Shown one piece after another: positions 1-64,000 of a stretch of 64,000 nucleotides of DNA. The stretch is from assembly GCA_022822905.1 (NCBI GenBank), contig JAJDYE010000030.1, positions 1 through 64,000 on the forward strand. Reading direction: 5' to 3'. This stretch comes from Acidimicrobiia bacterium. GTDB taxonomy: Bacteria; Actinomycetota; Acidimicrobiia; Acidimicrobiales; Bin134. A program made the position numbers and the translations under genes. Positions within the stretch are counted from its first letter, which is position 1. Each line of letters begins with the position of its first letter. The notes beneath the pieces were generated by a model. The model made no database searches. It saw only the letters and a program-made list of their open reading frames with translations, and was not told the origin of the DNA.

Positions 1-1821
1 GTTCGCGTAGTTGCCCGAGCCCGACACGCTGTAGGTGAGCGTGACGTACCCGTCGGGGGTGTCGACGTCGTTCGTCGTACGGAGGAACTCACCGCGATTC
101 TGGTTCCAGCGTGTGTGCGCGCCTGTGCCGTCCGCGTTGAAGGTGTAGGTCACCGAGTTCCCCGATTGCCACCTCAGCTTGGTCGGGTCGCTGCTGGTGA
201 TCGTGACGGTGACAACACCCGATGTCGGCGCTTCGGACAGCTTCACCCCGAAGCCGTAGCTGCCCGTGAAGTCCTCCCGGTACTCGGGCTCGAGGGCCGA
301 AGGAACCACACGCGGCCCGGTCTCGGGCTCCAGCAGGCGGACCCTGTGCGAATGCGTCGTGACTGGGGAACAGGCCTCGCCCGCGCACACCCCGCCGTGC
401 AGGCCCGTCGCCTCGAACGCGGTGCCGTCCAGCGTGCTGATCGCCAGGATCTCGTCGGCCGTGTTGCCGTCATCGCTCGCCGCGGCGACGATGACGCGGG
501 CCATCCGGTCTGACGGGCCGGTGAACGTCACCCGCCCTTGCGTCCCGTCAGAAGAGTCGGCGTAGGCGATGCCCGTCGGGCTGCCCCCCAGCGACAGCGT
601 GAAATGGGTGCCCAGCTCCGCGCCCTCGAACAGCAGCGGCACCGTCAACGACTCACCGGCCGCCAGAGCGCGGCCCAGCGTCACCAGCACCACCGCCGCG
701 TCGCTCGTGCCCTCGATAGCCTCGTCGTTGTAGGCAGTCTCAAACGACACCGGCGTCGCCTCGTCGTCGTGGGTCACCGTCAGCGGCACGTCGGGCAGCG
801 AGAAACCCGCGTAGACGCTCCCGTCGCTCACCTTCAGAACGCGGAAGCTGAGCGTGCCCGACAGCTCCCCGCCGGGCGTGTCCACGATGTTGTCCTGCGA
901 CACCAGGTTCACGACGTTGAACGGGTCCCCGTTCCTCTTCCGGGCGGTGGCGAGATCCGACAGGTCGTAGCCCGACGGCAGGCGCATGACGGTGCGCTCG
1001 CCGTCTGCCTTCCCCTTGCCCGTGTACAGTCCCGAGTTGACCCGGGCGATCGCCACATTCTTGTCGCCGCGAACCCGCGCCTGGGTGTCGACCTTGCCCA
1101 CGATGTACACCGCCTCGGTGAGGGTGTGGGTACCGGTGATCTTGATGGTGTCGCGGTGGTCGCGGGCGTCGCCGTTGCGGGTCCTCTCCATCATCGTGGT
1201 CGACCCGGCCGTCACCGTCACCGACGCATTCGTGCCGTTCAGCGTGCTGTCGGCCGCCGGCGCCTTCTTGGTCACCTCCCACTCGCCCAGCACCGACCCG
1301 TCGGTACACATGCTCGTGCTGCACAGCTGCACCCCGAACGTCTCGTCGGCGCCGGTGTCTCTGAAGTTCTTGAGGGCAGTCAACTCGAAACTGATCCGCC
1401 CCGACTTGTCAGGCTTCACCTGCGTGCCCGCAGCATTGGCACTGCTGCTGGCCTCAAACACGACCCCCAACTGCGTGCCGCTCGGCGGATCAGGGTTGTA
1501 TTCGTGGAAGATGAGGGCCTTCACTTCCCAATCGTGGCTCAGCGTGTAGGCACCGCCCCTTCGGAGCCGGAGGTAGTAGGCAGTGGCGTCGGGGACCTCG
1601 GAGATCACGAAATCGCGCCCATTGGGCTGCGTCAGACCTTCATTGGTGTAGTTGTAACCGTCGCTGGCGGTGATCTCGGTGCGATGCAGAACCGGCCCCG
1701 ACGCCGAGGTCTGCGCCGAGGCCTCAGGCGGCCCCCCCGCCAACGGCAAGCCCACCGGCACCACCGCCAACACCGACGCCAACAGAACCAGCGCCAACCC
1801 CGCGCCCAGCCAACGCCTCAC
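1..1821 (-). CDS. Large secreted repeat-domain protein (partial, 3' end off the window)
   Basis: The reverse strand is open from a GTG at 1821 to the window edge (607 codons, no stop). The first ~40 residues are a typical signal peptide: RRW, then a long Leu/Ala/Val core, then ASAQT. The mature part is rich in Thr, Ser, Val, Asp and Gly and has beta-sandwich-like segments such as SEAPTSGVVTVTITSSDPTK, TYSVSGSG and VTHDDEATPVSF. These resemble Calx-beta or fibronectin-like repeats of actinobacterial cell-surface proteins. No catalytic motif was seen. The GTG is the only plausible start, because an in-frame stop lies at 1903-1905 with no start between. It is preceded by two long G tracts. Function is unknown; export to the surface is likely. 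The C-terminus, which would show any anchor, is outside the window. Confidence 0.8.
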   Translation of the reverse strand, partial: MRRWLGAGLALVLLASVLAVVPVGLPLAGGPPEASAQTSASGPVLHRTEITASDGYNYTNEGLTQPNGRDFVISEVPDATAYYLRLRRGGAYTLSHDWEVKALIFHEYNPDPPSGTQLGVVFEASSSANAAGTQVKPDKSGRISFELTALKNFRDTGADETFGVQLCSTSMCTDGSVLGEWEVTKKAPAADSTLNGTNASVTVTAGSTTMMERTRNGDARDHRDTIKITGTHTLTEAVYIVGKVDTQARVRGDKNVAIARVNSGLYTGKGKADGERTVMRLPSGYDLSDLATARKRNGDPFNVVNLVSQDNIVDTPGGELSGTLSFRVLKVSDGSVYAGFSLPDVPLTVTHDDEATPVSFETAYNDEAIEGTSDAAVVLVTLGRALAAGESLTVPLLFEGAELGTHFTLSLGGSPTGIAYADSSDGTQGRVTFTGPSDRMARVIVAAASDDGNTADEILAISTLDGTAFEATGLHGGVCAGEACSPVTTHSHRVRLLEPETGPRVVPSALEPEYREDFTGSYGFGVKLSEAPTSGVVTVTITSSDPTKLRWQSGNSVTYTFNADGTGAHTRWNQNRGEFLRTTNDVDTPDGYVTLTYSVSGSGNYAN

Positions 1822-2136
1822 CCACCACCCCCCCCCCCCGGCCGGCCGGCCCCCCCCCCCCCCCCCCGAGAAATCAACCGCGCCGCAGGCGCGCCAACAG
1901 ATTCAGAAAAACATCGAACCGCCATACCCGGCCCATTTTATGTGCATAGGCATGGGACTTCCATACATGAGCGACTCTGCGTTTCTCTCACAGCGCCCTG
2001 AGATTGGACGACGAGGATGCCCTGCTGCTCGCTCAGGCCGACCCCGACGGCGCCTGCGTCACCCCCATCACATCGCTGGGCCCCTGAGAAGTGCCCGCCC
2101 TGGAGTTCACATCAGCGGGTTCTCCATTAACAGATC
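1822..2136. other. Intergenic region with long homopolymer tracts
   Basis: No gene is visible here. Next to the secreted-protein start the plus strand has 12 C (1828-1839), a GGCCGGCCGG spacer, then 18 C (1850-1867). On the coding strand these are G tracts directly 5' of the GTG. The remainder (1870-2136) has lower GC and no recognisable promoter or hairpin. Confidence 0.7.
1828..1867. repeat. Double poly-G/poly-C tract in the leader of the secreted protein
   Basis: Runs of 12 and 18 identical bases are separated by a 10-bp alternating GG/CC palindrome. Such tracts are prone to slipped-strand length change. They lie within 50 bp upstream of the GTG at 1821, where length changes would alter leader structure or ribosome access rather than reading frame. 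Assembly or sequencing error in the exact lengths cannot be excluded. Confidence 0.75.
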
Positions 2137-2301
2137 TCACCGCCGAAGGAAGTTGAGGGCAAACGCGCTGCCAAAATACGACACTGGTATCCACACCCCA
2201 TTGCCGTGACCCAGCACCCCCAGCCAAACTGCGGCCACCAATGTGCTCATTCCCAAGATAAAGGCAAACCAGTATCCACTCTCTTGGGCGCTGCCGTTCA
2301 C
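2137..2301 (-). CDS. Small membrane protein (54 aa), third gene of a small operon
   Basis: The GTG start overlaps the TGA of the upstream 87-aa gene in a GTGA junction, and the frame runs 54 codons to TGA at 2137. The product has two hydrophobic stretches, YWFAFILGMSTLVAAVWLGV and a shorter segment around VWIPVSYFGSAFAL. It ends in basic FLRR, so one or two membrane segments with a cytoplasmic basic tail are likely. No family is recognised. The translational-coupling geometry and membrane-protein composition argue that it is real despite its length. Confidence 0.62.
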   Translation of the reverse strand: MNGSAQESGYWFAFILGMSTLVAAVWLGVLGHGNGVWIPVSYFGSAFALNFLRR

Positions 2302-2561
2302 TTCCTTCTACGCGGCCACGGGACCCTGAGTATTGCGGCCATCCCATCCAAGAATCCCTCAAAGAAACTCTTGGTTGCCGAGTTGGCAAATCCGGTATCT
2401 GACGCCGAAATGAATACGAACTCGTTTTGCGCCCTTCGGGACCTGCTCTGGATGCTGAGAACTGCATCCGACTCGGTCGTCTTGCTAGATGCCTCAACGA
2501 TCTCAGCAGGCTGGTCGGTTCGGGTGATGTTATACTTGGCGTCAAGAGTGGTTGTGACCAT
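2298..2561 (-). CDS. Hypothetical protein (87 aa), second gene of a small operon
   Basis: The start is set by a strong AAGGAGG sequence 7 bases before the ATG at 2561. An in-frame upstream start lacks such a site and would overlap the preceding gene. The product is hydrophilic with many Ser, Thr and Arg and a basic end (PWPRRRK). There is no signal peptide or recognised domain. It begins 13 bp after the stop of the 79-aa gene and overlaps the 54-aa membrane protein by 4 bases, so the three are almost certainly cotranscribed. Function unknown. Confidence 0.6.
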   Translation of the reverse strand: MVTTTLDAKYNITRTDQPAEIVEASSKTTESDAVLSIQSRSRRAQNEFVFISASDTGFANSATKSFFEGFLDGMAAILRVPWPRRRK

Positions 2562-2574
2562 TGGAACATCCTCC

Positions 2575-2814
2575 TTATTCGTTTGGTACCGATGCCACAA
2601 CGGTGTTTTCGGACTCAATCAAATAAACGGGATCCCCGTCTGGATTCCTGAGTTCGTCAGCCTTGTAAACAGTCTTGACGATCAGTTTTACCCTGAGCAC
2701 AGTACCATCGTCGAGCAGGTAGGTATTCCAGTGCTCGTTGTCAGGCCGGAACCCGATCTCATTGACTTGGTGAGAGTGGCCATCTGGTCCGGTGATCGTC
2801 TTTCTTCTAGGCAT
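2575..2814 (-). CDS. Hypothetical protein (79 aa), first gene of a small operon
   Basis: This is a compact, mixed alpha/beta-looking soluble protein with balanced composition. It starts MPRRKTITGPDG and has a central LDDGTVLRVKLIVKTVYKAD strand pattern. It ends DPVYLIESENTVVASVPNE. No recognised family. An AAGGAGA sequence lies about 15 bases upstream of the ATG, rather far for a standard site. It leads the set 2814 to 2137 and is divergent from the AAA+ ATPase gene. Amino-acid composition and the well-placed downstream genes support it as coding. Confidence 0.6.
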   Translation of the reverse strand: MPRRKTITGPDGHSHQVNEIGFRPDNEHWNTYLLDDGTVLRVKLIVKTVYKADELRNPDGDPVYLIESENTVVASVPNE

Positions 2815-2989
2815 TCTTCTCGCCCGTTATCTCCTTCTCACAGCCTACCGCTGAGTCCTTCAAGGCACTGAGCGTAGCAAGAGAGAATGTCGTGCGCCTA
2901 CCGCGGTATTTCTTGTACACACCGTGCCTGGCCCGCAGCGCACAAACGCAGAACTACCCCACCAGGCCCGAGACCAGCGGGCTGATGCC

Positions 2990-3034
2990 CACAATTGCCC
3001 GCCGCCGCAGCCTGAGAGGCACTCGTGTTGCAGA
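2990..3034. repeat. Hairpin-type repeat, copy 1
   Basis: Bases 2996-3034 are identical over 39 bp to 4462-4500. Counting six more bases upstream, 45 bp match with 2 differences. The right arm GGCACTCGTG (3018-3027) pairs imperfectly (8 of 10) with CACAATTGCC (2990-2999). The two copies lie on either side of the AAA+ ATPase gene in the same orientation. Confidence 0.8.
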
Positions 3035-3068
3035 GGTGACCGGCCAGAGGGGAGATACTCAGACCAGC

Positions 3069-3131
3069 ATGCGTCGTGTCGGTATGTTTAGAACCGTCGT
3101 ATTGGTACAGTAGAAACCGTCGTTTTGGTAC
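3069..3131 (+). promoter_or_regulatory. Three direct repeats at 23-bp spacing before the ATPase gene
   Basis: The 17-bp unit aaccgtcgt(a/t)ttggtac occurs at 3092-3108 and 3115-3131. A degenerate third copy lies around 3069-3085 with the same 23-bp period. The last copy ends 16 bp before the ATG. The regular spacing, about two helical turns, suggests a binding array for a repressor or activator, possibly autoregulatory. The inner copies may overlap the promoter. Confidence 0.55.
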
Positions 3132-3147
3132 GATAGCGTTGTCCGGG

Positions 3148-4434
3148 ATGGAACTGGAGGAGACCACCGCCTATCTGCCGCGCATCGTAGACGACGAACT
3201 CGACGTGTTGTGCGCCGAGTTGCCGGCCGTTGCATTGGAAGGCCCGCGCGCGGTCGGCAAGACCGAGACAGCGCTGCGCCGGGCGACCACTGTGCATCGC
3301 CTCGACAACGCCGCCGAACTCGATGTGGCTCGCGCTGATCCCTCGCGGCTCGCCAGCGGCGACCCGCTGGTGCTCATCGATGAGTGGCAACGGCTGCCGG
3401 CGTCGTGGGACGCAGTGCGCCGCGCCGTGGACGCAGACCCCTACACGCCCCGGTTCCTGCTCACCGGCTCCGCAGCACCAGAACAAGCGCCAACACACTC
3501 AGGCGCAGGCAGGATCGTCACGGTGCGCATGCGCCCCCTGTCGCTCGCCGAGCGCGGCCTGTGTACGCCCACTGTGAGCCTCGGCGGCCTCCTGAAAGGC
3601 AGCGGAGCGGCTTTGGAGGGCGCAAGCCCGCTGAGGCTGGAAGACTACGCCGAGCAGATCACCGGCTCGGGCCTCCCAGCGCTCATCGGCCGCTCCCCGC
3701 GATCGACTAGGGCCTTTCTAGACGGCTACGTGGACCGCATAGCCGAGCGCCATATCCACGATCAGGGCCGCACGGTGCGAAACCGCGCCGCCCTGCGACG
3801 CTGGATGGCCGCCTACGCCGCCGCCACGTCGACCACTGCTACATTCGAGAAGATCCGCGATGCCGCATCGCCAGGCGAGGCCGACAAGCCGACCAAAGCC
3901 ACCACCATTGCCTACCGGGCGGCGCTGGAGGGACTCTGGGTGATCGAGGAAGTGCCTGCGTGGCTGCCCGTCCGCAACCACCTCCGCCGATTGGCCTCGG
4001 CACCGGCACACCAGCTCGCCGACCCGGCGCTCGCCGCCCGGCTGCTCGAAGTAGACGCCGACGCCCTGCTCGAAGGGCGCAGCAGCCACTGCGTTTCCCG
4101 GGAGGACAGCCTGCTCGGCGCTTTGTTCCAATCACTTGTCACCTTGTCGGCGCGCGTCTACGCACAGGCGAACGAGGCCAAGGTGTTCCACCTGCGCACC
4201 CAGGGCGGAGAGCACGAAGTAGACCTGATCGTCCAAGGTCCCGGCGGTCGCATCGTGGCCCTGGAAGTGAAACTCGCCCAGACAGTCTCCGACCGCGACA
4301 CCCGCCACCTGCGATGGCTCGCCGAACGCATCGGACCCACCCTCGCCGACGCCGCTGTGATCACCACCGGACCCGAGGCATACCGGCGCCAAGACGGCAT
4401 CGCCGTAATCCCCGCAGCACTGCTAACCGCCTGA
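3148..4434 (+). CDS. AAA+ ATPase with DUF4143 and nuclease-like C-terminus
   Basis: A 428-aa protein of the AAA_14/DUF4143 class. It shows a Walker A (GPRAVGKT, about residue 33), a Walker B-like LVLIDEW and a sensor-like FLLTGS. A helical middle matching DUF4143 follows. The C-terminus EVDLIVQ...IVALEVKLA has the spacing of a degenerate PD-(D/E)XK core. Proteins of this family are common in accessory regions and their cellular role is unsettled. I chose the ATG at 3148 because an upstream in-frame start would run through the 23-bp repeat array. The gene is single, flanked by direct copies of a hairpin repeat, and convergent with the binding-protein gene downstream. It may have moved in as a unit. 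Confidence 0.82.
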   Translation: MELEETTAYLPRIVDDELDVLCAELPAVALEGPRAVGKTETALRRATTVHRLDNAAELDVARADPSRLASGDPLVLIDEWQRLPASWDAVRRAVDADPYTPRFLLTGSAAPEQAPTHSGAGRIVTVRMRPLSLAERGLCTPTVSLGGLLKGSGAALEGASPLRLEDYAEQITGSGLPALIGRSPRSTRAFLDGYVDRIAERHIHDQGRTVRNRAALRRWMAAYAAATSTTATFEKIRDAASPGEADKPTKATTIAYRAALEGLWVIEEVPAWLPVRNHLRRLASAPAHQLADPALAARLLEVDADALLEGRSSHCVSREDSLLGALFQSLVTLSARVYAQANEAKVFHLRTQGGEHEVDLIVQGPGGRIVALEVKLAQTVSDRDTRHLRWLAERIGPTLADAAVITTGPEAYRRQDGIAVIPAALLTA

Positions 4435-4455
4435 CACTCAACAAAACGAGCTCCG

Positions 4456-4500
4456 CACGAGTGCCCGCCGCCGCAGCCTGAGAGGCACTCGTGTTGCAGA
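4456..4500. terminator. Hairpin repeat, copy 2; likely intergenic terminator
   Basis: A perfect 10-bp inverted repeat, CACGAGTGCC (4456-4465) and GGCACTCGTG (4484-4493), encloses an 18-base loop. It lies 21 bp after the ATPase stop and 18 bp before the end of the convergent gene, where a two-way terminator would be expected. No T-run follows, so termination by this hairpin is an inference. Bases 4462-4500 repeat those at 2996-3034. Confidence 0.55.
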
Positions 4501-4517
4501 AGTACCCGCCTTGGGGG

Positions 4518-6896
4518 TCACTCCAGCTTGGCCAGGTCCACATCCTGGCTGTCGATCAGCTGGGGCGCGCCGTCTGCGAACTCGACTATCAGGAATCGGC
4601 CGAACGTGGGATCGCCCACCTCGTTTAGCGCAAGCGGCCCCGACACGCCGTCGTAGTCGATGTCGACCCCGGCTTCGAGCAGCCCGGCGCACTCGCGGTA
4701 GTCGTGGCACTTCTGGCCGCCGCTGGTCACCGCCCCCACCTGCTCTATGATCGCCGGGCCGCTGGTGGTGCCCGCGGCAAGGGCGGCCAGCGCCAGCACC
4801 ACCACGCAGTCATAGGCCTGGCCGCCGTAGATCACGTTGCCGTCGGCCAAGTCGATGAGGCGCTGGCTGAACTCGCTGCTGCCCCCTGCGGCGGCGGCCA
4901 CCAGCCCGTCGATCACGTTGGGGTTGTCGGGGTCCACCGCCGCGGCCAGATTCACGTCGTAGAGACCGTCGGAGCTGTACATCGCGGTGGGGGGAATGCC
5001 CGCTTCCAGCAGCCCCCGCACAATCTGGGCCCCTTCGGCGAACGTAACCAGCACCACCGCGTCGGGCGACATGGCCTCGACCGCCTCGACCGTGGGGTCG
5101 TAGCTGCTGGCGTCTTCGTCATAGACGAACACCTCGGCATTGACCCCGAGCGCCTCCAAGTTCTCCTCCATGAGCTTTGACAGGGCGTTGCCCCAATCGT
5201 CGGCCCGGGCCGGTATGGCCACGTTGGTGGCGCCGTCGGCAGCCACGATTCCGGCCAGGATCAGCGACACCGCCTGGTCGGGCGGCACGGTGCGGAAGTA
5301 GTAGGCGGCATTGGCCTGGGTGGAGAACGACGGCGACGTGTTGGAAGGGGAGCATTGCGGGATCTGGGCGTCATAGAGCATCTGGATGAACGACTGCGAC
5401 ACCCCCGAGGCCGATGCGCCCACTATGACGTGCGCGCCCTCCCCCAGCAGGCGGCTCACCGCCTCAGGGGCCACATCGGGGTCGGTGGCGGAGTCTGCCG
5501 CCAGCAGGCGCACTCGGCCGCCGGCCTCCTGGATGTCGCCGATGGCCAGTTCCACCCCGATGATCATGGGCGACGATAGCGTGGACAGCATTCCGGTCTC
5601 GGGCAGGATGCGGCCAATCACCAACTCGAAGTCGCTAGCCGCGGTATGGGACAAATTCACGTCGTGGCTGGCGATTTCCGTCGGCTCGCCGTCGATGTAC
5701 TCGAGGACCAGATACCGGCCGAAAGTGGGGTCGCCCACCTCGTTCAGCTCCAATGGGCCGGACACGCCTTCGTAGTCGATGTCGACGCCTTGGGAGATCA
5801 GCTCCGCGCACTGGGCGTAGCTGAAGCACTTCTGGCCCCCTCCGGTCACGTTTTGGACCTGGCCGATAATCGCCGTGCCGTCGGTGGTCCCTGCGGCCAA
5901 GGCCGCCAGCGCGAGCACCACCACGCAGTCGTAGGCCTGCCCTCCGTAGAGCACGCTGCCGTCTGTGAGCTCGCCCAGGCGGGCGTTGTACTCGGAAGCG
6001 CCGCCGATCGCGGTCAACACCATGCCGTCGATCACGTTGGGGTTGGACGGGTCGACCATCTCGGGAAGATCGAGGTCGAACAGCGCGTCGGTGGCGTATA
6101 CAGCCGTAGGGGGCACGCCGGCCTCCAGAACACTCCTGATGATCTGCGCCCCTTCGGAAAAGGCCAGGATCACCACGGTGTCGGCCCCTATGGACAATGC
6201 CGCGGTCACTGTGGAGTCGAAGCTGGAGGCGTCCTCGTCGTAGGAGAAGATCTGGGAGCTCAGGCCTATGCCGTCGAAGCTCTCTTTGAGCAGCTCGGCC
6301 AGCGAATTTCCCCAATCATCCGCCCGGGCCACAATCGACACGTTCGTCGCCCCGCCCTCGGCCACCACATTGGCCAGCAGCGGAGCAACCCCCACATCCG
6401 GGGCCACCGTTCGGAAGTAGTAGCCGGCGTTGGCCTGAGTGGAGAACGAGGTGGACGTATTCGACGGCGCGCACTGCGGTATCTGGGCGTCGTACAGGGT
6501 CTGGATGAAAGACTGCGACACACCAGATGCCGATGCGCCCACGATGACATCGGCGCCCTCACCCAACAGGCGATTGACGGTTTCCGGCGCCACATCGGGA
6601 TCGGTGGCGGAATCGCCGGTAAGCAGCCGGACGTTGCCCCCTGCTGCCCGGATGTCGTTCACCGCCAGTTCGACGCTGGCAATCAAGGGCACCCCGAAGA
6701 ACGCCAGAGACCCGGTCTCGGGCATCACCGAGCCGATGACCAGCTCGAGGCCGGCCGAATCGACGGGCCGAGTATCGCCCTCCGAAACATCCGCGCCCTG
6801 CTCCGACTCGACGGGCTGACCGCCGCCGCCGCTGCCGCATGCCGCCGCCACCAGGGAAACCAGCACTGCGGCCCAGATCCAACGCACCGATCGCAT
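4518..6896 (-). CDS. Lipoprotein with two tandem periplasmic-binding (type 1) domains
   Basis: A 792-aa protein of the branched-chain amino-acid receptor class (Peripla_BP_6). The signal peptide ends in a lipobox, LVAAAC, with Cys20, followed by a Gly-rich linker. Two homologous domains follow at about residues 50-420 and 425-785. Both have VIG.(V/I)LPETG-like starts, GASASGVSQSFIQ, RADDWGN, GGQAYDCVVVLALAALAAGT and (E/D)GVSGPL.LNEVGDPTFGR. Usual family members have one domain of about 380 residues, so this is a duplication within one gene. The ATG at 6896 was chosen because it gives the signal peptide; longer readings run into hemQ. No permease or ATPase gene is nearby, so the ligand and partner are unknown. 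A single-domain paralogue sits on the other side of hemQ. Confidence 0.88.
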   Translation of the reverse strand: MRSVRWIWAAVLVSLVAAACGSGGGGQPVESEQGADVSEGDTRPVDSAGLELVIGSVMPETGSLAFFGVPLIASVELAVNDIRAAGGNVRLLTGDSATDPDVAPETVNRLLGEGADVIVGASASGVSQSFIQTLYDAQIPQCAPSNTSTSFSTQANAGYYFRTVAPDVGVAPLLANVVAEGGATNVSIVARADDWGNSLAELLKESFDGIGLSSQIFSYDEDASSFDSTVTAALSIGADTVVILAFSEGAQIIRSVLEAGVPPTAVYATDALFDLDLPEMVDPSNPNVIDGMVLTAIGGASEYNARLGELTDGSVLYGGQAYDCVVVLALAALAAGTTDGTAIIGQVQNVTGGGQKCFSYAQCAELISQGVDIDYEGVSGPLELNEVGDPTFGRYLVLEYIDGEPTEIASHDVNLSHTAASDFELVIGRILPETGMLSTLSSPMIIGVELAIGDIQEAGGRVRLLAADSATDPDVAPEAVSRLLGEGAHVIVGASASGVSQSFIQMLYDAQIPQCSPSNTSPSFSTQANAAYYFRTVPPDQAVSLILAGIVAADGATNVAIPARADDWGNALSKLMEENLEALGVNAEVFVYDEDASSYDPTVEAVEAMSPDAVVLVTFAEGAQIVRGLLEAGIPPTAMYSSDGLYDVNLAAAVDPDNPNVIDGLVAAAAGGSSEFSQRLIDLADGNVIYGGQAYDCVVVLALAALAAGTTSGPAIIEQVGAVTSGGQKCHDYRECAGLLEAGVDIDYDGVSGPLALNEVGDPTFGRFLIVEFADGAPQLIDSQDVDLAKLE

Positions 6897-6919
6897 GGTC
6901 GGAATTATCGCACTCGGCA

Positions 6920-7618
6920 CTACTGAAGTCGGGACAGCAAGGCGCCGAGCGGAGCGACCATGCCGGTGTAGAAGGGGCCGAACTCGGCGTAGCGGGCCGA
7001 TGCCTCGTCGTAGCGCATGGTGTACACCACCTCTTTGAGGTCGTCGGGGTGCTCGCAGAACAGGGTTACCCCCCACTCGTAGTCGTCGATGCCGGTGGAA
7101 CCGGTGATGAGCTGCAACACCCGCCCGGCGAAAGTGCGGCCGGTGGCACCATGCTCGTACATCAGATCTTTGCGGCGCTCGAAGGACAGCTCGTACCAGT
7201 TCTGGTCGGGGTTGCGGCGCTTGGACATGGGATAGAAGCACCATGCCGGCTTCCCCTCGGGCGGGAGCTGCGGGTACAGCCGGGCCTGCTGGGTCTCTTG
7301 GGGAAGCCCTGCCGCGTACTCCGACAGCTCGGTGAGCGACACATAGGAGTCTGCGATGTCGAGCCCGCCCTGGCGCAGCCTGGTCTGGAGGTCCCGCAGG
7401 CGCCAAAGGTCGGCGTGCAGAGCCATGAACGCGATGTCGGCCTTGTGGCCCAGCACGGCCACCGTGACCACCTGGACGCCTTGGGCTTCAGCATCTCTGA
7501 CCGCAGCGGTGATGGCTTCGGGCGCCGCCGCCGGGCCGAGCTTTGCGAACAAGTGGAGCACGCCGATCCCGATCGACGGCTCAACCGGTGAGGCGCTATC
7601 GGCTGAATGGTCGCTCAT
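6920..7618 (-). CDS. hemQ: Coproheme decarboxylase HemQ (chlorite-dismutase family)
   Basis: A 232-aa cytoplasmic haem enzyme that in actinobacteria oxidatively decarboxylates coproheme to haem b in the coproporphyrin-dependent pathway. Family hallmarks are visible: FYPMSKRR.P..NWY, then MYEHG with the proximal haem-ligand His, GRTFAGRVLQLITGSTG, and DDYEWGVTLF. Length is normal. ATG start at 7618. It lies between two extracytoplasmic binding-protein genes in the same direction, 23 bp and 15 bp from them, so it may be cotranscribed with them although no functional link is obvious. hemB lies about 15 kb away. Confidence 0.92.
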   Translation of the reverse strand: MSDHSADSASPVEPSIGIGVLHLFAKLGPAAAPEAITAAVRDAEAQGVQVVTVAVLGHKADIAFMALHADLWRLRDLQTRLRQGGLDIADSYVSLTELSEYAAGLPQETQQARLYPQLPPEGKPAWCFYPMSKRRNPDQNWYELSFERRKDLMYEHGATGRTFAGRVLQLITGSTGIDDYEWGVTLFCEHPDDLKEVVYTMRYDEASARYAEFGPFYTGMVAPLGALLSRLQ

Positions 7619-7633
7619 CGGGAGCTGAGCCTC

Positions 7634-8899
7634 CTACTGGGGCACATCGATGTCTTGGATTCTGATCACTTGGAAGGCGCCGTCGCGCACTTGGGCAACG
7701 CCGAAACGGCCCACCGAGATGTCGCCAACCTCATCGAGGTCCAGCGGTCCCGACACTCCGTCATAGTCAATGTCTACTCCTTGTGCCATCAGAGCGGCGC
7801 ACTCGCCGTAATCGAAGCACTTCGTGCCATAGCGGGTAACGTTCTGCACTTCGGCGAGAATGTCTGGGCCTTCCGTGGTGCCTGCGGCCAGCGAGGCCAG
7901 GGCCAGCACAACGACGCAGTCGTATGCCTGGCCGCCGAAGACCACGTTCCCGCCGACGAGTTCCGACAGCCTCTCGTTGAACTCGATGCTGCCCGAGGCG
8001 GCATACACCGTGAACCCGTCGAGCAGCTCCGGATTGCCCGGGCTCACAATCGACGGGAGCTCCACATCGAACATGCCCGCACCGCCGTGCATCGCGCTGG
8101 GCGGCACGCCGGCCTCCAGCAGACTCCGCACAATCTGCGCTCCCTCCGCGAACGCGAGGATGACGACGGTATCGGCCCCCATAGAGCGCACCGACTCTGC
8201 GATGTCCTGGAAGTTGACCGCATCCTGGGAGAAAACCACCACTTCGGAGGCCACGTTCAGCTCTTCCAGGCTTTCGGCCAGCAGTTCCGACAGCGACTGC
8301 CCCCAGTCATCGCCCCGCGCCAAAATGGCCACATTCGTCCCGCCACCGCGTGCGATGTTGTCGGCTATGACCGGAGCGTCGGCTCGGGTGGTCGTGACCG
8401 TGCGGAAGAAGAACTCGGCGTTCTGCTGAGTGCTGAAGGCCGCCGACGTGTTCGACGCCGCACACTGGGCGACCTGGGATTCATAGAGGGTTTGAATTAT
8501 CCCCTGGGACACTCCCGAGGCCGCTGCCCCGATGATTGCATCGGCACCCTCGCCCAGCAACCGGTTGACCGTTTCTATGGCGATATCGGGATCGGTACCG
8601 GAGTCACCGGCCAGAACCTCTACTCGGCCACCGGCGGCCCGCACGTCTTCCACCCCGAGACGCACGCCGGTGCTCTCGGGCGGGTACAGGAAGCTGAGCG
8701 ATCCTGTTTCCGGCAGCACCACACCGATCACCAGTTCAGGGGCGTCGGCCAAGAAATCCGCTGCCCCATCAGACTGCGGCGCCTCTTGCGGCTCAGGCGG
8801 GGAGCGCTCCTCGCTCGAGCGGTCAGAACTGCCGCAGGCCGAGGTGATCAGCCCCGCAGCCAGGAGGAGGGCGACAGCTCCGACGAGCCGTCGTTGCAT
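7634..8899 (-). CDS. Lipoprotein, single periplasmic-binding (type 1) domain
   Basis: A 421-aa paralogue of the two-domain binding protein downstream. The signal peptide ends ITSAC with the lipidated Cys. A Ser/Glu/Pro-rich linker precedes one Peripla_BP_6 domain that repeats the same signatures: VLPETGSLSF, NRLLGEGADAIIGAAASGVSQ, RGDDWGQS, GGQAYDCVVVLALASLAAGT and DGVSGPLDLDEVGD. The ATG at 8899 was preferred to in-frame TTG/GTG codons up to 8914 because it follows a G-rich ribosome-binding stretch (GGGTGGGGG). Likely role: surface-anchored binding of a small ligand. No cognate transporter is in the window. Confidence 0.85.
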   Translation of the reverse strand: MQRRLVGAVALLLAAGLITSACGSSDRSSEERSPPEPQEAPQSDGAADFLADAPELVIGVVLPETGSLSFLYPPESTGVRLGVEDVRAAGGRVEVLAGDSGTDPDIAIETVNRLLGEGADAIIGAAASGVSQGIIQTLYESQVAQCAASNTSAAFSTQQNAEFFFRTVTTTRADAPVIADNIARGGGTNVAILARGDDWGQSLSELLAESLEELNVASEVVVFSQDAVNFQDIAESVRSMGADTVVILAFAEGAQIVRSLLEAGVPPSAMHGGAGMFDVELPSIVSPGNPELLDGFTVYAASGSIEFNERLSELVGGNVVFGGQAYDCVVVLALASLAAGTTEGPDILAEVQNVTRYGTKCFDYGECAALMAQGVDIDYDGVSGPLDLDEVGDISVGRFGVAQVRDGAFQVIRIQDIDVPQ

Positions 8900-8918
8900 A
8901 ACCCCCACCCGCAAATGA

Positions 8919-9218
8919 TCAGTCGCCGAAACCGTTCACCAGCACGGCGAAATGGCGGCTGGTGGCGTCGTGGCGCTTGCCGACCACCGCCTGGTACGCC
9001 TCCGACTCCCACACCTCGCGGGCCTTCTCCTTGGAGTCGAACTTGAGCACCACCGTCTGGTGGCCGGCGGTGTCGCCCTCGACCACCTCCGACTCGGTGT
9101 CGAAGGCAACCAGCTCAGCGCCGTCGCCGATGCCCAGGGCGCCGGCCGCGCCCTGCATGTACTCCCCATAGAGCTCGGGGTTGTCCACCTGATAGTTGAC
9201 GATTATGTAAGCAGCCAT
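8919..9218 (-). CDS. DUF1330 domain protein
   Basis: A 99-aa protein with the DUF1330 dimeric alpha/beta-barrel pattern. It starts AAYIIVNYQVDNPELYGEYM and continues LVAFDTESEVVEGD, TVVLKFDSKEKAREVWESEAYQ and KRHDATSRHFAVLVNGF. The fold is shared with small monooxygenase-like proteins, but no catalytic function is established for the family. It is upstream of and co-directional with the single-domain binding protein (19 bp apart). Confidence 0.82.
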   Translation of the reverse strand: MAAYIIVNYQVDNPELYGEYMQGAAGALGIGDGAELVAFDTESEVVEGDTAGHQTVVLKFDSKEKAREVWESEAYQAVVGKRHDATSRHFAVLVNGFGD

Positions 9219-9264
9219 GGCCCACTTCTAGCAGACCGATTCAGCCCCGGACGAAGAGGCCGGT

Positions 9265-10902
9265 TCATCCCCGCACAAAAATGAACGCCCCGCCGGGATG
9301 GCCGCCGCCGGTGCTCACCACCGCCACCTCGGCGTTGTCCACCTGCCGGCCCCCGCCGTGGCCCCGGAGCTGGGTCACCGCCTCGTGCAGGAACCCGTAG
9401 CCGTGCAGCCGGCCAGCCGAGAGCTGGCCCCCGTGGGGGTTGAGGGGAATCTCCCCGTCGCGGGCGATGCGGGTGCCGCCCTCCACGAACGCGGCACCCT
9501 CGCCCTTGCCGCAGAACCCCAGGCCCTCCAGCCACGACAGGGCGTTGAAGCTGAACCCGTCGTAGAGCAGGGCCACGTCCACGTCGGCCGGCTTCAAGTC
9601 GGTGCGGCTCCACAGATGGGCCGAGGGGCCGTCCACCATGGGCTCGTGCAAAAGCGTTCCTTGGTCCCACGACATCCGCTCGCGCATCTGGGTGCCCACC
9701 GCTTCCACCAGCACCGGCCGGTGGGGGCCGTCGGCCGCGGCGTCCACCGCCGACACCACCAGGGCGGTGGAACCGTCGCAGGGCACGTCGCAGTCGAACA
9801 AGCCGAACGGGGTGGTGATCATGCGGGCGTCCAGGTAGTCGTCGATGGTCATGGGCTCCTGGTAGACGGCCACCGGATTGTGGGCCGCGCCGGCCCGCTC
9901 GGTCACCGGGATCCACCCCAGCTGCTCCCGGGTGGCGCCGTAGCGGTGGAAGTAGTGGCTGGCCATCAGCGCGATCCAGTTGCCCGCCGACATGGCCCCG
10001 TAGGGCAGCCGCCACTCCATCTCGCCCGAGATGCGGGATCCGCCCCCCACGCCGGTGTTCTGGCGGTTCCCCCAGGCGATCGACGTGGTCTCCCACACGG
10101 TGCGAAAGCACAGCACATGGCGGCACAGCCCCGCCGCCACCGCCAGCATGGCGTTTACCACCGCGCCGCTCTGGCCGGGGGTCTCCATGGTGCCGCAGAA
10201 CCAGGTGGGGGCGATTCCCAGGGCGTCGGCCACGGGGTATATCCCCCCCTCGGAGTGGCCGCCGTCTTTGGCGCCGCCGCCGGGATAGGTGGACAGCCCG
10301 TCGATGTCGCCCATGGTGAGCCCGGCGTCGGCCACTGCTGCTTGGCAGGCCTCCACTGCTAGGCCCATGGGGTCGCGGCCCAGCCGCCGACCCACCTCTG
10401 AGAGCCCGATACCGGAGATGGCCACCTTCGACTCAAACTTGTCGGAAACAGGCATGGCCCGCACCGGGGCCGGTGCGGGCTCGGGGTACTCGCCGGCCTC
10501 AACCGCCGGCTCGCCCGTGGGGGCGAATACCGGCAGCCACACGTCTTTGTGCTGCTCGAATCGCACCGACACTGGCAGGCCGATCACCACGTCTTCGGGC
10601 TCGGCGTCCACGATGAGGGTGGTGAGTCGCACCAAGGGGTCCTCCTCGATGGCCACCAACCCGATCACATAGGGAACCTCCATGTCGGGCAGCCACGGCT
10701 GGTAGTTGACGGTGACGCCCACCACTGTGGCCCGCCCCGACACCTCCCTGATCTCGGGCGCCTCCCCGCTTTCCAAGCAAACCACCCCGGGGGGATGGAG
10801 GTAGCGGTCGCAGGCTGCACAGTACTGGAAGCGCAGCACGCCGTCGGCCCCTGCGGTCCAGAAGAACTCGTTCTCTGGCGTGAGCTTGGGCAGGGGGCGC
10901 AT
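9265..10902 (-). CDS. DUF35 (OB-fold/zinc)-thiolase-like fusion, possible aldolase
   Basis: A 545-aa fusion. Residues ~1-135 are a DUF35 protein with a zinc-ribbon-like CAACDRYLHPPGVVC and an OB-fold (GRATVVGVTVNY...VPYVIGLVAIEEDPLVRLTT). From ~155 on it is a thiolase-like lipid-transfer protein (KVAISGIG...GLSEVGRRLGRDP, LLYDGFSFNALSWLEGLGFC, NPHGGQLSAGRLHGYGFLHEAV). The usual nucleophilic Cys context (ACASG) reads ETPGQSGAV here, so ordinary thiolase chemistry is unlikely. In actinobacterial steroid catabolism a DUF35 protein (ChsH2) and a Cys-less thiolase-like protein (Ltp2) form a retro-aldolase; this protein joins both halves. A long upstream extension in frame is rejected because it runs into fdhD. 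The ATG at 10902 opens with a normal DUF35 start (LPKLTPENEFFW). Substrate unknown. Confidence 0.8.
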   Translation of the reverse strand: MRPLPKLTPENEFFWTAGADGVLRFQYCAACDRYLHPPGVVCLESGEAPEIREVSGRATVVGVTVNYQPWLPDMEVPYVIGLVAIEEDPLVRLTTLIVDAEPEDVVIGLPVSVRFEQHKDVWLPVFAPTGEPAVEAGEYPEPAPAPVRAMPVSDKFESKVAISGIGLSEVGRRLGRDPMGLAVEACQAAVADAGLTMGDIDGLSTYPGGGAKDGGHSEGGIYPVADALGIAPTWFCGTMETPGQSGAVVNAMLAVAAGLCRHVLCFRTVWETTSIAWGNRQNTGVGGGSRISGEMEWRLPYGAMSAGNWIALMASHYFHRYGATREQLGWIPVTERAGAAHNPVAVYQEPMTIDDYLDARMITTPFGLFDCDVPCDGSTALVVSAVDAAADGPHRPVLVEAVGTQMRERMSWDQGTLLHEPMVDGPSAHLWSRTDLKPADVDVALLYDGFSFNALSWLEGLGFCGKGEGAAFVEGGTRIARDGEIPLNPHGGQLSAGRLHGYGFLHEAVTQLRGHGGGRQVDNAEVAVVSTGGGHPGGAFIFVRG

Positions 10903-10913
10903 GCCCAGGATTC

Positions 10914-11708
10914 TTACCCAGGCGGGGAGTAGAAGTTGAGTTGGCCGTCGCGGACGAAGCCGGCCAGGCCCAAACCGGCCGCCGCCGCCGTCTCCACCGC
11001 CAGAGCAGAGGGGGCGCTCACCGCCACCAGCACCCCAAAGCCAGCCGCCCACGCCTTCTGCACCATCTCGAACGACGCCCGGCCGCTCACGAACAGGCCT
11101 TGACCGGAGGCGGGCAGGTCGCCGTCGAGCAGCATCCGGCCCACCACCTTGTCCACCGCGTTGTGGCGGCCGATGTCCTCTCGCACCAGGGTGGGCTGGC
11201 CATCGACCGTGAAAGCGGCCGCGGCGTGGACTCCCCCGGTGGCGCCGAACAGGTCTTGAAAGGCCCGAACCCGTTCGGGGACTTCAGCCAAGACATCGGT
11301 GGATATGGGCGTTTCGCTGGGCGGCAGCGGGCTCAGCCGTTCCCGGAGCAACTCAATGCTCTCCGCCCCGCACAGCCCGCAAGACGAGGTGGTGAGCCCC
11401 AGACGAGGGGTGGCAGGGGGGGCGCCGTCGGTCTCCACTGTCACCAGGTTGAACTCGGTGTCGGCGGCCGGCTCGGTGGCGCAGTAGCGGATGGAGGTCA
11501 CCGAGGCTTTGCCCAGGAGCCCCTCGGTGAAACAGAACCCGGCGGCCAACTCGAAGTCGTGCCCTGGGGTACGCATGGTGGTGGTGACGGTCACGCTGTC
11601 GAGTTGGACAGTGAGCGGTTCCTCCACCACCAGCTCGTCGGGGCGCCGGTGCTCCTCGGACCCATCCCAATGGCGCACCAGCACCCGCTCGGAGCGCCCC
11701 CGGGTCAT
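10914..11708 (-). CDS. fdhD: Formate dehydrogenase accessory sulfurtransferase FdhD
   Basis: A 264-aa FdhD family protein. It passes sulfur from a cysteine desulfurase to the bis-MGD molybdenum cofactor of formate dehydrogenases. Seen: MRTPGHDFELAAGFCFTEGL, the SSCGLCG motif with the sulfur-carrying cysteines, GGVHAAAAF, REDIGRHNAVDKVVG and VSGRASFEMVQKA. The ATG at 11708 overlaps the TGA of the nitrobindin-like gene upstream (ATGA), implying translational coupling. No formate dehydrogenase or molybdenum enzyme gene is in the window, so the client is elsewhere. Confidence 0.92.
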   Translation of the reverse strand: MTRGRSERVLVRHWDGSEEHRRPDELVVEEPLTVQLDSVTVTTTMRTPGHDFELAAGFCFTEGLLGKASVTSIRYCATEPAADTEFNLVTVETDGAPPATPRLGLTTSSCGLCGAESIELLRERLSPLPPSETPISTDVLAEVPERVRAFQDLFGATGGVHAAAAFTVDGQPTLVREDIGRHNAVDKVVGRMLLDGDLPASGQGLFVSGRASFEMVQKAWAAGFGVLVAVSAPSALAVETAAAAGLGLAGFVRDGQLNFYSPPG

Positions 11709-12175
11709 GACAGCCGATACATCTCAGAAACTACGTGGTGCTGGAGCTCCAGCCCCATGGCCGCCATGGCCACCGAGGAGTACAGCACCTCGCCTTCCAC
11801 CCAGAAGCGTCGCTCGGTGGCAGTCACCGGCTTGGCGGAGCCGGTGCCCAGCACTGCATTGGACGCCAGCTGGATGCTCTTATCCTCGACTGTTCCTTCC
11901 AACAGCTCGGCGATGCCCGACGGCTGCACCAGAACCAACTCGACTCGTCCGCCTTCTTGGGGACGCAGATACCCGGCCTCAGCGTGCAGGGGAAGCCCGG
12001 AGCCGGCGTCTTTGGTCTTCTGCGTATAGCCCACAAAAGGCTTGCCCGCGTGGGTGAAGGAAACCTCCTCGGCATAGGAGAAATCCTCGATGGTGGGATA
12101 CACCCCCGTGCCGGTGCCCTGCCACGTTCCCAACAGGAACGCCAGCGGCGCGCACACCGGATGAAGCTCGGCCAT
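11705..12175 (-). CDS. Nitrobindin-like FABP-family haem protein
   Basis: A 156-aa beta-barrel protein with the nitrobindin signature GTWQGTGTGVYPTI near the N-terminus. It continues YAEEVSFTHAGKPFVGYTQKT, a central ETGYLRP-like segment (AEAGYLRPQEGGRVELVL) and the C-terminal LELQHHVVSEMYR. Family members bind haem b through a C-terminal His; HH here fits. They are proposed to handle nitric oxide or peroxynitrite. The stop overlaps fdhD by 4 bases, so the two are coexpressed. Confidence 0.85.
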   Translation of the reverse strand: MAELHPVCAPLAFLLGTWQGTGTGVYPTIEDFSYAEEVSFTHAGKPFVGYTQKTKDAGSGLPLHAEAGYLRPQEGGRVELVLVQPSGIAELLEGTVEDKSIQLASNAVLGTGSAKPVTATERRFWVEGEVLYSSVAMAAMGLELQHHVVSEMYRLS

Positions 12176-12211
12176 ACAACGACGTTACCGCCGTTGCCTG
12201 TGTTCCTGGGC

Positions 12212-13879
<1,668 letters not shown>

Positions 13880-13906
13880 TTAGCACTCTCGGTATGAGAC
13901 TGCTAA
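13880..13906. promoter_or_regulatory. CIRCE operator for groEL (HrcA site)
   Basis: TTAGCACTC at 13880-13888, a 9-bp spacer, then GACTGCTAA at 13898-13906. The CIRCE consensus is TTAGCACTC-N9-GAGTGCTAA, so only one base differs. It lies 43 bp upstream of the groEL start, the usual place for HrcA control. Confidence 0.92.
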
Positions 13907-13953
13907 AGGTTACCGAGGGGGGCGCGAAACGCCAAACTCTGAGTAGTGAGAAA

Positions 13954-14229
13954 TCAGCCGCCAGCCACCGCGGGCACGATGGCAACCGTCTGGCCGTCCG
14001 GCACGGAGGTGGCCAGACCATCGGCGAAACGCACGTCGTCATCGTCTACGAAAACGTTGACGTATCGGTGCAAGCCACCCCCCTCGTCAATGAGGCGGTC
14101 CTTGAAACCGGGGTGGGTGGCGTCCAGCGATACGATCACATCGCGGACGGTCCCGCCCTCTACGGTGACCTCGCTGGCCCCTCCGGCCAGGGGACGAAGG
14201 GTGGTCGGTATCCGGACGGTCACGCTCAT
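13954..14229 (-). CDS. cysO: Sulfur-carrier protein CysO (MoaD/ThiS-like)
   Basis: A 91-aa ubiquitin-like sulfur carrier ending in the diagnostic Gly-Gly (VPAVAGG). The C-terminal Gly is converted to a thiocarboxylate that donates sulfur. The sequence is close to mycobacterial CysO: VRIPTTLRPLAGG, a LHRYVNVFVDDDDVRF segment and GLAT..DG. CysO with CysM makes cysteine from O-phosphoserine. No Mec(+)/cysM gene is adjacent. The ATG at 14229 gives the conserved N-terminus; a much longer frame upstream is an artefact of high GC. Divergent from gpgS. Confidence 0.87.
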   Translation of the reverse strand: MSVTVRIPTTLRPLAGGASEVTVEGGTVRDVIVSLDATHPGFKDRLIDEGGGLHRYVNVFVDDDDVRFADGLATSVPDGQTVAIVPAVAGG

Positions 14230-14286
14230 GGGCCATGATGCTATTCGGATGCAGCCTAGGAAACGACTCGTGAATCCGGAGTCAGT

Positions 14287-15183
14287 GTGACCGGGCGGCG
14301 GAGATTCGCCGCGGGGGAGTTCACGGCTGCCGACCTCGTCGAACAGAAAGGGGCGACGACAGTGTCGGTCTGTCTGCCCGCCCGCAACGAGGAGGCCACG
14401 GTGGGCGCCATCGTGGAAGTGGTCCGCAACGAGCTCATGGACAAGCTGGGCTTGGTGGACGAGGTGATCGTGATGGACGACCACTCCACCGACCGCACCG
14501 CCGCGGTGGCCAAGGACGCGGGAGCCACGGTGGTGGCTTGCTCTGACGTGCTCGACCACTTGGGCAACCAGCCCGGCAAGGGCGAGGCGCTGTGGAAGTC
14601 CCTCTACGTATCCACTGGCGACATCGTGGTGTGGTGCGACAGCGACGTGGCCAACTTCGGCTCCCATTTCATTTCTGGCCTGCTGGGGCCATTGCTCATC
14701 GACAACGCCATCGGATACTGCAAAGGCTTCTACCACCGCCCGGTGGGGGCCGACCAGCGGGGCGGGGGACGCACCACCGAGCTGGTGGCCCGGCCGCTCA
14801 TCGCACTGCTGTTCCCGGAACTCGTCGACATCATCCAGCCTCTGGCCGGGGAGTATGCCGGGAGGAGGGAGATTCTGGAGCGGGTGCCGTTCGTCCAGGG
14901 GTATGGGGTGGAGATGGGGCTGCTCATCGACGTTTGCCGGTTGGCGGGCTACGACGCCATCGCCCAGGTTGATCTGGGCACCCGCGTCCACCGCAATCGG
15001 CCCCTGCACGAGCTGTCGTCCCAAGCCACCGAGGTCATGCAGGTGGCCCTGCACCGGGCCGACCGCACCTTGGTGAATACTGCGATCACGCTGCGTCGCC
15101 CTGGATTCGGCGACACTGAGATCACCATGCAGGAGCGCCCTCCCCTCGTAGAGGTCACCGGCTACTTCCGCCAGGCGCGCTGA
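14287..15183 (+). CDS. gpgS: Glucosyl-3-phosphoglycerate synthase GpgS
   Basis: A 298-aa family GT81 (GT-A fold) retaining glycosyltransferase. It joins an NDP-glucose to 3-phosphoglycerate, the first step to glucosylglycerate and, in mycobacteria, methylglucose lipopolysaccharide. Seen: nucleotide-binding PARNEEATVG (residues ~31-40), VIVMDDHSTDRT, GKGEALWKSL, the metal-binding WCDSDV and VQGYGVEMGLLIDV. GTG start at 14287, divergent from cysO. It converges on a glycerate kinase gene with a 13-bp gap, a neighbour that could supply or recycle phosphoglycerate. Confidence 0.9.
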   Translation: MTGRRRFAAGEFTAADLVEQKGATTVSVCLPARNEEATVGAIVEVVRNELMDKLGLVDEVIVMDDHSTDRTAAVAKDAGATVVACSDVLDHLGNQPGKGEALWKSLYVSTGDIVVWCDSDVANFGSHFISGLLGPLLIDNAIGYCKGFYHRPVGADQRGGGRTTELVARPLIALLFPELVDIIQPLAGEYAGRREILERVPFVQGYGVEMGLLIDVCRLAGYDAIAQVDLGTRVHRNRPLHELSSQATEVMQVALHRADRTLVNTAITLRRPGFGDTEITMQERPPLVEVTGYFRQAR

Positions 15184-15196
15184 CCGCCCTGCTCGG

Positions 15197-16183
15197 CTAC
15201 GAGCCCAAGTGCTCCAGAACCACCCTGCCCACCAACCCGACCGTGTCGGACATGGCCTGGTCGGCGCCGAACCGCTCGCTGAGGCTGACGAGCTCTCCAC
15301 AGGCCGGGGCGGCTTCCCCGTCTACCCGTCCGACGATGGTCAGCACCGGCACCCCCGCAGCCGCCGCCATCTCGCCCACCCCGCCCACCACCTTCCCCTG
15401 AAGCGATGTGGCGTCCAGGGCGCCCTCGCCGGTGACCACCAAGTCGGCCTGCTCGATGCGGTCGTAGAGGTCGACCTCTTCGGCCAACAGCTCAAAGCCG
15501 TTGCACAGCTCGGCGCCCACGCACGCCAAGCCTCCGGCCAAACCGCCCGCCGCCCCCGAGCCTTCCAGATTGCCCACTTCGACGCCGTAAGTCTCTGCAT
15601 ATACCTGGCTGAGCCGCTCCAGGCGCCGGCGCAGCAGCTCCACCTGAGATGCACTGGCCCCCTTCTGGGGCCCGAACAGCTCCGCGGCATCGGTGAAGCG
15701 GGTTCTCACGTCACACGCCACGGCCAGGTCCACTCCCTTCAGCCGTTGCGTCGGGTACAGCGCTCGCAGCGCGCCCAAGCCTCCATCTGTGGTGGCCGAA
15801 CCCCCCACGCCCACCAGCACCCGCCGGGCGCCGCGCTCCAACGCAGCCTCTATGAGCTCCCCGGTTCCATAGGTGGTGGCCCCCAAGGGATCGTTCCCCT
15901 CGGCCCCGCCCACCAAGGCCAGCCCAGACGCCTGGGCCATCTCGATCACCGCGGTATGGCGATGGAGGCGCCACGAGGCCTCCACCGAATCGCCCAAGGG
16001 GCCCGTCACGGTGGTGGCCCGGTTGGCCCCGCCCACAACCTCCAGTGTGCCTTCGCCTCCGTCGGCCATCGGAGCGGCATCGGCAGTGGCCCCCGACTGC
16101 TCGGCAGCCTGGACAACTGCCCGGGCAACTTGGGCGGCAGTGGCCGTCCCCCGGAATTTGTCGGGGGCGGCAACGATGTGCAT
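15197..16183 (-). CDS. glxK: Glycerate kinase (type 1, GlxK family)
   Basis: A 328-aa glycerate kinase that phosphorylates D-glycerate, usually at the 2-position. Seen: the N-terminal IVAAPDKFRGTATA, PMADGGEGTLE, LVGVGGSATTDGG, a DVRTRF...LFGPQKGAS segment, SGAAGGLAGGLA and the C-terminal VVTGEGALDATSLQGK. ATG start at 16183; the longer in-frame reading overlaps the LytR_C gene. The context next to gpgS suggests a role in glycerate or glucosylglycerate turnover, which is inference. Confidence 0.92.
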   Translation of the reverse strand: MHIVAAPDKFRGTATAAQVARAVVQAAEQSGATADAAPMADGGEGTLEVVGGANRATTVTGPLGDSVEASWRLHRHTAVIEMAQASGLALVGGAEGNDPLGATTYGTGELIEAALERGARRVLVGVGGSATTDGGLGALRALYPTQRLKGVDLAVACDVRTRFTDAAELFGPQKGASASQVELLRRRLERLSQVYAETYGVEVGNLEGSGAAGGLAGGLACVGAELCNGFELLAEEVDLYDRIEQADLVVTGEGALDATSLQGKVVGGVGEMAAAAGVPVLTIVGRVDGEAAPACGELVSLSERFGADQAMSDTVGLVGRVVLEHLGS

Positions 16184-16191
16184 TCGGCCCG

Positions 16192-16836
16192 CTAGCCGGG
16201 GCGCTGGGCGAGGCTGTCGGGTCCGATCAGAACCAGGACGTAGGCGTTGCCCAGAGATTCGAGAGTGAGGCCTCCGGGGGGAGGATCGGGCATCGGCCAC
16301 AGCGGCTTCTCAGGCTCCCCCAGCAGCCGGGCGATGCACTGGGCGTCCACCTCGTGCCCGGCCCGGTAGTAGAAGGCCGAGCCCGTTTGGGGACTGGCAT
16401 TGTGCGGGCGCAGGGTCACGTAGTTGGCCGCATTCAACTCGCCCGAGAGCCGACCGGCGGCTCCCAACACGTCGGTCCCGTTGGCCACCAAGACGCCGAT
16501 GGTGGACGGATCGCGGCACTCGAGCTCCTCATCGGGCGCCGGAGCGGGGGGCTGGGTCACCGCTGGGGCCGGCTCGGTGGCGGACACTTCGGTGGCCTCC
16601 GGCGCCGGTGCGGGCGTGGGGGCCGCTTCGCCATCCTCCGACGGGGTCTCGACCGGTTCTGGAATCTCCTCTGCCTCCATCGTCGCCGTAGGGGTGGGCT
16701 GGGCCGCTGCCGGCTCGGAGTCGTCTTCGTCATCGAGGCCGCGGGCCAGCACGAAGGCGCCTGCGGCAATCAGGGCAAGAACCAGCACAACCCCCTTGAG
16801 GGCCATCTGATTGTTGGGGGCTCGATTCGACTCCAT
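16192..16836 (-). CDS. Membrane-anchored LytR_C domain protein
   Basis: A 214-aa protein with a short cytoplasmic N-terminus, one membrane helix (about residues 12-30, LKGVVLVLALIAAGAFVLA) and a long Pro/Ala/Glu-rich linker (about 35-105). A C-terminal LytR_C domain follows (IGVLVANGTDVLGAAGRLSG...TLRPHNAS). LytR_C occurs in cell-envelope proteins of actinobacteria; molecular function is not settled. It directly follows the DUF3263 gene. As I recall, the same pair lies near groEL2 and ybdK in Mycobacterium, which supports an ancestral neighbourhood. Confidence 0.85.
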   Translation of the reverse strand: MESNRAPNNQMALKGVVLVLALIAAGAFVLARGLDDEDDSEPAAAQPTPTATMEAEEIPEPVETPSEDGEAAPTPAPAPEATEVSATEPAPAVTQPPAPAPDEELECRDPSTIGVLVANGTDVLGAAGRLSGELNAANYVTLRPHNASPQTGSAFYYRAGHEVDAQCIARLLGEPEKPLWPMPDPPPGGLTLESLGNAYVLVLIGPDSLAQRPG

Positions 16837-16857
16837 AGTGCCTCTGGCTCCGGACTG

Positions 16858-17118
16858 TTACGGCGACGGTTGGCGGCCAACCGAGGGCTGGCCGAACTTC
16901 GACCGTCTGCGGCGATCGCGCAATCGCCGCAGACGCCGTACGACCATGGGGTCGTACGCCATTGCATCTGCCTCTTCCAATAGTTCGTTCAGCAGCTGGT
17001 AGTACCGGGTTGTGGAAAGCTCGAAGCGCTCGCGAATCGCAGCCTCCTTCGACCCGGTCTCCTGCCACCAGGTGCGCTCAAAATCCAAGATCGCCCGATC
17101 TCTTCTCGTGAGAGCCAT
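16858..17118 (-). CDS. DUF3263 small DNA-binding-like protein
   Basis: An 86-aa DUF3263 protein, a family confined to actinobacteria. The core LTRRDRAILDFERTWWQETGS is followed by a helix-turn-helix-like segment (KEAAIRERFELSTTRYYQLLN) and an Arg-rich tail (RRLRRLRDRRRR). It is likely a small regulator, by inference. The ATG at 17118 (MALTRR) is preferred over in-frame GTG codons up to 17139 because it matches the family start. It is 21 bp ahead of the LytR_C gene. Confidence 0.85.
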   Translation of the reverse strand: MALTRRDRAILDFERTWWQETGSKEAAIRERFELSTTRYYQLLNELLEEADAMAYDPMVVRRLRRLRDRRRRSKFGQPSVGRQPSP

Positions 17119-17213
17119 TCCACAAGCGTTACCCACCACTAGGCGCTATTCAAGCACCCTCCCCAAACCGCACCCCTTATGCTCTTGAATGGAGCTCCGA
17201 GGAGCCTCCCAAT

Positions 17214-17230
17214 TCAACGCCCGAGTAGCT
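17214..17230 (+). repeat. Duplicate of the tRNA-Thr 5' end
   Basis: The 17 bases here are identical to 17250-17266, which cover the first 12 bases of tRNA-Thr and 5 bases before it. The copies are 36 bp apart. This could be the scar of an integration or excision event at the tRNA, or a chance slip duplication. Confidence 0.7.
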
Positions 17231-17254
17231 TTCCCAAGCTCTCGGCAACTCAAC

Positions 17255-17327
<73 letters not shown>

Positions 17328-17391
17328 CGGCGTGAATCCCTCCACCGGCGGAGATGGCTAACCTCGCGGCAGTCATTGGAGGGGATTCGCC

Positions 17392-18531
17392 ATGGCCGAC
17401 GAGCCAGCCTGGTCGATCGGGATAGAGGAGGAGTACCTCCTTGTTGAGCAGGAGAGCGGGGAGCTCATCACCGAGCAGCCGGCCGGGATCCTGGAATCGG
17501 TGACCAACCTGCACCACGGTCTCGTCGCCAGGGAGCTGTTCAGCTCGCAGCTCGAGATCGGCACCGGCATCTGCACCGACTTCAAGCATCTGCGGGCCGA
17601 CATCGGACTCCTGCGCCTTGCGGTCACCGAGGCCGCGGCCGAATACGGGCTGGCGCCCATCGCGGCCTCTTCCCACCCGTTCGCTCGCCCGCACGAGCAG
17701 AGGGTTACCGAAGGAGAGCGCTATCGGGCTTTGGCTGATGATCTCCAGGGCGTGTCCCGCGGGCTGGTCATCTCCGGCCTGCACGTTCACGTCGGCATCG
17801 AAGACCCCGACCTGCGGATAGACCTGATGAACCAGGTCTCCTACTTCCTGCCCCACCTGCTGGCCCTTTCCACCTCATCGCCGTTCTGGGAGGGCCGCAA
17901 CACCGGCCTCAAGAGCTACCGCATGGCGGTGTTCCGGTCGCTGCCCCGCACGGGGCTGCCGGAGAAGTTCGACTCGTGGGCCGAGTACCGGCGCCACGTG
18001 GACGTGCTGGTGCAGGCCGGGGTCATCGAGGACTCCACCAAGGTGTGGTGGGACATCCGCCCGTCGGAGCGCTACCCCACTCTGGAGATGCGGGTCACCG
18101 ACCTGCCCACGAGGATGGAGGACACGGTTGCCGTCGCCGCCATGTACGTCTGTTTGCTGCGGATGCTGTGGAGGCTCAAGCTGGAGAATCGCCGGTGGCG
18201 CAGCTACGCCAACTTCCTCGTGGCGGAGAACCTGTGGCGGGCCGAGCGCTACGGAATCACCGACCGCCTCATCGACTTCGGCAAAGGCGAGATGGTGCCG
18301 GTGCCCGACCTGGGGGAGGAGATGATCGAATTGGTCAGGCCCGACGCCGAAGCCCTCGACTGCGTGTCGCAAATCGAGCACACCCGCACCATCTGCGAGC
18401 GGGGCACTTCAGCCGACCGCCAGGTGGCCGTCTACCGCGAGGCAATAGGGAACGGCGCCACCAACGAAGAAGCGCTCCACGCCGTCGTTCAAACCCTCAT
18501 CGCCGACACCATCGCCCCACCCCAGACCTAG
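17392..18531 (+). CDS. ybdK: YbdK-type carboxylate-amine ligase (GCS2 family)
   Basis: A 379-aa member of the glutamate-cysteine ligase family 2 (weak GCL activity in the E. coli protein). Seen: the N-terminal SIGIEEEYLLVE, SSQLEIGTGIC, ISGLHVHVGIED and KVWWDIRPSERYPTLEMRVTD, matching the ATP-grasp-like GCS2 core. ATG start at 17392 with AGGGGA 7 bases upstream. Mycobacteria carry the same gene close to DUF3263, LytR_C and groEL2. The physiological substrate is uncertain. Confidence 0.9.
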   Translation: MADEPAWSIGIEEEYLLVEQESGELITEQPAGILESVTNLHHGLVARELFSSQLEIGTGICTDFKHLRADIGLLRLAVTEAAAEYGLAPIAASSHPFARPHEQRVTEGERYRALADDLQGVSRGLVISGLHVHVGIEDPDLRIDLMNQVSYFLPHLLALSTSSPFWEGRNTGLKSYRMAVFRSLPRTGLPEKFDSWAEYRRHVDVLVQAGVIEDSTKVWWDIRPSERYPTLEMRVTDLPTRMEDTVAVAAMYVCLLRMLWRLKLENRRWRSYANFLVAENLWRAERYGITDRLIDFGKGEMVPVPDLGEEMIELVRPDAEALDCVSQIEHTRTICERGTSADRQVAVYREAIGNGATNEEALHAVVQTLIADTIAPPQT

Positions 18532-18658
18532 CAGCCGGGCTGCCGTAAGCACACAGGCCGCAACCCCGTCTACAACAAGACACTTCAAGGATGACGACCT
18601 CAGGTATCGATGGACCGCAGCAGCGCTAATGGCGCTGACCGCAATACAGATGGTGCAT

Positions 18659-18913
18659 CTATGACCTGACCAGGCGGTCGTATTCGCTGTGGGTGCCTAT
18701 CCATACCCAGAGGAAGTCTCCGCCATCGTCAACGGCAAGAGCTCTATGCCCAGCGCCTACTCGCACTGACCAGTACTTACCCACCTTCTTGAAGCGCAAG
18801 GATGGGTGACCCGGATTCTCGGCCAGCAGGCGAAAGTTCCTTTTGGCGATTTTCTGGGCTGACTCTGGAAGTCGCTCGAAGTGCATCCAGAAACGGGGCG
18901 TTGTCCGATGCAC
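18659..18913 (-). CDS. RelE/ParE-type toxin
   Basis: An 84-aa basic protein with the RelE/ParE fold pattern: an N-terminal helix-rich part (FWMHFERLPESAQKIAKRNF), then HPSLRFKKVGKYWSVRVGAGHRALAV and a final strand FLWVWIGTHSEYDRL. Family toxins cleave ribosome-bound mRNA or inhibit gyrase. The GTG at 18913 directly follows the stop of the 80-aa upstream gene, the usual antitoxin-first arrangement. An in-frame ATG at 18886 is an alternative start. Confidence 0.78.
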   Translation of the reverse strand: MHRTTPRFWMHFERLPESAQKIAKRNFRLLAENPGHPSLRFKKVGKYWSVRVGAGHRALAVDDGGDFLWVWIGTHSEYDRLVRS

Positions 18914-19156
18914 TTAGAGCTCCTGAAGTGCGCCGTCCTCCTTGGCCTCGAGGGCCTCAGCAATCAAGAAATCCAATGCCCCCTCATCTGAATCGGCTTG
19001 GATCTGCTCGTCCCACTTTTGCCAGTCCAAGTCGCTGATCCAATCCCTCAGCTGCGCAAACTCGCCCTCGGGAAGAACAAGGATCGCCCGCTGAATCTCT
19101 GCGATTGCCGACACTGCATCATCGCCACGGGATCCCGTGCGCCTAGTCTCGCTCAT
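18914..19156 (-). CDS. Probable antitoxin of the RelE-type pair
   Basis: An 80-aa acidic protein (LPEGEFAQLRDWISDLDWQKWD, then many Glu/Asp to the C-terminus) with no clear DNA-binding motif. It ends directly against the RelE-like start, so its identity as antitoxin rests on position and charge. ATG at 19156 with AAGGTGA just upstream; an extended in-frame start at 19228 is less likely. Confidence 0.65.
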   Translation of the reverse strand: MSETRRTGSRGDDAVSAIAEIQRAILVLPEGEFAQLRDWISDLDWQKWDEQIQADSDEGALDFLIAEALEAKEDGALQEL

Positions 19157-19290
19157 CGTCACCTTGATGCTCCTATACCCCTCAAGACCAATAGGTCGTG
19201 ATATGGAAAGGGAGCCCTTTGAAGCCAACTCCGACTGCGACCCAACCCTAACGGCAACCGCATCCGGTCACAACACCCCAGCCCTAACAG

Positions 19291-19659
19291 TCAGCTGGCT
19301 GATTGGTACATGATGAGTTGGGTGGGCACTAGCTGTTGTTCGACCGGGTCGACGGTGAGGGCTAGTCCCTCGAGGGTGTAGGCGCCAAGCAACGCCGGGC
19401 CGTTGTCTTCACCGAAGACAACGAGGGTCATCTCGCTCTCTTCTTCCACGGTCACCCATGCTCGTCCGTATTCCATGATCGCCCGTCGGCCGTCGGCCAA
19501 AAGGAATCGGCGCTGGCCAATGGGCTCTACTCCCATCTCGCGTAGCAGCCGACCGGGCAGGGTGGTGTAGGCAGCGCCGGTGTCCACGATCGCCTCGATC
19601 TCCTTGGACTCCCCGCCGTCCATGCTGGCAACCTGAATCGGCAGAGCAAAAGTTCCCAT
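19291..19659 (-). CDS. Retroviral-type aspartyl protease (clan AA)
   Basis: A 122-aa single-domain protein with the active-site motif IVDTGAAYTTLP (Asp-Thr-Gly) near residue 26. A flap-like region and a second hydrophobic Gly motif (PALLGAYTLEGLALTVD) follow. The fold needs a homodimer for activity. There is no signal peptide, so it is cytoplasmic. Such small proteases often accompany accessory or toxin-antitoxin genes. Target unknown. Confidence 0.8.
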   Translation of the reverse strand: MGTFALPIQVASMDGGESKEIEAIVDTGAAYTTLPGRLLREMGVEPIGQRRFLLADGRRAIMEYGRAWVTVEEESEMTLVVFGEDNGPALLGAYTLEGLALTVDPVEQQLVPTQLIMYQSAS

Positions 19660-19733
19660 ACGGTGACGCTACATAAAGTCTCAGAAATTGTCAATCACTA
19701 AAAAGACATCACATTGGTTGATATTCATGAACT

Positions 19734-20609
19734 TTAGGCGCTCTGGCGGTGGCGGGCTACTTCGAAGGTGCCTATGGCTACGGCGGCAGCGGCGTTCAGG
19801 GAGCTGAGGTGGCCCGACAGGGGGATGGCGGCTACTACGTCGCAGCGCTGGCGGGCGAGGCGGGACAGGCCTCGGCCTTCGCTGCCCACCACCAGGGCCA
19901 CGGCTTCGGCTGCCACGCTTATCTCGTACACCGATGTGGGGGCGGCCACGTCTAGGCCCACCGTCCATACGCCGAGCTCTCCCAGGCGGGCCAGGGCGTT
20001 GGGGATGCCGGGCACCACCGCCATGGGCACGTGCTCGATGGCTCCCGCCGCTGCCTTGGCCGCGGCGGGGGTGATGTGGGCGGATCGGTGGCGCCCCAGC
20101 ACCGCGCCGGTTACTCCGGCGCATTCGGCGGTGCGCAGGGCGGCCCCTACATTTCCCGGATCGGTAACCCCGTCGAGCACCAGCAAGAACGGGGAGCGGC
20201 CGTCGGGGGGACGGGCCAGCTCCTCCAGGTCGTGCTCAACCAAGGGTGCCGCCCGGGCGATCACTCCTTGGGGGGCCTCGGTGTTGGCCATCGACTCGAA
20301 CTTGGACCGGGCCACCTCTTTGACGGGCACCCGCAGCTCGGCGGCCAACTCCAGCACTTGGGCTAGAGCGCCGGTGGGGTTCTGCCCCGCGGCCACTACC
20401 ACCTCTCGCACCGGACGGGTGCCTGCCAGCAGAAGCTCTCGCACTGCTTGGCGGCCCTCCACCCGGTCGCCACCCAAGCCGGCCTGTTGACGGCGGCTGC
20501 GCTGATGGTCGCCTGGGGGCCGGCCCTTGCCCTGGCCTTTGTTGTCACCCCTGTTGGGGCCCCCGCCCCGGCCTCGCCGGTTGCCGCCTCTCGGACCCTG
20601 TGCGCTCAC
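19734..20609 (-). CDS. rlmB: 23S rRNA 2'-O-ribose methyltransferase (RlmB/TrmH family)
   Basis: A 291-aa SpoU-family methyltransferase. The first ~45 residues are a disordered Gly/Arg/Lys-rich extension, as is common in actinobacteria. Then come a substrate-binding N-domain (GDRVEGRQAVRELL) and the knotted SAM-binding domain with motifs VLDGVTDPGNVGAALRTAE, VVGSEGRGLS and IPLSGHLSSLNAAAAVAI. It methylates a 23S rRNA guanosine (Gm2251 in E. coli). GTG at 20609 overlaps the ispF stop by 4 bases (GTGA). Confidence 0.93.
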   Translation of the reverse strand: MSAQGPRGGNRRGRGGGPNRGDNKGQGKGRPPGDHQRSRRQQAGLGGDRVEGRQAVRELLLAGTRPVREVVVAAGQNPTGALAQVLELAAELRVPVKEVARSKFESMANTEAPQGVIARAAPLVEHDLEELARPPDGRSPFLLVLDGVTDPGNVGAALRTAECAGVTGAVLGRHRSAHITPAAAKAAAGAIEHVPMAVVPGIPNALARLGELGVWTVGLDVAAPTSVYEISVAAEAVALVVGSEGRGLSRLARQRCDVVAAIPLSGHLSSLNAAAAVAIGTFEVARHRQSA

Positions 20610-21088
20610 TGGCGTTCGATCAGCGCCACCGCCCAGCAGGCCAGGCCCTCGCCGCGTCCCAGCGCCCCTATCGCCTCGGCCCGCTTGCCCTTCACCGTCA
20701 CCGGGGCCCCGACCACGTCGCTGAGCCGGGTTTGCATCTCATCCCGCCGGGGGGCGATCCGGGGGGACTCGGCCACCACCGTGCAGTCGGCGTTCACCAC
20801 CCGCCAACCGGCGTCGGCCAGCCGAGCCACCGCATCGGCCAGCAATCCAAGGCTGTCGGCGCCGGCCCACTTGTCGTCGGTGTCGGGGAACAGCACACCA
20901 ATGTCGCCCAAGCCAGCAGCGCCCAACAGGGCGTCGGTCACCGCATGGGCCACCGCATCGCCGTCGCTGTGGCCCACCAGGCCCGGCGCTCCCTCAAACT
21001 CGACACCACCCAACTTCAAGGGGCGGTCGGGGTCGTCGCTGAACCGGTGGGTGTCGAACCCGTGTCCGACCCGAATCTCCCCGCTCAT
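20606..21088 (-). CDS. ispF: 2-C-methyl-D-erythritol 2,4-cyclodiphosphate synthase IspF
   Basis: A 160-aa IspF, fifth enzyme of the MEP isoprenoid pathway; forms MEcPP from CDP-ME 2-phosphate. Seen: the metal-binding RVGHGFDTHRF, GHSDGDAVAHAVTDALLGAAGLGDIG, FPDTDDKW, and the C-terminal VKGKRAEAIGALGRGEGL. The ATG at 21088 overlaps the ispD stop (ATGA) and matches the family start; a start 4 codons earlier is less likely. Trimeric, zinc-dependent in the family. Confidence 0.97.
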   Translation of the reverse strand: MSGEIRVGHGFDTHRFSDDPDRPLKLGGVEFEGAPGLVGHSDGDAVAHAVTDALLGAAGLGDIGVLFPDTDDKWAGADSLGLLADAVARLADAGWRVVNADCTVVAESPRIAPRRDEMQTRLSDVVGAPVTVKGKRAEAIGALGRGEGLACWAVALIERQ

Positions 21089-21723
21089 GTCGCCAACCAT
21101 GCCTCAGCGGCGGCCAAGTCGTCGGGATGGGTGATCTTGATGTTGCGGGAATGCCCTTCCACCGCGACCACGGAATAGCCGGCCGCCTCCACCAAGCTGG
21201 CATCGTCGGTGGCATCGGCGGCATCGGCGTGGGCCGCCCGCAACAGCTCGGCCCGGAAGGCCTGCGGGGTCTGCACGGCTTGCAGGGTGCTGCGATCCAC
21301 CACTCCCCCGTCCACCCTGCGAATGGTATCGGTTACCGGCACCACCGGCACCGCACCGGCGGCACCTGATCGCACCTCGTCGATGACTCTTTGGTACACA
21401 TCGGCGCCAGCTAGCGGGCGGGCCGCGTCGTGGACGCAGACAATGGCCGCGTCGTAGGGCACCGCGGCCAACCCGTTGCGAACCGAGGCGGCGCGGCTCG
21501 CCCCACCGGCCACCACCGTGGTGGCGGCCAACCGGGCTGATTCGGCGCTCACGTCATCGGCGGGAACCACCACGACCACCCCGTCGCTCACCTGGGCGGC
21601 CACAGCCACGCTGCGGTCCACCACTCGGGCGCCGGCCAGTTCCAGGTACTGCTTGGCGCCGCCGAAGCGGGTGCCCGAGCCGGCGGCCACGATCACCGTC
21701 CAAACCGAGAGCCGGTCCGTCAT
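21085..21723 (-). CDS. ispD: 2-C-methyl-D-erythritol 4-phosphate cytidylyltransferase IspD
   Basis: A 212-aa IspD; makes CDP-methylerythritol from CTP and MEP. Seen: the nucleotide-binding WTVIVAAGSGTRFGGAKQYLELAG, the central VCVHDAARPL, PVVPVTDTIRRVDG, LQAVQTPQAFR and EGHSRNIKITHPDDLAAAE. Coupled to ispF and rlmB by 4-base overlaps, a conserved actinobacterial order. The ATG at 21723 was preferred to a GTG one codon upstream. Confidence 0.97.
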   Translation of the reverse strand: MTDRLSVWTVIVAAGSGTRFGGAKQYLELAGARVVDRSVAVAAQVSDGVVVVVPADDVSAESARLAATTVVAGGASRAASVRNGLAAVPYDAAIVCVHDAARPLAGADVYQRVIDEVRSGAAGAVPVVPVTDTIRRVDGGVVDRSTLQAVQTPQAFRAELLRAAHADAADATDDASLVEAAGYSVVAVEGHSRNIKITHPDDLAAAEAWLAT

Positions 21724-21736
21724 CACCGCCGGGCCT

Positions 21737-22387
21737 CTACTCGCTCAGGAACTCGATGGCCCGAGCCCAGGCGTCGGCGGCATCGCCGGGACGGTGGGCA
21801 GGACGGACAGGATCGTGGACAAAACCGTGATCGGCCCCCTCATAGGACACGACCACCGCACCAGCCGCCCCCAGTGCGGCCACGTCGTCGGGCGGCGTGA
21901 ACGGGTCTTCGGTGCCGATGATCGCCAAGAGCGGGCACGGCTCTCCTGCGGCCAACAGATCGAGCGGCTCCCCCTGGCCAGGGCCCTTCCAGTGCTCGGG
22001 CAGGCGAATCATCCCGTAGAAGGCGGCTGCCCGGTGGAACCGCCCGGTGGCCGCGGCCTTGATGGTGTACATGCCGCCCATGCAGAAGCCGGTAAGCACC
22101 ACCGTTTCGCATTCGGTGGCATCGGCTGCGGCCAGCACGTCGGCCAGCACCTGCTCGTCGACCAACTCGCAAACCGCGGCCATCCGCTCTTCAGCCACCA
22201 AGTGTTCCCGACCGGAGAAAACCTGGGGAGCGCACACCGTCCAGCCCTGCTCAGCGGCAAGGCGGGCCACATGGTCGTCGAAAAGAGGCCGCAGCCCCAT
22301 AAGGTCCGGAATCAGCACCAGCCCCCGGTCGGCATCGGCGACCGGGACCAGCTCAGCCGGCGTTCCCGTCGACAACTCGATGCGCAT
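21737..22387 (-). CDS. Dienelactone hydrolase-family protein
   Basis: A 216-aa alpha/beta hydrolase with a Cys nucleophile in GFCMGG, an acid in GTEDPFTPP and a His in GADHGFVHD, the DLH triad. DLH enzymes open dienelactone rings in chlorocatechol breakdown, but most homologues act on unknown esters or lactones. No aromatic-degradation genes lie nearby. It starts 46 bp from the divergent hemB start and ends 13 bp before the ispD start, so it may lead the ispD-ispF-rlmB unit. Confidence 0.88.
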   Translation of the reverse strand: MRIELSTGTPAELVPVADADRGLVLIPDLMGLRPLFDDHVARLAAEQGWTVCAPQVFSGREHLVAEERMAAVCELVDEQVLADVLAAADATECETVVLTGFCMGGMYTIKAAATGRFHRAAAFYGMIRLPEHWKGPGQGEPLDLLAAGEPCPLLAIIGTEDPFTPPDDVAALGAAGAVVVSYEGADHGFVHDPVRPAHRPGDAADAWARAIEFLSE

Positions 22388-22433
22388 AGCCCTTGTTTAG
22401 CCGCAACCCGGCCATAGATGGGAGCATAGAGGC

Positions 22434-23420
22434 ATGGCGCATCCGCATTTGGAGCTCACCGCCAGGCCCCGGCGCAACCGGCGCACCGCGGCCATTCGCG
22501 ACATGGTGCGCGAGACCGAGCTCAGCCCAGCCCATTTCGTGCTGCCCCTGTTCGTACACCGGGGCCCCGACGAGCCCATCGACTCGATGCCCGGCGTACA
22601 CCGCTGGAGCGTCGACGGCCTGGTGGGCGAGGTTGGCCGGGCCGCTGATCTGGGGGTCCGGGCGGTGGTGCTCTTCGAGGCCGCCCCCGACGAATTGAAG
22701 ACCCCGACCGGCGATGAGGCGTGGAACCCCGATGGGCTCATCCCCCAGACCATCGGGGCCATCAAGGCCGACCACCCCGACACAGTGGTGATGACCGACG
22801 TAGCCCTCGACCCCTACAACAGCGACGGCCACGACGGCATCGTGGCCCCCGACGGCACCATCGTCAACGACGAGACCGTCGAGGTGCTGTGCCGCCAGGC
22901 TCTGACCCACGCCGACGCGGGGGCCGACATCGTGGCCCCCAGCGACATGATGGACGGCCGGGTGGGCGCCATCCGGGAGACGCTCGATCACCACGGGCAC
23001 ACCGAGGTGGGCATCTGCGCCTACACCGCCAAGTACGCATCCTCGTTCTTCGGGCCGTTCCGGGGAGCGCTCGACTCGGCGCCCCGCTCCGGCGACAAGA
23101 AGACCTACCAGATGGACCCGGCCAACAGCCGCGAGGCCCTGCGAGAAATGGAGCTGGACATCGCCGAGGGCGCCGACATGGTCATGGTCAAGCCGGCCGG
23201 ACCCTACCTAGACGTGGTGAGGCGCTTCGCCGATGCCTCAGTGGTGCCAGTGGCCGCCTACCAGGTGAGCGGCGAGTACCTGATGGTGAAGGCAGCCGCA
23301 GCGTCGGGATGGCTGGACGAGCAGGCCATCATCACCGAGACCCTGTGCGGCATCCGTCGAGCCGGCGCCGACGTCATCTTGACCTACTTCGCGGTGCAGG
23401 CCGCCCAGATTCTCAGCTAG
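22434..23420 (+). CDS. hemB: Delta-aminolevulinic acid dehydratase HemB
   Basis: A 328-aa porphobilinogen synthase: condenses two 5-aminolevulinate molecules. The Schiff-base lysines are visible in CAYTAKYASSFFGPFR and MVMVKPAGPYLD. The metal-site loop reads DVALDPYNSDGHDG, with Asp in place of the three Cys of zinc enzymes, so it is of the magnesium-dependent, zinc-independent type. Length normal. Divergent from the dienelactone hydrolase-like gene and convergent with the LppM/HAD fusion. Confidence 0.97.
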   Translation: MAHPHLELTARPRRNRRTAAIRDMVRETELSPAHFVLPLFVHRGPDEPIDSMPGVHRWSVDGLVGEVGRAADLGVRAVVLFEAAPDELKTPTGDEAWNPDGLIPQTIGAIKADHPDTVVMTDVALDPYNSDGHDGIVAPDGTIVNDETVEVLCRQALTHADAGADIVAPSDMMDGRVGAIRETLDHHGHTEVGICAYTAKYASSFFGPFRGALDSAPRSGDKKTYQMDPANSREALREMELDIAEGADMVMVKPAGPYLDVVRRFADASVVPVAAYQVSGEYLMVKAAAASGWLDEQAIITETLCGIRRAGADVILTYFAVQAAQILS

Positions 23421-23440
23421 CCGACCTGGCGCTGGCTCAA

Positions 23441-23478
23441 CCGACCGGGCTCCGAAGAAAAAGCCGACCGGGCTCCGA
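23441..23478. repeat. Short direct repeat between convergent genes
   Basis: A 15-bp unit (ccgaccgggctccga) occurs at 23441-23455 and 23464-23478. It lies between the hemB stop and the end of the LppM/HAD gene. It does not form an obvious hairpin. Role unknown; it may be a local slip duplication. Confidence 0.7.
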
Positions 23479-23479
23479 G

Positions 23480-24916
23480 TCAGGAGCGGGGCCGGCGACG
23501 GAAGAAGTCGGAGAAGCCCGTCACCACCGCGTGGCCCGGGGCCTCGCCCTCTTCGGGGCGAGCATCGGCCAGAAGGGCGGTGGACATCCCCAATGCCTGG
23601 GCGGCGTCGAGACTCTCACCCCTCACATCCACCAGCAGCGCGTTCTCGTAGGGAACCGAGGTTGTCCGGCGCAGGGCCTCGTAGATTCCGGGAGCCGGCA
23701 AGCACACGCCGACATCGCTGCTCACGATCCAAGTGTCAATGCCGGTGATGTCGTGCCTGTCTCTCAGCTCGGTGGACCACGAGGCGATGTCATTGGTCAA
23801 ACAGGCCACCGGCAGGTCCCGGCGACCCATCTCAGCCATGAAGTCCCGAACCCCAGATCTCACAGTGTACTGGCCCAAGAACTGGTCGGTGAGCTCGTCG
23901 GGGTCGTCGTCCAATCCGATCCCGGCCCACAATTCGACCGGGGATATCCGTCCCAGTGCCGCCTGGTGGTGGAGCTGCTCCACATCTTCCTCATCCACTT
24001 CGAGGCCTCTTTCAGCGGCGAAAGAAGCCAGAAGCCGGGCCGGCTCCTCGACCGGCTCGAACAGCACCCCGAGGGGGTTCAGCACCACCAGCCGCAGCCG
24101 CCTCTGGGGAGGCTGTGCCGCAGTGGATCCTGTGGCCCGGATCATCGACTCCTGAGTGACGGTTGGATCGGTGCTGCGGTCTCGGGCCCTGCGCTCCAGC
24201 AAATACCCGGCCACCGCGATCAGCACCGACAAGCCCACCAGCGCAAACGCGGCCCAGGCCACCCACCGCAGGGTCACCGCGGTAACGCTCTCCTCTTGGG
24301 CCGTCATCTCGATTCTCTCTGCACCCTGCCCGAGCTGCAATTCCACTTGCTCCTCCGCGCCCACCGGCAGATCCAGGACAACTCGCACCGTCACTCCCGC
24401 CAGTGCGGCCCCCACATCGGGTATCGGCTCGCCGAAAGGCTCGCCGCCCAGTCGATCGGTGAGCTCGGGATCGGTGAACAGGTCTAGTCCGTCTGAGAGA
24501 TCCACCACGCCGGTCACCCGATAGTCGGTCTGGGCGAAGGCGGTGTCGCGCTCAAACGTGAAGTCGCGGAATACCTCTTCTGAGCCGAAGATCTCGGCCA
24601 GCACCGACTCGAGCTGGTGGATCGACCCGAAGGGCTTCGAGGCGGAGAAGCTTGTGCGGCCCTGATCGTCGATGCGGGGGTCGTTGTACGACCAGCCCGA
24701 AGCCGGGTTTTCGATGTCCTCGGTCAATAGCAGCGATGTGATGTCGTCGGTCTGCGCCATGGCCTCCTGGTCGAGCGCCACGTCTACCGTGACCACCCCG
24801 GAGCCGTCCTCGTTGAAGCCGATGCCCACCTCGATGTCCACCTGGCAAGCGGTCAGCGCGAGAACCAGCGCCAGCAGAGGCACTGCTGTGCGCAATCGCT
24901 TGAGCCTGCTGACCAT
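23480..24916 (-). CDS. LppM-like lipoprotein fused to a degenerate HAD domain
   Basis: A 478-aa protein with three parts. The N-terminal signal and lipobox LALTAC are followed by an LppM-like extracytoplasmic domain (CQVDIEVGIGFNEDGSG, about residues 24-235). One membrane helix follows (about 240-262, WVAWAAFALVGLSVLIAVAGYLL). The C-terminal ~190 residues resemble a HAD hydrolase. Its motifs are altered: motif I reads LNPLG (nucleophile Asp to Asn), motif II LTN is kept, the motif III Lys is Leu (SSDVGVCLPAPGIYE) and motif IV reads VDVRGES (second Asp to Val). It is therefore probably not a phosphatase. The ATG at 24916 gives the proper signal peptide. Confidence 0.72.
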   Translation of the reverse strand: MVSRLKRLRTAVPLLALVLALTACQVDIEVGIGFNEDGSGVVTVDVALDQEAMAQTDDITSLLLTEDIENPASGWSYNDPRIDDQGRTSFSASKPFGSIHQLESVLAEIFGSEEVFRDFTFERDTAFAQTDYRVTGVVDLSDGLDLFTDPELTDRLGGEPFGEPIPDVGAALAGVTVRVVLDLPVGAEEQVELQLGQGAERIEMTAQEESVTAVTLRWVAWAAFALVGLSVLIAVAGYLLERRARDRSTDPTVTQESMIRATGSTAAQPPQRRLRLVVLNPLGVLFEPVEEPARLLASFAAERGLEVDEEDVEQLHHQAALGRISPVELWAGIGLDDDPDELTDQFLGQYTVRSGVRDFMAEMGRRDLPVACLTNDIASWSTELRDRHDITGIDTWIVSSDVGVCLPAPGIYEALRRTTSVPYENALLVDVRGESLDAAQALGMSTALLADARPEEGEAPGHAVVTGFSDFFRRRPRS

Positions 24917-24975
24917 TGAGGGCAGGCTAGCCCGCCGCCTCGCAGCCCCCCTGCCAACCCCTCCGGGCATGTCGA

Positions 24976-27489
24976 TTATGCGCCGGCCAGTTCTTCCACC
25001 GGGGGTGGTTCGAACCCCTCAACCGCCCGGAAGCGGATCCGCTCCGCGCCGGGTTCGTCGGGGTCGTCTTCAGCGTCCACCAGAATCGTCTCGCCGGCCC
25101 GGAACTCCTTCCACAAGAGCCGCTCCGACAGCGGGTCTTCCACCAGCCGCTGGATGGCCCGGCGCAGCGGTCGAGCCCCCAACGTGGGGTCGTAACCCCG
25201 CAGGGCCAGCAGCACCTTGGCTGAATCGGTGAGCTCCAGCCCGATGCCCTGGGCTTCGAGCTGGTTTTGCAACCGCTTGATCATCAAGTCGACGATCCGG
25301 GTCACCTCTTCCCGAGTGAGCTCGTGGAACACGATGACCTCGTCGATGCGGTTCAAGAACTCGGGGCGGAAGTGGTCCTTGAGCGCATCGGTGACCTTCT
25401 CCTTCATGCGCTCATAGGTGATGGCCTCATCAGCCTTGGTGAACCCCAGGTTGGCCTTGCGCAGGTTCTGGGTGCCCAGGTTGGAGGTCATGATCAAAAC
25501 GGTGTTGCGGAAGTCCACCGACCGGCCCTGGCTGTCGGTGAGGCGGCCCTCTTCCAGGATCTGCAAAAGGGTGTTGAACACATCGGGATGGGCCTTTTCG
25601 ATCTCGTCGAACAGGACCACCGAGAATGGCTTGCGGCGCACCGCCTCGGTGAGCTGCCCGCCCTCCTCATAGCCGACGTAGCCCGGAGGCGAGCCCACCA
25701 GCCGGCTGACGGTGTGCTTCTCCATGTACTCCGACATGTCCAGGGCGATGAGCGCCTGCTCGTCGCCGAACAGGAACTCGGCCAGCGTCTTGGCCAGCTC
25801 GGTCTTGCCCACTCCCGACGGGCCCAAGAAGATGAACGACCCGCTGGGCCGCTTGGGGTCCTTGAGCCCGGCCCGGGTGCGGCGGATGGCCTGCGACACC
25901 GCCTTGATGGAGTCCTCTTGGCCCACAACCCGCTTGTGCAGCTCGTCTTCCATGCGCAGGAGCTTGGCCGTCTCCTCCTCGGTGAGCTTGTAGACGGGAA
26001 TGCCGGTCCAGATGGACAGCACCTCGGCCACCGCCTCCTCGTCCACCTCGTCGAACAGGTCCACGCCCTTGGCCCGGATCTCCTCTTCCATCTGCTCTTT
26101 GCCGGCCAGCAGCTCCTTCTCCTGGTCCCGCAGCCGCCCGGCCTCTTCGAAGTCCTGCTGCTCCACCGCGCTCTTCTTCTGGGCCACAACCTGGGAGAGC
26201 TGGGTCTCGAAGTCCATGTACTCGGTGGGGGTGTCCATCCTCTTGATGCGAAGGCGGGAGCCAGCCTCGTCAATGAGGTCGATGGCCTTGTCGGGAAGGT
26301 GGCGGTCGGAGATGTAGCGGTCGGCCAGGTTGGCCGACGCCACGAGCGCCTGATCGGTGATGGTCACCCGATGGTGGGCCTCGTAGCGGTCTCTCAGCCC
26401 CTTGAGGATCTCGATGGTGTGGGCAATGGTTGGCTCGTCCACCTTCACCGGCTGGAACCGGCGCTCCAGCGCGGAGTCCTTCTCCAAGTGCTTGCGGTAC
26501 TCATCCAGGGTGGTGGCCCCGATGGTCTGGAGCTCGCCCCGGGCCAGCATGGGCTTGAGGATGGAGGCGGCGTCGATAGCGCCCTCAGCCGCACCCGCAC
26601 CCACCAGGGTGTGCAGCTCGTCGATGAACAAGATGATGTCGCCCCGGGTCTTGATCTCCTTGAGCACCTTCTTGAGGCGCTCCTCGAAATCACCCCGATA
26701 GCGAGACCCGGCCACCAGCGCGCCCAGGTCGAGGGTGTAGAGCTGCTTGTTGCGGATGGTCTCGGGCACGTCGTCGGCCGCGATCTTCTGGGCCAGGCCC
26801 TCCACAATGGCGGTCTTGCCCACACCGGGCTCGCCCACCAGCACCGGGTTGTTCTTGGTGCGCCGAGACAGCACCTGCATCACCCGCTCGGTCTCCCGCT
26901 GCCGGCCGATCACCGGGTCGAGCCCGCTGTCTTTGGCCAGCTTGGTGAGGTTGCGACCGAACTGGTCGAGCACCAGCGAGCCTGATCCAGTCTCGCCGCG
27001 GTCGCCGGGAGAGGTCGTGGTTTTCTCCGGCGATCCCGAGCCCTGAGGGCCGCCGTAGCCCGACAAGAGCTGGATCACCTGCTGGCGGACGCGCGAGAGG
27101 TCGGCACCCAGCTTCACCAGCACCTGGGCGGCCACCCCCTCGCCCTCTCTGATCAGGCCCAGCAGGATGTGCTCGGTGCCGATGTAGTTGTGGCCGAGCT
27201 GCAATGCCTCCCGCAGCGACAGTTCCAGCACCTTCTTGGCCCGGGGGGTGAACGGTATGTGGCCCGACGGCGACGACCCGCCCTGGCCGATGATCTCCTC
27301 AACCTGGTTGCGCACCGCCTCCAGGGAGATGCCCAGCGACTCCAGCGATTTGGCCGCCACGCCCTCGCCCTCGTGGATCAGGCCCAGCAGGATGTGCTCG
27401 GTGCCGATGTAGTTGTGGTGGAGCAGGCGCGCTTCTTCCTGGGCCAGCACAACAACCCGGCGGGCACGATCTGTGAATCTCTCGAACAC
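24976..27489 (-). CDS. clpC: ATP-dependent Clp protease ATPase subunit ClpC
   Basis: An 837-aa Hsp100 unfoldase that feeds proteins to ClpP. Seen: two Clp_N repeats (each with [14 protein letters not shown]; residues ~1-150), AAA+ domain D1 with GEPGVGKT, a UVR-type middle ([18 protein letters not shown]), D2 with [12 protein letters not shown], and [13 protein letters not shown] as pore loop. C-terminal D2-small ends the protein. Full length. GTG start at 27489. Divergent from the prenyl-synthase gene across a 148-bp region with no recognised operator. Confidence 0.98.
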
Positions 27490-27637
27490 GGCAAACTCCC
27501 GATAGAGGGCTCAACTCTGAGTGTAACCATCCCACCCTCCCAATTTGTTCCTGAAGCCCCAACCGCCTCTCTGACCGGCCAATTCGATGCCGAGTCTGGA
27601 TGGGGGAAACAGCCGATGGTGCCACTACGCTTGACCC

Positions 27638-28630
27638 GTGGTTCGCAGCCCCCTCGACCTGATTCCCACAATGGCGCGCGACCTCGAACGGCTGGAATTG
27701 CGCCTAGAAGGCTCGGTGGAAACCCAAGACCCGTTCCTCACCGAAGTGGCCAGCCATCTCATTCGGGCGGGGGGCAAGCGGGTCCGACCGGGGTTCGTGA
27801 TCGCTTCGGCGGCCATCTCCCAGAACCAGCCGGTGCCGGTCGCCGATGACGTGCTCACCGGCGGTGTGGCGGTGGAGTTGGTCCATCTGGGATCGCTGTA
27901 CCACGACGACGTGATGGACGAGGCCCAGGTTCGGCGCAACGTGGCCAGCGTGAACGCCAAGTGGGGCAACCTTCGGGCCATCCTGGCCGGCGATTTCCTG
28001 CTGGCCCGGGCATCGGAGCTGGCCGCCTCCCTCGGCACCGAGGTGGCCGGGCTGCTGGCCGCCACTATCGGCCGACTGTGCGAAGGCCAGGTGCGGGAGT
28101 TGCAGGACACCGGCAACCCCGACCGCACCGAGAGTTCCTACACCGACTCCATCGAGGGCAAAACCGCTTCGTTGCTGGCCACCTCGTGTCGCATCGGCGG
28201 CCTGGTAGCCGGGCTGGATCGACCGACCGTGGACACCCTCACCGAGTTCGGCCGCCACTACGGGCTGGCTTTCCAAGTGGTGGACGACATCTTGGACATA
28301 GTGGCCACCGATGAGCACCTGGGGAAGCCCTCGGGCAACGACTTGCACGAGGGCATCTACACCCTTCCGGTGATCCGGGCGCTGCACTCCGACTGCGGAC
28401 CCCAGTTGCTGGAACTGCTCGGCGGAACGCTGTCAGACGCCACCGTGCGCTCTGCCCTTCAGCTTGTGCGGGCCAGCGGCGGCGTGGAAGAAGCCCTCGA
28501 TGTGGCCCGGCAGTACGTCCAGCAGGCCTCCACCAGCCTGCACTCACTACCCCCTACCACGGCCACCGCCGCCCTTCAGGTCGCCACCGACCACCTGATC
28601 GACCGAGCCCGCATCCCCCTCCAGACCTGA
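27638..28630 (+). CDS. Polyprenyl diphosphate synthase (trans-isoprenyl family)
   Basis: A 330-aa prenyl elongase. First Asp-rich motif HDDVMD (with GGKRVRPG ahead and QVRRN after), second Asp-rich motif FQVVDDILDI, and GNDLHEGIYTLPVI. It condenses isopentenyl diphosphate onto an allylic diphosphate. Long-chain members make the menaquinone tail, but chain length cannot be read safely here. GTG start at 27638. It uses the products of the MEP pathway encoded upstream. Confidence 0.93.
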   Translation: MVRSPLDLIPTMARDLERLELRLEGSVETQDPFLTEVASHLIRAGGKRVRPGFVIASAAISQNQPVPVADDVLTGGVAVELVHLGSLYHDDVMDEAQVRRNVASVNAKWGNLRAILAGDFLLARASELAASLGTEVAGLLAATIGRLCEGQVRELQDTGNPDRTESSYTDSIEGKTASLLATSCRIGGLVAGLDRPTVDTLTEFGRHYGLAFQVVDDILDIVATDEHLGKPSGNDLHEGIYTLPVIRALHSDCGPQLLELLGGTLSDATVRSALQLVRASGGVEEALDVARQYVQQASTSLHSLPPTTATAALQVATDHLIDRARIPLQT

Positions 28631-28665
28631 TCACCCCATTCGACGCCCCGGCAACCTAACTCTTA

Positions 28666-31038
28666 TCAGGAAGAACCCCCTATCCACACTTGATGATGGA
28701 TGGGGGTACTGTCTTGAAATTGGACATTTCGCGGCAAGGTGACCAGAAGCCGCACAGCACTGGGAGAACGAACATCCGGGCCAGGTATGCTGTTGACTTC
28801 TAAAAGCTCCATTGAATCAGTACTTGCCTGATATACATCCGTAAATGGCTGTAACATCTCAACATCCACTACTCGCCCATTAGAATCAAATGTAGCGACA
28901 TATGCCTTCAATTCTGAAATATGTTGATTTCTAATTATAGTACGGAGGCTGGGGTGAGAGTCAGGCACTTCGATTTCGGCGTGGTATTCGTAGAAGTAGC
29001 TATTCTCCGCTTCAATTGCGGAGTCCATAACCGCAATTTCCGGGTAAGTTGCTAAAAACCCCTCAATTGAAAAATGCAGTGGGACAATAGGACGGAAAGT
29101 CGCATAGACACCGGGAATACCCAGATCCGAAAGATAATAGAAAGAATTCTTTGTTGGATTGTATAGTACCGGCCCCACAGGGCCTCCGACCGTTCCAACA
29201 TTATTCAGGAGTACTTGGAATGCCCTAGATATATCTATGACATCACTCATCAATGCAGACACAATTATTGATAAACCCTCGAGATCCTGAGTGTCGTTGG
29301 AAATAGGAATTTCAAATGGGGCTCTTTCCCCTGGCTGTATAGTCAACGGCCATTGCCATACCATTACCATATTTTCGTCCCAGGGGTAGCGAAAGCCAAC
29401 TTCCACATTTCGGGCATATCTATAGCTCGAGGTATTGTGAATCAAACCCCTCAGTACTCCGTTGGTGATATGAACCGTATCGTGGTCGACTGCAATCGGA
29501 CCTTGACCAACATTTGAATTGACCATGCTAAAAGCAGATGACACAACTCCGTTTACTGGTTCTTCGTCTTCAGTAGGCGAAGATTCAAAAGCATCAAATA
29601 CACCAAAGTAACCCATTGGAGTACCTGTTTCAACAAAAGTATCTGAACCCAATTCTGATGTCCTCAAGTATACATTGGTCCAAGTAAGCCCGCCTGTACG
29701 AGGGTCACAAGGTGCTGATTTTACCCCATCGCGTGACACATCCCCAAAGCCGTTGAAAGTCGTTTCCTGATATAACCATGGGTTAACGTTATTAGCATCC
29801 CCAATCCACAAAAAGGCTCTTCGGTTAGGGAGAAACTGAAATTCTCTATCGTCGAGTGTCGTCCCTGGCACTAACGAAAGGATATTGAACTGTTCAGTAG
29901 GGTATACAGAATTAATGGACAGAGGTTCACCTATATGCCCACCAACTGGGATCATAGTATAGTCCTTATTCCCTTCATCTATTCGCCTATTTTCTTCCAT
30001 TACGAAGGGAAGTAACTCCCTAACATCAATTACGCGATCCTCCTGCAAAGATCCATTATCAACCCGTTCAATAATTGCCTGGTATACTCGTATATCTTCA
30101 AAGACAATATCTTCGCCAGGATTACCACTACCAATATTGGTTTCTGAGGGAACGTAGTGTACTTCAGAAAATAATGGCCCTTCCCAAATAGAGATAGCCG
30201 CACCAATGTCATCACTCACCACGTACTCTCTCGGATACAAGGCATTGAATTGATCTTGGTGAATCAGGACATGACTGTGGGGCAGTCTATATCTAATATC
30301 TGTGCCACGTAAAGAGTAAAATCTATCTTGAAATATATGCCAGAAGGGGTAGTACTTGTTGTTGCCATAATTGCGCTGGGTCTCGTCATAGTTTTTCGAA
30401 AACGCGCGACTGGGATCTGGCACTTCCGTCACTTCAGCAGATATTTCAAATTCTACAAAATCAGTCCATATTTCAGGTTCACCAAACCAGGAGTAAGGAG
30501 AAGTGGTGGGCCATGTTATAGGAATTTCAAAAGGTGCAGCTTCCCCAGGTTCAAGAGTCAAAGGCCATCGCCATTCAATACTAGCGCCCTTATCCGGAGA
30601 GCTAGCCACAATCGACACGTCGCGGCCATACCAAGTATCTGATACGTTCTCCACTAGACCTCTGACCACACAGTCTTTATAGGACAATGAAGTTGGCACC
30701 AAATCAAGCCATGACTCAGAACTCTCAACAATCAGTTGGTTAGCTATCTGCGTTGAAGCCTCTGAAGTATGCATCCGGGAGAAGCTATCGGGCGTGCTAT
30801 TCGACGGAGAGTGTGTCAAATTAGAGGCTGACTCAGCTGAGCGCCTATAAAATTGAGACACCACATCTGAATCGCCTGAGATATCTTCGGCTGTCTCTAA
30901 TGTTGAGTTTGCAATGATGGTAGGTCGCACTCTTGGCAATTTCTCCGATGCTCCTTCAATACTATCGCCGCAAGCACCGAGAATAACCAGGATTACAATT
31001 GCAAGTCCTTGAACATGATATCTCTTGGAAGGCCGCAT
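28666..31038 (-). CDS. AT-rich lipoprotein gene, internally duplicated, FxLYD-like
   Basis: A 790-aa predicted lipoprotein with a signal ending VILGAC (Cys23) and a Ser/Thr-rich spacer. Two homologous halves follow. The first begins CVVRGLVENVSDTWYGRDV and has WRWPLTLEPGEAAPFEIPI (about 123-177); the second begins VLRGLIHNTSSYRYARNVEV and has WQWPLTIQPGERAPFEIPI (about 527-580). This pattern resembles FxLYD-type beta domains. Further on, RVIDVRELLPF matches RVVDVEMLQPF. Base composition is far more AT-rich than the neighbours and uses codons such as ATA, AGA and TTA that are rare around it. This suggests recent transfer. No function is known; surface location is likely. Confidence 0.8.
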   Translation of the reverse strand: MRPSKRYHVQGLAIVILVILGACGDSIEGASEKLPRVRPTIIANSTLETAEDISGDSDVVSQFYRRSAESASNLTHSPSNSTPDSFSRMHTSEASTQIANQLIVESSESWLDLVPTSLSYKDCVVRGLVENVSDTWYGRDVSIVASSPDKGASIEWRWPLTLEPGEAAPFEIPITWPTTSPYSWFGEPEIWTDFVEFEISAEVTEVPDPSRAFSKNYDETQRNYGNNKYYPFWHIFQDRFYSLRGTDIRYRLPHSHVLIHQDQFNALYPREYVVSDDIGAAISIWEGPLFSEVHYVPSETNIGSGNPGEDIVFEDIRVYQAIIERVDNGSLQEDRVIDVRELLPFVMEENRRIDEGNKDYTMIPVGGHIGEPLSINSVYPTEQFNILSLVPGTTLDDREFQFLPNRRAFLWIGDANNVNPWLYQETTFNGFGDVSRDGVKSAPCDPRTGGLTWTNVYLRTSELGSDTFVETGTPMGYFGVFDAFESSPTEDEEPVNGVVSSAFSMVNSNVGQGPIAVDHDTVHITNGVLRGLIHNTSSYRYARNVEVGFRYPWDENMVMVWQWPLTIQPGERAPFEIPISNDTQDLEGLSIIVSALMSDVIDISRAFQVLLNNVGTVGGPVGPVLYNPTKNSFYYLSDLGIPGVYATFRPIVPLHFSIEGFLATYPEIAVMDSAIEAENSYFYEYHAEIEVPDSHPSLRTIIRNQHISELKAYVATFDSNGRVVDVEMLQPFTDVYQASTDSMELLEVNSIPGPDVRSPSAVRLLVTLPRNVQFQDSTPIHHQVWIGGSS

Positions 31039-31118
31039 AAGCTATCTCATTTACAATTCCTGTGCAGGCTTCCAAATTCATGCGGTTCAACTAGCATATA
31101 ATACGTCTTCGGCTAGCT

Positions 31119-32564
31119 CTATCGCTCCGGGGGTTCGGGGCGGAGGGTGGGGAACAGGATTACGTCGCGGATGCTGGGGACGTCGGCCAACAGCATGGCT
31201 AGGCGGTCCATTCCCACTCCCAATCCGCCGGTGGGGGGCAGGCCGAACTCGAGGGCCCGCAGGTAATCCCAGTCCACGGCCATGGCCTCGGCATCGCCCG
31301 CCTTCCGGTCGGCCGCCTGGTCTTCGAAGCGGGCTCGCTGCTCGTCGGGATCGGTGAGCTCGCTGAAGGCGTTGGCCAGCTCCCGGCCGGCCACGATGGC
31401 CTCGAATCGCTCCACCCAGCCGGGGTGGTCGCGGTGCTCCCGGGCCAGCGGCGACACCTCTTTGGGGTAATCGCACACGAACACCGGACCCCACAATTCG
31501 GCTTCGGTGGTCTTCTCGTACAGCTCCAGGAGGAGCTTGCCCGGACCCCAGCGGTCTTCCACCGGGATCTCCCGCTCAACGCAGTGCGACCGCAGCTCGG
31601 CTACTGGGGTGTCGAGGTCCACGTCCAGGCCGCTGTGTTCGGCCAGAAGGTCGATGAACCGGGAACGGGGCCACGGCGGGGTCAGGTCCAGCTCCCGCCC
31701 GCCGTAGCTGATAACTGTGGTGCCCTTCAGCTCTTGAGCCAAATGCGCCACAAGCTGCTCGACCAGTTCCATGATGTCGCCGTAGTCGGCGTAGGCCCAG
31801 TACAGCTCCAACATGGTGAACTCGGGATTGTGACGGGTGGAGATCCCCTCGTTGCGGAACACCCGGGCAATCTCATACACCCGCTCCAACCCGCCTACTA
31901 CCAGCCGTTTCAGGTACAGCTCGGGAGCGATCCGCAAGAACAGCTCCATGTCCAGCGCGTTGTGATGGGTGCTGAACGGCCGGGCCAGCGCGCCGCCGGG
32001 CACCGGGTGGAACACCGGCGTCTCCACCTCCACGAAATCCCGATCCTCCAGCCAGCGCCGGGTGAGCGACATCATCTCCGAGCGCAGCCGGAAGGTCTCG
32101 CGGGCCTCCTCGGTCACCCACAGGTCCACATAGCGCTGGCGGAACCGGATGTCGGGATCCGACAGCCCGTGCCACTTGTCGGGGAAGCTCCTACGGGCCT
32201 CAGCCAGCAGCTCCCACTGCTCCACCTTTACCGACAGCTCCCCCTTCCGGGTCTTCATCACCTCGCCGCGCACGCCGACCCAGTCGCCCAGCGAAAGGGC
32301 GCAGAACCCGTCGTAGTCGGGGGTGACCTTGGCGGGGGCGAACAATTGGATGCGCCCGGTGGCGTCTTGGAGGGTGGCGAATGCCAACTTGCCCTGCACC
32401 CGCCGCAACATGATCCGCCCGGCCACCGACACTGTCTGGCCGGTCTCAGTGCCGGCCTCGATATCGCCGTGGCGCTGCTGGCACTCGGCGGCGGTTGCGG
32501 TGGTCTCGAACCGGTAGGGGACGCTCACCGGCCGGCCTACTGGTTGCGCCCGTGGACCAGCCAC
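31119..32564 (-). CDS. lysS: Lysyl-tRNA synthetase (class II)
   Basis: A class II LysRS of about 470-481 aa. An N-terminal OB-fold tRNA-binding domain (GQTVSVAGRIMLRRVQGKLAFATLQD) precedes the catalytic core. Motif 2 reads FRNEGISTRHNPEFTMLELYWAY and motif 3 GGLGVGMDRLAMLLAD. The N-terminal basic helix common in LysRS is short. Two starts fit: GTG at 32564, overlapping coaX by 28 bp, or GTG at 32528, just after the coaX stop. Neither has a clear ribosome-binding site. Last gene of the cofactor operon. Confidence 0.94.
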   Translation of the reverse strand: MAGPRAQPVGRPVSVPYRFETTATAAECQQRHGDIEAGTETGQTVSVAGRIMLRRVQGKLAFATLQDATGRIQLFAPAKVTPDYDGFCALSLGDWVGVRGEVMKTRKGELSVKVEQWELLAEARRSFPDKWHGLSDPDIRFRQRYVDLWVTEEARETFRLRSEMMSLTRRWLEDRDFVEVETPVFHPVPGGALARPFSTHHNALDMELFLRIAPELYLKRLVVGGLERVYEIARVFRNEGISTRHNPEFTMLELYWAYADYGDIMELVEQLVAHLAQELKGTTVISYGGRELDLTPPWPRSRFIDLLAEHSGLDVDLDTPVAELRSHCVEREIPVEDRWGPGKLLLELYEKTTEAELWGPVFVCDYPKEVSPLAREHRDHPGWVERFEAIVAGRELANAFSELTDPDEQRARFEDQAADRKAGDAEAMAVDWDYLRALEFGLPPTGGLGVGMDRLAMLLADVPSIRDVILFPTLRPEPPER

Positions 32565-33331
32565 AGGCCGTGGAGGGTGAGATAAGGCTCGACGTACTGG
32601 ATGGTGTCGGACAGGGGGGCGATGAGATGGGCCAGCCCGCCGGTGGCGATCACGACCGCCTCGCCGTCCAGCTCTTTCATGAAGCGGGTCACCATGCCGT
32701 CGATCTGGGCGACGAACCCGTAGATGACGCCCGATTGGATCGACTCTATGGTGGTCTTGCCGATCACGTTGCGGGGCTCGGTGAGCGCCACCGGCCCCAA
32801 GGCGGCGGCCCGGCCCACCATGGCTTCCAGGCTGACCTCGATTCCCGGCCCGATGGCCCCGCCCATGAACTCACCGGCCGCGGAAATCACGTCGAAGTTG
32901 TTGGTGGTTCCGAAGTCCACCACCACTGCGGGACCGCCGTAGAGGTGGTGGGCGGCCACCGCGTTGGCAATGCGATCGGCGCCCACCTCGCGGGGATTGT
33001 CGTACAGGATGGGGATGCCGCTGCGGGTGCCGGGCTCGATCACCACCGGATCGAACTCGAAATAGCGCTGCACCATCATCCGCACGCTCTCGCGGATTTG
33101 GGGCACCCCGGAGCACACCGCCACCCCGGTCAGATCGTCTTCCATAACCACGTCGATGCTGTCCAACAGGCTGCGCAGCAACACCGCAACTTCGTCGGGG
33201 GTGCGCTCGTGCACCGTGGACAGGCGCCAATGCTCGATCAGGCCGTCGTCGGCCCGGCATTCCTCGGCCCGCTCGGCCTCATACAGGCCGACCACGGTCT
33301 GGGTGTTGCCGATGTCGAGGGCCAACAGCAT
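32537..33331 (-). CDS. coaX: Type III pantothenate kinase CoaX
   Basis: A 264-aa ASKHA-fold kinase that phosphorylates pantothenate, the first step to CoA. Seen: the N-terminal phosphate loop LALDIGNTQTVVGLY, GVCSG-like VCSGVPQ, the Asp motif GADRIANAVAA, VVDFGTTNNFDV and VIATGGLAHLI. It belongs with panC, which makes its substrate, in the same operon. ATG at 33331, 12 bp after nadC. Confidence 0.96.
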   Translation of the reverse strand: MLLALDIGNTQTVVGLYEAERAEECRADDGLIEHWRLSTVHERTPDEVAVLLRSLLDSIDVVMEDDLTGVAVCSGVPQIRESVRMMVQRYFEFDPVVIEPGTRSGIPILYDNPREVGADRIANAVAAHHLYGGPAVVVDFGTTNNFDVISAAGEFMGGAIGPGIEVSLEAMVGRAAALGPVALTEPRNVIGKTTIESIQSGVIYGFVAQIDGMVTRFMKELDGEAVVIATGGLAHLIAPLSDTIQYVEPYLTLHGLWLVHGRNQ

Positions 33332-33343
33332 AGGAACCCCTGT

Positions 33344-34228
33344 TTACTCCTCTTCTGCGCTGACGGGAACATTGCCAACATCGAGGGCGATGTCAAGCAC
33401 CGGAGCCGAGTTGGTTATGCGGCCCACCGAAATGAAGTCCACGCCGGTGGCTGCGTACTCGGCCACCGTCTCCAGCGTGATGCCGCCGCTCACCTCCAAG
33501 AGGCAGTCATGTCCGGCGGCCTGGGCCACGCAGGCCTGCACCGCATCGGGAGTCATGTTGTCCAGCAGCAGGGCATCTGCCCCCGCCGCCAATGCCTCTT
33601 CAACCTGTTCGATGCGGTCGCACTCCACATAGACAATGCGATCCGGCCAGCTCCGGCGGGCGACCGTCACCCCGTCGGCAATGGACATCCCCGCCAGGTG
33701 GTTGTCTTTGAACATGACCCATTCCGACAGCCCCATCCGGTGGTTGTCGCCTCCGCCGGCCCGAACCGCGGCCTTCTCCAACACCCGTAGACCGGGCGTG
33801 GTCTTGCGGGTGTCCCGGATGCGGGCGCGGCCACCGTCGGCCGACGCCGCGGCCGCCACGTACCGGGACACCTCGGTGGCGATCCCCGACAGGTGGCTCA
33901 AGAAGTTCAATGCGGTGCGCTCGGCAGTCAGCACTGAGGCCCGAGGCCCGACAACCGCGGCCAAGCACTGACCAGGGGCCACCGGGTCGCCATCGGCGAC
34001 ATGCCACTGCACCGTCACCGAGGGGTCCACTTGCCGGAACACTTCGGCGGCACAGGCCCTTCCCGCCAATCGACCAGCGTCTCGAGCGGTGATCTCCGCG
34101 GTGATACTTCCAGGGGGGACAAGCGAAGACGTGAGGTCGCCCTCTGGGCCCACGTCCTCGGCCAAAGCCAGCTTCACCGCGGCTTGAACCACTTCGACCG
34201 GAGGATCAAAGCCGGGCACAGTCAACAC
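33344..34228 (-). CDS. nadC: Quinolinate phosphoribosyltransferase NadC
   Basis: A 294-aa NadC: quinolinate plus PRPP to nicotinate mononucleotide in de novo NAD synthesis. Seen: AEDVGPEGDLTSSLV, ERTALNFLSHLSGIAT, DTRKTTPGLRVLEKAAVRAGGG, HRMGLSEWVMFKDNH, the VECDRIEQVEEAL segment and SGGITLETV. The GTG at 34228 overlaps the end of panC by 23 bp; a second GTG at 34219 is possible. nadA and nadB are not in the window. Confidence 0.96.
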   Translation of the reverse strand: MLTVPGFDPPVEVVQAAVKLALAEDVGPEGDLTSSLVPPGSITAEITARDAGRLAGRACAAEVFRQVDPSVTVQWHVADGDPVAPGQCLAAVVGPRASVLTAERTALNFLSHLSGIATEVSRYVAAAASADGGRARIRDTRKTTPGLRVLEKAAVRAGGGDNHRMGLSEWVMFKDNHLAGMSIADGVTVARRSWPDRIVYVECDRIEQVEEALAAGADALLLDNMTPDAVQACVAQAAGHDCLLEVSGGITLETVAEYAATGVDFISVGRITNSAPVLDIALDVGNVPVSAEEE

Positions 34229-35078
34229 CCAGATTGTCGATTAGGCGGGCTCTACCGACGCGGGCTGCCACCAGCAGGCGCAACTCGCCGTCCAGCACAT
34301 CGGGCCGATCCAGCGTGGCGGCGTCAACCACGGCGGCGTAGTCGGGAGACGCCTTGGGCTCAGCGGCCAGCACCGCGGCCATCACCGCCTCCACCTCGTC
34401 GGGACTCCGGCTGCCCTGCACCACTGCATCCCGCCCGGCTTGCAGCGACCGCCACAGCACCGTGGCCGCGGGCCGCTCCTCGGCGGTCATGTACACGTTC
34501 CGGCTCGACATGGCCAGGCCGTCGGACTCTCGGAATGTGGGACAGCCCACCACCTCCACCGGCAGGGACAAGTCGGCAGTCAACCGGCGGATAATGGCCA
34601 GCTGCTGGTAGTCCTTCTCTCCGAAATATGCCCGACCCGGCCCCAGCATCGCGAACAGCTTGGCCACCACGGTTGCCACTCCATCGAAGTGGGTGGGACG
34701 AACCCGCCCCTCCAACACGGCGTTGAGCCCTTTGACCGTCACCGAGGTGATCGGGGCCTGCGGATACATCTCGTCGGCAGAAGGAGCAAACACCAGTCCG
34801 GCTCCCGCCGCGGCACACATTTCCCGATCCCGTTCAAGGTCCCGGGGATAGGCCCCGTAGTCCTCGCCCTCGGCGAATTGAAGCGGGTTCACGAAGATGC
34901 TCACCACGGTCAGGCCGTTCTCGGCCGCCGAGCGGGTCACCAGAGACTGGTGGCCCTCGTGGAGATACCCCATGGTGGGCACCAAGCCGACCGAACCGCC
35001 TTGGGCGCGAGCGGACCCCACTGCGTGTCGCAGCTCAGATACCCGCTCAACCAGGGGAATCTCGGTGCCGGCGCTCAC
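34206..35078 (-). CDS. panC: Pantothenate synthetase PanC
   Basis: A 290-aa enzyme that joins pantoate and beta-alanine using ATP. Seen: VGLVPTMGYLHEGHQSLV with the HIGH-like motif, SIFVNPLQF, FGEKDYQQL, PTFRESDGLAMSSRNVYM (KMSKS-like SSRN). The GTG at 35078 overlaps the folK stop (GTGA), so the long in-frame extension further upstream is spurious. Its product pantothenate is used by CoaX two genes on. Confidence 0.97.
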   Translation of the reverse strand: MSAGTEIPLVERVSELRHAVGSARAQGGSVGLVPTMGYLHEGHQSLVTRSAAENGLTVVSIFVNPLQFAEGEDYGAYPRDLERDREMCAAAGAGLVFAPSADEMYPQAPITSVTVKGLNAVLEGRVRPTHFDGVATVVAKLFAMLGPGRAYFGEKDYQQLAIIRRLTADLSLPVEVVGCPTFRESDGLAMSSRNVYMTAEERPAATVLWRSLQAGRDAVVQGSRSPDEVEAVMAAVLAAEPKASPDYAAVVDAATLDRPDVLDGELRLLVAARVGRARLIDNLGVDCARL

Positions 35079-35557
35079 GAAATGCCCTTGCCTGTTCGAG
35101 GGACGAACTCGTCCCAATCCCCCAATCGGTGGCAGCCGCCGGTGTCGGGATCGCTCCACCCCTCGAACAGATCGGGGGCCAACTCTCCGATGGGCACCAT
35201 CACGAATGCCCGCTCGAACATCCGGGGATGGGGTACCACCAGGTCGGGCTCGTCCACCGTATCGCCGTCCACCCACAAGACATCGACATCCAGCGTACGG
35301 GGGCCCCAGCGCACTTCCCGCACTCGGCCCGCCGACGCCTCCAACGCCTGGCAAAGCTCCAATAGGCCTCGGGCCGACCGACTGGTGTCCAACTCGACCA
35401 CCACGTTCAGGTATTGGCCCTGCTCAGGGCCGCCCACCGGATCGGTCTCATACACCCCGGAAACCGCGACGCAGTCGTCCATGGCCGCCACCGCGTCTTC
35501 GAGGTAGCCCATGCGGTCGCCCATGTTGGACCCCAATCCCAGAAAAGCTCTGGTCAT
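35075..35557 (-). CDS. folK: 6-hydroxymethyl-7,8-dihydropterin pyrophosphokinase FolK
   Basis: A 160-aa HPPK. Seen: AFLGLGSNMGDR at the start, SGVYETDPVGGPEQGQYLNVVVEL, and the metal/ATP segment VRWGPRTLDVDVLWVDG with DLVVPHPRMFERAFVMVPI. It activates the pterin for FolP. The ATG at 35557 overlaps the folB stop (ATGA). Confidence 0.97.
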   Translation of the reverse strand: MTRAFLGLGSNMGDRMGYLEDAVAAMDDCVAVSGVYETDPVGGPEQGQYLNVVVELDTSRSARGLLELCQALEASAGRVREVRWGPRTLDVDVLWVDGDTVDEPDLVVPHPRMFERAFVMVPIGELAPDLFEGWSDPDTGGCHRLGDWDEFVPRTGKGIS

Positions 35558-35922
35558 TGCCGGTGGCGAGTAATGCGAACACCGCTGGTCGACAGGTGCT
35601 GGGGCACCGGAGGACGCAGCTTGCGGACCTCCACGGTTACCCACTCCACCCGTCGGTCTGCGCCCAGGCACGCCGAGGCCACCCTCTGGGCCATGGCCTC
35701 CATCAGGGTGAACTGCTCGCCCTCGGACGCCGCGGCCGCGGCGGCGCACACCGCCCCGTAGTCCACAGTGTCGCCCAAGTGGTCGGAACTGCCCGACGGC
35801 GCCAGATCGGCGCCGATCTCGATGTCCAACTCAAACGGCTGAACCCGGTCCCTCTCCTCGGGCAGCGCTCCACACAAGGCCATGACCCGAAGGCCCTGAA
35901 GCAGTATGCGGTCTTCAGTCAT
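35554..35922 (-). CDS. folB: Dihydroneopterin aldolase FolB
   Basis: A 122-aa FolB that cleaves dihydroneopterin to 6-hydroxymethyldihydropterin. Seen: ILLQGLRVMALCGALPEE at the start, PFELDIEIGADL, TVDYGAVC, FTLMEAMAQRVASA and VTVEVRKLRPP. The ATG at 35922 overlaps the preceding gene by 8 bp. Directly coupled to folK. Confidence 0.95.
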   Translation of the reverse strand: MTEDRILLQGLRVMALCGALPEERDRVQPFELDIEIGADLAPSGSSDHLGDTVDYGAVCAAAAAASEGEQFTLMEAMAQRVASACLGADRRVEWVTVEVRKLRPPVPQHLSTSGVRITRHRQ

Positions 35923-36490
35923 CTTCGGGAATCTCTTCTCGTTGTCCCTCTTGCTCCTCGAGATCTTCAACGGGGGAGAGCTCTACTTCGGGTTTGGGGA
36001 GCGCGGCGGCCGCGTTCACAATGCGGCGGCCCACCGAGCCGATCGGACGCTCGGTCATCTTCTCCATCGCAACCACCGCTTGCGACTCGCTGGAGACCAT
36101 TCCTGTCCACACCAGATAGCCCGCCAAGAGACCGCATACCTCGTCGCTCAGGCCACGGCGGTGCATCAGCAACTTCTCCCCTCTGGCTAGCAGTGACTGC
36201 AACTCAATGAACAGCGGGCCGAGACGGGTGGAGTAATCCTCGTTGTCAGCGATGGGCCAGTGGCTCCAGGCGATGTTCTGCTCGCTGTAGTTGTGGAGGT
36301 TGTGGGTGGAGGGAATCAGCGATACCACCCGAGTAAAGCCCTGCTGGCGGATCCAATTGATCTCCTCGGTGCGCCGAACCCGCCGATGGCTTTCCCCCCT
36401 GCCTCCCGGACGCTCGCAGATTGCCAATCGGTCCTTCATGATCCAGTAGAAGTTGCGCGGTTGGATACCCGCGGCCCACTTGCCTTTCAC
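35915..36490 (-). CDS. Degenerate dual-specificity phosphatase-like protein
   Basis: A 191-aa protein with a tyrosine-phosphatase-like layout. The N-terminus NFYWIMKDRLAICERPGG is followed by INWIRQQGFTRVVSLIPS and AWSHWPIADNEDY (general-acid loop region). The P-loop position LLMHRRGLSDEVCGLLAGYL aligns with the HCxxGxxR loop of dual-specificity phosphatases. Both the catalytic Cys (Arg here) and the P-loop Arg are lost, so it should be inactive and may bind a phosphorylated ligand. GTG start at 36490; an ATG at 36439 is an alternative. It sits inside the folate operon between folP and folB. Function unknown. Confidence 0.75.
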   Translation of the reverse strand: MKGKWAAGIQPRNFYWIMKDRLAICERPGGRGESHRRVRRTEEINWIRQQGFTRVVSLIPSTHNLHNYSEQNIAWSHWPIADNEDYSTRLGPLFIELQSLLARGEKLLMHRRGLSDEVCGLLAGYLVWTGMVSSESQAVVAMEKMTERPIGSVGRRIVNAAAALPKPEVELSPVEDLEEQEGQREEIPEDD

Positions 36491-36527
36491 GGCGCCACCG
36501 CCCTCGCGCTGCCAATGCCCTCACGCC

Positions 36528-37325
36528 TCACGCTGCCACCACCTTCATGGTCCCCACGGTGGCGGCCACGTCGTGGACCCGGACCACCGCAGCCCCCTGG
36601 GCAAACGCCCAGGCCGCAGCAGCCAGCGACCCCTCGAGCCGGTCGTCGGCCGGCACTTCCTCCCGGTCGCCGCCATCGCTTATGGCGTGCAGCTCCCCGA
36701 TGAAGCGCTTGCGGCTGGCGCCAACCACCACGGGTGCTCCCAGCGTGGTGAGCTGTCGCAAGTTGGCCAGCAGTTCCAGGTTGTGGCCGGTGGTCTTTCC
36801 AAAGCCGATTCCCGGATCGATCCACACGTCGGGAACTCCCACAGCTCGTCCCCGCTCAACGGCCTCGACCAAAAAATCGCGCACCTCGGCCACGACATCG
36901 CCGTAGTGGGGGGCGGTCTGCATGGTGGCCGGCGTGCCCTGGCGATGGACCGCAATCCAGGTCGCGTTCAACTCCGCGGCCACCTCGTGCAGTGAGGCGG
37001 AGACATCGTTGAGGATTTCGGCCCCTGCGGCCACTGCGGCCCGGGCCACCTCGGGCTTGGTGGTGTCGATGGAGACCCGGCCGTGCGGGGCCAATCCGGC
37101 CACCACATCCACCACCCGAGCCAGCTCTTCGTGTACCGGCACTGGCTCGGCGCCTGGACGGGTGGACTCGCCGCCCACATCCACCACCGCGGCGCCCTCA
37201 TCGAAAAGCTGGCGACCACGGGCCACCGCCGCATCGGGCGAGGAGAACCGGGCGCCGTCGGAGAACGAGTCGGGCGTCACGTTGAGGATCCCCATGACCA
37301 TCGGCCCCGTTTCCAGCGTCTCCAC
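36528..37325 (-). CDS. folP: Dihydropteroate synthase FolP
   Basis: A 265-aa TIM-barrel DHPS that joins p-aminobenzoate to the pterin; target of sulfonamides. Seen: MGILNVTPDSFSDG, VVDVGGESTRPGA, VSIDTTKPEVA, LNDVSASLHEV, WIDPGIGFGKTTGHNLELL, VVVGASRKRFIG and the C-terminal VRVHDVAATVGTMKVV. Normal length; no change visible in the sulfonamide-contact loops. Confidence 0.97.
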   Translation of the reverse strand: METLETGPMVMGILNVTPDSFSDGARFSSPDAAVARGRQLFDEGAAVVDVGGESTRPGAEPVPVHEELARVVDVVAGLAPHGRVSIDTTKPEVARAAVAAGAEILNDVSASLHEVAAELNATWIAVHRQGTPATMQTAPHYGDVVAEVRDFLVEAVERGRAVGVPDVWIDPGIGFGKTTGHNLELLANLRQLTTLGAPVVVGASRKRFIGELHAISDGGDREEVPADDRLEGSLAAAAWAFAQGAAVVRVHDVAATVGTMKVVAA

Positions 37326-37386
37326 GGCCTCAGAGTACCGCCGAATTTCAGGGCGCCACTATGCCAAGTGGCTCTGGAGCGGCGAT

Positions 37387-37465
37387 TAGCGGTCGATAAA
37401 CCCTCAAGGCCACCCCACTGGAGGCCGAATGGGATTTCTGGGCAGCCCCTAGCGGTCGATAAACC
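37387..37465. repeat. Duplicated folE 3' end
   Basis: The 16 bases tagcggtcgataaacc occur at 37387-37402 and 37450-37465. The second copy is the last codons and stop of folE (RFIDR-stop). The first lies 63 bp on, in the folE-folP gap, and looks like a decayed tandem duplicate of the gene end. Confidence 0.65.
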
Positions 37466-38033
37466 GCATCGCCTCGGCCCGGGTGGCGATATCGGTCCGA
37501 AAGAGGCCTCTCACCGCCGACGTAACCGTATTGGCCCCGGGTTTGCGGATGCCCCGCATCGACATGCACAGATGCTCGGCCTCCACCACCACCAGCACGC
37601 CGCGGGGGTTGAGGGCGCCTTCTATGGCATCGGCAATCTGGGTGGTGAGCCGCTCCTGCACCTGGGGCATCCGGGCGTACCCATCCACCACCCGGGCCAG
37701 CTTCGACAGCCCGGTTATGCACCCGTCTTCGTTGGGGATGTAGCCCACATGGGCCTTGCCCAGGAACGGGATCAGATGGTGCTCGCACAGCGAGTACAGG
37801 GGGATGTCCCGCACCAGGATCATCTCATCGTGGTCGGCCTCGAACTGGCGGGTCAGGTGGGAGGCCGGGTCTTCGTGAATGCCTCCGCATATCTCGGCGT
37901 ACATCCGGGCCACCCGTCCCGGGGTGTCCAGCAGTCCGTCTCGGTTGGGATCCTCGCCGATGGCGGCCAAGATCTCTCGCACTGCGGCCTCAATCCGAGG
38001 CTGGTCCACCGTGGCCGTTTCCTTGTCGCCCAT
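37449..38033 (-). CDS. folE: GTP cyclohydrolase I FolE
   Basis: A 194-aa FolE1, first step of folate synthesis from GTP. Seen: [19 protein letters not shown], the zinc site [10 protein letters not shown] with its Cys and His, [32 protein letters not shown], and [16 protein letters not shown] with the second zinc Cys. The ATG at 38033 is preferred to a TTG two codons upstream. Divergent from the CoA-transferase gene. It opens the cofactor run folE-folP-folB-folK-panC-nadC-coaX-lysS. Confidence 0.97.
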
Positions 38034-38068
38034 CGCCAACGACGGTAGCCCGCTATTGTCACAAACTC

Positions 38069-40504
38069 ATGGTTGAGCGGCCCGCGTTGGACGGCGTTCG
38101 GATAGTCGATCTGGGCTGGGGCATCGCCGGGGGCTACGCCACCAAGCTGTTGGCCGACGCCGGGGCCGAGGTGGTGAAGGTGGAGTTGCCCGACGGCGAC
38201 CCGCTTCGGGGCTATTCGGCCTCCTTTGCCGCCGTCGACGGCTACGGGCCGCTGTTCCGGTTTCTCAACACCACCAAGCAGGGGGTGATGCTGGACTACC
38301 GAACCGCGGCGGGCCGCGACCGGCTGCTCGATCTGTATGCCACCGCCGATCTGGTGATGGAGCGGTCTGAGCCCGGTGAGCTAGAAGCCCTGGGGGTGGG
38401 CTGGGAGGCGTTGGCCGAACGACGGCCCGACGCCACCATGGTGTCGGTGTCCAACTTCGGCCGGGGCGGCCCGTGGAGCCAGCGCCCGGCCAACGAGTTC
38501 ACCCTGATGGCCATCGCCGGTTCCACTGCCACTCGGGGCCAGCCGGGCCGGACCCCGTTCAATGCCGGGGGACGCATCGGCGAATGGATGGGCGGGGTGA
38601 CCGCGGCGGTGGCCGCCACCGCCGCGCTGCGCCGGGCTCGCCGCACCGGAGTGGGCGACCATGTGGACCTGTCTCTGTTGGAGACCATCACCCCCACCTG
38701 CACCAACGTGCAGACGCTGTGGGGATCGTTCACCGGCGACTACGACACCAAGGCACTGCTGGAGGTGCCTTCGGTGGAACCCACCCGGGACGGCTACGTG
38801 GGGTTCTGCGTGTTCACCGGCCAGCAATGGCAAGACTTCACCGTGCTGGTGGGCCACCCAGAGTGGGCCGACGATCCCCAACTGGCCACCATGGGCGGGC
38901 GCATCGCCGCCGGCGAGTCCATAGCCGGCGCCATCGCCGAGTGGACCTCGGCTCGCACCACCGAGGAGGTGGTTCACGAGGCCATCCTGTTGCGCATCCC
39001 CGTCGCCCCCATCGGCAACGGCGCCAATCTTCCCGAGTTCGATCAATTCGCCCCGCGGGGGGTGTACGTGCCCCACCCCGGCGGCGGATTCCTCCAACCC
39101 CGGGTGCCGTACCGCAACAGCACCCATCCATCGGTTGCCTTTAGGCCCGCACCTCGCCTGGGCCAGCACACCGACGAGGTGCTGGAAGAGCTGACATCAG
39201 GCGACCGCCCTGCTGGCGCTGGCCGACCGGTGGGCACAGATCCCGAGGCATCGCCCGATGCCCTTCCCCTCGACGGGGTCCGGGTGGTGGACATGACCGC
39301 CTTTTGGGCCGGCCCCTACGCCACATTGGTGCTGGCCACCCTGGGGGCCGACGTGATCCACATAGAGTCGATGCAGCGCCCCGACGGGATGAGGTTCGGC
39401 TCGGCCCGCACCCCGGCCGATGACCAGTGGTGGGAGTTCGGCCCCACCTTCCAGCACGCCAACGTGGGCAAGCGATCGGTCACCCTGGATTTGACCCGAC
39501 CCGAGGGCATGGCCCTGCTGCACCGGCTCATAAGCGTTTCCGACGCGCTGGTGGAGAACTTCTCCCCCCGGGTCATCGACCAGTTCGGGCTCGATTGGGA
39601 CACGGTCCACGCCCTGAACTCCCGTCTGGTGATGGTGCGAATGCCGGCATTCGGCTTGGACGGGCCATGGCGCGACCGGGTGGGATTCGCCCAGACCATG
39701 GAGCAGGTCAGCGGCATGTGCTGGCTGAGCGGCTATCCCGACACCGCCCCCCAGCTGGCCCGCGGCCCGTCCGATCCGCTGGCCGGCCTGCACGCCGCCT
39801 ACGCGGTGATCTGCGGGCTGCACGCCCGGGAGCGCACCGGTTTCGGCAGCTTTGTGGAGGCCACCATGGTGGAGACCGCGCTCAACGCCGCCGCCGAGCA
39901 GGTGGTTGAGTACACCGCCACCGGCCATCTGATGCAGCGGGAGGCCAATCACCACCCCCACGCCTGCCCCCAAGGCGTGTACCCGTGCGCCGACGGCCAG
40001 CTCATTGCCTTGTCGGTTGAGACCGAGCAGCACTGGCAGGGGCTGCTGGCTGCCGTACCCGAACTGAAGTTGGACCAGGTGTCGGCCTCGGATGAATTGG
40101 CCGACCGGTATGCCGCCCGCCACCGCTTCGACGAGCTGATCGAACCATGGTGCGCCAGCCTTGCGGCCGCCGACATCGTCGATCGTCTCCTCACATACGG
40201 CGTGCCCGCCGCCGAATTGGAGATAAGCCGAGGTGGGGACCGCAATCCCCAGGTCAACGCCCGCGGGTTCTACGAAGCAGTGGAGCACCCGCTGGCCGGC
40301 GCCCACCGCTTCCCGGCTATGCCGGTGCGCTTCGGTCGCCAGCCCGGCCGATGGTTCCCTCGTCCCGCTCCGATGCTCGGCGAGCACAATGCCGAGGTGC
40401 TGGGCGGCCTGCTCGGGATAGAAGATGACGAGCTGGCCCGACTGGAGGCCGCTCAGATCATCGGCACCCGCCCGGCGTTTGCTCCAGCCAGCCCGGCCGT
40501 CTAG
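38069..40504 (+). CDS. Tandem fused CaiB/BaiF (family III) CoA-transferase
   Basis: An 811-aa protein made of two family III CoA-transferase units, about residues 5-380 and 405-795. Both show GVR(I/V)VD...AGPYAT or GGYATKLL, ADAGAEVVKVE, a DLV(M/N)E-like segment and GLGW/GLDW. Unit 1 has RIGEWMGGVTAAVAATAALRRA, where the catalytic Asp position appears to be Glu. Unit 2 has PSDPLAGLHAAYAVICGL with Asp kept. The family moves CoA between carboxylic acids. Two-unit fusions occur in actinobacteria, usually for long or steroid-type acids, but the substrate is unknown here. ATG start at 38069, divergent from folE. Confidence 0.88.
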   Translation: MVERPALDGVRIVDLGWGIAGGYATKLLADAGAEVVKVELPDGDPLRGYSASFAAVDGYGPLFRFLNTTKQGVMLDYRTAAGRDRLLDLYATADLVMERSEPGELEALGVGWEALAERRPDATMVSVSNFGRGGPWSQRPANEFTLMAIAGSTATRGQPGRTPFNAGGRIGEWMGGVTAAVAATAALRRARRTGVGDHVDLSLLETITPTCTNVQTLWGSFTGDYDTKALLEVPSVEPTRDGYVGFCVFTGQQWQDFTVLVGHPEWADDPQLATMGGRIAAGESIAGAIAEWTSARTTEEVVHEAILLRIPVAPIGNGANLPEFDQFAPRGVYVPHPGGGFLQPRVPYRNSTHPSVAFRPAPRLGQHTDEVLEELTSGDRPAGAGRPVGTDPEASPDALPLDGVRVVDMTAFWAGPYATLVLATLGADVIHIESMQRPDGMRFGSARTPADDQWWEFGPTFQHANVGKRSVTLDLTRPEGMALLHRLISVSDALVENFSPRVIDQFGLDWDTVHALNSRLVMVRMPAFGLDGPWRDRVGFAQTMEQVSGMCWLSGYPDTAPQLARGPSDPLAGLHAAYAVICGLHARERTGFGSFVEATMVETALNAAAEQVVEYTATGHLMQREANHHPHACPQGVYPCADGQLIALSVETEQHWQGLLAAVPELKLDQVSASDELADRYAARHRFDELIEPWCASLAAADIVDRLLTYGVPAAELEISRGGDRNPQVNARGFYEAVEHPLAGAHRFPAMPVRFGRQPGRWFPRPAPMLGEHNAEVLGGLLGIEDDELARLEAAQIIGTRPAFAPASPAV

Positions 40505-40587
40505 TGGCGCTCTCGTTCGCCGACCCCTCCCAATTGGTCAGATTGCACAGCCCCATTGCCAGAACTTGCTCCTAGACTGACTTCGAC

Positions 40588-43500
40588 ATGACGGCCACCG
40601 AGTCGAACCGCAGTTACCGGCTCTCCGATCGCTTCACCAACGATTCCGGAACGGTCTTCCTCACCGGCATTCAAGCCATGGCCCGGCTCCCGCTGGAGCA
40701 ACTGCGAGCCGACCGGGCTGCGGGGCTGGACACCGCGGCGTTCGCAGCGGGCTATCCCGGTTCGCCGGTGGGCGGGCTCGACTCGGCATTGGAGCGAGCC
40801 GTGAGGGAATCAGGGGAAAGCGCAGTTGTGCTGCGACCGTCGGTGAACGAGGAGTATGCGGCCACTGCGGTGATGGGCAGCCAACTGGCCGCCTCCCGAC
40901 CCGATGCCCGCTACGACGGCGTCATCGGGATCTGGTACGGCAAAGCCCCCGGCGTCGACCGGGCCTCCGACGCCATCCGCCATGCCATGTTCGCCGGCGC
41001 CGACCCCAAGGGCGGTGTGGTGATGCTGGCCGGCGACGACCCCAACGCCAAGTCGTCCACCTTGCCGTCCACCTCGGCTGGGGTGCTGGCCGACCTGCAC
41101 ATCCCGGTGCTCTACCCCGGCGATCCTGCCGACGTGCTGGAGTTGGGCCGCCACGCCATAGCCATGAGCCGGGCCACCGGGCTGTGGGTGGGGATGAAGA
41201 TCGTGGCCAACGTGGCCGACGGGTCGGCCGATGTCAGCCTCGACCCCAACCGGGTCAATCCGGTCATACCCCTGCACGAGGGCAAGCCCTACCAGCACCG
41301 CCCCGACACCCGCCTGCTCACCCCCTACACGCTGGACTTTGAGCGCGAGATCGTGGAGGTCCGCACCAATCTGGCCCTTCAATACGCTGAACTGAACCAC
41401 CTCAATCGTGTGGTGGTGGAATCTCCCAATGCCTGGATCGGGATTATCGCCTCGGGCATCACCTACTGGGAGGTGCGGGAGGCGCTGGCGGTGATCGGCT
41501 TGGACAGCGACGAGGCGATCTCCAGCGCCGGGATCCGCATGCTGCGCATGGGCCTCCCCATCCCCTTCAACGCCTCCACCATCAGGGACTTCGCCGCCGG
41601 GCTGGAGGAGGTCTTCGTCATCGAGGAGAAGACGCCCAACGTGGAATCACGGGTGAAAGACGCCCTGTACAACACCTCCCACCGGCCCCGCATCGTGGGC
41701 GAGTTCGACGAATACGACCAACGCCTCATCAAGAGCCATGGCGCCCTGCACGCCGACGACCTTGTGGGCCCGCTGCGCAGCCGATTGGCCCGTCTGGGCG
41801 ACCGGCTGACCCCGGAGCCCTCGGTGCGGGAGCGCATCCCCCTGGCGGTGAACCGCACCCCGTACTTCTGCTCGGGCTGCCCCCACAACCGCAGCACGGT
41901 GACCGACCCCGGCACCGCGGTGGGCGCGGGCATCGGCTGCCACACCATGATCCTGCTGGGGGGCGAAGAGCGCTACGGCGACATCGCCGGGCTCACCTGC
42001 ATGGGCAGCGAGGGCACCCAGTGGATCGGCATGGCCCCGTTCGTGGAAACCCCGCACCTGATCCAGAACATGGGCGACGGCACTTTCTTCCACTCCGGGC
42101 AACTGGCCATGACCGCAGCCATCGCCGCAGGAGTCAACATCACCTACAAGCTGTTGTGGAACGGCGCGGTGGCCATGACCGGAGGGCAGAACCCCACCGG
42201 CGGCATCCCTCTAAACCGGGTGTGCCGGTCGCTGCTGGCCCAGGGCGTAGCCCAAATCATCATCACCTCCGACGATCCGGCCCGCACCCGCCGCCTCGGG
42301 CTCCCCTCCGAGGTGGATGTGAGAGACCGCACCGAGCTGGCCGAAGTCCAACAGGAGCTGGCCGCGGTGGCCGGGGTGACCGTGCTCATCCACGACCAGC
42401 GGTGCGCCGCCGAGCTGCGCCGAGACCGCAAGCGGGGCAAGATCAGCCCGCCCCGGACCCGGGTTGCCATCAATCACCGGGTGTGCGAGGGCTGCGGACA
42501 CTGCGCCGAGGTCTCCAACTGCCTGTCGGTGCAGCCCTTCGACACCCCGTTCGGCCGCAAAACCACCATCGACCAGGACAGCTGCAACATCGACCTCTCG
42601 TGCTTGGAGGGCGATTGCCCGGCGTTTGTCACCATCACCCGGCCCAAGCGCGCTCGCAGAAAGCGGGCCTCCGCCCCGGCCGATCTGCCGGTGCCGGCCA
42701 CGCCTATCCCTGCCCCGCCGGAGTCGGCCGGCGCCGACGTGAACATCCACATCACCGGCATCGGCGGAACCGGAGTGGTGACCACCGCCCAGCTCATCGG
42801 CACCGCGGCCATGCTGGATGGGTCCAACGTGCAGGGGCTCGACCAGATCGGCCTGTCGCAAAAGGCCGGCCCGGTGGTCAGCGATCTGCGCATCACCCGC
42901 CACGGCCGCTCGGGCAGCAACCGGCTGGGCGACCGCCAAGCCGACCTGCTGCTGGCCTTCGACCTCCTGGTGGCGTCGTCGGCCACCGGGCTGGACGCGT
43001 CCGATGCGACCCGTACATCGGTAGTCGGATCTCTGGATGTAGTCCCGCCCGGCGCCAAGACCGCCCACCCCGAAATCGACATGCCCACCGCCGATGAGCT
43101 GTTGGAGCGAGTGCGGGCCGAGACTCGAGCCGATGCCCAGTTCTGGGCCAGCGCATCCGACTTGGCCCAAGTGCTGGTGGGCGATGCGGTAGGGGCCAAC
43201 GTGTTCGTGGTGGGCATGGCCGTGCAGACCGGGCTGCTGCCGGTGACGCCCGAGGCGCTGGAAACCGCCATCGAGCTGAACGGAGTGGCCGTAGAGCTGA
43301 ACACCGCCGCGTTTCGCTGGGGCCGCTGGTGGGTGGCCGACCCCGGACAGGTTGAGAAGGCCATCGCCCTTGCCCCGGCGCCGGATACCTACTCGCCCGA
43401 TTGGATGGCCGGTGGCGACAACAGTGCGGTGTTGGGGCAGAAGCTGAGCGATCGCATTGCGGCGCTGGCCGACGGCGACGCCGTGCTGGCCGCCGCCCTG

Positions 43501-44103
43501 GAGTTGTTCGCCTCCGAGTTGGTGCGATTCCAAAACCGAGCCCTGGCCCACCGCTATCTGGACGAGGTGGCCGAATTCGCGGCCACCGAGCGTCGGGTGA
43601 ACCCCGGCTCTGCGGCGCTGACCGCGGCAGTGGCTGCTGGGCTGTACAAGCTCACCGCCTACAAGGACGAGTACGAGGTGGCCCGCCTGCTGCTCGACCC
43701 CAATGGCCACTATCCCGCCGCTGCGGTTGCCCAGCCCGGTGACCGCCTGGCCTGGAAGCTGCACCCCCCAACCCTGCGGGCCATGGGCCGCAAGAAGAAG
43801 ATCGCCCTGTCAGTGAACCGCTGGCGACCAGTGGTAGCGCTGTTGGCCAAAGGTAAGCGCCTCCGGGGCACCCCCCTCGACCCCTTCGGTCGAGCCGAAG
43901 TCCGCCGAGAGGAGCGCCGCCTCCCCGCCGAATACCTCACCGCCCTCCGCCAAGCAGTAAACGGTGCCACCACCCCCAACCGCCTCCAAACCGCCCAAGC
44001 CATAGCCGAGGCCGCCGACCTCGTTCGCGGCTACGAGCACATCAAGCTGGCCAATATCGCCCAATTCCGCTCCCGCCTCGCCGCCCTGGTCAAAACACCC
44101 TGA
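40588..44103 (+). CDS. Indolepyruvate ferredoxin oxidoreductase, fused alpha/beta subunits
   Basis: A 1171-aa 2-oxoacid:ferredoxin oxidoreductase. It oxidatively decarboxylates aryl or branched 2-oxoacids to acyl-CoA. In order: an N-terminal pyrimidine-binding domain (AAGYPGSPVGG), a thiamine-diphosphate domain (FCSGCPHN and GEERYGDIAGLTCMGSEGTQW), a ferredoxin domain with CEGCGHCAEVSNC and CNIDLSCLEGDCP ligands, then the gamma-type domain ITGIGGTGVVTTAQLIG with DQIGLSQKAGPVVSDLRI. Usual archaeal enzymes are two chains; the single chain is the bacterial form. ATG at 40588. It sits beside a CoA-transferase, consistent with acyl-CoA metabolism of amino-acid carbon. Confidence 0.93.
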   Translation: MTATESNRSYRLSDRFTNDSGTVFLTGIQAMARLPLEQLRADRAAGLDTAAFAAGYPGSPVGGLDSALERAVRESGESAVVLRPSVNEEYAATAVMGSQLAASRPDARYDGVIGIWYGKAPGVDRASDAIRHAMFAGADPKGGVVMLAGDDPNAKSSTLPSTSAGVLADLHIPVLYPGDPADVLELGRHAIAMSRATGLWVGMKIVANVADGSADVSLDPNRVNPVIPLHEGKPYQHRPDTRLLTPYTLDFEREIVEVRTNLALQYAELNHLNRVVVESPNAWIGIIASGITYWEVREALAVIGLDSDEAISSAGIRMLRMGLPIPFNASTIRDFAAGLEEVFVIEEKTPNVESRVKDALYNTSHRPRIVGEFDEYDQRLIKSHGALHADDLVGPLRSRLARLGDRLTPEPSVRERIPLAVNRTPYFCSGCPHNRSTVTDPGTAVGAGIGCHTMILLGGEERYGDIAGLTCMGSEGTQWIGMAPFVETPHLIQNMGDGTFFHSGQLAMTAAIAAGVNITYKLLWNGAVAMTGGQNPTGGIPLNRVCRSLLAQGVAQIIITSDDPARTRRLGLPSEVDVRDRTELAEVQQELAAVAGVTVLIHDQRCAAELRRDRKRGKISPPRTRVAINHRVCEGCGHCAEVSNCLSVQPFDTPFGRKTTIDQDSCNIDLSCLEGDCPAFVTITRPKRARRKRASAPADLPVPATPIPAPPESAGADVNIHITGIGGTGVVTTAQLIGTAAMLDGSNVQGLDQIGLSQKAGPVVSDLRITRHGRSGSNRLGDRQADLLLAFDLLVASSATGLDASDATRTSVVGSLDVVPPGAKTAHPEIDMPTADELLERVRAETRADAQFWASASDLAQVLVGDAVGANVFVVGMAVQTGLLPVTPEALETAIELNGVAVELNTAAFRWGRWWVADPGQVEKAIALAPAPDTYSPDWMAGGDNSAVLGQKLSDRIAALADGDAVLAAALELFASELVRFQNRALAHRYLDEVAEFAATERRVNPGSAALTAAVAAGLYKLTAYKDEYEVARLLLDPNGHYPAAAVAQPGDRLAWKLHPPTLRAMGRKKKIALSVNRWRPVVALLAKGKRLRGTPLDPFGRAEVRREERRLPAEYLTALRQAVNGATTPNRLQTAQAIAEAADLVRGYEHIKLANIAQFRSRLAALVKTP

Positions 44104-44131
44104 TCAAGGATATTTCCTAACGGAATCTGAC

Positions 44132-44151
44132 TGCATGACTGCTATCATGCA
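44132..44151. promoter_or_regulatory. Palindromic operator of the VapBC pair
   Basis: A perfect 7-bp inverted repeat, TGCATGA and TCATGCA, is separated by 6 bp. It ends 3 bp before the VapB ATG. TATCAT within it can serve as a -10 box, so transcription would start at or near the ATG (leaderless). VapBC complexes typically bind such palindromes to repress their own promoter. Confidence 0.65.
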
Positions 44152-44154
44152 CTC

Positions 44155-44451
44155 ATGCAGCAAGTCACCTGGAGAGCAGACGAAGAACTCGTCGCCCGAG
44201 TCAAGCTGAGGGCTCAAGAATTGGATGTCTCGATGAACGAGTTCCTCACCCGGATCGCGCAAGCGGCAACCGACCCTTCAAACTCATCAGATCCCGTTGA
44301 AGAGATCAGATCGCGGCTCAAGCTCGCCGGACTGCTCTCTGATTTTCGGGCCCCCGATGTGGAACCACCTGATGAAGAGGCAGTCGCCGCCGCCCGCAAG
44401 AGGGCGGGACAGGGAACCCCGTTGTCTGAAATCGTTCGCGCCAATCGATGA
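44155..44451 (+). CDS. vapB: VapB-type antitoxin (ribbon-helix-helix)
   Basis: A 98-aa antitoxin. The N-terminal QQVTWRADEELVARVKLRAQELDVSMNEFLTRI has the ribbon-helix-helix pattern. The acidic C-terminus (EPPDEEAVAAARKRAGQG) would block the PIN toxin. No Shine-Dalgarno is visible; the ATG lies 3 bp after the palindrome. Its stop overlaps the toxin start (ATGA). Confidence 0.82.
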   Translation: MQQVTWRADEELVARVKLRAQELDVSMNEFLTRIAQAATDPSNSSDPVEEIRSRLKLAGLLSDFRAPDVEPPDEEAVAAARKRAGQGTPLSEIVRANR

Positions 44452-44879
44452 CGGCGTTTCTCGATTCATCGGCCATAGTCAAGCGCTACGCCGACGAGCC
44501 AGAAAGCCACTTGGTTCAGGCCGTGTCAGAACCGGTATTCGCCAGCGACCTTGCTGCTGTGGAAGTCCCAGCCGCGCTTTGGCGCAAGCACCGCGTCGAT
44601 GAAATCTCCGCATCCGAGGCCCAGACCTTGTGCCAACGATTCCTAGCCGACGTCTCCGTTTCAAGCCTGAATCGAAACACCGTCCTCATGAGGGTGAGCG
44701 AAGACATCCTCCACGAAGCAATCGGACTCGTCGCCCGCCACCCGTTGCGGGCATACGATGCCGTGCAATTGGCATCCGCGCTCGCAGCGTCTCGACTCAT
44801 GGGCGGCTGCACTTTCGGATGCTTCGACCGCCAGCTCTCAACGGCCGCCGCCATCGAAGGCCTACCCCTGCTCTGGTAG
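44448..44879 (+). CDS. vapC: VapC-type PIN-domain toxin
   Basis: A 143-aa PIN ribonuclease. The first acidic residue lies in FLDSSAIVKRY, the second in AAVEVPAALWR, and the third and fourth around RAYDAVQLASAL and FGCFDRQL. This is the usual four-carboxylate set for metal-dependent RNA cleavage. ATG at 44448 overlaps the antitoxin stop by 4 bases. Confidence 0.88.
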   Translation: MTAFLDSSAIVKRYADEPESHLVQAVSEPVFASDLAAVEVPAALWRKHRVDEISASEAQTLCQRFLADVSVSSLNRNTVLMRVSEDILHEAIGLVARHPLRAYDAVQLASALAASRLMGGCTFGCFDRQLSTAAAIEGLPLLW

Positions 44880-44895
44880 GCGCACGTCCGCGTTC

Positions 44896-45957
44896 TCAGA
44901 TCTGGGCCTCGCGGGGATCCCAGCGCTCGCGGGCCTTGTCGCCTACTCGGTTGAGGGCGAACACGGTCATGAACATCACAATGCCGGGCACGAACACCAG
45001 GTGGGGATGATTTTGGTAGTTCTCCTGACCCGCTTCGATCATGTTGCCCCACGTCGGTTCGGGGGGCTGGATGCCCACGCCCAGGAAGCTGAGCGAGGCC
45101 TCGGCCACGATCAGCACCGCAGTCACCAAGAAGGCGTATGACAACAGCGGCAGGGCAACATTGGGCATCAGCTCCCGGAAGATGACGCGCCGGTTGTCCG
45201 AGCCCATGGCTTTGGCCGCCAAAACGAATTCTCTTTGGGCGAAGGTCAGTGTGTTGGCTCGGGATAATCGGATGTAGGTGGGGATGCCCAACAAGGACAG
45301 CTCCAGCGCCATGGTCCACTGGTTCTGCTCGAACACCGTGGCCATGGCCACCAGCAGAATCAGCGGGGGAAAGGCCAGCATGGAATCAGCCAGGATTCCC
45401 ACCCCGCTATCGAACGTGCCTCGAAAGTAGCCAGCGGCGATTCCGATGACCCCGCCGATGATCAAGCCGATTGCCACCGCCCCCAAGCTGATGATGAGCG
45501 AGGTACGAGCCCCCCACATGACCCCGCCCAGCAGGTCGAGCTCTTGGCTGTTGGTACCCAAGGGGTGCCGGGAGAACAGATCAGGGCGAAGCCGCAGCCC
45601 TTCATCAAACGAGTTCTTAACCAACTTTGATTCGGGCAGGGGAAGCCACTGCACCAAAATGGCCGAAAGCCCGATCATGATCAACCAGACTCCGGAGAGC
45701 CAGGCGGAGGTGTCGAATCCCGCCCCCCAGCGCCGCTGGCAGACCGCATCCAAGCCCAAATAGCCGCCTGCAATGCCGACCAGCACCAAAAGGACCCTGA
45801 TCTCGGCGGTGACGTCGTTGAGCACCATGGTGCCGACGAATATCAAAGCAATGCCGATGGGCAGTAGCGGGGCCTGCCAGATCGAACGTGGCTCCGAGAT
45901 CCGACCCCGGATCTCTGGCTCGCCTTGGGCAATGGTGCTAAACGCTGCTTCAGACAC
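44896..45957 (-). CDS. Peptide/nickel-type ABC permease (OppC-like)
   Basis: A 353-aa inner-membrane permease with a long N-terminal extension (two or three extra hydrophobic segments up to ~residue 115). The DppC/OppC core follows: HPLGTNSQELDLLGGVMWGARTSL, then GIAAGYFRG, and the EAA cytoplasmic loop EFVLAAKAMGSDNRRVIFRELMPN. C-terminal helices end SFLGVGIQPPEPTWGNMI. GTG at 45957 overlaps the upstream permease by 8 bp. The oppD/oppF ATPase genes that usually follow are absent; the next gene is the opposite-strand vapC. Confidence 0.9.
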   Translation of the reverse strand: MSEAAFSTIAQGEPEIRGRISEPRSIWQAPLLPIGIALIFVGTMVLNDVTAEIRVLLVLVGIAGGYLGLDAVCQRRWGAGFDTSAWLSGVWLIMIGLSAILVQWLPLPESKLVKNSFDEGLRLRPDLFSRHPLGTNSQELDLLGGVMWGARTSLIISLGAVAIGLIIGGVIGIAAGYFRGTFDSGVGILADSMLAFPPLILLVAMATVFEQNQWTMALELSLLGIPTYIRLSRANTLTFAQREFVLAAKAMGSDNRRVIFRELMPNVALPLLSYAFLVTAVLIVAEASLSFLGVGIQPPEPTWGNMIEAGQENYQNHPHLVFVPGIVMFMTVFALNRVGDKARERWDPREAQI

Positions 45958-47077
45958 GGCCCCGCCTGATTCTGGGGTCTAGGTACTGATAGGAGATGTC
46001 GATGATGGCGTTCAGCAGTACATAGCCCACCGCCAGCACCAGCACGCCACCCTGAACCACGGTGTAGTTCTTGGGGATCACGCCGAAGGCAACGATCAGC
46101 TTGCCCAACCCTTCAAGCCCGAAAATGGTCTCAATAATCACCGTGCCCCCGATGAGCCGGCCGAGGGTGATGCCGGCAATGGTGATGAGGGAGAACGACG
46201 ATGGCCGCAGCGCGTCACGGAACAAGATCCGCCACGTGGGCATACCCTTGGCCCGAGACGACAGCACGAACTGCTCCTGAAGCGTAGAAAGCATGTCGGC
46301 CCGCAGCAGCCGGGTAAATACCGCGATCTCGCTCAGCGCCAGGGCGAGCGCGGGCAAGAACAGTGAGCGGAGCTGCTCTCTCCAGCTGTCGTCGTAGCGG
46401 TGAGACGCGGTTCTGGGAAAGTCGGGCCACTGGATGAAAACCCAGAACAGTAGCCCGGCCACCACCAGAGCGGCGGCCAAGTACCCAGCCCATCCCGAGA
46501 AGTCCCTTCGCTCCTCCCACCATCGATTGATGGCCAGATAGACCAACCTCAGTGCAATCAAACCGACGATGATCAACCACAAATATCGAGGGACAGACTG
46601 TCGGAACACGAAGAAGAAGATGAACAGCAGGCCGGCCAGGAAAGTCGGTACCGAGATGAAGGTGAACATGGTGCCGCTCACCAATCGGTCGGCCCGATTG
46701 CCCGCGGCGTGGGCCGACCACACTCCCAAGAAGATGGAGATGGAGAACGACATGCCCAGCGCCATCACCGACAGACGCAGGGTGGGTCCCGCGTTGCGTT
46801 GCAACAAGTCGGAGACCGGCTCGTTGGGGGGGCGCAAGGACTGGCCCAAATCACCGGACAACGCGCCACCCAGCCAGTCCACATACCGATCAGTGATTGG
46901 CTTGTCCAAACCCAGCGACTTGCGGATGGCCTCCAGGTCTTCGATGGTTGCGTCCGTTCCCAAGGCGGCCGCCGCCGGGTCGCCAGGAATTAGATCTATC
47001 AGGAAGAACGTGGCCAGGGAAACGAGGAAGAGCACCGGCACGAGCCGGACCAGCTTCAAGCCGACCACTCGCAGCAC
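45950..47077 (-). CDS. Peptide/nickel-type ABC permease (OppB-like)
   Basis: A 375-aa permease with the DppB/OppB start VVGLKLVRLVPVLFLVSLATFFLIDLIPGDPA. The GLDKPITDRYVDWLGGALSGDLGQSL segment is followed by extra membrane helices in the middle (LWLIIVGLIALRLVYLAINR). The EAA loop is QFVLSSRAKGMPTWRILFRDALRP and the end YQYLDPRIR. Longer than typical OppB because of the inserted segment around residues 165-225. GTG at 47077. It pairs with the OppC-like gene. Confidence 0.9.
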   Translation of the reverse strand: MLRVVGLKLVRLVPVLFLVSLATFFLIDLIPGDPAAAALGTDATIEDLEAIRKSLGLDKPITDRYVDWLGGALSGDLGQSLRPPNEPVSDLLQRNAGPTLRLSVMALGMSFSISIFLGVWSAHAAGNRADRLVSGTMFTFISVPTFLAGLLFIFFFVFRQSVPRYLWLIIVGLIALRLVYLAINRWWEERRDFSGWAGYLAAALVVAGLLFWVFIQWPDFPRTASHRYDDSWREQLRSLFLPALALALSEIAVFTRLLRADMLSTLQEQFVLSSRAKGMPTWRILFRDALRPSSFSLITIAGITLGRLIGGTVIIETIFGLEGLGKLIVAFGVIPKNYTVVQGGVLVLAVGYVLLNAIIDISYQYLDPRIRRGRV

Positions 47078-47127
47078 GGTGCTCTTCCTCCCCTAGAGCT
47101 CTAAGAACTCAGTTTGAACAGATTTAC

Positions 47128-48972
47128 TTAGTTCTCCATGTAGGCATTGCCGAACAGGAACAAGGTGGCCATGGTGCGTTGCACGCCCTTGATGTCGGGA
47201 GTGAGCGCCAAGCCTTCTTCGTTCACCGACCAGATAACGCTGGGAAGGTGCTCGGACCAGACGCACTGCACCTCGGCCAGTGCTGCCTGCTGATCCTCCA
47301 GAGTGGCAGCCCGATACAGGTTCTCTAACGCGGCATCCATGTCCGGGTGGCCGAAACCGATCCGGTTGGATCTGCTTTCCGAGTGAAAGTTCTGGTTCAG
47401 CGACGAGATCCAGGTGGCCCCATCTTGGTTGCTTCCCCAACCTGCCATCTCATAATCGGCCTGGATGATCACCCGGGGAATGAGAACGGTGGTGATGCCT
47501 CCGTACTCCGCGGTCACGTCGAAACCGACTCGCTCCAACAGTCCCTCCACTGCCTGGCCGATAGCCGGGGCGGGATCTTGGTCGGTATAGACGAAGAACA
47601 GGGAGCCGTCCCAGCCGGTCTCGTCTTTCACCTCCTGCACCAGCGCAGCAGCGGCGTCGGGATCGTAGGCCGGCTCTAGGTCGGCGCACTCTTGAACAGC
47701 TGGAGACCAGAGCAACGTGCCTTCGTGAGCCAGTGCATTGGTCACAACTCCTGTGCCTTCAAAGGCCCGGTCGTTGATGATCTGGCGGTCGATGGCGTGG
47801 TGAACGGCCTGTCGAATCCGAAAGTCCTGGGCGATCCTCTCGGCGCCTCGCACGCCGTTGTTGAGGAGGAACAGTCCACCCACATTCTGGAGTTCGGTAT
47901 TCAAGACTGTGCCAGCTTCGCGGGCATCCGCAAACACTGTCGGGTCACGCAGGAAGGCAGCATTGAAATCGCCAGCCTGGAAGGCCTCCCAGTTGGCCCT
48001 AGAGCTGCCCGGGAAGGTGAACTCGATCTCCTCGATGCACACTGGCCCACCCCAGTAGTCATCGCGGGCCCTAAGCAGGGTCCGCACGCTGGGCTCCACT
48101 TCGACAACCTCGTATGGCCCGAAGCTGGCCGCGTTGAGCAGGTCGGGAGAAACTGACATCCGGTTGCGGACCAGCCTTTCAGCGCTGGCTTCTTCGGAGG
48201 CGTTAGCCGCCTCTTCCTCCAGCAACTGTGCGATAACCCGCGGGTTCACGATCATGCCGGCCTCATCTCCCAGCACCAGCGGGAACGTGGTCCACGGCTG
48301 TATGAGACGGAAGATGATGGTGTTGTCATCCACCACTTCGGTTGCCTCAAGATCGATGAGCCGCAGAGAACCCTCGATGGTGTTGGTCACACCGTTGCCC
48401 CGACCCTCGAGGAACCGCTGCATGGAGTCGACCACGTCTTGGGCGATCATCTCGTCACCGTTGCCGTAAGTGATGCCCGAGGGAATCACCAACGTCCATT
48501 CGGTGAAGTCGTCATTGGGAGTGAGCGACTCCGCCACATGGGGGTTGTACTGCCCAGCGTCGGGGTCGAAGGTCATCATGATGTCCCACACGTTCACCAG
48601 CTCGGTGCCGCCCACCAGTGATCCGCTACTAGCGGTCGGGTCCATGCTGGAGTTGGGCGAGAAGTTCGCGTAGTTGATCTTGGTGCCTGGAACCGTGGCC
48701 TCGCAGCCACCGGCCAACTCTTCCTCGGTCGGTACTGCGGCTTCGACGTCTTCCGCTTCTTCGATGGGAGCCGATATGGCACTGTCGTCGTCGCCGTCGT
48801 CGGCGGGCTCGGGCGCGGGATCGTCGTCGCCGTCGTCGGCGGGCTCGGCAGGCGCGGGATCGTCTGGAGCGGTTTCGACTCCGTCATCATCGTCGTTGCC
48901 GCAGGCCGCGGCCACCAGGCCGAGCACCATCAACAATGCCAGCAGCTTCAATAGCCATGAACGCATGTGCAT
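47128..48972 (-). CDS. ABC substrate-binding lipoprotein (OppA/DppA-like)
   Basis: A 614-aa extracytoplasmic solute-binding protein family 5 member. The signal ends LVAAACGND with lipidated Cys. Then comes a very acidic Asp/Pro linker of about 50 residues with DDGDDDPAPEPADDGDDD-like repeats. The binding domain follows, with a YNPHVAESLTPNDDFTEWTL segment, the TYGNGDEMIAQDVVDSM core and FRIRQAVHHAIDRQIIN. It delivers peptides or similar solutes to the two permeases downstream. The C-terminal part around DYEMAGWGSNQDGATW is normal. ATG at 48972; an ATG 6 bp on would also work. Confidence 0.92.
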   Translation of the reverse strand: MHMRSWLLKLLALLMVLGLVAAACGNDDDDGVETAPDDPAPAEPADDGDDDPAPEPADDGDDDSAISAPIEEAEDVEAAVPTEEELAGGCEATVPGTKINYANFSPNSSMDPTASSGSLVGGTELVNVWDIMMTFDPDAGQYNPHVAESLTPNDDFTEWTLVIPSGITYGNGDEMIAQDVVDSMQRFLEGRGNGVTNTIEGSLRLIDLEATEVVDDNTIIFRLIQPWTTFPLVLGDEAGMIVNPRVIAQLLEEEAANASEEASAERLVRNRMSVSPDLLNAASFGPYEVVEVEPSVRTLLRARDDYWGGPVCIEEIEFTFPGSSRANWEAFQAGDFNAAFLRDPTVFADAREAGTVLNTELQNVGGLFLLNNGVRGAERIAQDFRIRQAVHHAIDRQIINDRAFEGTGVVTNALAHEGTLLWSPAVQECADLEPAYDPDAAAALVQEVKDETGWDGSLFFVYTDQDPAPAIGQAVEGLLERVGFDVTAEYGGITTVLIPRVIIQADYEMAGWGSNQDGATWISSLNQNFHSESRSNRIGFGHPDMDAALENLYRAATLEDQQAALAEVQCVWSEHLPSVIWSVNEEGLALTPDIKGVQRTMATLFLFGNAYMEN

Positions 48973-49080
48973 TTCCCCCTCGTGGAACTTGGTTCCGACA
49001 CTCTAGGAAACCTGGGCGATGGGGGCAACAGAGACGCCCGACCTCACTTCAAGAGGGTGCAAGCGGGGGGAGTCGCGGCT

Positions 49081-49986
49081 TTAGATGAGAACCTCTTCGA
49101 AGAACTGCCGCATGATGGCGGCGCACTCTTCGGGCTGCTCCAGCTGGAGCATGTGGGTGGCGTCGGGCAGGAAGTCGTAGTCGACGCTGGAGATATCGCT
49201 GAGGTTCAGAGACGGCAGGTACGAAAAGGGCAGCGTGGGGTCGGCCCCGATCACCTTGACCGGACAGCGGACTTTGGCGAAGTCGATGAACGCTCCGAAG
49301 ACGCTGGCGTAGTCGATGATCTGCGCTTCGTACTCCCGAGGGCATCGCAGCTCGAAGCCTTCCCCGTCGGGCGACTCCCGCAGGGTGGAATCAGCCAGCA
49401 GGTCAACCGCCCCGGGAACTGCCGCCTTGTAGGTGGGGAATATCCCGAACAGTTCGGTGAACGCGCTCTTGGTCTTGAACCGATGGGTGCGGCGCCGGGC
49501 TGACTTCGCCATGCGGATCGCGGCTTCTTCGAAGTCTCGAAAGTTCCTGCCCGGCTTGCACAAGGGCGGGTCGAACAAGACGAGTGCAGCGTAGTCGCTG
49601 CCCTTGGATTCAGAAATGAGGGGCGTGAGGCATGACACGGAGTGGAATACGCCAACCTGCGGTTTCTTGCCGAATTGCCGGCCAATCTCCTCAAGTATTC
49701 GGTCATGATCGCCAACCAGCGTCGGAACACTGTGGTTTTCCAGGCCGCCCACCGCGTTCCAACCATGGTTCCTCATGTCGTAGACGATGAGGTCGAAGTC
49801 GTCGGTCAGGAGCGACCAGAACGGATAGTAGAGATCAATGGCCAGGCCATTGCCATGGCTGAGGATCAGCCGAGTTCCATCGGGGTTTCCGTGGCGGCGA
49901 AGTAAGACCGACGACTCTTCATCCATTCTCACTTCGTGGACAGACCGCGGCTCGGGAATGCTCCAAGCCGATTCTTGCTCCGTCAC
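49081..49986 (-). CDS. Alpha/beta hydrolase at the end of the PKS block
   Basis: A 301-aa alpha/beta-hydrolase fold protein. Oxyanion region ILSHGNGLAIDLYYPFW, early strand IVYDMRNHGWNA, nucleophile elbow VFHSVSCL (Ser, with His and Ser in place of the flanking Gly), acid in IGADPTLPF and catalytic His in PDATHMLQLEQPEE. It lies 2 bp after the phosphopantetheinyl transferase gene, last in the same-strand run from the PKS, so it could release or edit the acyl product like a type II thioesterase. That role is inference. GTG start at 49986. Confidence 0.8.
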   Translation of the reverse strand: MTEQESAWSIPEPRSVHEVRMDEESSVLLRRHGNPDGTRLILSHGNGLAIDLYYPFWSLLTDDFDLIVYDMRNHGWNAVGGLENHSVPTLVGDHDRILEEIGRQFGKKPQVGVFHSVSCLTPLISESKGSDYAALVLFDPPLCKPGRNFRDFEEAAIRMAKSARRRTHRFKTKSAFTELFGIFPTYKAAVPGAVDLLADSTLRESPDGEGFELRCPREYEAQIIDYASVFGAFIDFAKVRCPVKVIGADPTLPFSYLPSLNLSDISSVDYDFLPDATHMLQLEQPEECAAIMRQFFEEVLI

Positions 49987-49988
49987 GG

Positions 49989-50693
49989 TTACGGGCTTAC
50001 TTCATAGGCGATGGCGGCGGCGAACTCCCTCGTTCCCATATCCTCCAAGCACCAAGTCGTCTCGGGGATTTGAGCAAACTGGCAGATGCTCTTGGCCGCT
50101 CCCCGGCGCATGTCTTCGGGGATCTCCAATTCTGCGACCTTCATGGACAGGCCCTTGCCGTGGGCCTTCACGAGCGCTTCTTTGATCGTCCAGAAGCGAA
50201 AGAACTTATGAAGCTGCTGGCACCCGTCAAGCGATTCCAACTCGGCCTTCTCATGCGGGCTGAATACGCCTTCAATGAGGTTCTCGAGATTCCGGCGAGG
50301 GGCCCGCTCCTCAACATCCACACCTAGGCGGCCCCTGGGAGCCACGGCAACCAACCCGTGGTTGCCGCTGTGACTCACGTTGAAGCTGATGGAAGCAGGC
50401 AGGCCGTTGACCAGGGCAAACGGCTTGCCGTGTTTGGCGGCCTCGAACCCCAGCGATTCGTTTGGACAACCGAGTTGGCGGCCAAGAATGGCACGGAGCG
50501 CGGCGCGGCACAGCACATACCGCCGTTGAGCGGTTGGGGATTGAAAGCGCTCCCAGCGCGAGCGCTCTTCCCCGTCAAGCCACGTAAGGGCCTCGACTTC
50601 GCGCCCCTGATGGGCGGTCAGATCGACATGGAATACGGCAATAGCACCGATGCTTTTGAACCGGTGCCACCAGCTATCTGGGTCGGTGATCAA
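49989..50693 (-). CDS. 4'-phosphopantetheinyl transferase (Sfp type)
   Basis: A 234-aa Sfp-type enzyme that transfers phosphopantetheine from CoA to carrier-protein serines. Motifs: AKHGKPFAL, SISFNVSHSGNHGLVAVAP, LGVDVEE (magnesium-binding acids) and FFRFWTIKEALVKAHGKGLS. Two-domain length typical of secondary-metabolism PPTases. The TTG start at 50693 overlaps the ACP stop (TTGA), an unusual start kept by coupling. It should activate both the free ACP and the ACP inside the PKS. Confidence 0.93.
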   Translation of the reverse strand: MITDPDSWWHRFKSIGAIAVFHVDLTAHQGREVEALTWLDGEERSRWERFQSPTAQRRYVLCRAALRAILGRQLGCPNESLGFEAAKHGKPFALVNGLPASISFNVSHSGNHGLVAVAPRGRLGVDVEERAPRRNLENLIEGVFSPHEKAELESLDGCQQLHKFFRFWTIKEALVKAHGKGLSMKVAELEIPEDMRRGAAKSICQFAQIPETTWCLEDMGTREFAAAIAYEVSP

Positions 50694-50932
50694 CCAGCGG
50701 ATTCGAGGTGGTTGATGAGGTCTTGAGGTGTCAAGAGCTCGGCGAACTCCTCAGCGGAGATGTCGGTGCCGAACTCCTGGTTGACCATTTGCCAGAACGC
50801 CACGATGTCGGAAGAAGCGACACCTGCATCGGCAACGTTGCGAGACAGGTCCAAGGGCTGACCTGCTTCTCGTCCATCAATCTCCAGCGTCTGGTCGACG
50901 ATGGACCTGATTCGCTCTTCAGTTGAAGACAT
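50690..50932 (-). CDS. Free-standing acyl carrier protein
   Basis: An 80-aa carrier protein. The attachment site reads VADAGVASSDIVAFWQMV, where GVASS replaces the usual G.DSL; one of the two Ser is the likely pantetheinylation site. The helix IV region AEEFAELLTPQDLINHLE is normal. GGAG lies 6 bases before the ATG. It is 60 bp after the PKS, whose last module has no carrier of its own, so it is probably the partner of that terminal KS. Confidence 0.82.
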   Translation of the reverse strand: MSSTEERIRSIVDQTLEIDGREAGQPLDLSRNVADAGVASSDIVAFWQMVNQEFGTDISAEEFAELLTPQDLINHLESAG

Positions 50933-50992
50933 TCACCTGCTCCTTTGCAACCGATTGAAAGCAGGGAAAGCGTATCAAGGAGCGCGAAATTG

Positions 50993-53900
50993 TCAATCGT
51001 CCTCCGAGCCCGTGGACTGTGGCGGCGCTTCTACCCAGAAGCTCTGCCGCTGGAACGGGTAGTCGGGCAGCGAGATCCGACGACGCTCCTCGCCCTGGAA
51101 CAAGCTCTCGAATTGAATCGCCTGCCCATCGGCATATTCCGCCGCAATGACTGCAAGCGGGTCATGGCCGCTCTCAGGCGCCGCCGCACCGCTCCGAACT
51201 CGCTGCTCGCCGACCTCATGGAGAGCGTTGAGTTGCTGGCGGAGCGACTTGGCGTCGCTGAACACCAACCCAGCCCGATGCGAGAAGTGGCTTCGCCCCA
51301 TGCTTGCCGTCCACGCCAGGTCGGAGAGCAGCGGATCGGTTGCCGCACCGGCTGCCGAAAGCTCCTCAGCGTGCTCGTCGAGCCAGGAGAGATACCGCCG
51401 GGCGAGCTCGCTCAACGCCTCCGGTGTCTTGGCCGACAACGGCAGCAGCCGTCTTGTCGGCGGCTCCGATCCCCCATCGAGCGGCGATTCCCCGGCTGCC
51501 ACGGCTTGCGGTGACCCCACCGGCTGCCACGGCCTTCTTATTCCATCGGAATCATCAGCAGTGGATTGGTACCCCTCAACCACGATGTGCGAATTGGCGC
51601 CGGAGATTCCGAATGAGTTGACCGCGGCCAACGATTGGCGGCCCCGGTCTCCTGGCCATTCAATCGGCTCGGTGGCCACACTCAGCGGCATCCTCGCCCA
51701 ATCGATCTCGGGACTCGGCTCGCTGAAGTGCAGGTGCTTCGGCAGCGTCCCATGCCTCATCCCCAGCACCACCTTGATCAAGCTGGCCATCCCGGCCGCG
51801 CCTTCGAGGTGCCCGATGTTGGTCTTCACCGATCCGATCCATACCGGGCGGTCTTCCTCGCGCCCCTGGCCATAGACGGCGGCAATGGCGCTGGCCTCCA
51901 CCGCATCTCCCACTGCGGTGCCTGCTCCGTGTGCTTCCACATAGTCCACCTCATCCGCTGAGATGCCAGCTCGGGCCAGCGCCTCCACCATGACCCGCTC
52001 CTGGGCCCGACCGCTGGGAACGGTGACGGCAAGGCCCGCCCCGGTCTGGCTCACCGCCGACCCTCGGACAACCCCCCAGATCCGATCGCCGTCGGCCTCG
52101 GCATCGCCCAACCGCTTCAGCACCACAACGCCGCATCCCTCGCCGCGGACATAGCCGTCGGCCGAGGCGTCAAACGACTTGCACTGCCCCTGCGATGACA
52201 GCATGTCGGCCTCGACCAGCGCATTGGTGACCGCAGTCGACAAGATGGCGTTCACGCCCCCCACCAGGGCGATGTCGGTCTCCCCTCTCCGAAGGCCCTC
52301 CATCGCTTGGTGTACGGCAAACAGCGACGACGCGCAGGCCAAGTCCAGCGGCACTGCCGGTCCCTCGATGCCCAGCGAGAACGCCACCTTTCCCACGGTC
52401 ACGCTTCCCGCGGTATTGAGATGACCCCCAGCTCGACCGCTCCTCTGGATGACGCCCCGGTATTCGCTTACACCGAGACCGATATACAGCCCGCTGCGGC
52501 TTCCCTTCAGACGTTCGGGATCGATAGCGGCATCCTCAACCGCCTGCCAGCTGGTCTCCAGCAATAGCCGTTGCAGCGGATCAATCGACCACGCCTCCCT
52601 CGGCGCAACCCGGAAGAACTGAGGATCAAAGGCGTCGAGTCCCTCGATGAACGAACCCCTGCGGTAGATGGCATCGTCGGCGGCCGGATCGCCGAGGACC
52701 CCCTCCCATGAACCGCCGTCTTGGCGTCCGTCGGTAACCGTGTTCTCGCCGGCCTCCAGCAGGCGCCAGAAGGCCGATAGGTCCTCGGCTCCGGGGAACC
52801 GACAGGCCATGCCAACGATGGCGATCCCCTCGTCGTCCGACTGGGCAGCCCGGGGCCGGGACACCTCGACCGGTTCTTGGGGTTCGGCGACTTCGCCAGC
52901 CTGTCCGAACTCCTGGGACAGGTGACGGGCCAGTCCAGTGACGTCCGGGTAGTCGAAAATCGCGGTGTTCGACACGGTGTACTCGCCGGCAAACGCCCGG
53001 TTCAGCCGGTTCCGCAGTTCCACCACCATCAGCGAGTCCATGCCCAAGTCGGCGAACACAGCCGATTCGTTGGGCAGGTCGGGCAACCGCATCACAGCTT
53101 GCAGCTCTAGTTGCAGGTGCGAGATCAACTTTTCCTCGCGCTCCGCGGCGGCGGCATTCCTGAGGTCGTCCAACAGATCGACCGACGATTCCTGGGATTC
53201 GCCAGACGCATCAGCCGACAGCAGATCCTCCAAGAAGAGCGATCGGGCGTCGGGGCCTTCGGAGACCACCTGCCAGTCGACCGCCGCCACCATGCCCATG
53301 GTCACGTCTTGGCGCACCAGATGGTCGAACGCCTTCAATCCCTGCTCGGGGGTGAGCCACCCCGTGCCCGCTGCTTCGAGTTGCCCGGCGATCCGCTCCC
53401 GGTGCTCCTCGGCCTCACCCAGCCCCGACCACGCTCCCCAGGCAATCGACTGCCCGGGCAGGCCCAGTGAACGGCGGTGGGCGGCGAGCTGGTCCAAGAA
53501 CGCGTTGGCGGCGGCGTGGTTCGACTGTCCTGAATTGCCCAAGACCCCGGCCACACTGGAGAACAACACGAACAGATCGAGATCACGGTCTTCAGTGGCC
53601 CGATGCAGATGCCAGGCCCCTAACATCTTCGGCCACAGCACCTCCTCGAACTTCTCCCAGGTCTGGTTGGTGAGCGCGCCGTCGGACAGCACGCCCACGC
53701 TGTGGATCACACCCCCGAGTGGCGGTAGATCGGCGTCGATCCTGGCCAGCATCTGGTCGATGGCGGATGGGTCGGTCACATCGGCCAGCTCGACCTCCAC
53801 CGCCACTCCCTGTCGACGGAGCTCGCTGATCGCCTCCTCCGCCTCGGGATCGGGGGGCCGCCTCCCGTTCAACACGATGGCCCCCGCGCCTCGGCCGGCC

Positions 53901-56900
53901 AGCCATCTGGCGACCGCGCAGCCAATGCCTCCCAGGCCGCCGGTCACCAGATAGGTCCGGTCGTCCCTCAACCGTCCCGTCTCAAGGGGGGAACCGGCCA
54001 GAACCAGCTTGCCGATGTGCCGGGCGGCCTGCATGTATTTCATCGCCGACCCCGCCTCGGCCAGCGACCACCGAGTGTGTACCAGCGGCGCCAGCTCGCC
54101 GGCTGCCACCCGGGCCACCACGCGCCGGAGGGCGTCTCCGGGCACCGCGGGAGTCTGTTCTTTGAGAACGTCGAGCTCCAAGATCCAGTAGCCCACGTCG
54201 GGCCGGGCCGCGGCCATCTCCTCTTCGCTGAGGATGTCCACCCGGGCCAACTCCACGAAGCGGCCGCCTTGAGCCAGGCAGGACAGGCTGGCGTCGATGA
54301 AGCCCGGTCCAGTCAGGCTGTTGAGCACCACGTGGACGCCTGCGCCCCCGGTGGCTTCGAGGATTTCCTCCGCGAAATCAGTCCGACGGCTGTCGAACAC
54401 ATGATCCACGCCCAGCGACCGCAGATATGCCTGCTTCGGAGCGCTCGTGGTGGCGAACACCTCGGCCCCCGCCGCCTGGGCCAACTGCACCGCGGCCAGC
54501 CCCACCCCTCCCGTTCCGGCGTGGATCAGCACCCGTTCGCCTGCCTTCAGGTCGGCGAGGTCGAAGGAAAGCGCAGACGTAACAAAGACGGTGGGCAACG
54601 TGGCCAGCGCGGCGGACGAAATGCCCGAGGGGGCCAGCGCCACCAGCTCCTCGGTGGTGACCACCTCGGAGCCCAGCGTGCCGAACCCCAATCCCGCCAC
54701 TCGGTCGGCCACCAAGACCGTGGACACGTCGGCACCCACCTCAACCACATGGCCGCAGAACTCCTCGCCCAACAAGCCCGCCCCGATGACGCCCAACGAG
54801 CGGAACATGTCCAAGAAGTTGAGCCCGGCGGCTTCCACCGCCACTCGTACGTCCCGCTCTCCCAACTGCACTGGCGGGTGAGGCTCTGGCTTGACCTCTT
54901 CCAGGGCACCGCCAGAGTCAGCGGCCAGCAACCAGCTCACTTCTCCCGCCGGATCAGGCAGATTCGGGCGACCCGACCCCACACCAGCCCGATCCAGCCG
55001 GGCCGCCTGGCGCAGTCCCTGGCGGTAGGCGATGTGGGTTTCTGCGTCGGGATAAAGCAGCTCATTGGCCAAATCGGAGAGCGGCACCACACTGGCAGGG
55101 TCCAAATCGATCATCCTGGGGTTGAGGTGAGGCGCTTCGCGGCCCACCACCTTCCCAAGGCCCCAGAGCATGGCCCCGGCGATGCCCTCGGCGGGCTCGT
55201 GCTCCAGCACTTGGGCCCCCTGGGTCACCAGCCAAACCCCGTTTGCGGGAGCGGCGTCGGCATCACCCATCCCCTGCAACAGGGCCAGCGCGCTCTTGCC
55301 AGCCTGCGCTGCGTCTTCCGCAAGCTGCTCGGTGCCGGCCTGCGACCCCCGGCCGTCCAGTGACACCAGGTGGACAACGCCGCGGAGTGCGGCATCAGGG
55401 GAAAGTCCTTCGAAGAGTGACTGCCACGACTCCCGTTGGCTCATCGCCAGGGAAACCCGGACAACTCCGGGCTCGTCCAGCAGGGGCTGATCATTGATCG
55501 GAGCGCCATCGCCAACCAGCGCCACCGTCTGGTTCCGGGCCGCCAACTCCTGCGCGAGGTTCTCGGCTGAATCACCAGAATCCGATGCCAAGATCCATAC
55601 GCCGGGCTGCTCGCTCACCTCCGCGGGTCCCTGGGCCACAATCACCCCGCGATCAGGCTGTCGGCCGGTGTCAGGCGGGTCCACGCCCAGAACCTCTGCC
55701 GCTGGGAAACCGGAGTCTCCCAGCGCCCGAAGCCATACGTCGGGGCTGGTCAGGGCGTGATGGGGGCGATAGTGGTCGGCAAACCGCCACCAACCGTCGA
55801 GCGGTCCGAAAGAAAGGTCCAGCCAGCCCAGGCCGCGGAGGGTCTCCAACGCCACCAGATGGCCCGACGGCGCGAGCAGCCGTCGGCAATTTCCCAGCGT
55901 CTCATCCAGGAACTGGGTGGCGTGCAGCACGTTGGAGGCGATAACCAGGTCGTAGCCGTGGCGGTCGAAGCCCTGTTCCACCGGGTCGACCTCGATGTCC
56001 AGCACCCGGTAGTCGATCGACGCCTCCGCACCGCCGAATCGCCTCTCCGCCTCGGCGAAAAAACCGGCCGAGATGTCGGTGTAGGTGTAGTCGAAGCGCC
56101 CAGCGGGAAGCTCGGGCAGCACCGACGCCGTCGCCGACCCAGTGCCCGCCCCCACCTCCAGCACGCGCAGCCGTCGGCCCTCCGGCAACTCGGCCAGCAG
56201 CGCTGCCACCGCGTCGCCCAGCATCCGGTTTGAGGCCTGGGCCATCGGCGCCTTCACATACAGATCGGCGGCGCTGGGCTCACCGCTGCCAAACAGCAAG
56301 GTCAGCGGATCGGCGTCGCCCACCACCACCTCGGCCAATGCCCCGGCAGACCGCCGGAACAGCCCGATCTCCATGGTTCCGTGCGGGTACTGGCCCTCCA
56401 TCCAGTCGGCCCGGGCCGCCGGATCGCCGGCCAGCACCTCGGGCAGGGGATCATCGGAGCCGACTCTCACGGTGAACTCGTCGCCGACTTCCTCCAGCGC
56501 GCCGGCTTTGGCCATCATCTCGAGCATCCGGCGGAACAGGCGTCCATGCTCGGGGGCAACCCCCAACTGCTCCCTCAACTCATCGGGCACCACCGTGTCG
56601 CCCGCGGTGCGCACCCACCCCAGCCGATCCAGGGCCAAACGGGCGTACGACCACGCCAGCCGCTCGAGGTCGGCCAGAAACCCGACCCGGCTCTCGGCCT
56701 CAACCCCCTCTGCCGCCAAGTACTGGGTGAACGGCTCTGAGCCCGCGGCAATGGCACTCGGTTGGGGCAGGAAATCGGCCGGCAATATCCCTGGGGCGAG
56801 AGGGCTGTCTCGCCAGACGATTTCATAGAGGAGATCGTCGAGGCTCCCAGCAGTCGACAACAGCGCGGCCCGCGTGGCCCTCTTCACCGTATAGCCGCTC

Positions 56901-59900
56901 AAACCCCCGAGCACGGTGCCGCGCTGGTCGTAGAACACCAGATCTCCGGCAAGAACCTCAGGTGTTCCCTCTGACGGTTCGGCGGCTTCCTTCAGCCGCG
57001 CATGGCATACCAACTGGTCGGGCATGGGTCCGGTGAGCCACAAGCGCTCCCATCCGAAGGGCAGATAGGCCACCCCGTCATCGCCACCAGCCCCGCTGCG
57101 AGCCTCGGCCATGACCTGGAAGCAGCCGTCCAAGAGCAGCGGATGCACTTCGATGCCGCCTCGGTCAATGGTCTCGGGCAGCGACAATTCCCCCACCGCT
57201 TCGCCTTCGGAGGCCCACAGCGCCCGCAGGGTGCGAAACGGCGCACCGAGCTCGACCCCTGCGCCCGTACGAGAGCGGTAGAACTCCGAGACGTCTCTGG
57301 GTTCCAACCCGGCCTTCAGTCCATCCAAGTCGACGCTTTCGGCCCCCTCAATCCGCCCGGCCTCCGAATGGGCCAGGCCCTCGGCGTGCCGCGTCCATCC
57401 GTCCTCACCCGGGCCCCGGCTGTAGATCTCGAATCGAGCGGGGGTCCTCGGATCGACCTCGTCCAGAACGAACTGCACTTGGCGACCCTCGGGCGCCGCC
57501 CCTTCATCGGAGTCCGGCTCAGGAAAGACCATCGGGCTGAGCAGCTGGAGATCTTCCACCACAAAGCTGCGGCCGGTTGGGGTTGATGGCCGACCGTTTC
57601 CAGTGGCAGCCAGCGCCGAGACCGCCATGGTTCCGTACAGCGCGCCCGGTGTGATCACCTGCCCATACACCCGGTGGTCACTCAGCCATGGCGGATCGGA
57701 GGGATCCATTTCCGTCTCAAGCTGAAGCTCGCCTCGGGGGGATTCGTGGCAAATGCCGAGCAAGGGGTGCCCCGCGCCGGATCGACGGCGTTTTGCGGCT
57801 TCCACCCAGTGGCGTTGGCGTTGGAACGGGTAGCCCGGAAGCGAGAGACGGCGTCGGGACTCGCCTCCGTACAGGCCCTCAAAGCTGATATCGAGCCCAG
57901 ACTGGTACGCCCCCACCACCGCGTCGAGGAACCCGCAGCCATCCTCGGGGGTCGGTGTTCGATCCGATGGCCGCTTCATGCTCGACACCACAGTCGGCTC
58001 GGCCACCGCGGCCTGGGCGGGCCAGGACAGAACCGTCATGGGGCCGAGCACTGCCCCGGGACCGACTTCGATGACCGCGTCCACCCCCAATTCGGCCAGC
58101 GCCTGCACGCTGTTGCGAAACTCCACCGGCTGGCGGGCCTGGCGACACCAATACGCCCCGTCCATCGCCTGGCCATCTTCCAGCACCTGGCCCGTCATGC
58201 TGCTCACCACGGTGAGCGAAGGCGCGGCCACCGCAAGCTCGGTGAGCAGCCCCTCAATGCCGTCCAGAATCGGTTCCACCATGGCGCTGTGGTATCCGGC
58301 GCTCTTCTCCAGTCGCCGGACCCGCACCTCTTCGACCTCAAAACGCTGGAGCAGCGCCTCAACATCGGCGGTCGGTCCGCTCACCATCAAGTGGGCCCCG
58401 TTGTCGGCGGCAATGGACAGCCGCGAGTCACCCGAGGCGGCGCATTGCTCCTCCACTGCGGCGGCCAGCACTGATTCCGGGGCGAACACTGCGGCCATCG
58501 CGCCGGGCTCTGGCAGCTCCGACATTAGCTTGCCCCGCCCAGCGGCGAGACGAAGGCCGTCCTCCAGGCTGAGCACGCCGGAGGTATGAGCCGCCGCGAT
58601 CTCCCCCAGGCTGTGCCCCACCACCGCATGGGGCCGAACCCCCAGGCCCGACCACAGTGCGGTGAGCGCACACTCCAACGCGTATATGGCGGGCTGCGTC
58701 CACGCCGGATCGTCCAGGTCTCTGTCGGCGTCGGGCCACCCGAACATCACCCCCAGCAGCGACGTGCCCCGCTCGTGGCGAAACACCTCCTCGCAACGAT
58801 CCAAGATCGCCCGCACCACCGGCTCGCTCTGGTAGAGCGACTCCCCCATGCCCACCCACTGGCTGCCCTGCCCGGTGTAGGCAAAGGCCACCTTTGGTGC
58901 GACTGACGACCCGGCCACCTCATCATCAGATTCCACCAGCGCGTGGAGCTTGTCCCGCAGCGACTCGGCGTCGGTGAACACCACGCCGGCCCGATGGGAG
59001 AAATGGCTGCGGCCGATCCCGGCCGTCCAGGCAGTGTCAGCCAGCACCTCCCCCGACGGGGGACCGATATCGTCGTCCAACCACCTGAGATAGCCCTGAG
59101 CCAGCTCCTTCAGAGCTTTGTCCGACTTCGCCGACAAGGGCAGCAGCCTCGCGGAGCGCGCCATGGCGGGGGCGTCCACCGGCATGGCCGCTGCGTCATC
59201 CGCGGTGGCGACGGCAACAGGCAGAGGAGGACCTGTCGGCCGCCGTTCCTCGCCGGGCTGGGCTGGTTCTCGGTCGCCCACCCCGTAGGCCTCCACGATG
59301 ACGTGGGCGTTGGTGCCCGACCAGCCGAACCCGCTCACCCCGGCAATGGCCATGCGGTCGGAGTGGCGAGGCCAAGGGGTGGGCTCAGCCGTCACCTTCA
59401 GCGGCACCTGGTCCCAGTCGATCGCCGGGGTCGGATTCTCATAGTGCAGATGCGGGGGGATCACGCCCTGCTTCATCGACAACATCACCTTGACCAGGCC
59501 GGCGACACCGGCGGCTGGCTCCAAGTGGCCGACGTTGGTCTTCACCGACCCGATGAGCAGCGGTTGATCAGCATGGCGCTCTTGGCAATAGGCGCCAACG
59601 GCAGCCTCCAACTCAATGGGGTCACCCACTGGGGTCCCGGTGCCGTGCGCCTCCAGGTAGTCCACCTCAGAAGGCTGAACCCCCGACCGGGCCAACGCCT
59701 CGGTGATCACCAGTTCTTGGGCCACCCCGTTGGGCACGGTCAACCCGGTGCTGGCTCCGTCCTGGTTCAGCGCCGATCCCCGGATCACGCCCCAGATCCG
59801 GTCTCCGTCGGCCTCGGCATCGCTCAGCCGCTTCAGCACCAGGATGCCGCAGCCCTCGCCTCGCACATATCCGTCGGCCGCAGCGTCAAACGTCTTGCAC

Positions 59901-60592
59901 TTCCCATCGGGGGCCAGCATCCCGGCATTGCCCCGCAATTCGAACAGCCGACCCGACAGGATCACGTGTACCCCTCCGGCCAGGGCCAGGTCGGCCTCAT
60001 CCCGCTGGAGCCCCGATACCGCCTGATGCACCGCGGTCAGCGAAGAGGAGCAGGCGGTGTCCACCGCCAGTGCCGGACCTTGCAGCCCCAAGGCAAAGGC
60101 CACTCGCCCGATGGCGGTGTTGAAGGAGGTGCCGCTCACCGAATACAGGCTGACCGCCGCCTCGGACGAGGCGCTGTTGGCCAAGATCAGGGCGCGGTAG
60201 TCGTAGTTGCTGATACCGGCATACACCCCGGTGCGGCTGCCTCGCAGTCCCTCGGGATTGATACCCGCGTCCTCAAGGGCCTGCCAGCTGGTCTCCAGCA
60301 TCAACCGCTGCTGGGGATCCAGCAGCTGGGCCTCAACAGGCGAGATTCGGAAGAACGAGGCATCGAATTGGTCGATGCCGCTGATGAATCCGGCGAAGCG
60401 ACAGGCAACACTCTGAACGTCGGCGTCTTGGAACAGCTCTCCGATTCGCCCCACACCAGAGCCGGGAACCCCCTCGCTTACCGCGTTCTCACCCGCTTCC
60501 AGCAAACGCCAGAACTCCGACAGGCCGTTAGCACCGGGAAACCGGCAGGCCATTCCGACAACCGCGATGGATTCCCCTGTTAGCGAAGCCAT
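50993..60592 (-). CDS. Type I PKS: KS-AT-DH-MT-ER-KR-ACP-KS, second AT deleted
   Basis: A 3199-aa cytoplasmic synthase. KS1 (~8-435): Cys181 in DTACSSS, His316, His356. AT (~568-870): Ser661 in GHSLGE, His768 in AGYHS, so malonyl-type is likely. DH (~942-1235): His973 in DHRVYGQVITP, Asp1155. C-methyltransferase (~1440-1600): LEVGAGTGSAT. ER (~1895-2200): LIHAGTGGVGLAAVQLA. KR (~2210-2390): TGGLGGIG, with the usual catalytic Tyr replaced by His2359 (GQSNHAAANAF). ACP (~2485-2565): Ser2520 in LGMDSL. KS2 (~2588-3008): Cys2753 in DLACASS, His2888, His2928. After KS2 come a KS-AT linker (to ~3125) and at once a post-AT linker (~3145-3188, SLPDYPFQRQSFWVE), with no AT between. One full round of reducing, methylating extension is encoded. 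ATG at 60592. Confidence 0.95.
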   Translation of the reverse strand: MASLTGESIAVVGMACRFPGANGLSEFWRLLEAGENAVSEGVPGSGVGRIGELFQDADVQSVACRFAGFISGIDQFDASFFRISPVEAQLLDPQQRLMLETSWQALEDAGINPEGLRGSRTGVYAGISNYDYRALILANSASSEAAVSLYSVSGTSFNTAIGRVAFALGLQGPALAVDTACSSSLTAVHQAVSGLQRDEADLALAGGVHVILSGRLFELRGNAGMLAPDGKCKTFDAAADGYVRGEGCGILVLKRLSDAEADGDRIWGVIRGSALNQDGASTGLTVPNGVAQELVITEALARSGVQPSEVDYLEAHGTGTPVGDPIELEAAVGAYCQERHADQPLLIGSVKTNVGHLEPAAGVAGLVKVMLSMKQGVIPPHLHYENPTPAIDWDQVPLKVTAEPTPWPRHSDRMAIAGVSGFGWSGTNAHVIVEAYGVGDREPAQPGEERRPTGPPLPVAVATADDAAAMPVDAPAMARSARLLPLSAKSDKALKELAQGYLRWLDDDIGPPSGEVLADTAWTAGIGRSHFSHRAGVVFTDAESLRDKLHALVESDDEVAGSSVAPKVAFAYTGQGSQWVGMGESLYQSEPVVRAILDRCEEVFRHERGTSLLGVMFGWPDADRDLDDPAWTQPAIYALECALTALWSGLGVRPHAVVGHSLGEIAAAHTSGVLSLEDGLRLAAGRGKLMSELPEPGAMAAVFAPESVLAAAVEEQCAASGDSRLSIAADNGAHLMVSGPTADVEALLQRFEVEEVRVRRLEKSAGYHSAMVEPILDGIEGLLTELAVAAPSLTVVSSMTGQVLEDGQAMDGAYWCRQARQPVEFRNSVQALAELGVDAVIEVGPGAVLGPMTVLSWPAQAAVAEPTVVSSMKRPSDRTPTPEDGCGFLDAVVGAYQSGLDISFEGLYGGESRRRLSLPGYPFQRQRHWVEAAKRRRSGAGHPLLGICHESPRGELQLETEMDPSDPPWLSDHRVYGQVITPGALYGTMAVSALAATGNGRPSTPTGRSFVVEDLQLLSPMVFPEPDSDEGAAPEGRQVQFVLDEVDPRTPARFEIYSRGPGEDGWTRHAEGLAHSEAGRIEGAESVDLDGLKAGLEPRDVSEFYRSRTGAGVELGAPFRTLRALWASEGEAVGELSLPETIDRGGIEVHPLLLDGCFQVMAEARSGAGGDDGVAYLPFGWERLWLTGPMPDQLVCHARLKEAAEPSEGTPEVLAGDLVFYDQRGTVLGGLSGYTVKRATRAALLSTAGSLDDLLYEIVWRDSPLAPGILPADFLPQPSAIAAGSEPFTQYLAAEGVEAESRVGFLADLERLAWSYARLALDRLGWVRTAGDTVVPDELREQLGVAPEHGRLFRRMLEMMAKAGALEEVGDEFTVRVGSDDPLPEVLAGDPAARADWMEGQYPHGTMEIGLFRRSAGALAEVVVGDADPLTLLFGSGEPSAADLYVKAPMAQASNRMLGDAVAALLAELPEGRRLRVLEVGAGTGSATASVLPELPAGRFDYTYTDISAGFFAEAERRFGGAEASIDYRVLDIEVDPVEQGFDRHGYDLVIASNVLHATQFLDETLGNCRRLLAPSGHLVALETLRGLGWLDLSFGPLDGWWRFADHYRPHHALTSPDVWLRALGDSGFPAAEVLGVDPPDTGRQPDRGVIVAQGPAEVSEQPGVWILASDSGDSAENLAQELAARNQTVALVGDGAPINDQPLLDEPGVVRVSLAMSQRESWQSLFEGLSPDAALRGVVHLVSLDGRGSQAGTEQLAEDAAQAGKSALALLQGMGDADAAPANGVWLVTQGAQVLEHEPAEGIAGAMLWGLGKVVGREAPHLNPRMIDLDPASVVPLSDLANELLYPDAETHIAYRQGLRQAARLDRAGVGSGRPNLPDPAGEVSWLLAADSGGALEEVKPEPHPPVQLGERDVRVAVEAAGLNFLDMFRSLGVIGAGLLGEEFCGHVVEVGADVSTVLVADRVAGLGFGTLGSEVVTTEELVALAPSGISSAALATLPTVFVTSALSFDLADLKAGERVLIHAGTGGVGLAAVQLAQAAGAEVFATTSAPKQAYLRSLGVDHVFDSRRTDFAEEILEATGGAGVHVVLNSLTGPGFIDASLSCLAQGGRFVELARVDILSEEEMAAARPDVGYWILELDVLKEQTPAVPGDALRRVVARVAAGELAPLVHTRWSLAEAGSAMKYMQAARHIGKLVLAGSPLETGRLRDDRTYLVTGGLGGIGCAVARWLAGRGAGAIVLNGRRPPDPEAEEAISELRRQGVAVEVELADVTDPSAIDQMLARIDADLPPLGGVIHSVGVLSDGALTNQTWEKFEEVLWPKMLGAWHLHRATEDRDLDLFVLFSSVAGVLGNSGQSNHAAANAFLDQLAAHRRSLGLPGQSIAWGAWSGLGEAEEHRERIAGQLEAAGTGWLTPEQGLKAFDHLVRQDVTMGMVAAVDWQVVSEGPDARSLFLEDLLSADASGESQESSVDLLDDLRNAAAAEREEKLISHLQLELQAVMRLPDLPNESAVFADLGMDSLMVVELRNRLNRAFAGEYTVSNTAIFDYPDVTGLARHLSQEFGQAGEVAEPQEPVEVSRPRAAQSDDEGIAIVGMACRFPGAEDLSAFWRLLEAGENTVTDGRQDGGSWEGVLGDPAADDAIYRRGSFIEGLDAFDPQFFRVAPREAWSIDPLQRLLLETSWQAVEDAAIDPERLKGSRSGLYIGLGVSEYRGVIQRSGRAGGHLNTAGSVTVGKVAFSLGIEGPAVPLDLACASSLFAVHQAMEGLRRGETDIALVGGVNAILSTAVTNALVEADMLSSQGQCKSFDASADGYVRGEGCGVVVLKRLGDAEADGDRIWGVVRGSAVSQTGAGLAVTVPSGRAQERVMVEALARAGISADEVDYVEAHGAGTAVGDAVEASAIAAVYGQGREEDRPVWIGSVKTNIGHLEGAAGMASLIKVVLGMRHGTLPKHLHFSEPSPEIDWARMPLSVATEPIEWPGDRGRQSLAAVNSFGISGANSHIVVEGYQSTADDSDGIRRPWQPVGSPQAVAAGESPLDGGSEPPTRRLLPLSAKTPEALSELARRYLSWLDEHAEELSAAGAATDPLLSDLAWTASMGRSHFSHRAGLVFSDAKSLRQQLNALHEVGEQRVRSGAAAPESGHDPLAVIAAEYADGQAIQFESLFQGEERRRISLPDYPFQRQSFWVEAPPQSTGSEDD

Positions 60593-60611
60593 GCTCTCTC
60601 CTACGCCGAGG

Positions 60612-62339
60612 CTAACCCGTGCCCTTGACCTGAACCGTCACCACATCCAGGCCGTGGTATTTCTGATGGTGGACCGTTGAGGCGTAGTGCCGCAACAGGC
60701 GAAGCGAGATCTCGCCTTCCTCAATCCCCTCGGATTCCTCGCTCAAATACGCCAGCCGGTCTTCGAGGTTCTCCTCATCGAACACGGCCAGAAACTCCAT
60801 CTCCACTGAACCGGCATCAGGACGGGCCTGGATTATCAGACGAGCGGTTTCGTCGCTGGTCTCATGCTCCTCCATCCGCAGAAGGCTCATCAGCGTTTCC
60901 TCGCCAGCCGAGCGCAGCCGCAGGCTGGAAGCCTCGTTCCAGCCAATCTGATCGGCTACTCCCTGGAGGAATTCGTCGATCTTCCCCAGCGAGGAGAAGT
61001 CGAGCTCGACGGCCAGCCGGCTGGGCCGGTGCGGGCTGGTCAAGTCCAAGAACACGGTCAGCACAACGGAGACAACCGCCCCCACCATCACGCCGTTGTC
61101 CAAGAGCGCCCCCCATGTGGTGCCCAGCAAGTCGGCGAATATGGTCTGGTTCTCCAGCCCGACCCCCAGCGAGAACGCCACCCCCACCACCATCGCCTTC
61201 TGGGCGTCGAGTCCGTCGCGCATCACCGTTTGGATGCCCCCCACGAACAGGAGCCCGATCGCCGACAGGACGTAGGCCCCCATCACCGGGCTCGGGATCA
61301 CCGTCAATACGGCGGTCAGCTTGGGGAAGAATGCCAGCAGGGCGAACAGCGCCCCGGCGGCGAACCCCACGCTGCGGGCGGCCACCCCGGTCAGGGTGGT
61401 CAGCTGCACGCTCTTGGACGAATAGACGGTGGTGGGCGGGGTCCCGGCCAGGCCGGAGAAGAAGATGCCCAGTCCGTTGGTGTTGAGCGAGCCCTGGACC
61501 AGCCGGAAGTCGGTCACCCGCGGCCGGCGCCACGAGGCCTGCTGGATGGCGACGCTGTCGCTGATGTTCTTGATGCCGCCCACCAGCGTCACCACCACGA
61601 ACACCGGCAGCAGCGCCCAGAATCCGGCGCCGGGAGTCAGGTCGAATCCCGGGGCGCCGCTGTTGGGGACGCCGAACCAGGGGTCTTCGATGACGCGCTC
61701 GAAGTCGAACGCCCCGAAGAACGCGGCGGCCACACAGCCCGCTCCCATGCCGATGATGGGCGACCAGAGCCGCCAGGCCCCGGTGACCTTCAACGCCAGA
61801 ACCACCGTTGCGATCAGCGTGACCAGCGCGATGAGCGGGCCGGCGGCATCTGAGGTGCCCTCGGGCACCTCCGGCACCCGGTCGAGGGCGATGGGCAAGA
61901 CGGTGGCGGCGATGAGCATGAGCACGGTGCCGGAGACCACCGGGGTGATGATCCGGCGCAGCAGGGGCAGCCAGAACGACAACAGGAGATAAAACAGCGA
62001 GGAGACCACCACGAGGCTGGCCAGCAGGCTCGGTCCCCCCTCGTTCAGCGCCAGCACTGAGATGGCCACGAAGTTGGTGGTGACCCCCATGAGAAGCACA
62101 TGGCCGGCGCCGAATCTTCCGATCCGAGTGGCCTGCAAGGCGGTGAGTGTCCCGGAGATGATCAACGCGGCGAACACCGCCCAAGACAGGTAGGAGTCGC
62201 CCTGGCCTCCCGCTCGTGCGGTGATGGCCACGATCAGCACGATCCCCAGCATGTTGGCCATCACACCCTGGGCGCCCACGGCGATTGCCACCAGCGGTGG
62301 GCAGGGATCGTTGGGCTCGTAGCGGATGGCCTCGTTCAT
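60612..62339 (-). CDS. NCS2-type permease with C-terminal ATPase-like domain
   Basis: A 575-aa protein. Residues ~1-440 form a 12-14-helix NCS2 (xanthine/uracil) permease: GHVLLMGVTTNFVAISV, VVTLVGGIKNISDS, and NTNGLGIFFSGLAGTPPTTV in place of the family core motif. Residues ~445-575 are soluble: FSSLGKIDEFLQGVADQIGW, LRLRSAGEETLMSLL, DEENLEDRLAYLSEE and SLRLLRHYASTVHHQKYHG. The layout recalls RsbW-type HATPase domains with the G1 box lost; that assignment is tentative. Substrate unknown; a purine or pyrimidine is only a family guess. ATG at 62339, 19 bp before the PKS start, so it is probably in the same operon. Confidence 0.82.
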   Translation of the reverse strand: MNEAIRYEPNDPCPPLVAIAVGAQGVMANMLGIVLIVAITARAGGQGDSYLSWAVFAALIISGTLTALQATRIGRFGAGHVLLMGVTTNFVAISVLALNEGGPSLLASLVVVSSLFYLLLSFWLPLLRRIITPVVSGTVLMLIAATVLPIALDRVPEVPEGTSDAAGPLIALVTLIATVVLALKVTGAWRLWSPIIGMGAGCVAAAFFGAFDFERVIEDPWFGVPNSGAPGFDLTPGAGFWALLPVFVVVTLVGGIKNISDSVAIQQASWRRPRVTDFRLVQGSLNTNGLGIFFSGLAGTPPTTVYSSKSVQLTTLTGVAARSVGFAAGALFALLAFFPKLTAVLTVIPSPVMGAYVLSAIGLLFVGGIQTVMRDGLDAQKAMVVGVAFSLGVGLENQTIFADLLGTTWGALLDNGVMVGAVVSVVLTVFLDLTSPHRPSRLAVELDFSSLGKIDEFLQGVADQIGWNEASSLRLRSAGEETLMSLLRMEEHETSDETARLIIQARPDAGSVEMEFLAVFDEENLEDRLAYLSEESEGIEEGEISLRLLRHYASTVHHQKYHGLDVVTVQVKGTG

Positions 62340-62352
62340 GATTCTGATTGCG

Positions 62353-64000
62353 CTACCGCGAGCCTCGGACCTGCACGGTCACGACGTCCAGCCCGTGGTA
62401 CTTCTGGTGATGGACCGACGAGGAGTAGTGGCGAAGCAGGCGAAGCGACACATCCCCCTCCTGCAAGCCCTCGGCCTCTTCGGACAGGTATGCCAACCGG
62501 TCCTCGAGGTTCTCCTCGTCGAACACCGCGAGGAACTCCATCTCCACCATTGCGGCCTCGGGGCGGGCCTGGATGATCAACCGGGCGGCCTCCTCGGCAT
62601 CCGCCTCGGGCTGCATCAGGCTGGTCAGCAGCTCTTCACCGGCCTCATCGGGTCGCACCAGGCTCAGCAGGGCCTCCTCTCCGGCGGAGCGCAGCCGCTG
62701 GGCAGAAGCCTCGTCCCAGCCGCTCCTAGCCGCCAGTTCTTGCAGGAACCGATCGATCTCAGGAAGCGACGAGACGCTGAGCTCGACTTCCAAGCGGCTG
62801 CGCCGCTGCGGGCTGGTCAGGTCCAAGAACACGACCATCGCCAACGCGGCCAATGCCCCCATCAGCATGCCGTTGTCGAGCAGCAGGCCCCATTTGTGAC
62901 CCAGGAGATCGGTGAAGATGGTCTGGTTGTCGAGTCCCATGCCCAGCGAGAAGGCAACCCCCACCACCAGCGCCTTCTGCCCGTCGAGCCCGTCCTGAAC
63001 CACCGTGCGGATACCGATCACGAAGAGCAGGGCAATGGTCACCAATAGATAGGCGGCCACCACCGGGCTGGGAAGGGTGAGCAGGAACACGGTCAGCTTG
63101 GGAAGAAAGGCCAGAGCAAGCAGGGTGCCGCCGACCAAATAGCCGATGCGGCGAGCCCCCACCCCGGTGAAGCTGATGAGCGACACGCTGGTGCCCGAGT
63201 AGACGGAGGTGGGCGGAATGCCGAAGATGCCGGCCGACAAGATGCCCAGTCCATTGGTGTTGAGTGAGCCTTGAACCAGCCGGAAATCGGGAACTTGGGG
63301 GCGAAGCGAGGAGGCCTGCTGTATGGCCACGCTGTCGCTCACGTTCTTGACCCCGCCCGCCAGTGTTACCACCACGAACGCGGGCAGAAGCGACCAGAAC
63401 CCCGCCCCCGGAGTCAGGTCGAATCCGGGGAAACCGCCAGAGTCGGGAATGCCCACCCAGGCCGCGTCGCCAACCGGGCTGACCTCGTAGGCGCCGAACA
63501 GCACAGCCACCACGCCTCCGAAGACGATCCCAATGAGCGGTGACCACAATCGCCATGCCCCCGATGCCCGCATGTGCAAAAGGATGAACACCGCCAGCGT
63601 CACGAAGGCAATGGTCGGTCCCGCGGCCTCGGGCGCGTCGGCAGGCACCTCTTCCACCCGGTCGAGTGCCACCGGCAAGACGGTGCCGGCGATCAGCAGG
63701 AGGACCGTGCCGGTGACCACCGGCGTGATGACCCGGCGCAAGAACGGCAGCCAGAAGGCCAGCACCAGGTAGAACAGCGAGGCCGCCACCGTGAGGCTGG
63801 CCAATAGCTCCGGGCCGCCCTCGGCCAGGGCCAACACCGAGATGGCGATGAAGTTCGGGGTGGGGCCCATGATCAAGATGTGCCCGGCGCCGAACCGCCG
63901 GAACCGGCTGGCCTGCAATGCGGTGAGCACTCCGGCGATGATCATGGCCGCGAACAGCGACCACGAGAAATATCCGGCGTCTTGGCCCCCCGCCCGGGCG
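62353..64000 (-). CDS. NCS2-type permease with C-terminal ATPase-like domain (partial, paralogue)
   Basis: A tandem paralogue of the preceding permease. The frame runs off the right edge: codons at 63946-63999 read ARAGGQDAGYFSWSLFAAM, matching ARAGGQGDSYLSWAVFAAL of the other copy, so only ~30 N-terminal residues are missing. It has the same permease core (VVTLAGGVKNVSDSVAIQQA, NTNGLGILSAGIFGIPPTSV) and the same C-terminal domain (LRLRSAGEEALLSLV, DEENLEDRLAYLSEE, HYSSSVHHQKYHGLD). It carries a longer Glu-rich insert in the tail than its twin. It ends 13 bp before the second copy. Confidence 0.82.
   Translation of the reverse strand, partial: ARAGGQDAGYFSWSLFAAMIIAGVLTALQASRFRRFGAGHILIMGPTPNFIAISVLALAEGGPELLASLTVAASLFYLVLAFWLPFLRRVITPVVTGTVLLLIAGTVLPVALDRVEEVPADAPEAAGPTIAFVTLAVFILLHMRASGAWRLWSPLIGIVFGGVVAVLFGAYEVSPVGDAAWVGIPDSGGFPGFDLTPGAGFWSLLPAFVVVTLAGGVKNVSDSVAIQQASSLRPQVPDFRLVQGSLNTNGLGILSAGIFGIPPTSVYSGTSVSLISFTGVGARRIGYLVGGTLLALAFLPKLTVFLLTLPSPVVAAYLLVTIALLFVIGIRTVVQDGLDGQKALVVGVAFSLGMGLDNQTIFTDLLGHKWGLLLDNGMLMGALAALAMVVFLDLTSPQRRSRLEVELSVSSLPEIDRFLQELAARSGWDEASAQRLRSAGEEALLSLVRPDEAGEELLTSLMQPEADAEEAARLIIQARPEAAMVEMEFLAVFDEENLEDRLAYLSEEAEGLQEGDVSLRLLRHYSSSVHHQKYHGLDVVTVQVRGSR

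Follow-up and report, generated by a model that had tools for sequence, protein, structure and literature searches.

In the strict sense, NCS2 nucleobase transporters carry a glutamate in TM8 (E356 of UapA) and a Q/E-N-x-G signature in TM10. The SLC26/SulP transporters, which have a related 7+7 fold, are described in PMC6497670 with a regulatory C-terminal STAS domain, drawn from the same anti-sigma/anti-anti-sigma pair as the RsbW-type proteins. A permease is also known from polyketide synthase (PKS) clusters: the sections of Della Sala et al. 2013 (PMC3908369) used here present SupE (ABE03914) as the "permease" of the sponge-symbiont sup cluster (sponge symbiont ubiquitous PKS), and report from Plakortis simplex ORF17, a permease of 557 aa located beside swfA, whose best match is SupE (44%). 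In the same sections, ORFs for anti-anti-sigma factors lie close to the Plakortis SupE-like permease on both sides. No tail on SupE or ORF17 is mentioned there, and in the literature searched we found no earlier report of an RsbW-like tail or of an NCS2 protein with a HATPase or RsbW domain.

The window, a stretch of 64,000 nucleotides from an Acidimicrobiia genome, ends with two tandem NCS2 (PF00860) transporters, copies A and B, separated by 13 bp (Table 1). Their matches to the Xan_ur_permease profile reached 134.8 and 112.3 bits, respectively, against a cut-off of 27. Like SupE and ORF17, which are permeases of similar size adjoining sponge-symbiont PKS genes, they lie next to a PKS, and from context and size we infer that they are SupE homologues. 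The window differs, however, in having two tandem copies, and the tailed family described below includes subgroups that are not linked to a PKS. A third tailed copy (copy C) is present on another contig of the same genome (C10:1456-3222). Upstream of copy B, at about 64200-65000 of the contig (G000:C20), two small ORFs appear by eye to be antitoxin-like and PIN-type toxin-like.

On the minus strand, the gene order is B, A, PKS, acyl carrier protein (ACP), 4'-phosphopantetheinyl transferase (PPTase) and alpha/beta hydrolase; the last of these could possibly act in product release. A methylating PKS stands here beside a SupE-like permease, with the ACP, PPTase and hydrolase. The sup type is defined by a mono-modular methylating PKS, and in comparison with this the window PKS has an additional terminal KS. 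The gene families of the neighbours were assigned by Pfam at the related locus L136, and the window frames were matched to the L136 homologues. Genes of peptide-type ABC transporters (for a binding protein and for permeases) flank the PKS cluster on both sides, one set at window positions 44899-49002 and one at L004:6898-10876, the two sets being roughly 24-40% identical to each other.

Table 1. Features of the window that are discussed in the text (positions on the window, minus strand throughout).
Feature	Position	Strand	Remarks
Alpha/beta hydrolase, open frame	49084..50001	-	63% identical to L136 homologue
4'-phosphopantetheinyl transferase, open frame	49992..50750	-	47% identical to L136 homologue
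Free acyl carrier protein, open frame	50693..50932	-	45% identical to L136 ACP
Type I PKS, 3199 aa, KS-AT-DH-MT-ER-KR-ACP-KS	50993..60592	-	start 19 bp past the stop of copy A
Tailed NCS2 permease copy A (SupE-like)	60612..62339	-	575 aa, complete; PF00860 E 4e-39
RsbW-like cytoplasmic tail of copy A	60615..61034	-	residues 436-575
Codons of E480-E481 of copy A	60897..60902	-	N-box Glu kept; Asn at +4 replaced by Ser
Codon of K257 of copy A	61569..61571	-	place of UapA E356, TM8 substrate site
Tailed NCS2 permease copy B (SupE-like)	62353..64000	-	588 aa; gene start at contig position 64119, past the window; PF00860 E 3e-32
RsbW-like cytoplasmic tail of copy B	62356..62814	-	71% identical to the tail of copy A

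Both copies continue after the permease core into a common soluble tail. The original prediction had given its length as about 130 residues, and the measured value is about 140 aa; the two motifs that it described as almost unchanged, DEENLEDRLAYLSEE and HHQKYHGLD, do not differ at all between the copies. The tail is conserved about as well as the permease, with an A/B identity of 71% over 140 aa versus 64% for the core.

The profile of the tails compared with the PDB sequences gave chance matches only (best E 0.27), and the fold was therefore reached through structure prediction. An AlphaFold2 model built on an alignment of 59 tails has the element order E-H-H-E-E-H-H-E-E, with a pLDDT of 76, a pTM of 0.72 and low confidence at residues 1-10 and 110-118. 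In a Foldseek search of this model against the PDB, all the 19 matches at E <= 0.001 were anti-sigma factors of the RsbW/SpoIIAB/UsfX group (best E 4.9e-7), and in VIA-align the model gave Z 15.9 with RsbW 6m37_C (rmsd 2.0, 113 of 115 residues aligned) versus Z <= 7.5 with histidine kinases. The tail of Azospirillum weakly matched HPTransfase (PF10090), a candidate that was set aside because RsbW stands well above the other GHKL groups in VIA-align.

An hhalign comparison, independent of the structure model, was made between 124 tails and RsbW homologues of the window's own genome and of related genomes: it gave P 7e-5 over 118 columns, and none of the 20 control families came below 0.068. A narrower choice of tails gave a weak profile-profile result (7%), as against 63% for the wider set of 124 tails. 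Among the 59 tails, weak matches were found to HATPase_c_2 (13 tails, best E 3e-4) and to the NCBIfam RsbA anti-sigma family (9 tails, best 3e-5); copy B scored 12.8 bits with HATPase_c_2 (PF13581), under the cut-off of 27.4. A GHKL fold of RsbW type, as had been suspected from the shape of the tail, is thus supported by the predicted model and fold search, with which the controlled profile-profile comparison and the weak Pfam and NCBIfam matches agree.

In the predicted model, the tail shares with the RsbW/SpoIIAB/UsfX kinases the fold, the order of the elements, the domain length and the N-box Glu. Unlike them, it is fused to a transporter and has lost the ATP motifs. The N-box Glu (E481) is kept in all main-family tails scored, but four residues after it Ser (66%) or Thr (19%) stands in 85% of the sequences and Asn in at most one; across the family, the regions of the G1 (DxGxG) and G2 (GxGL) boxes are devoid of any conserved Gly. 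The doubt already expressed over the DxGxG box was well founded, and the term "HATPase" is not supported in its catalytic sense. Because the N-box Asn and the Gly boxes are lost, ATP chemistry in the tail, and with it kinase activity, appears improbable. That the tail, in spite of its unusual motifs, still works as an RsbW-type protein kinase dependent on ATP, for which one could cite the nearest fold and the retained N-box Glu, is accordingly hard to believe, as the N-box Asn and both Gly boxes are gone throughout the family.

At the same time, E480, E481, N524, D527, H558 and D565 are 98-100% conserved, and the N-D-H combination of the tail is present in 118 rows. This conservation would imply that a functional surface has been retained, and the tail looks more like a docking or regulatory domain than like an active kinase.

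The membrane core has the fold of UapA and UraA, the NCS2 xanthine/uracil transporters. Indeed, the top Foldseek matches of the full model were of UapA/UraA type (UraA 2e-15), and the permease matched UapA in sequence with E 5e-26; the sequence matches to these transporters end before the tail. The substrate site, however, is different: copies A and B, and 57 of the 59 rows of alignment A6, present Lys at the place of UapA E356, no row out of 59 has Gln at the place of Q408, and in copies A and B the Gln-Asn of the nucleobase signature (UapA Q408/N409) is lost. Judged by sequence, copies A and B would therefore not belong to the NCS2 nucleobase transporters as strictly defined. Copy C has kept the TM8 Glu and is without the Gln at the Q408 place. 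The TM8 residue varies by subgroup (K 90, Q 12, E 11, D 6, R 3, H 2, others 2), and the occurrence of the same tail on transporters whose substrate sites differ in this way points to a common regulatory function of the tail rather than to cargo binding by it.

The near invariance of E480/E481, N524, D527, H558 and D565 in all clades, with E481 at the N-box place as expected for a retained pocket, would also fit a small-molecule sensor, in which the old ATP pocket has been rebuilt for a nucleotide, a nucleobase or a pathway product and gates the transporter without a protein partner. We regard this as a tentative possibility. Against it, these residues stay constant while those of the substrate site vary from transporter to transporter, so that the sensed ligand would have to differ from the cargo.

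The survey of NCS2 proteins carrying the tail, proposed in the original prediction, retrieved 76 loci with the tail among relatives from many phyla. The tail was present in 19 of the 22 genomes of the window's genus, in 19 of the 296 of its class, and in 28 of the 245 of the class of a Dehalococcoidia MAG (G584), with two to six copies each; six genomes of other groups have two to eight tailed copies. The genome to which the Candidatus Binatia locus L142 belongs (L250) carries eight tailed copies, three of them clustered on one strand; the TM8 residues differ among the copies. Tail and transporter occur together more often than by chance and are nearly always in one reading frame, the exceptions being short or split frames. 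Readthrough was considered for the in-frame TAG of some copies; in L043, the one case inspected, the frame ends there, and the codon is read as a normal stop.

In the tree built on the permease columns only, a single branch with a support of 99 parts the tailed from the untailed NCS2 proteins, the latter being a sample from the same phylum, so that a wider sample could alter this result. The tailed branch takes in remote proteins of Azospirillum and Thiodictyon. A plasmid search with copy A matched the permease part only, and it led to the remote proteobacterial tailed relatives. A different NCS2 fusion was seen in L079, L085 and L070, untailed permeases of the same phylum with a C-terminal OHCU decarboxylase domain (uric acid catabolism). 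The tail is thus a common C-terminus of one NCS2 branch, as a caveat to the original prediction had envisaged; the known role that the caveat also supposed was not found.

An alternative is a passive assembly module that the branch has inherited, serving dimerisation or stability with no signalling role. Both the RsbW/SpoIIAB proteins and the NCS2 transporters are dimeric, and in the SupE-like clade the tail is conserved to about the same degree as the permease core (0.64 versus 0.62). We consider this explanation unlikely, as a set of polar and charged residues (E, E, N, D, H) held almost without change exceeds the needs of a dimer interface, and in the RsbW family the fold is that of a regulatory partner.

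The duplication beside a PKS is part of a wider association. Within 6 kb of the 76 loci, we found a PKS in 43 cases, a hydrolase in 31, a PPTase in 21 and an ACP in 12, and in five phyla or more the same kind of permease joins the set of PKS, ACP, PPTase and hydrolase. Two related clades of the tree hold most of the PKS-linked copies; they include Acidimicrobiia, Chloroflexota, Latescibacterota, Gemmatimonadota, Binatota and Opitutales, a distribution that is consistent with horizontal spread. Most of the bins with the PKS set appear to come from sponges. The initials in the bin names RHO, COS, IRC and APA (about 30 of the 76 loci) would fit the sponges studied in PMC8163846, in the main text of which these names were not found.

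Other tailed subgroups have different neighbours, including DUF1330 genes. At four loci (L219, L224, L225 and L237), corresponding to four genomes of the Dehalococcoidia survey, the tailed NCS2 gene forms an operon with the genes of a beta-carbonic anhydrase and of a STAS-bearing SulP transporter, with gaps of about 30-80 bp. This arrangement suggests inorganic carbon as the cargo of the subgroup. An adjoining STAS gene was considered as a general rule and rejected: such a gene was nearby in only 2 of the 76 loci, and none was found within the window.

Taking together fold, motif loss and neighbourhood, we propose that the tail, having an RsbW fold without ATP motifs, is a C-terminal regulatory docking domain that gates a small-molecule transporter linked to the PKS, a reading to which we assign a probability slightly better than even (roughly 55%). 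According to this proposal, an RsbW-fold domain would have lost its ATP-binding motifs and would have been fused C-terminally to a distinct NCS2 branch, as STAS was on SLC26/SulP, with the difference that the latter carry the STAS half of the pair and the tailed branch the RsbW-like half. The tail would bind a protein partner or a ligand via E480/E481/N524/D527/H558 and so gate transport. The cargo would not be a nucleobase but a molecule connected with the PKS, small and possibly anionic. Since the substrates of NCS2 transporters are small molecules, a long-chain product is unlikely to be exported in this way.

As for the partner, the STAS fold, whether in a free anti-anti-sigma protein or in the corresponding domain of a SulP transporter, would be the likeliest single class; this can be put forward only tentatively, on the basis of the Plakortis cluster, the SulP operon and the 2 loci out of 76. 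A bolder version, which we hold to be rather improbable, would make the tail a membrane-borne partner-switching device, in which a pseudo-anti-sigma domain, depending on the transport state, binds or lets go of a STAS-fold partner, be it a separate protein or part of a neighbouring SulP.

The reason why an anti-anti-sigma fold (STAS) is found on SLC26/SulP transporters is poorly understood, and the presence of the opposite half of this regulatory pair, the RsbW type, on NCS2 transporters of related fold would offer a second test case. The finding also gives a name to a tail that Pfam and NCBIfam do not assign, and a way of approaching the SupE-like permease that belongs to a PKS cluster ubiquitous, according to PMC3908369, among sponge symbionts. 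If the partner-switching version were true, it would, in symbionts of many phyla, link transport with the metabolism of polyketides or of inorganic carbon.
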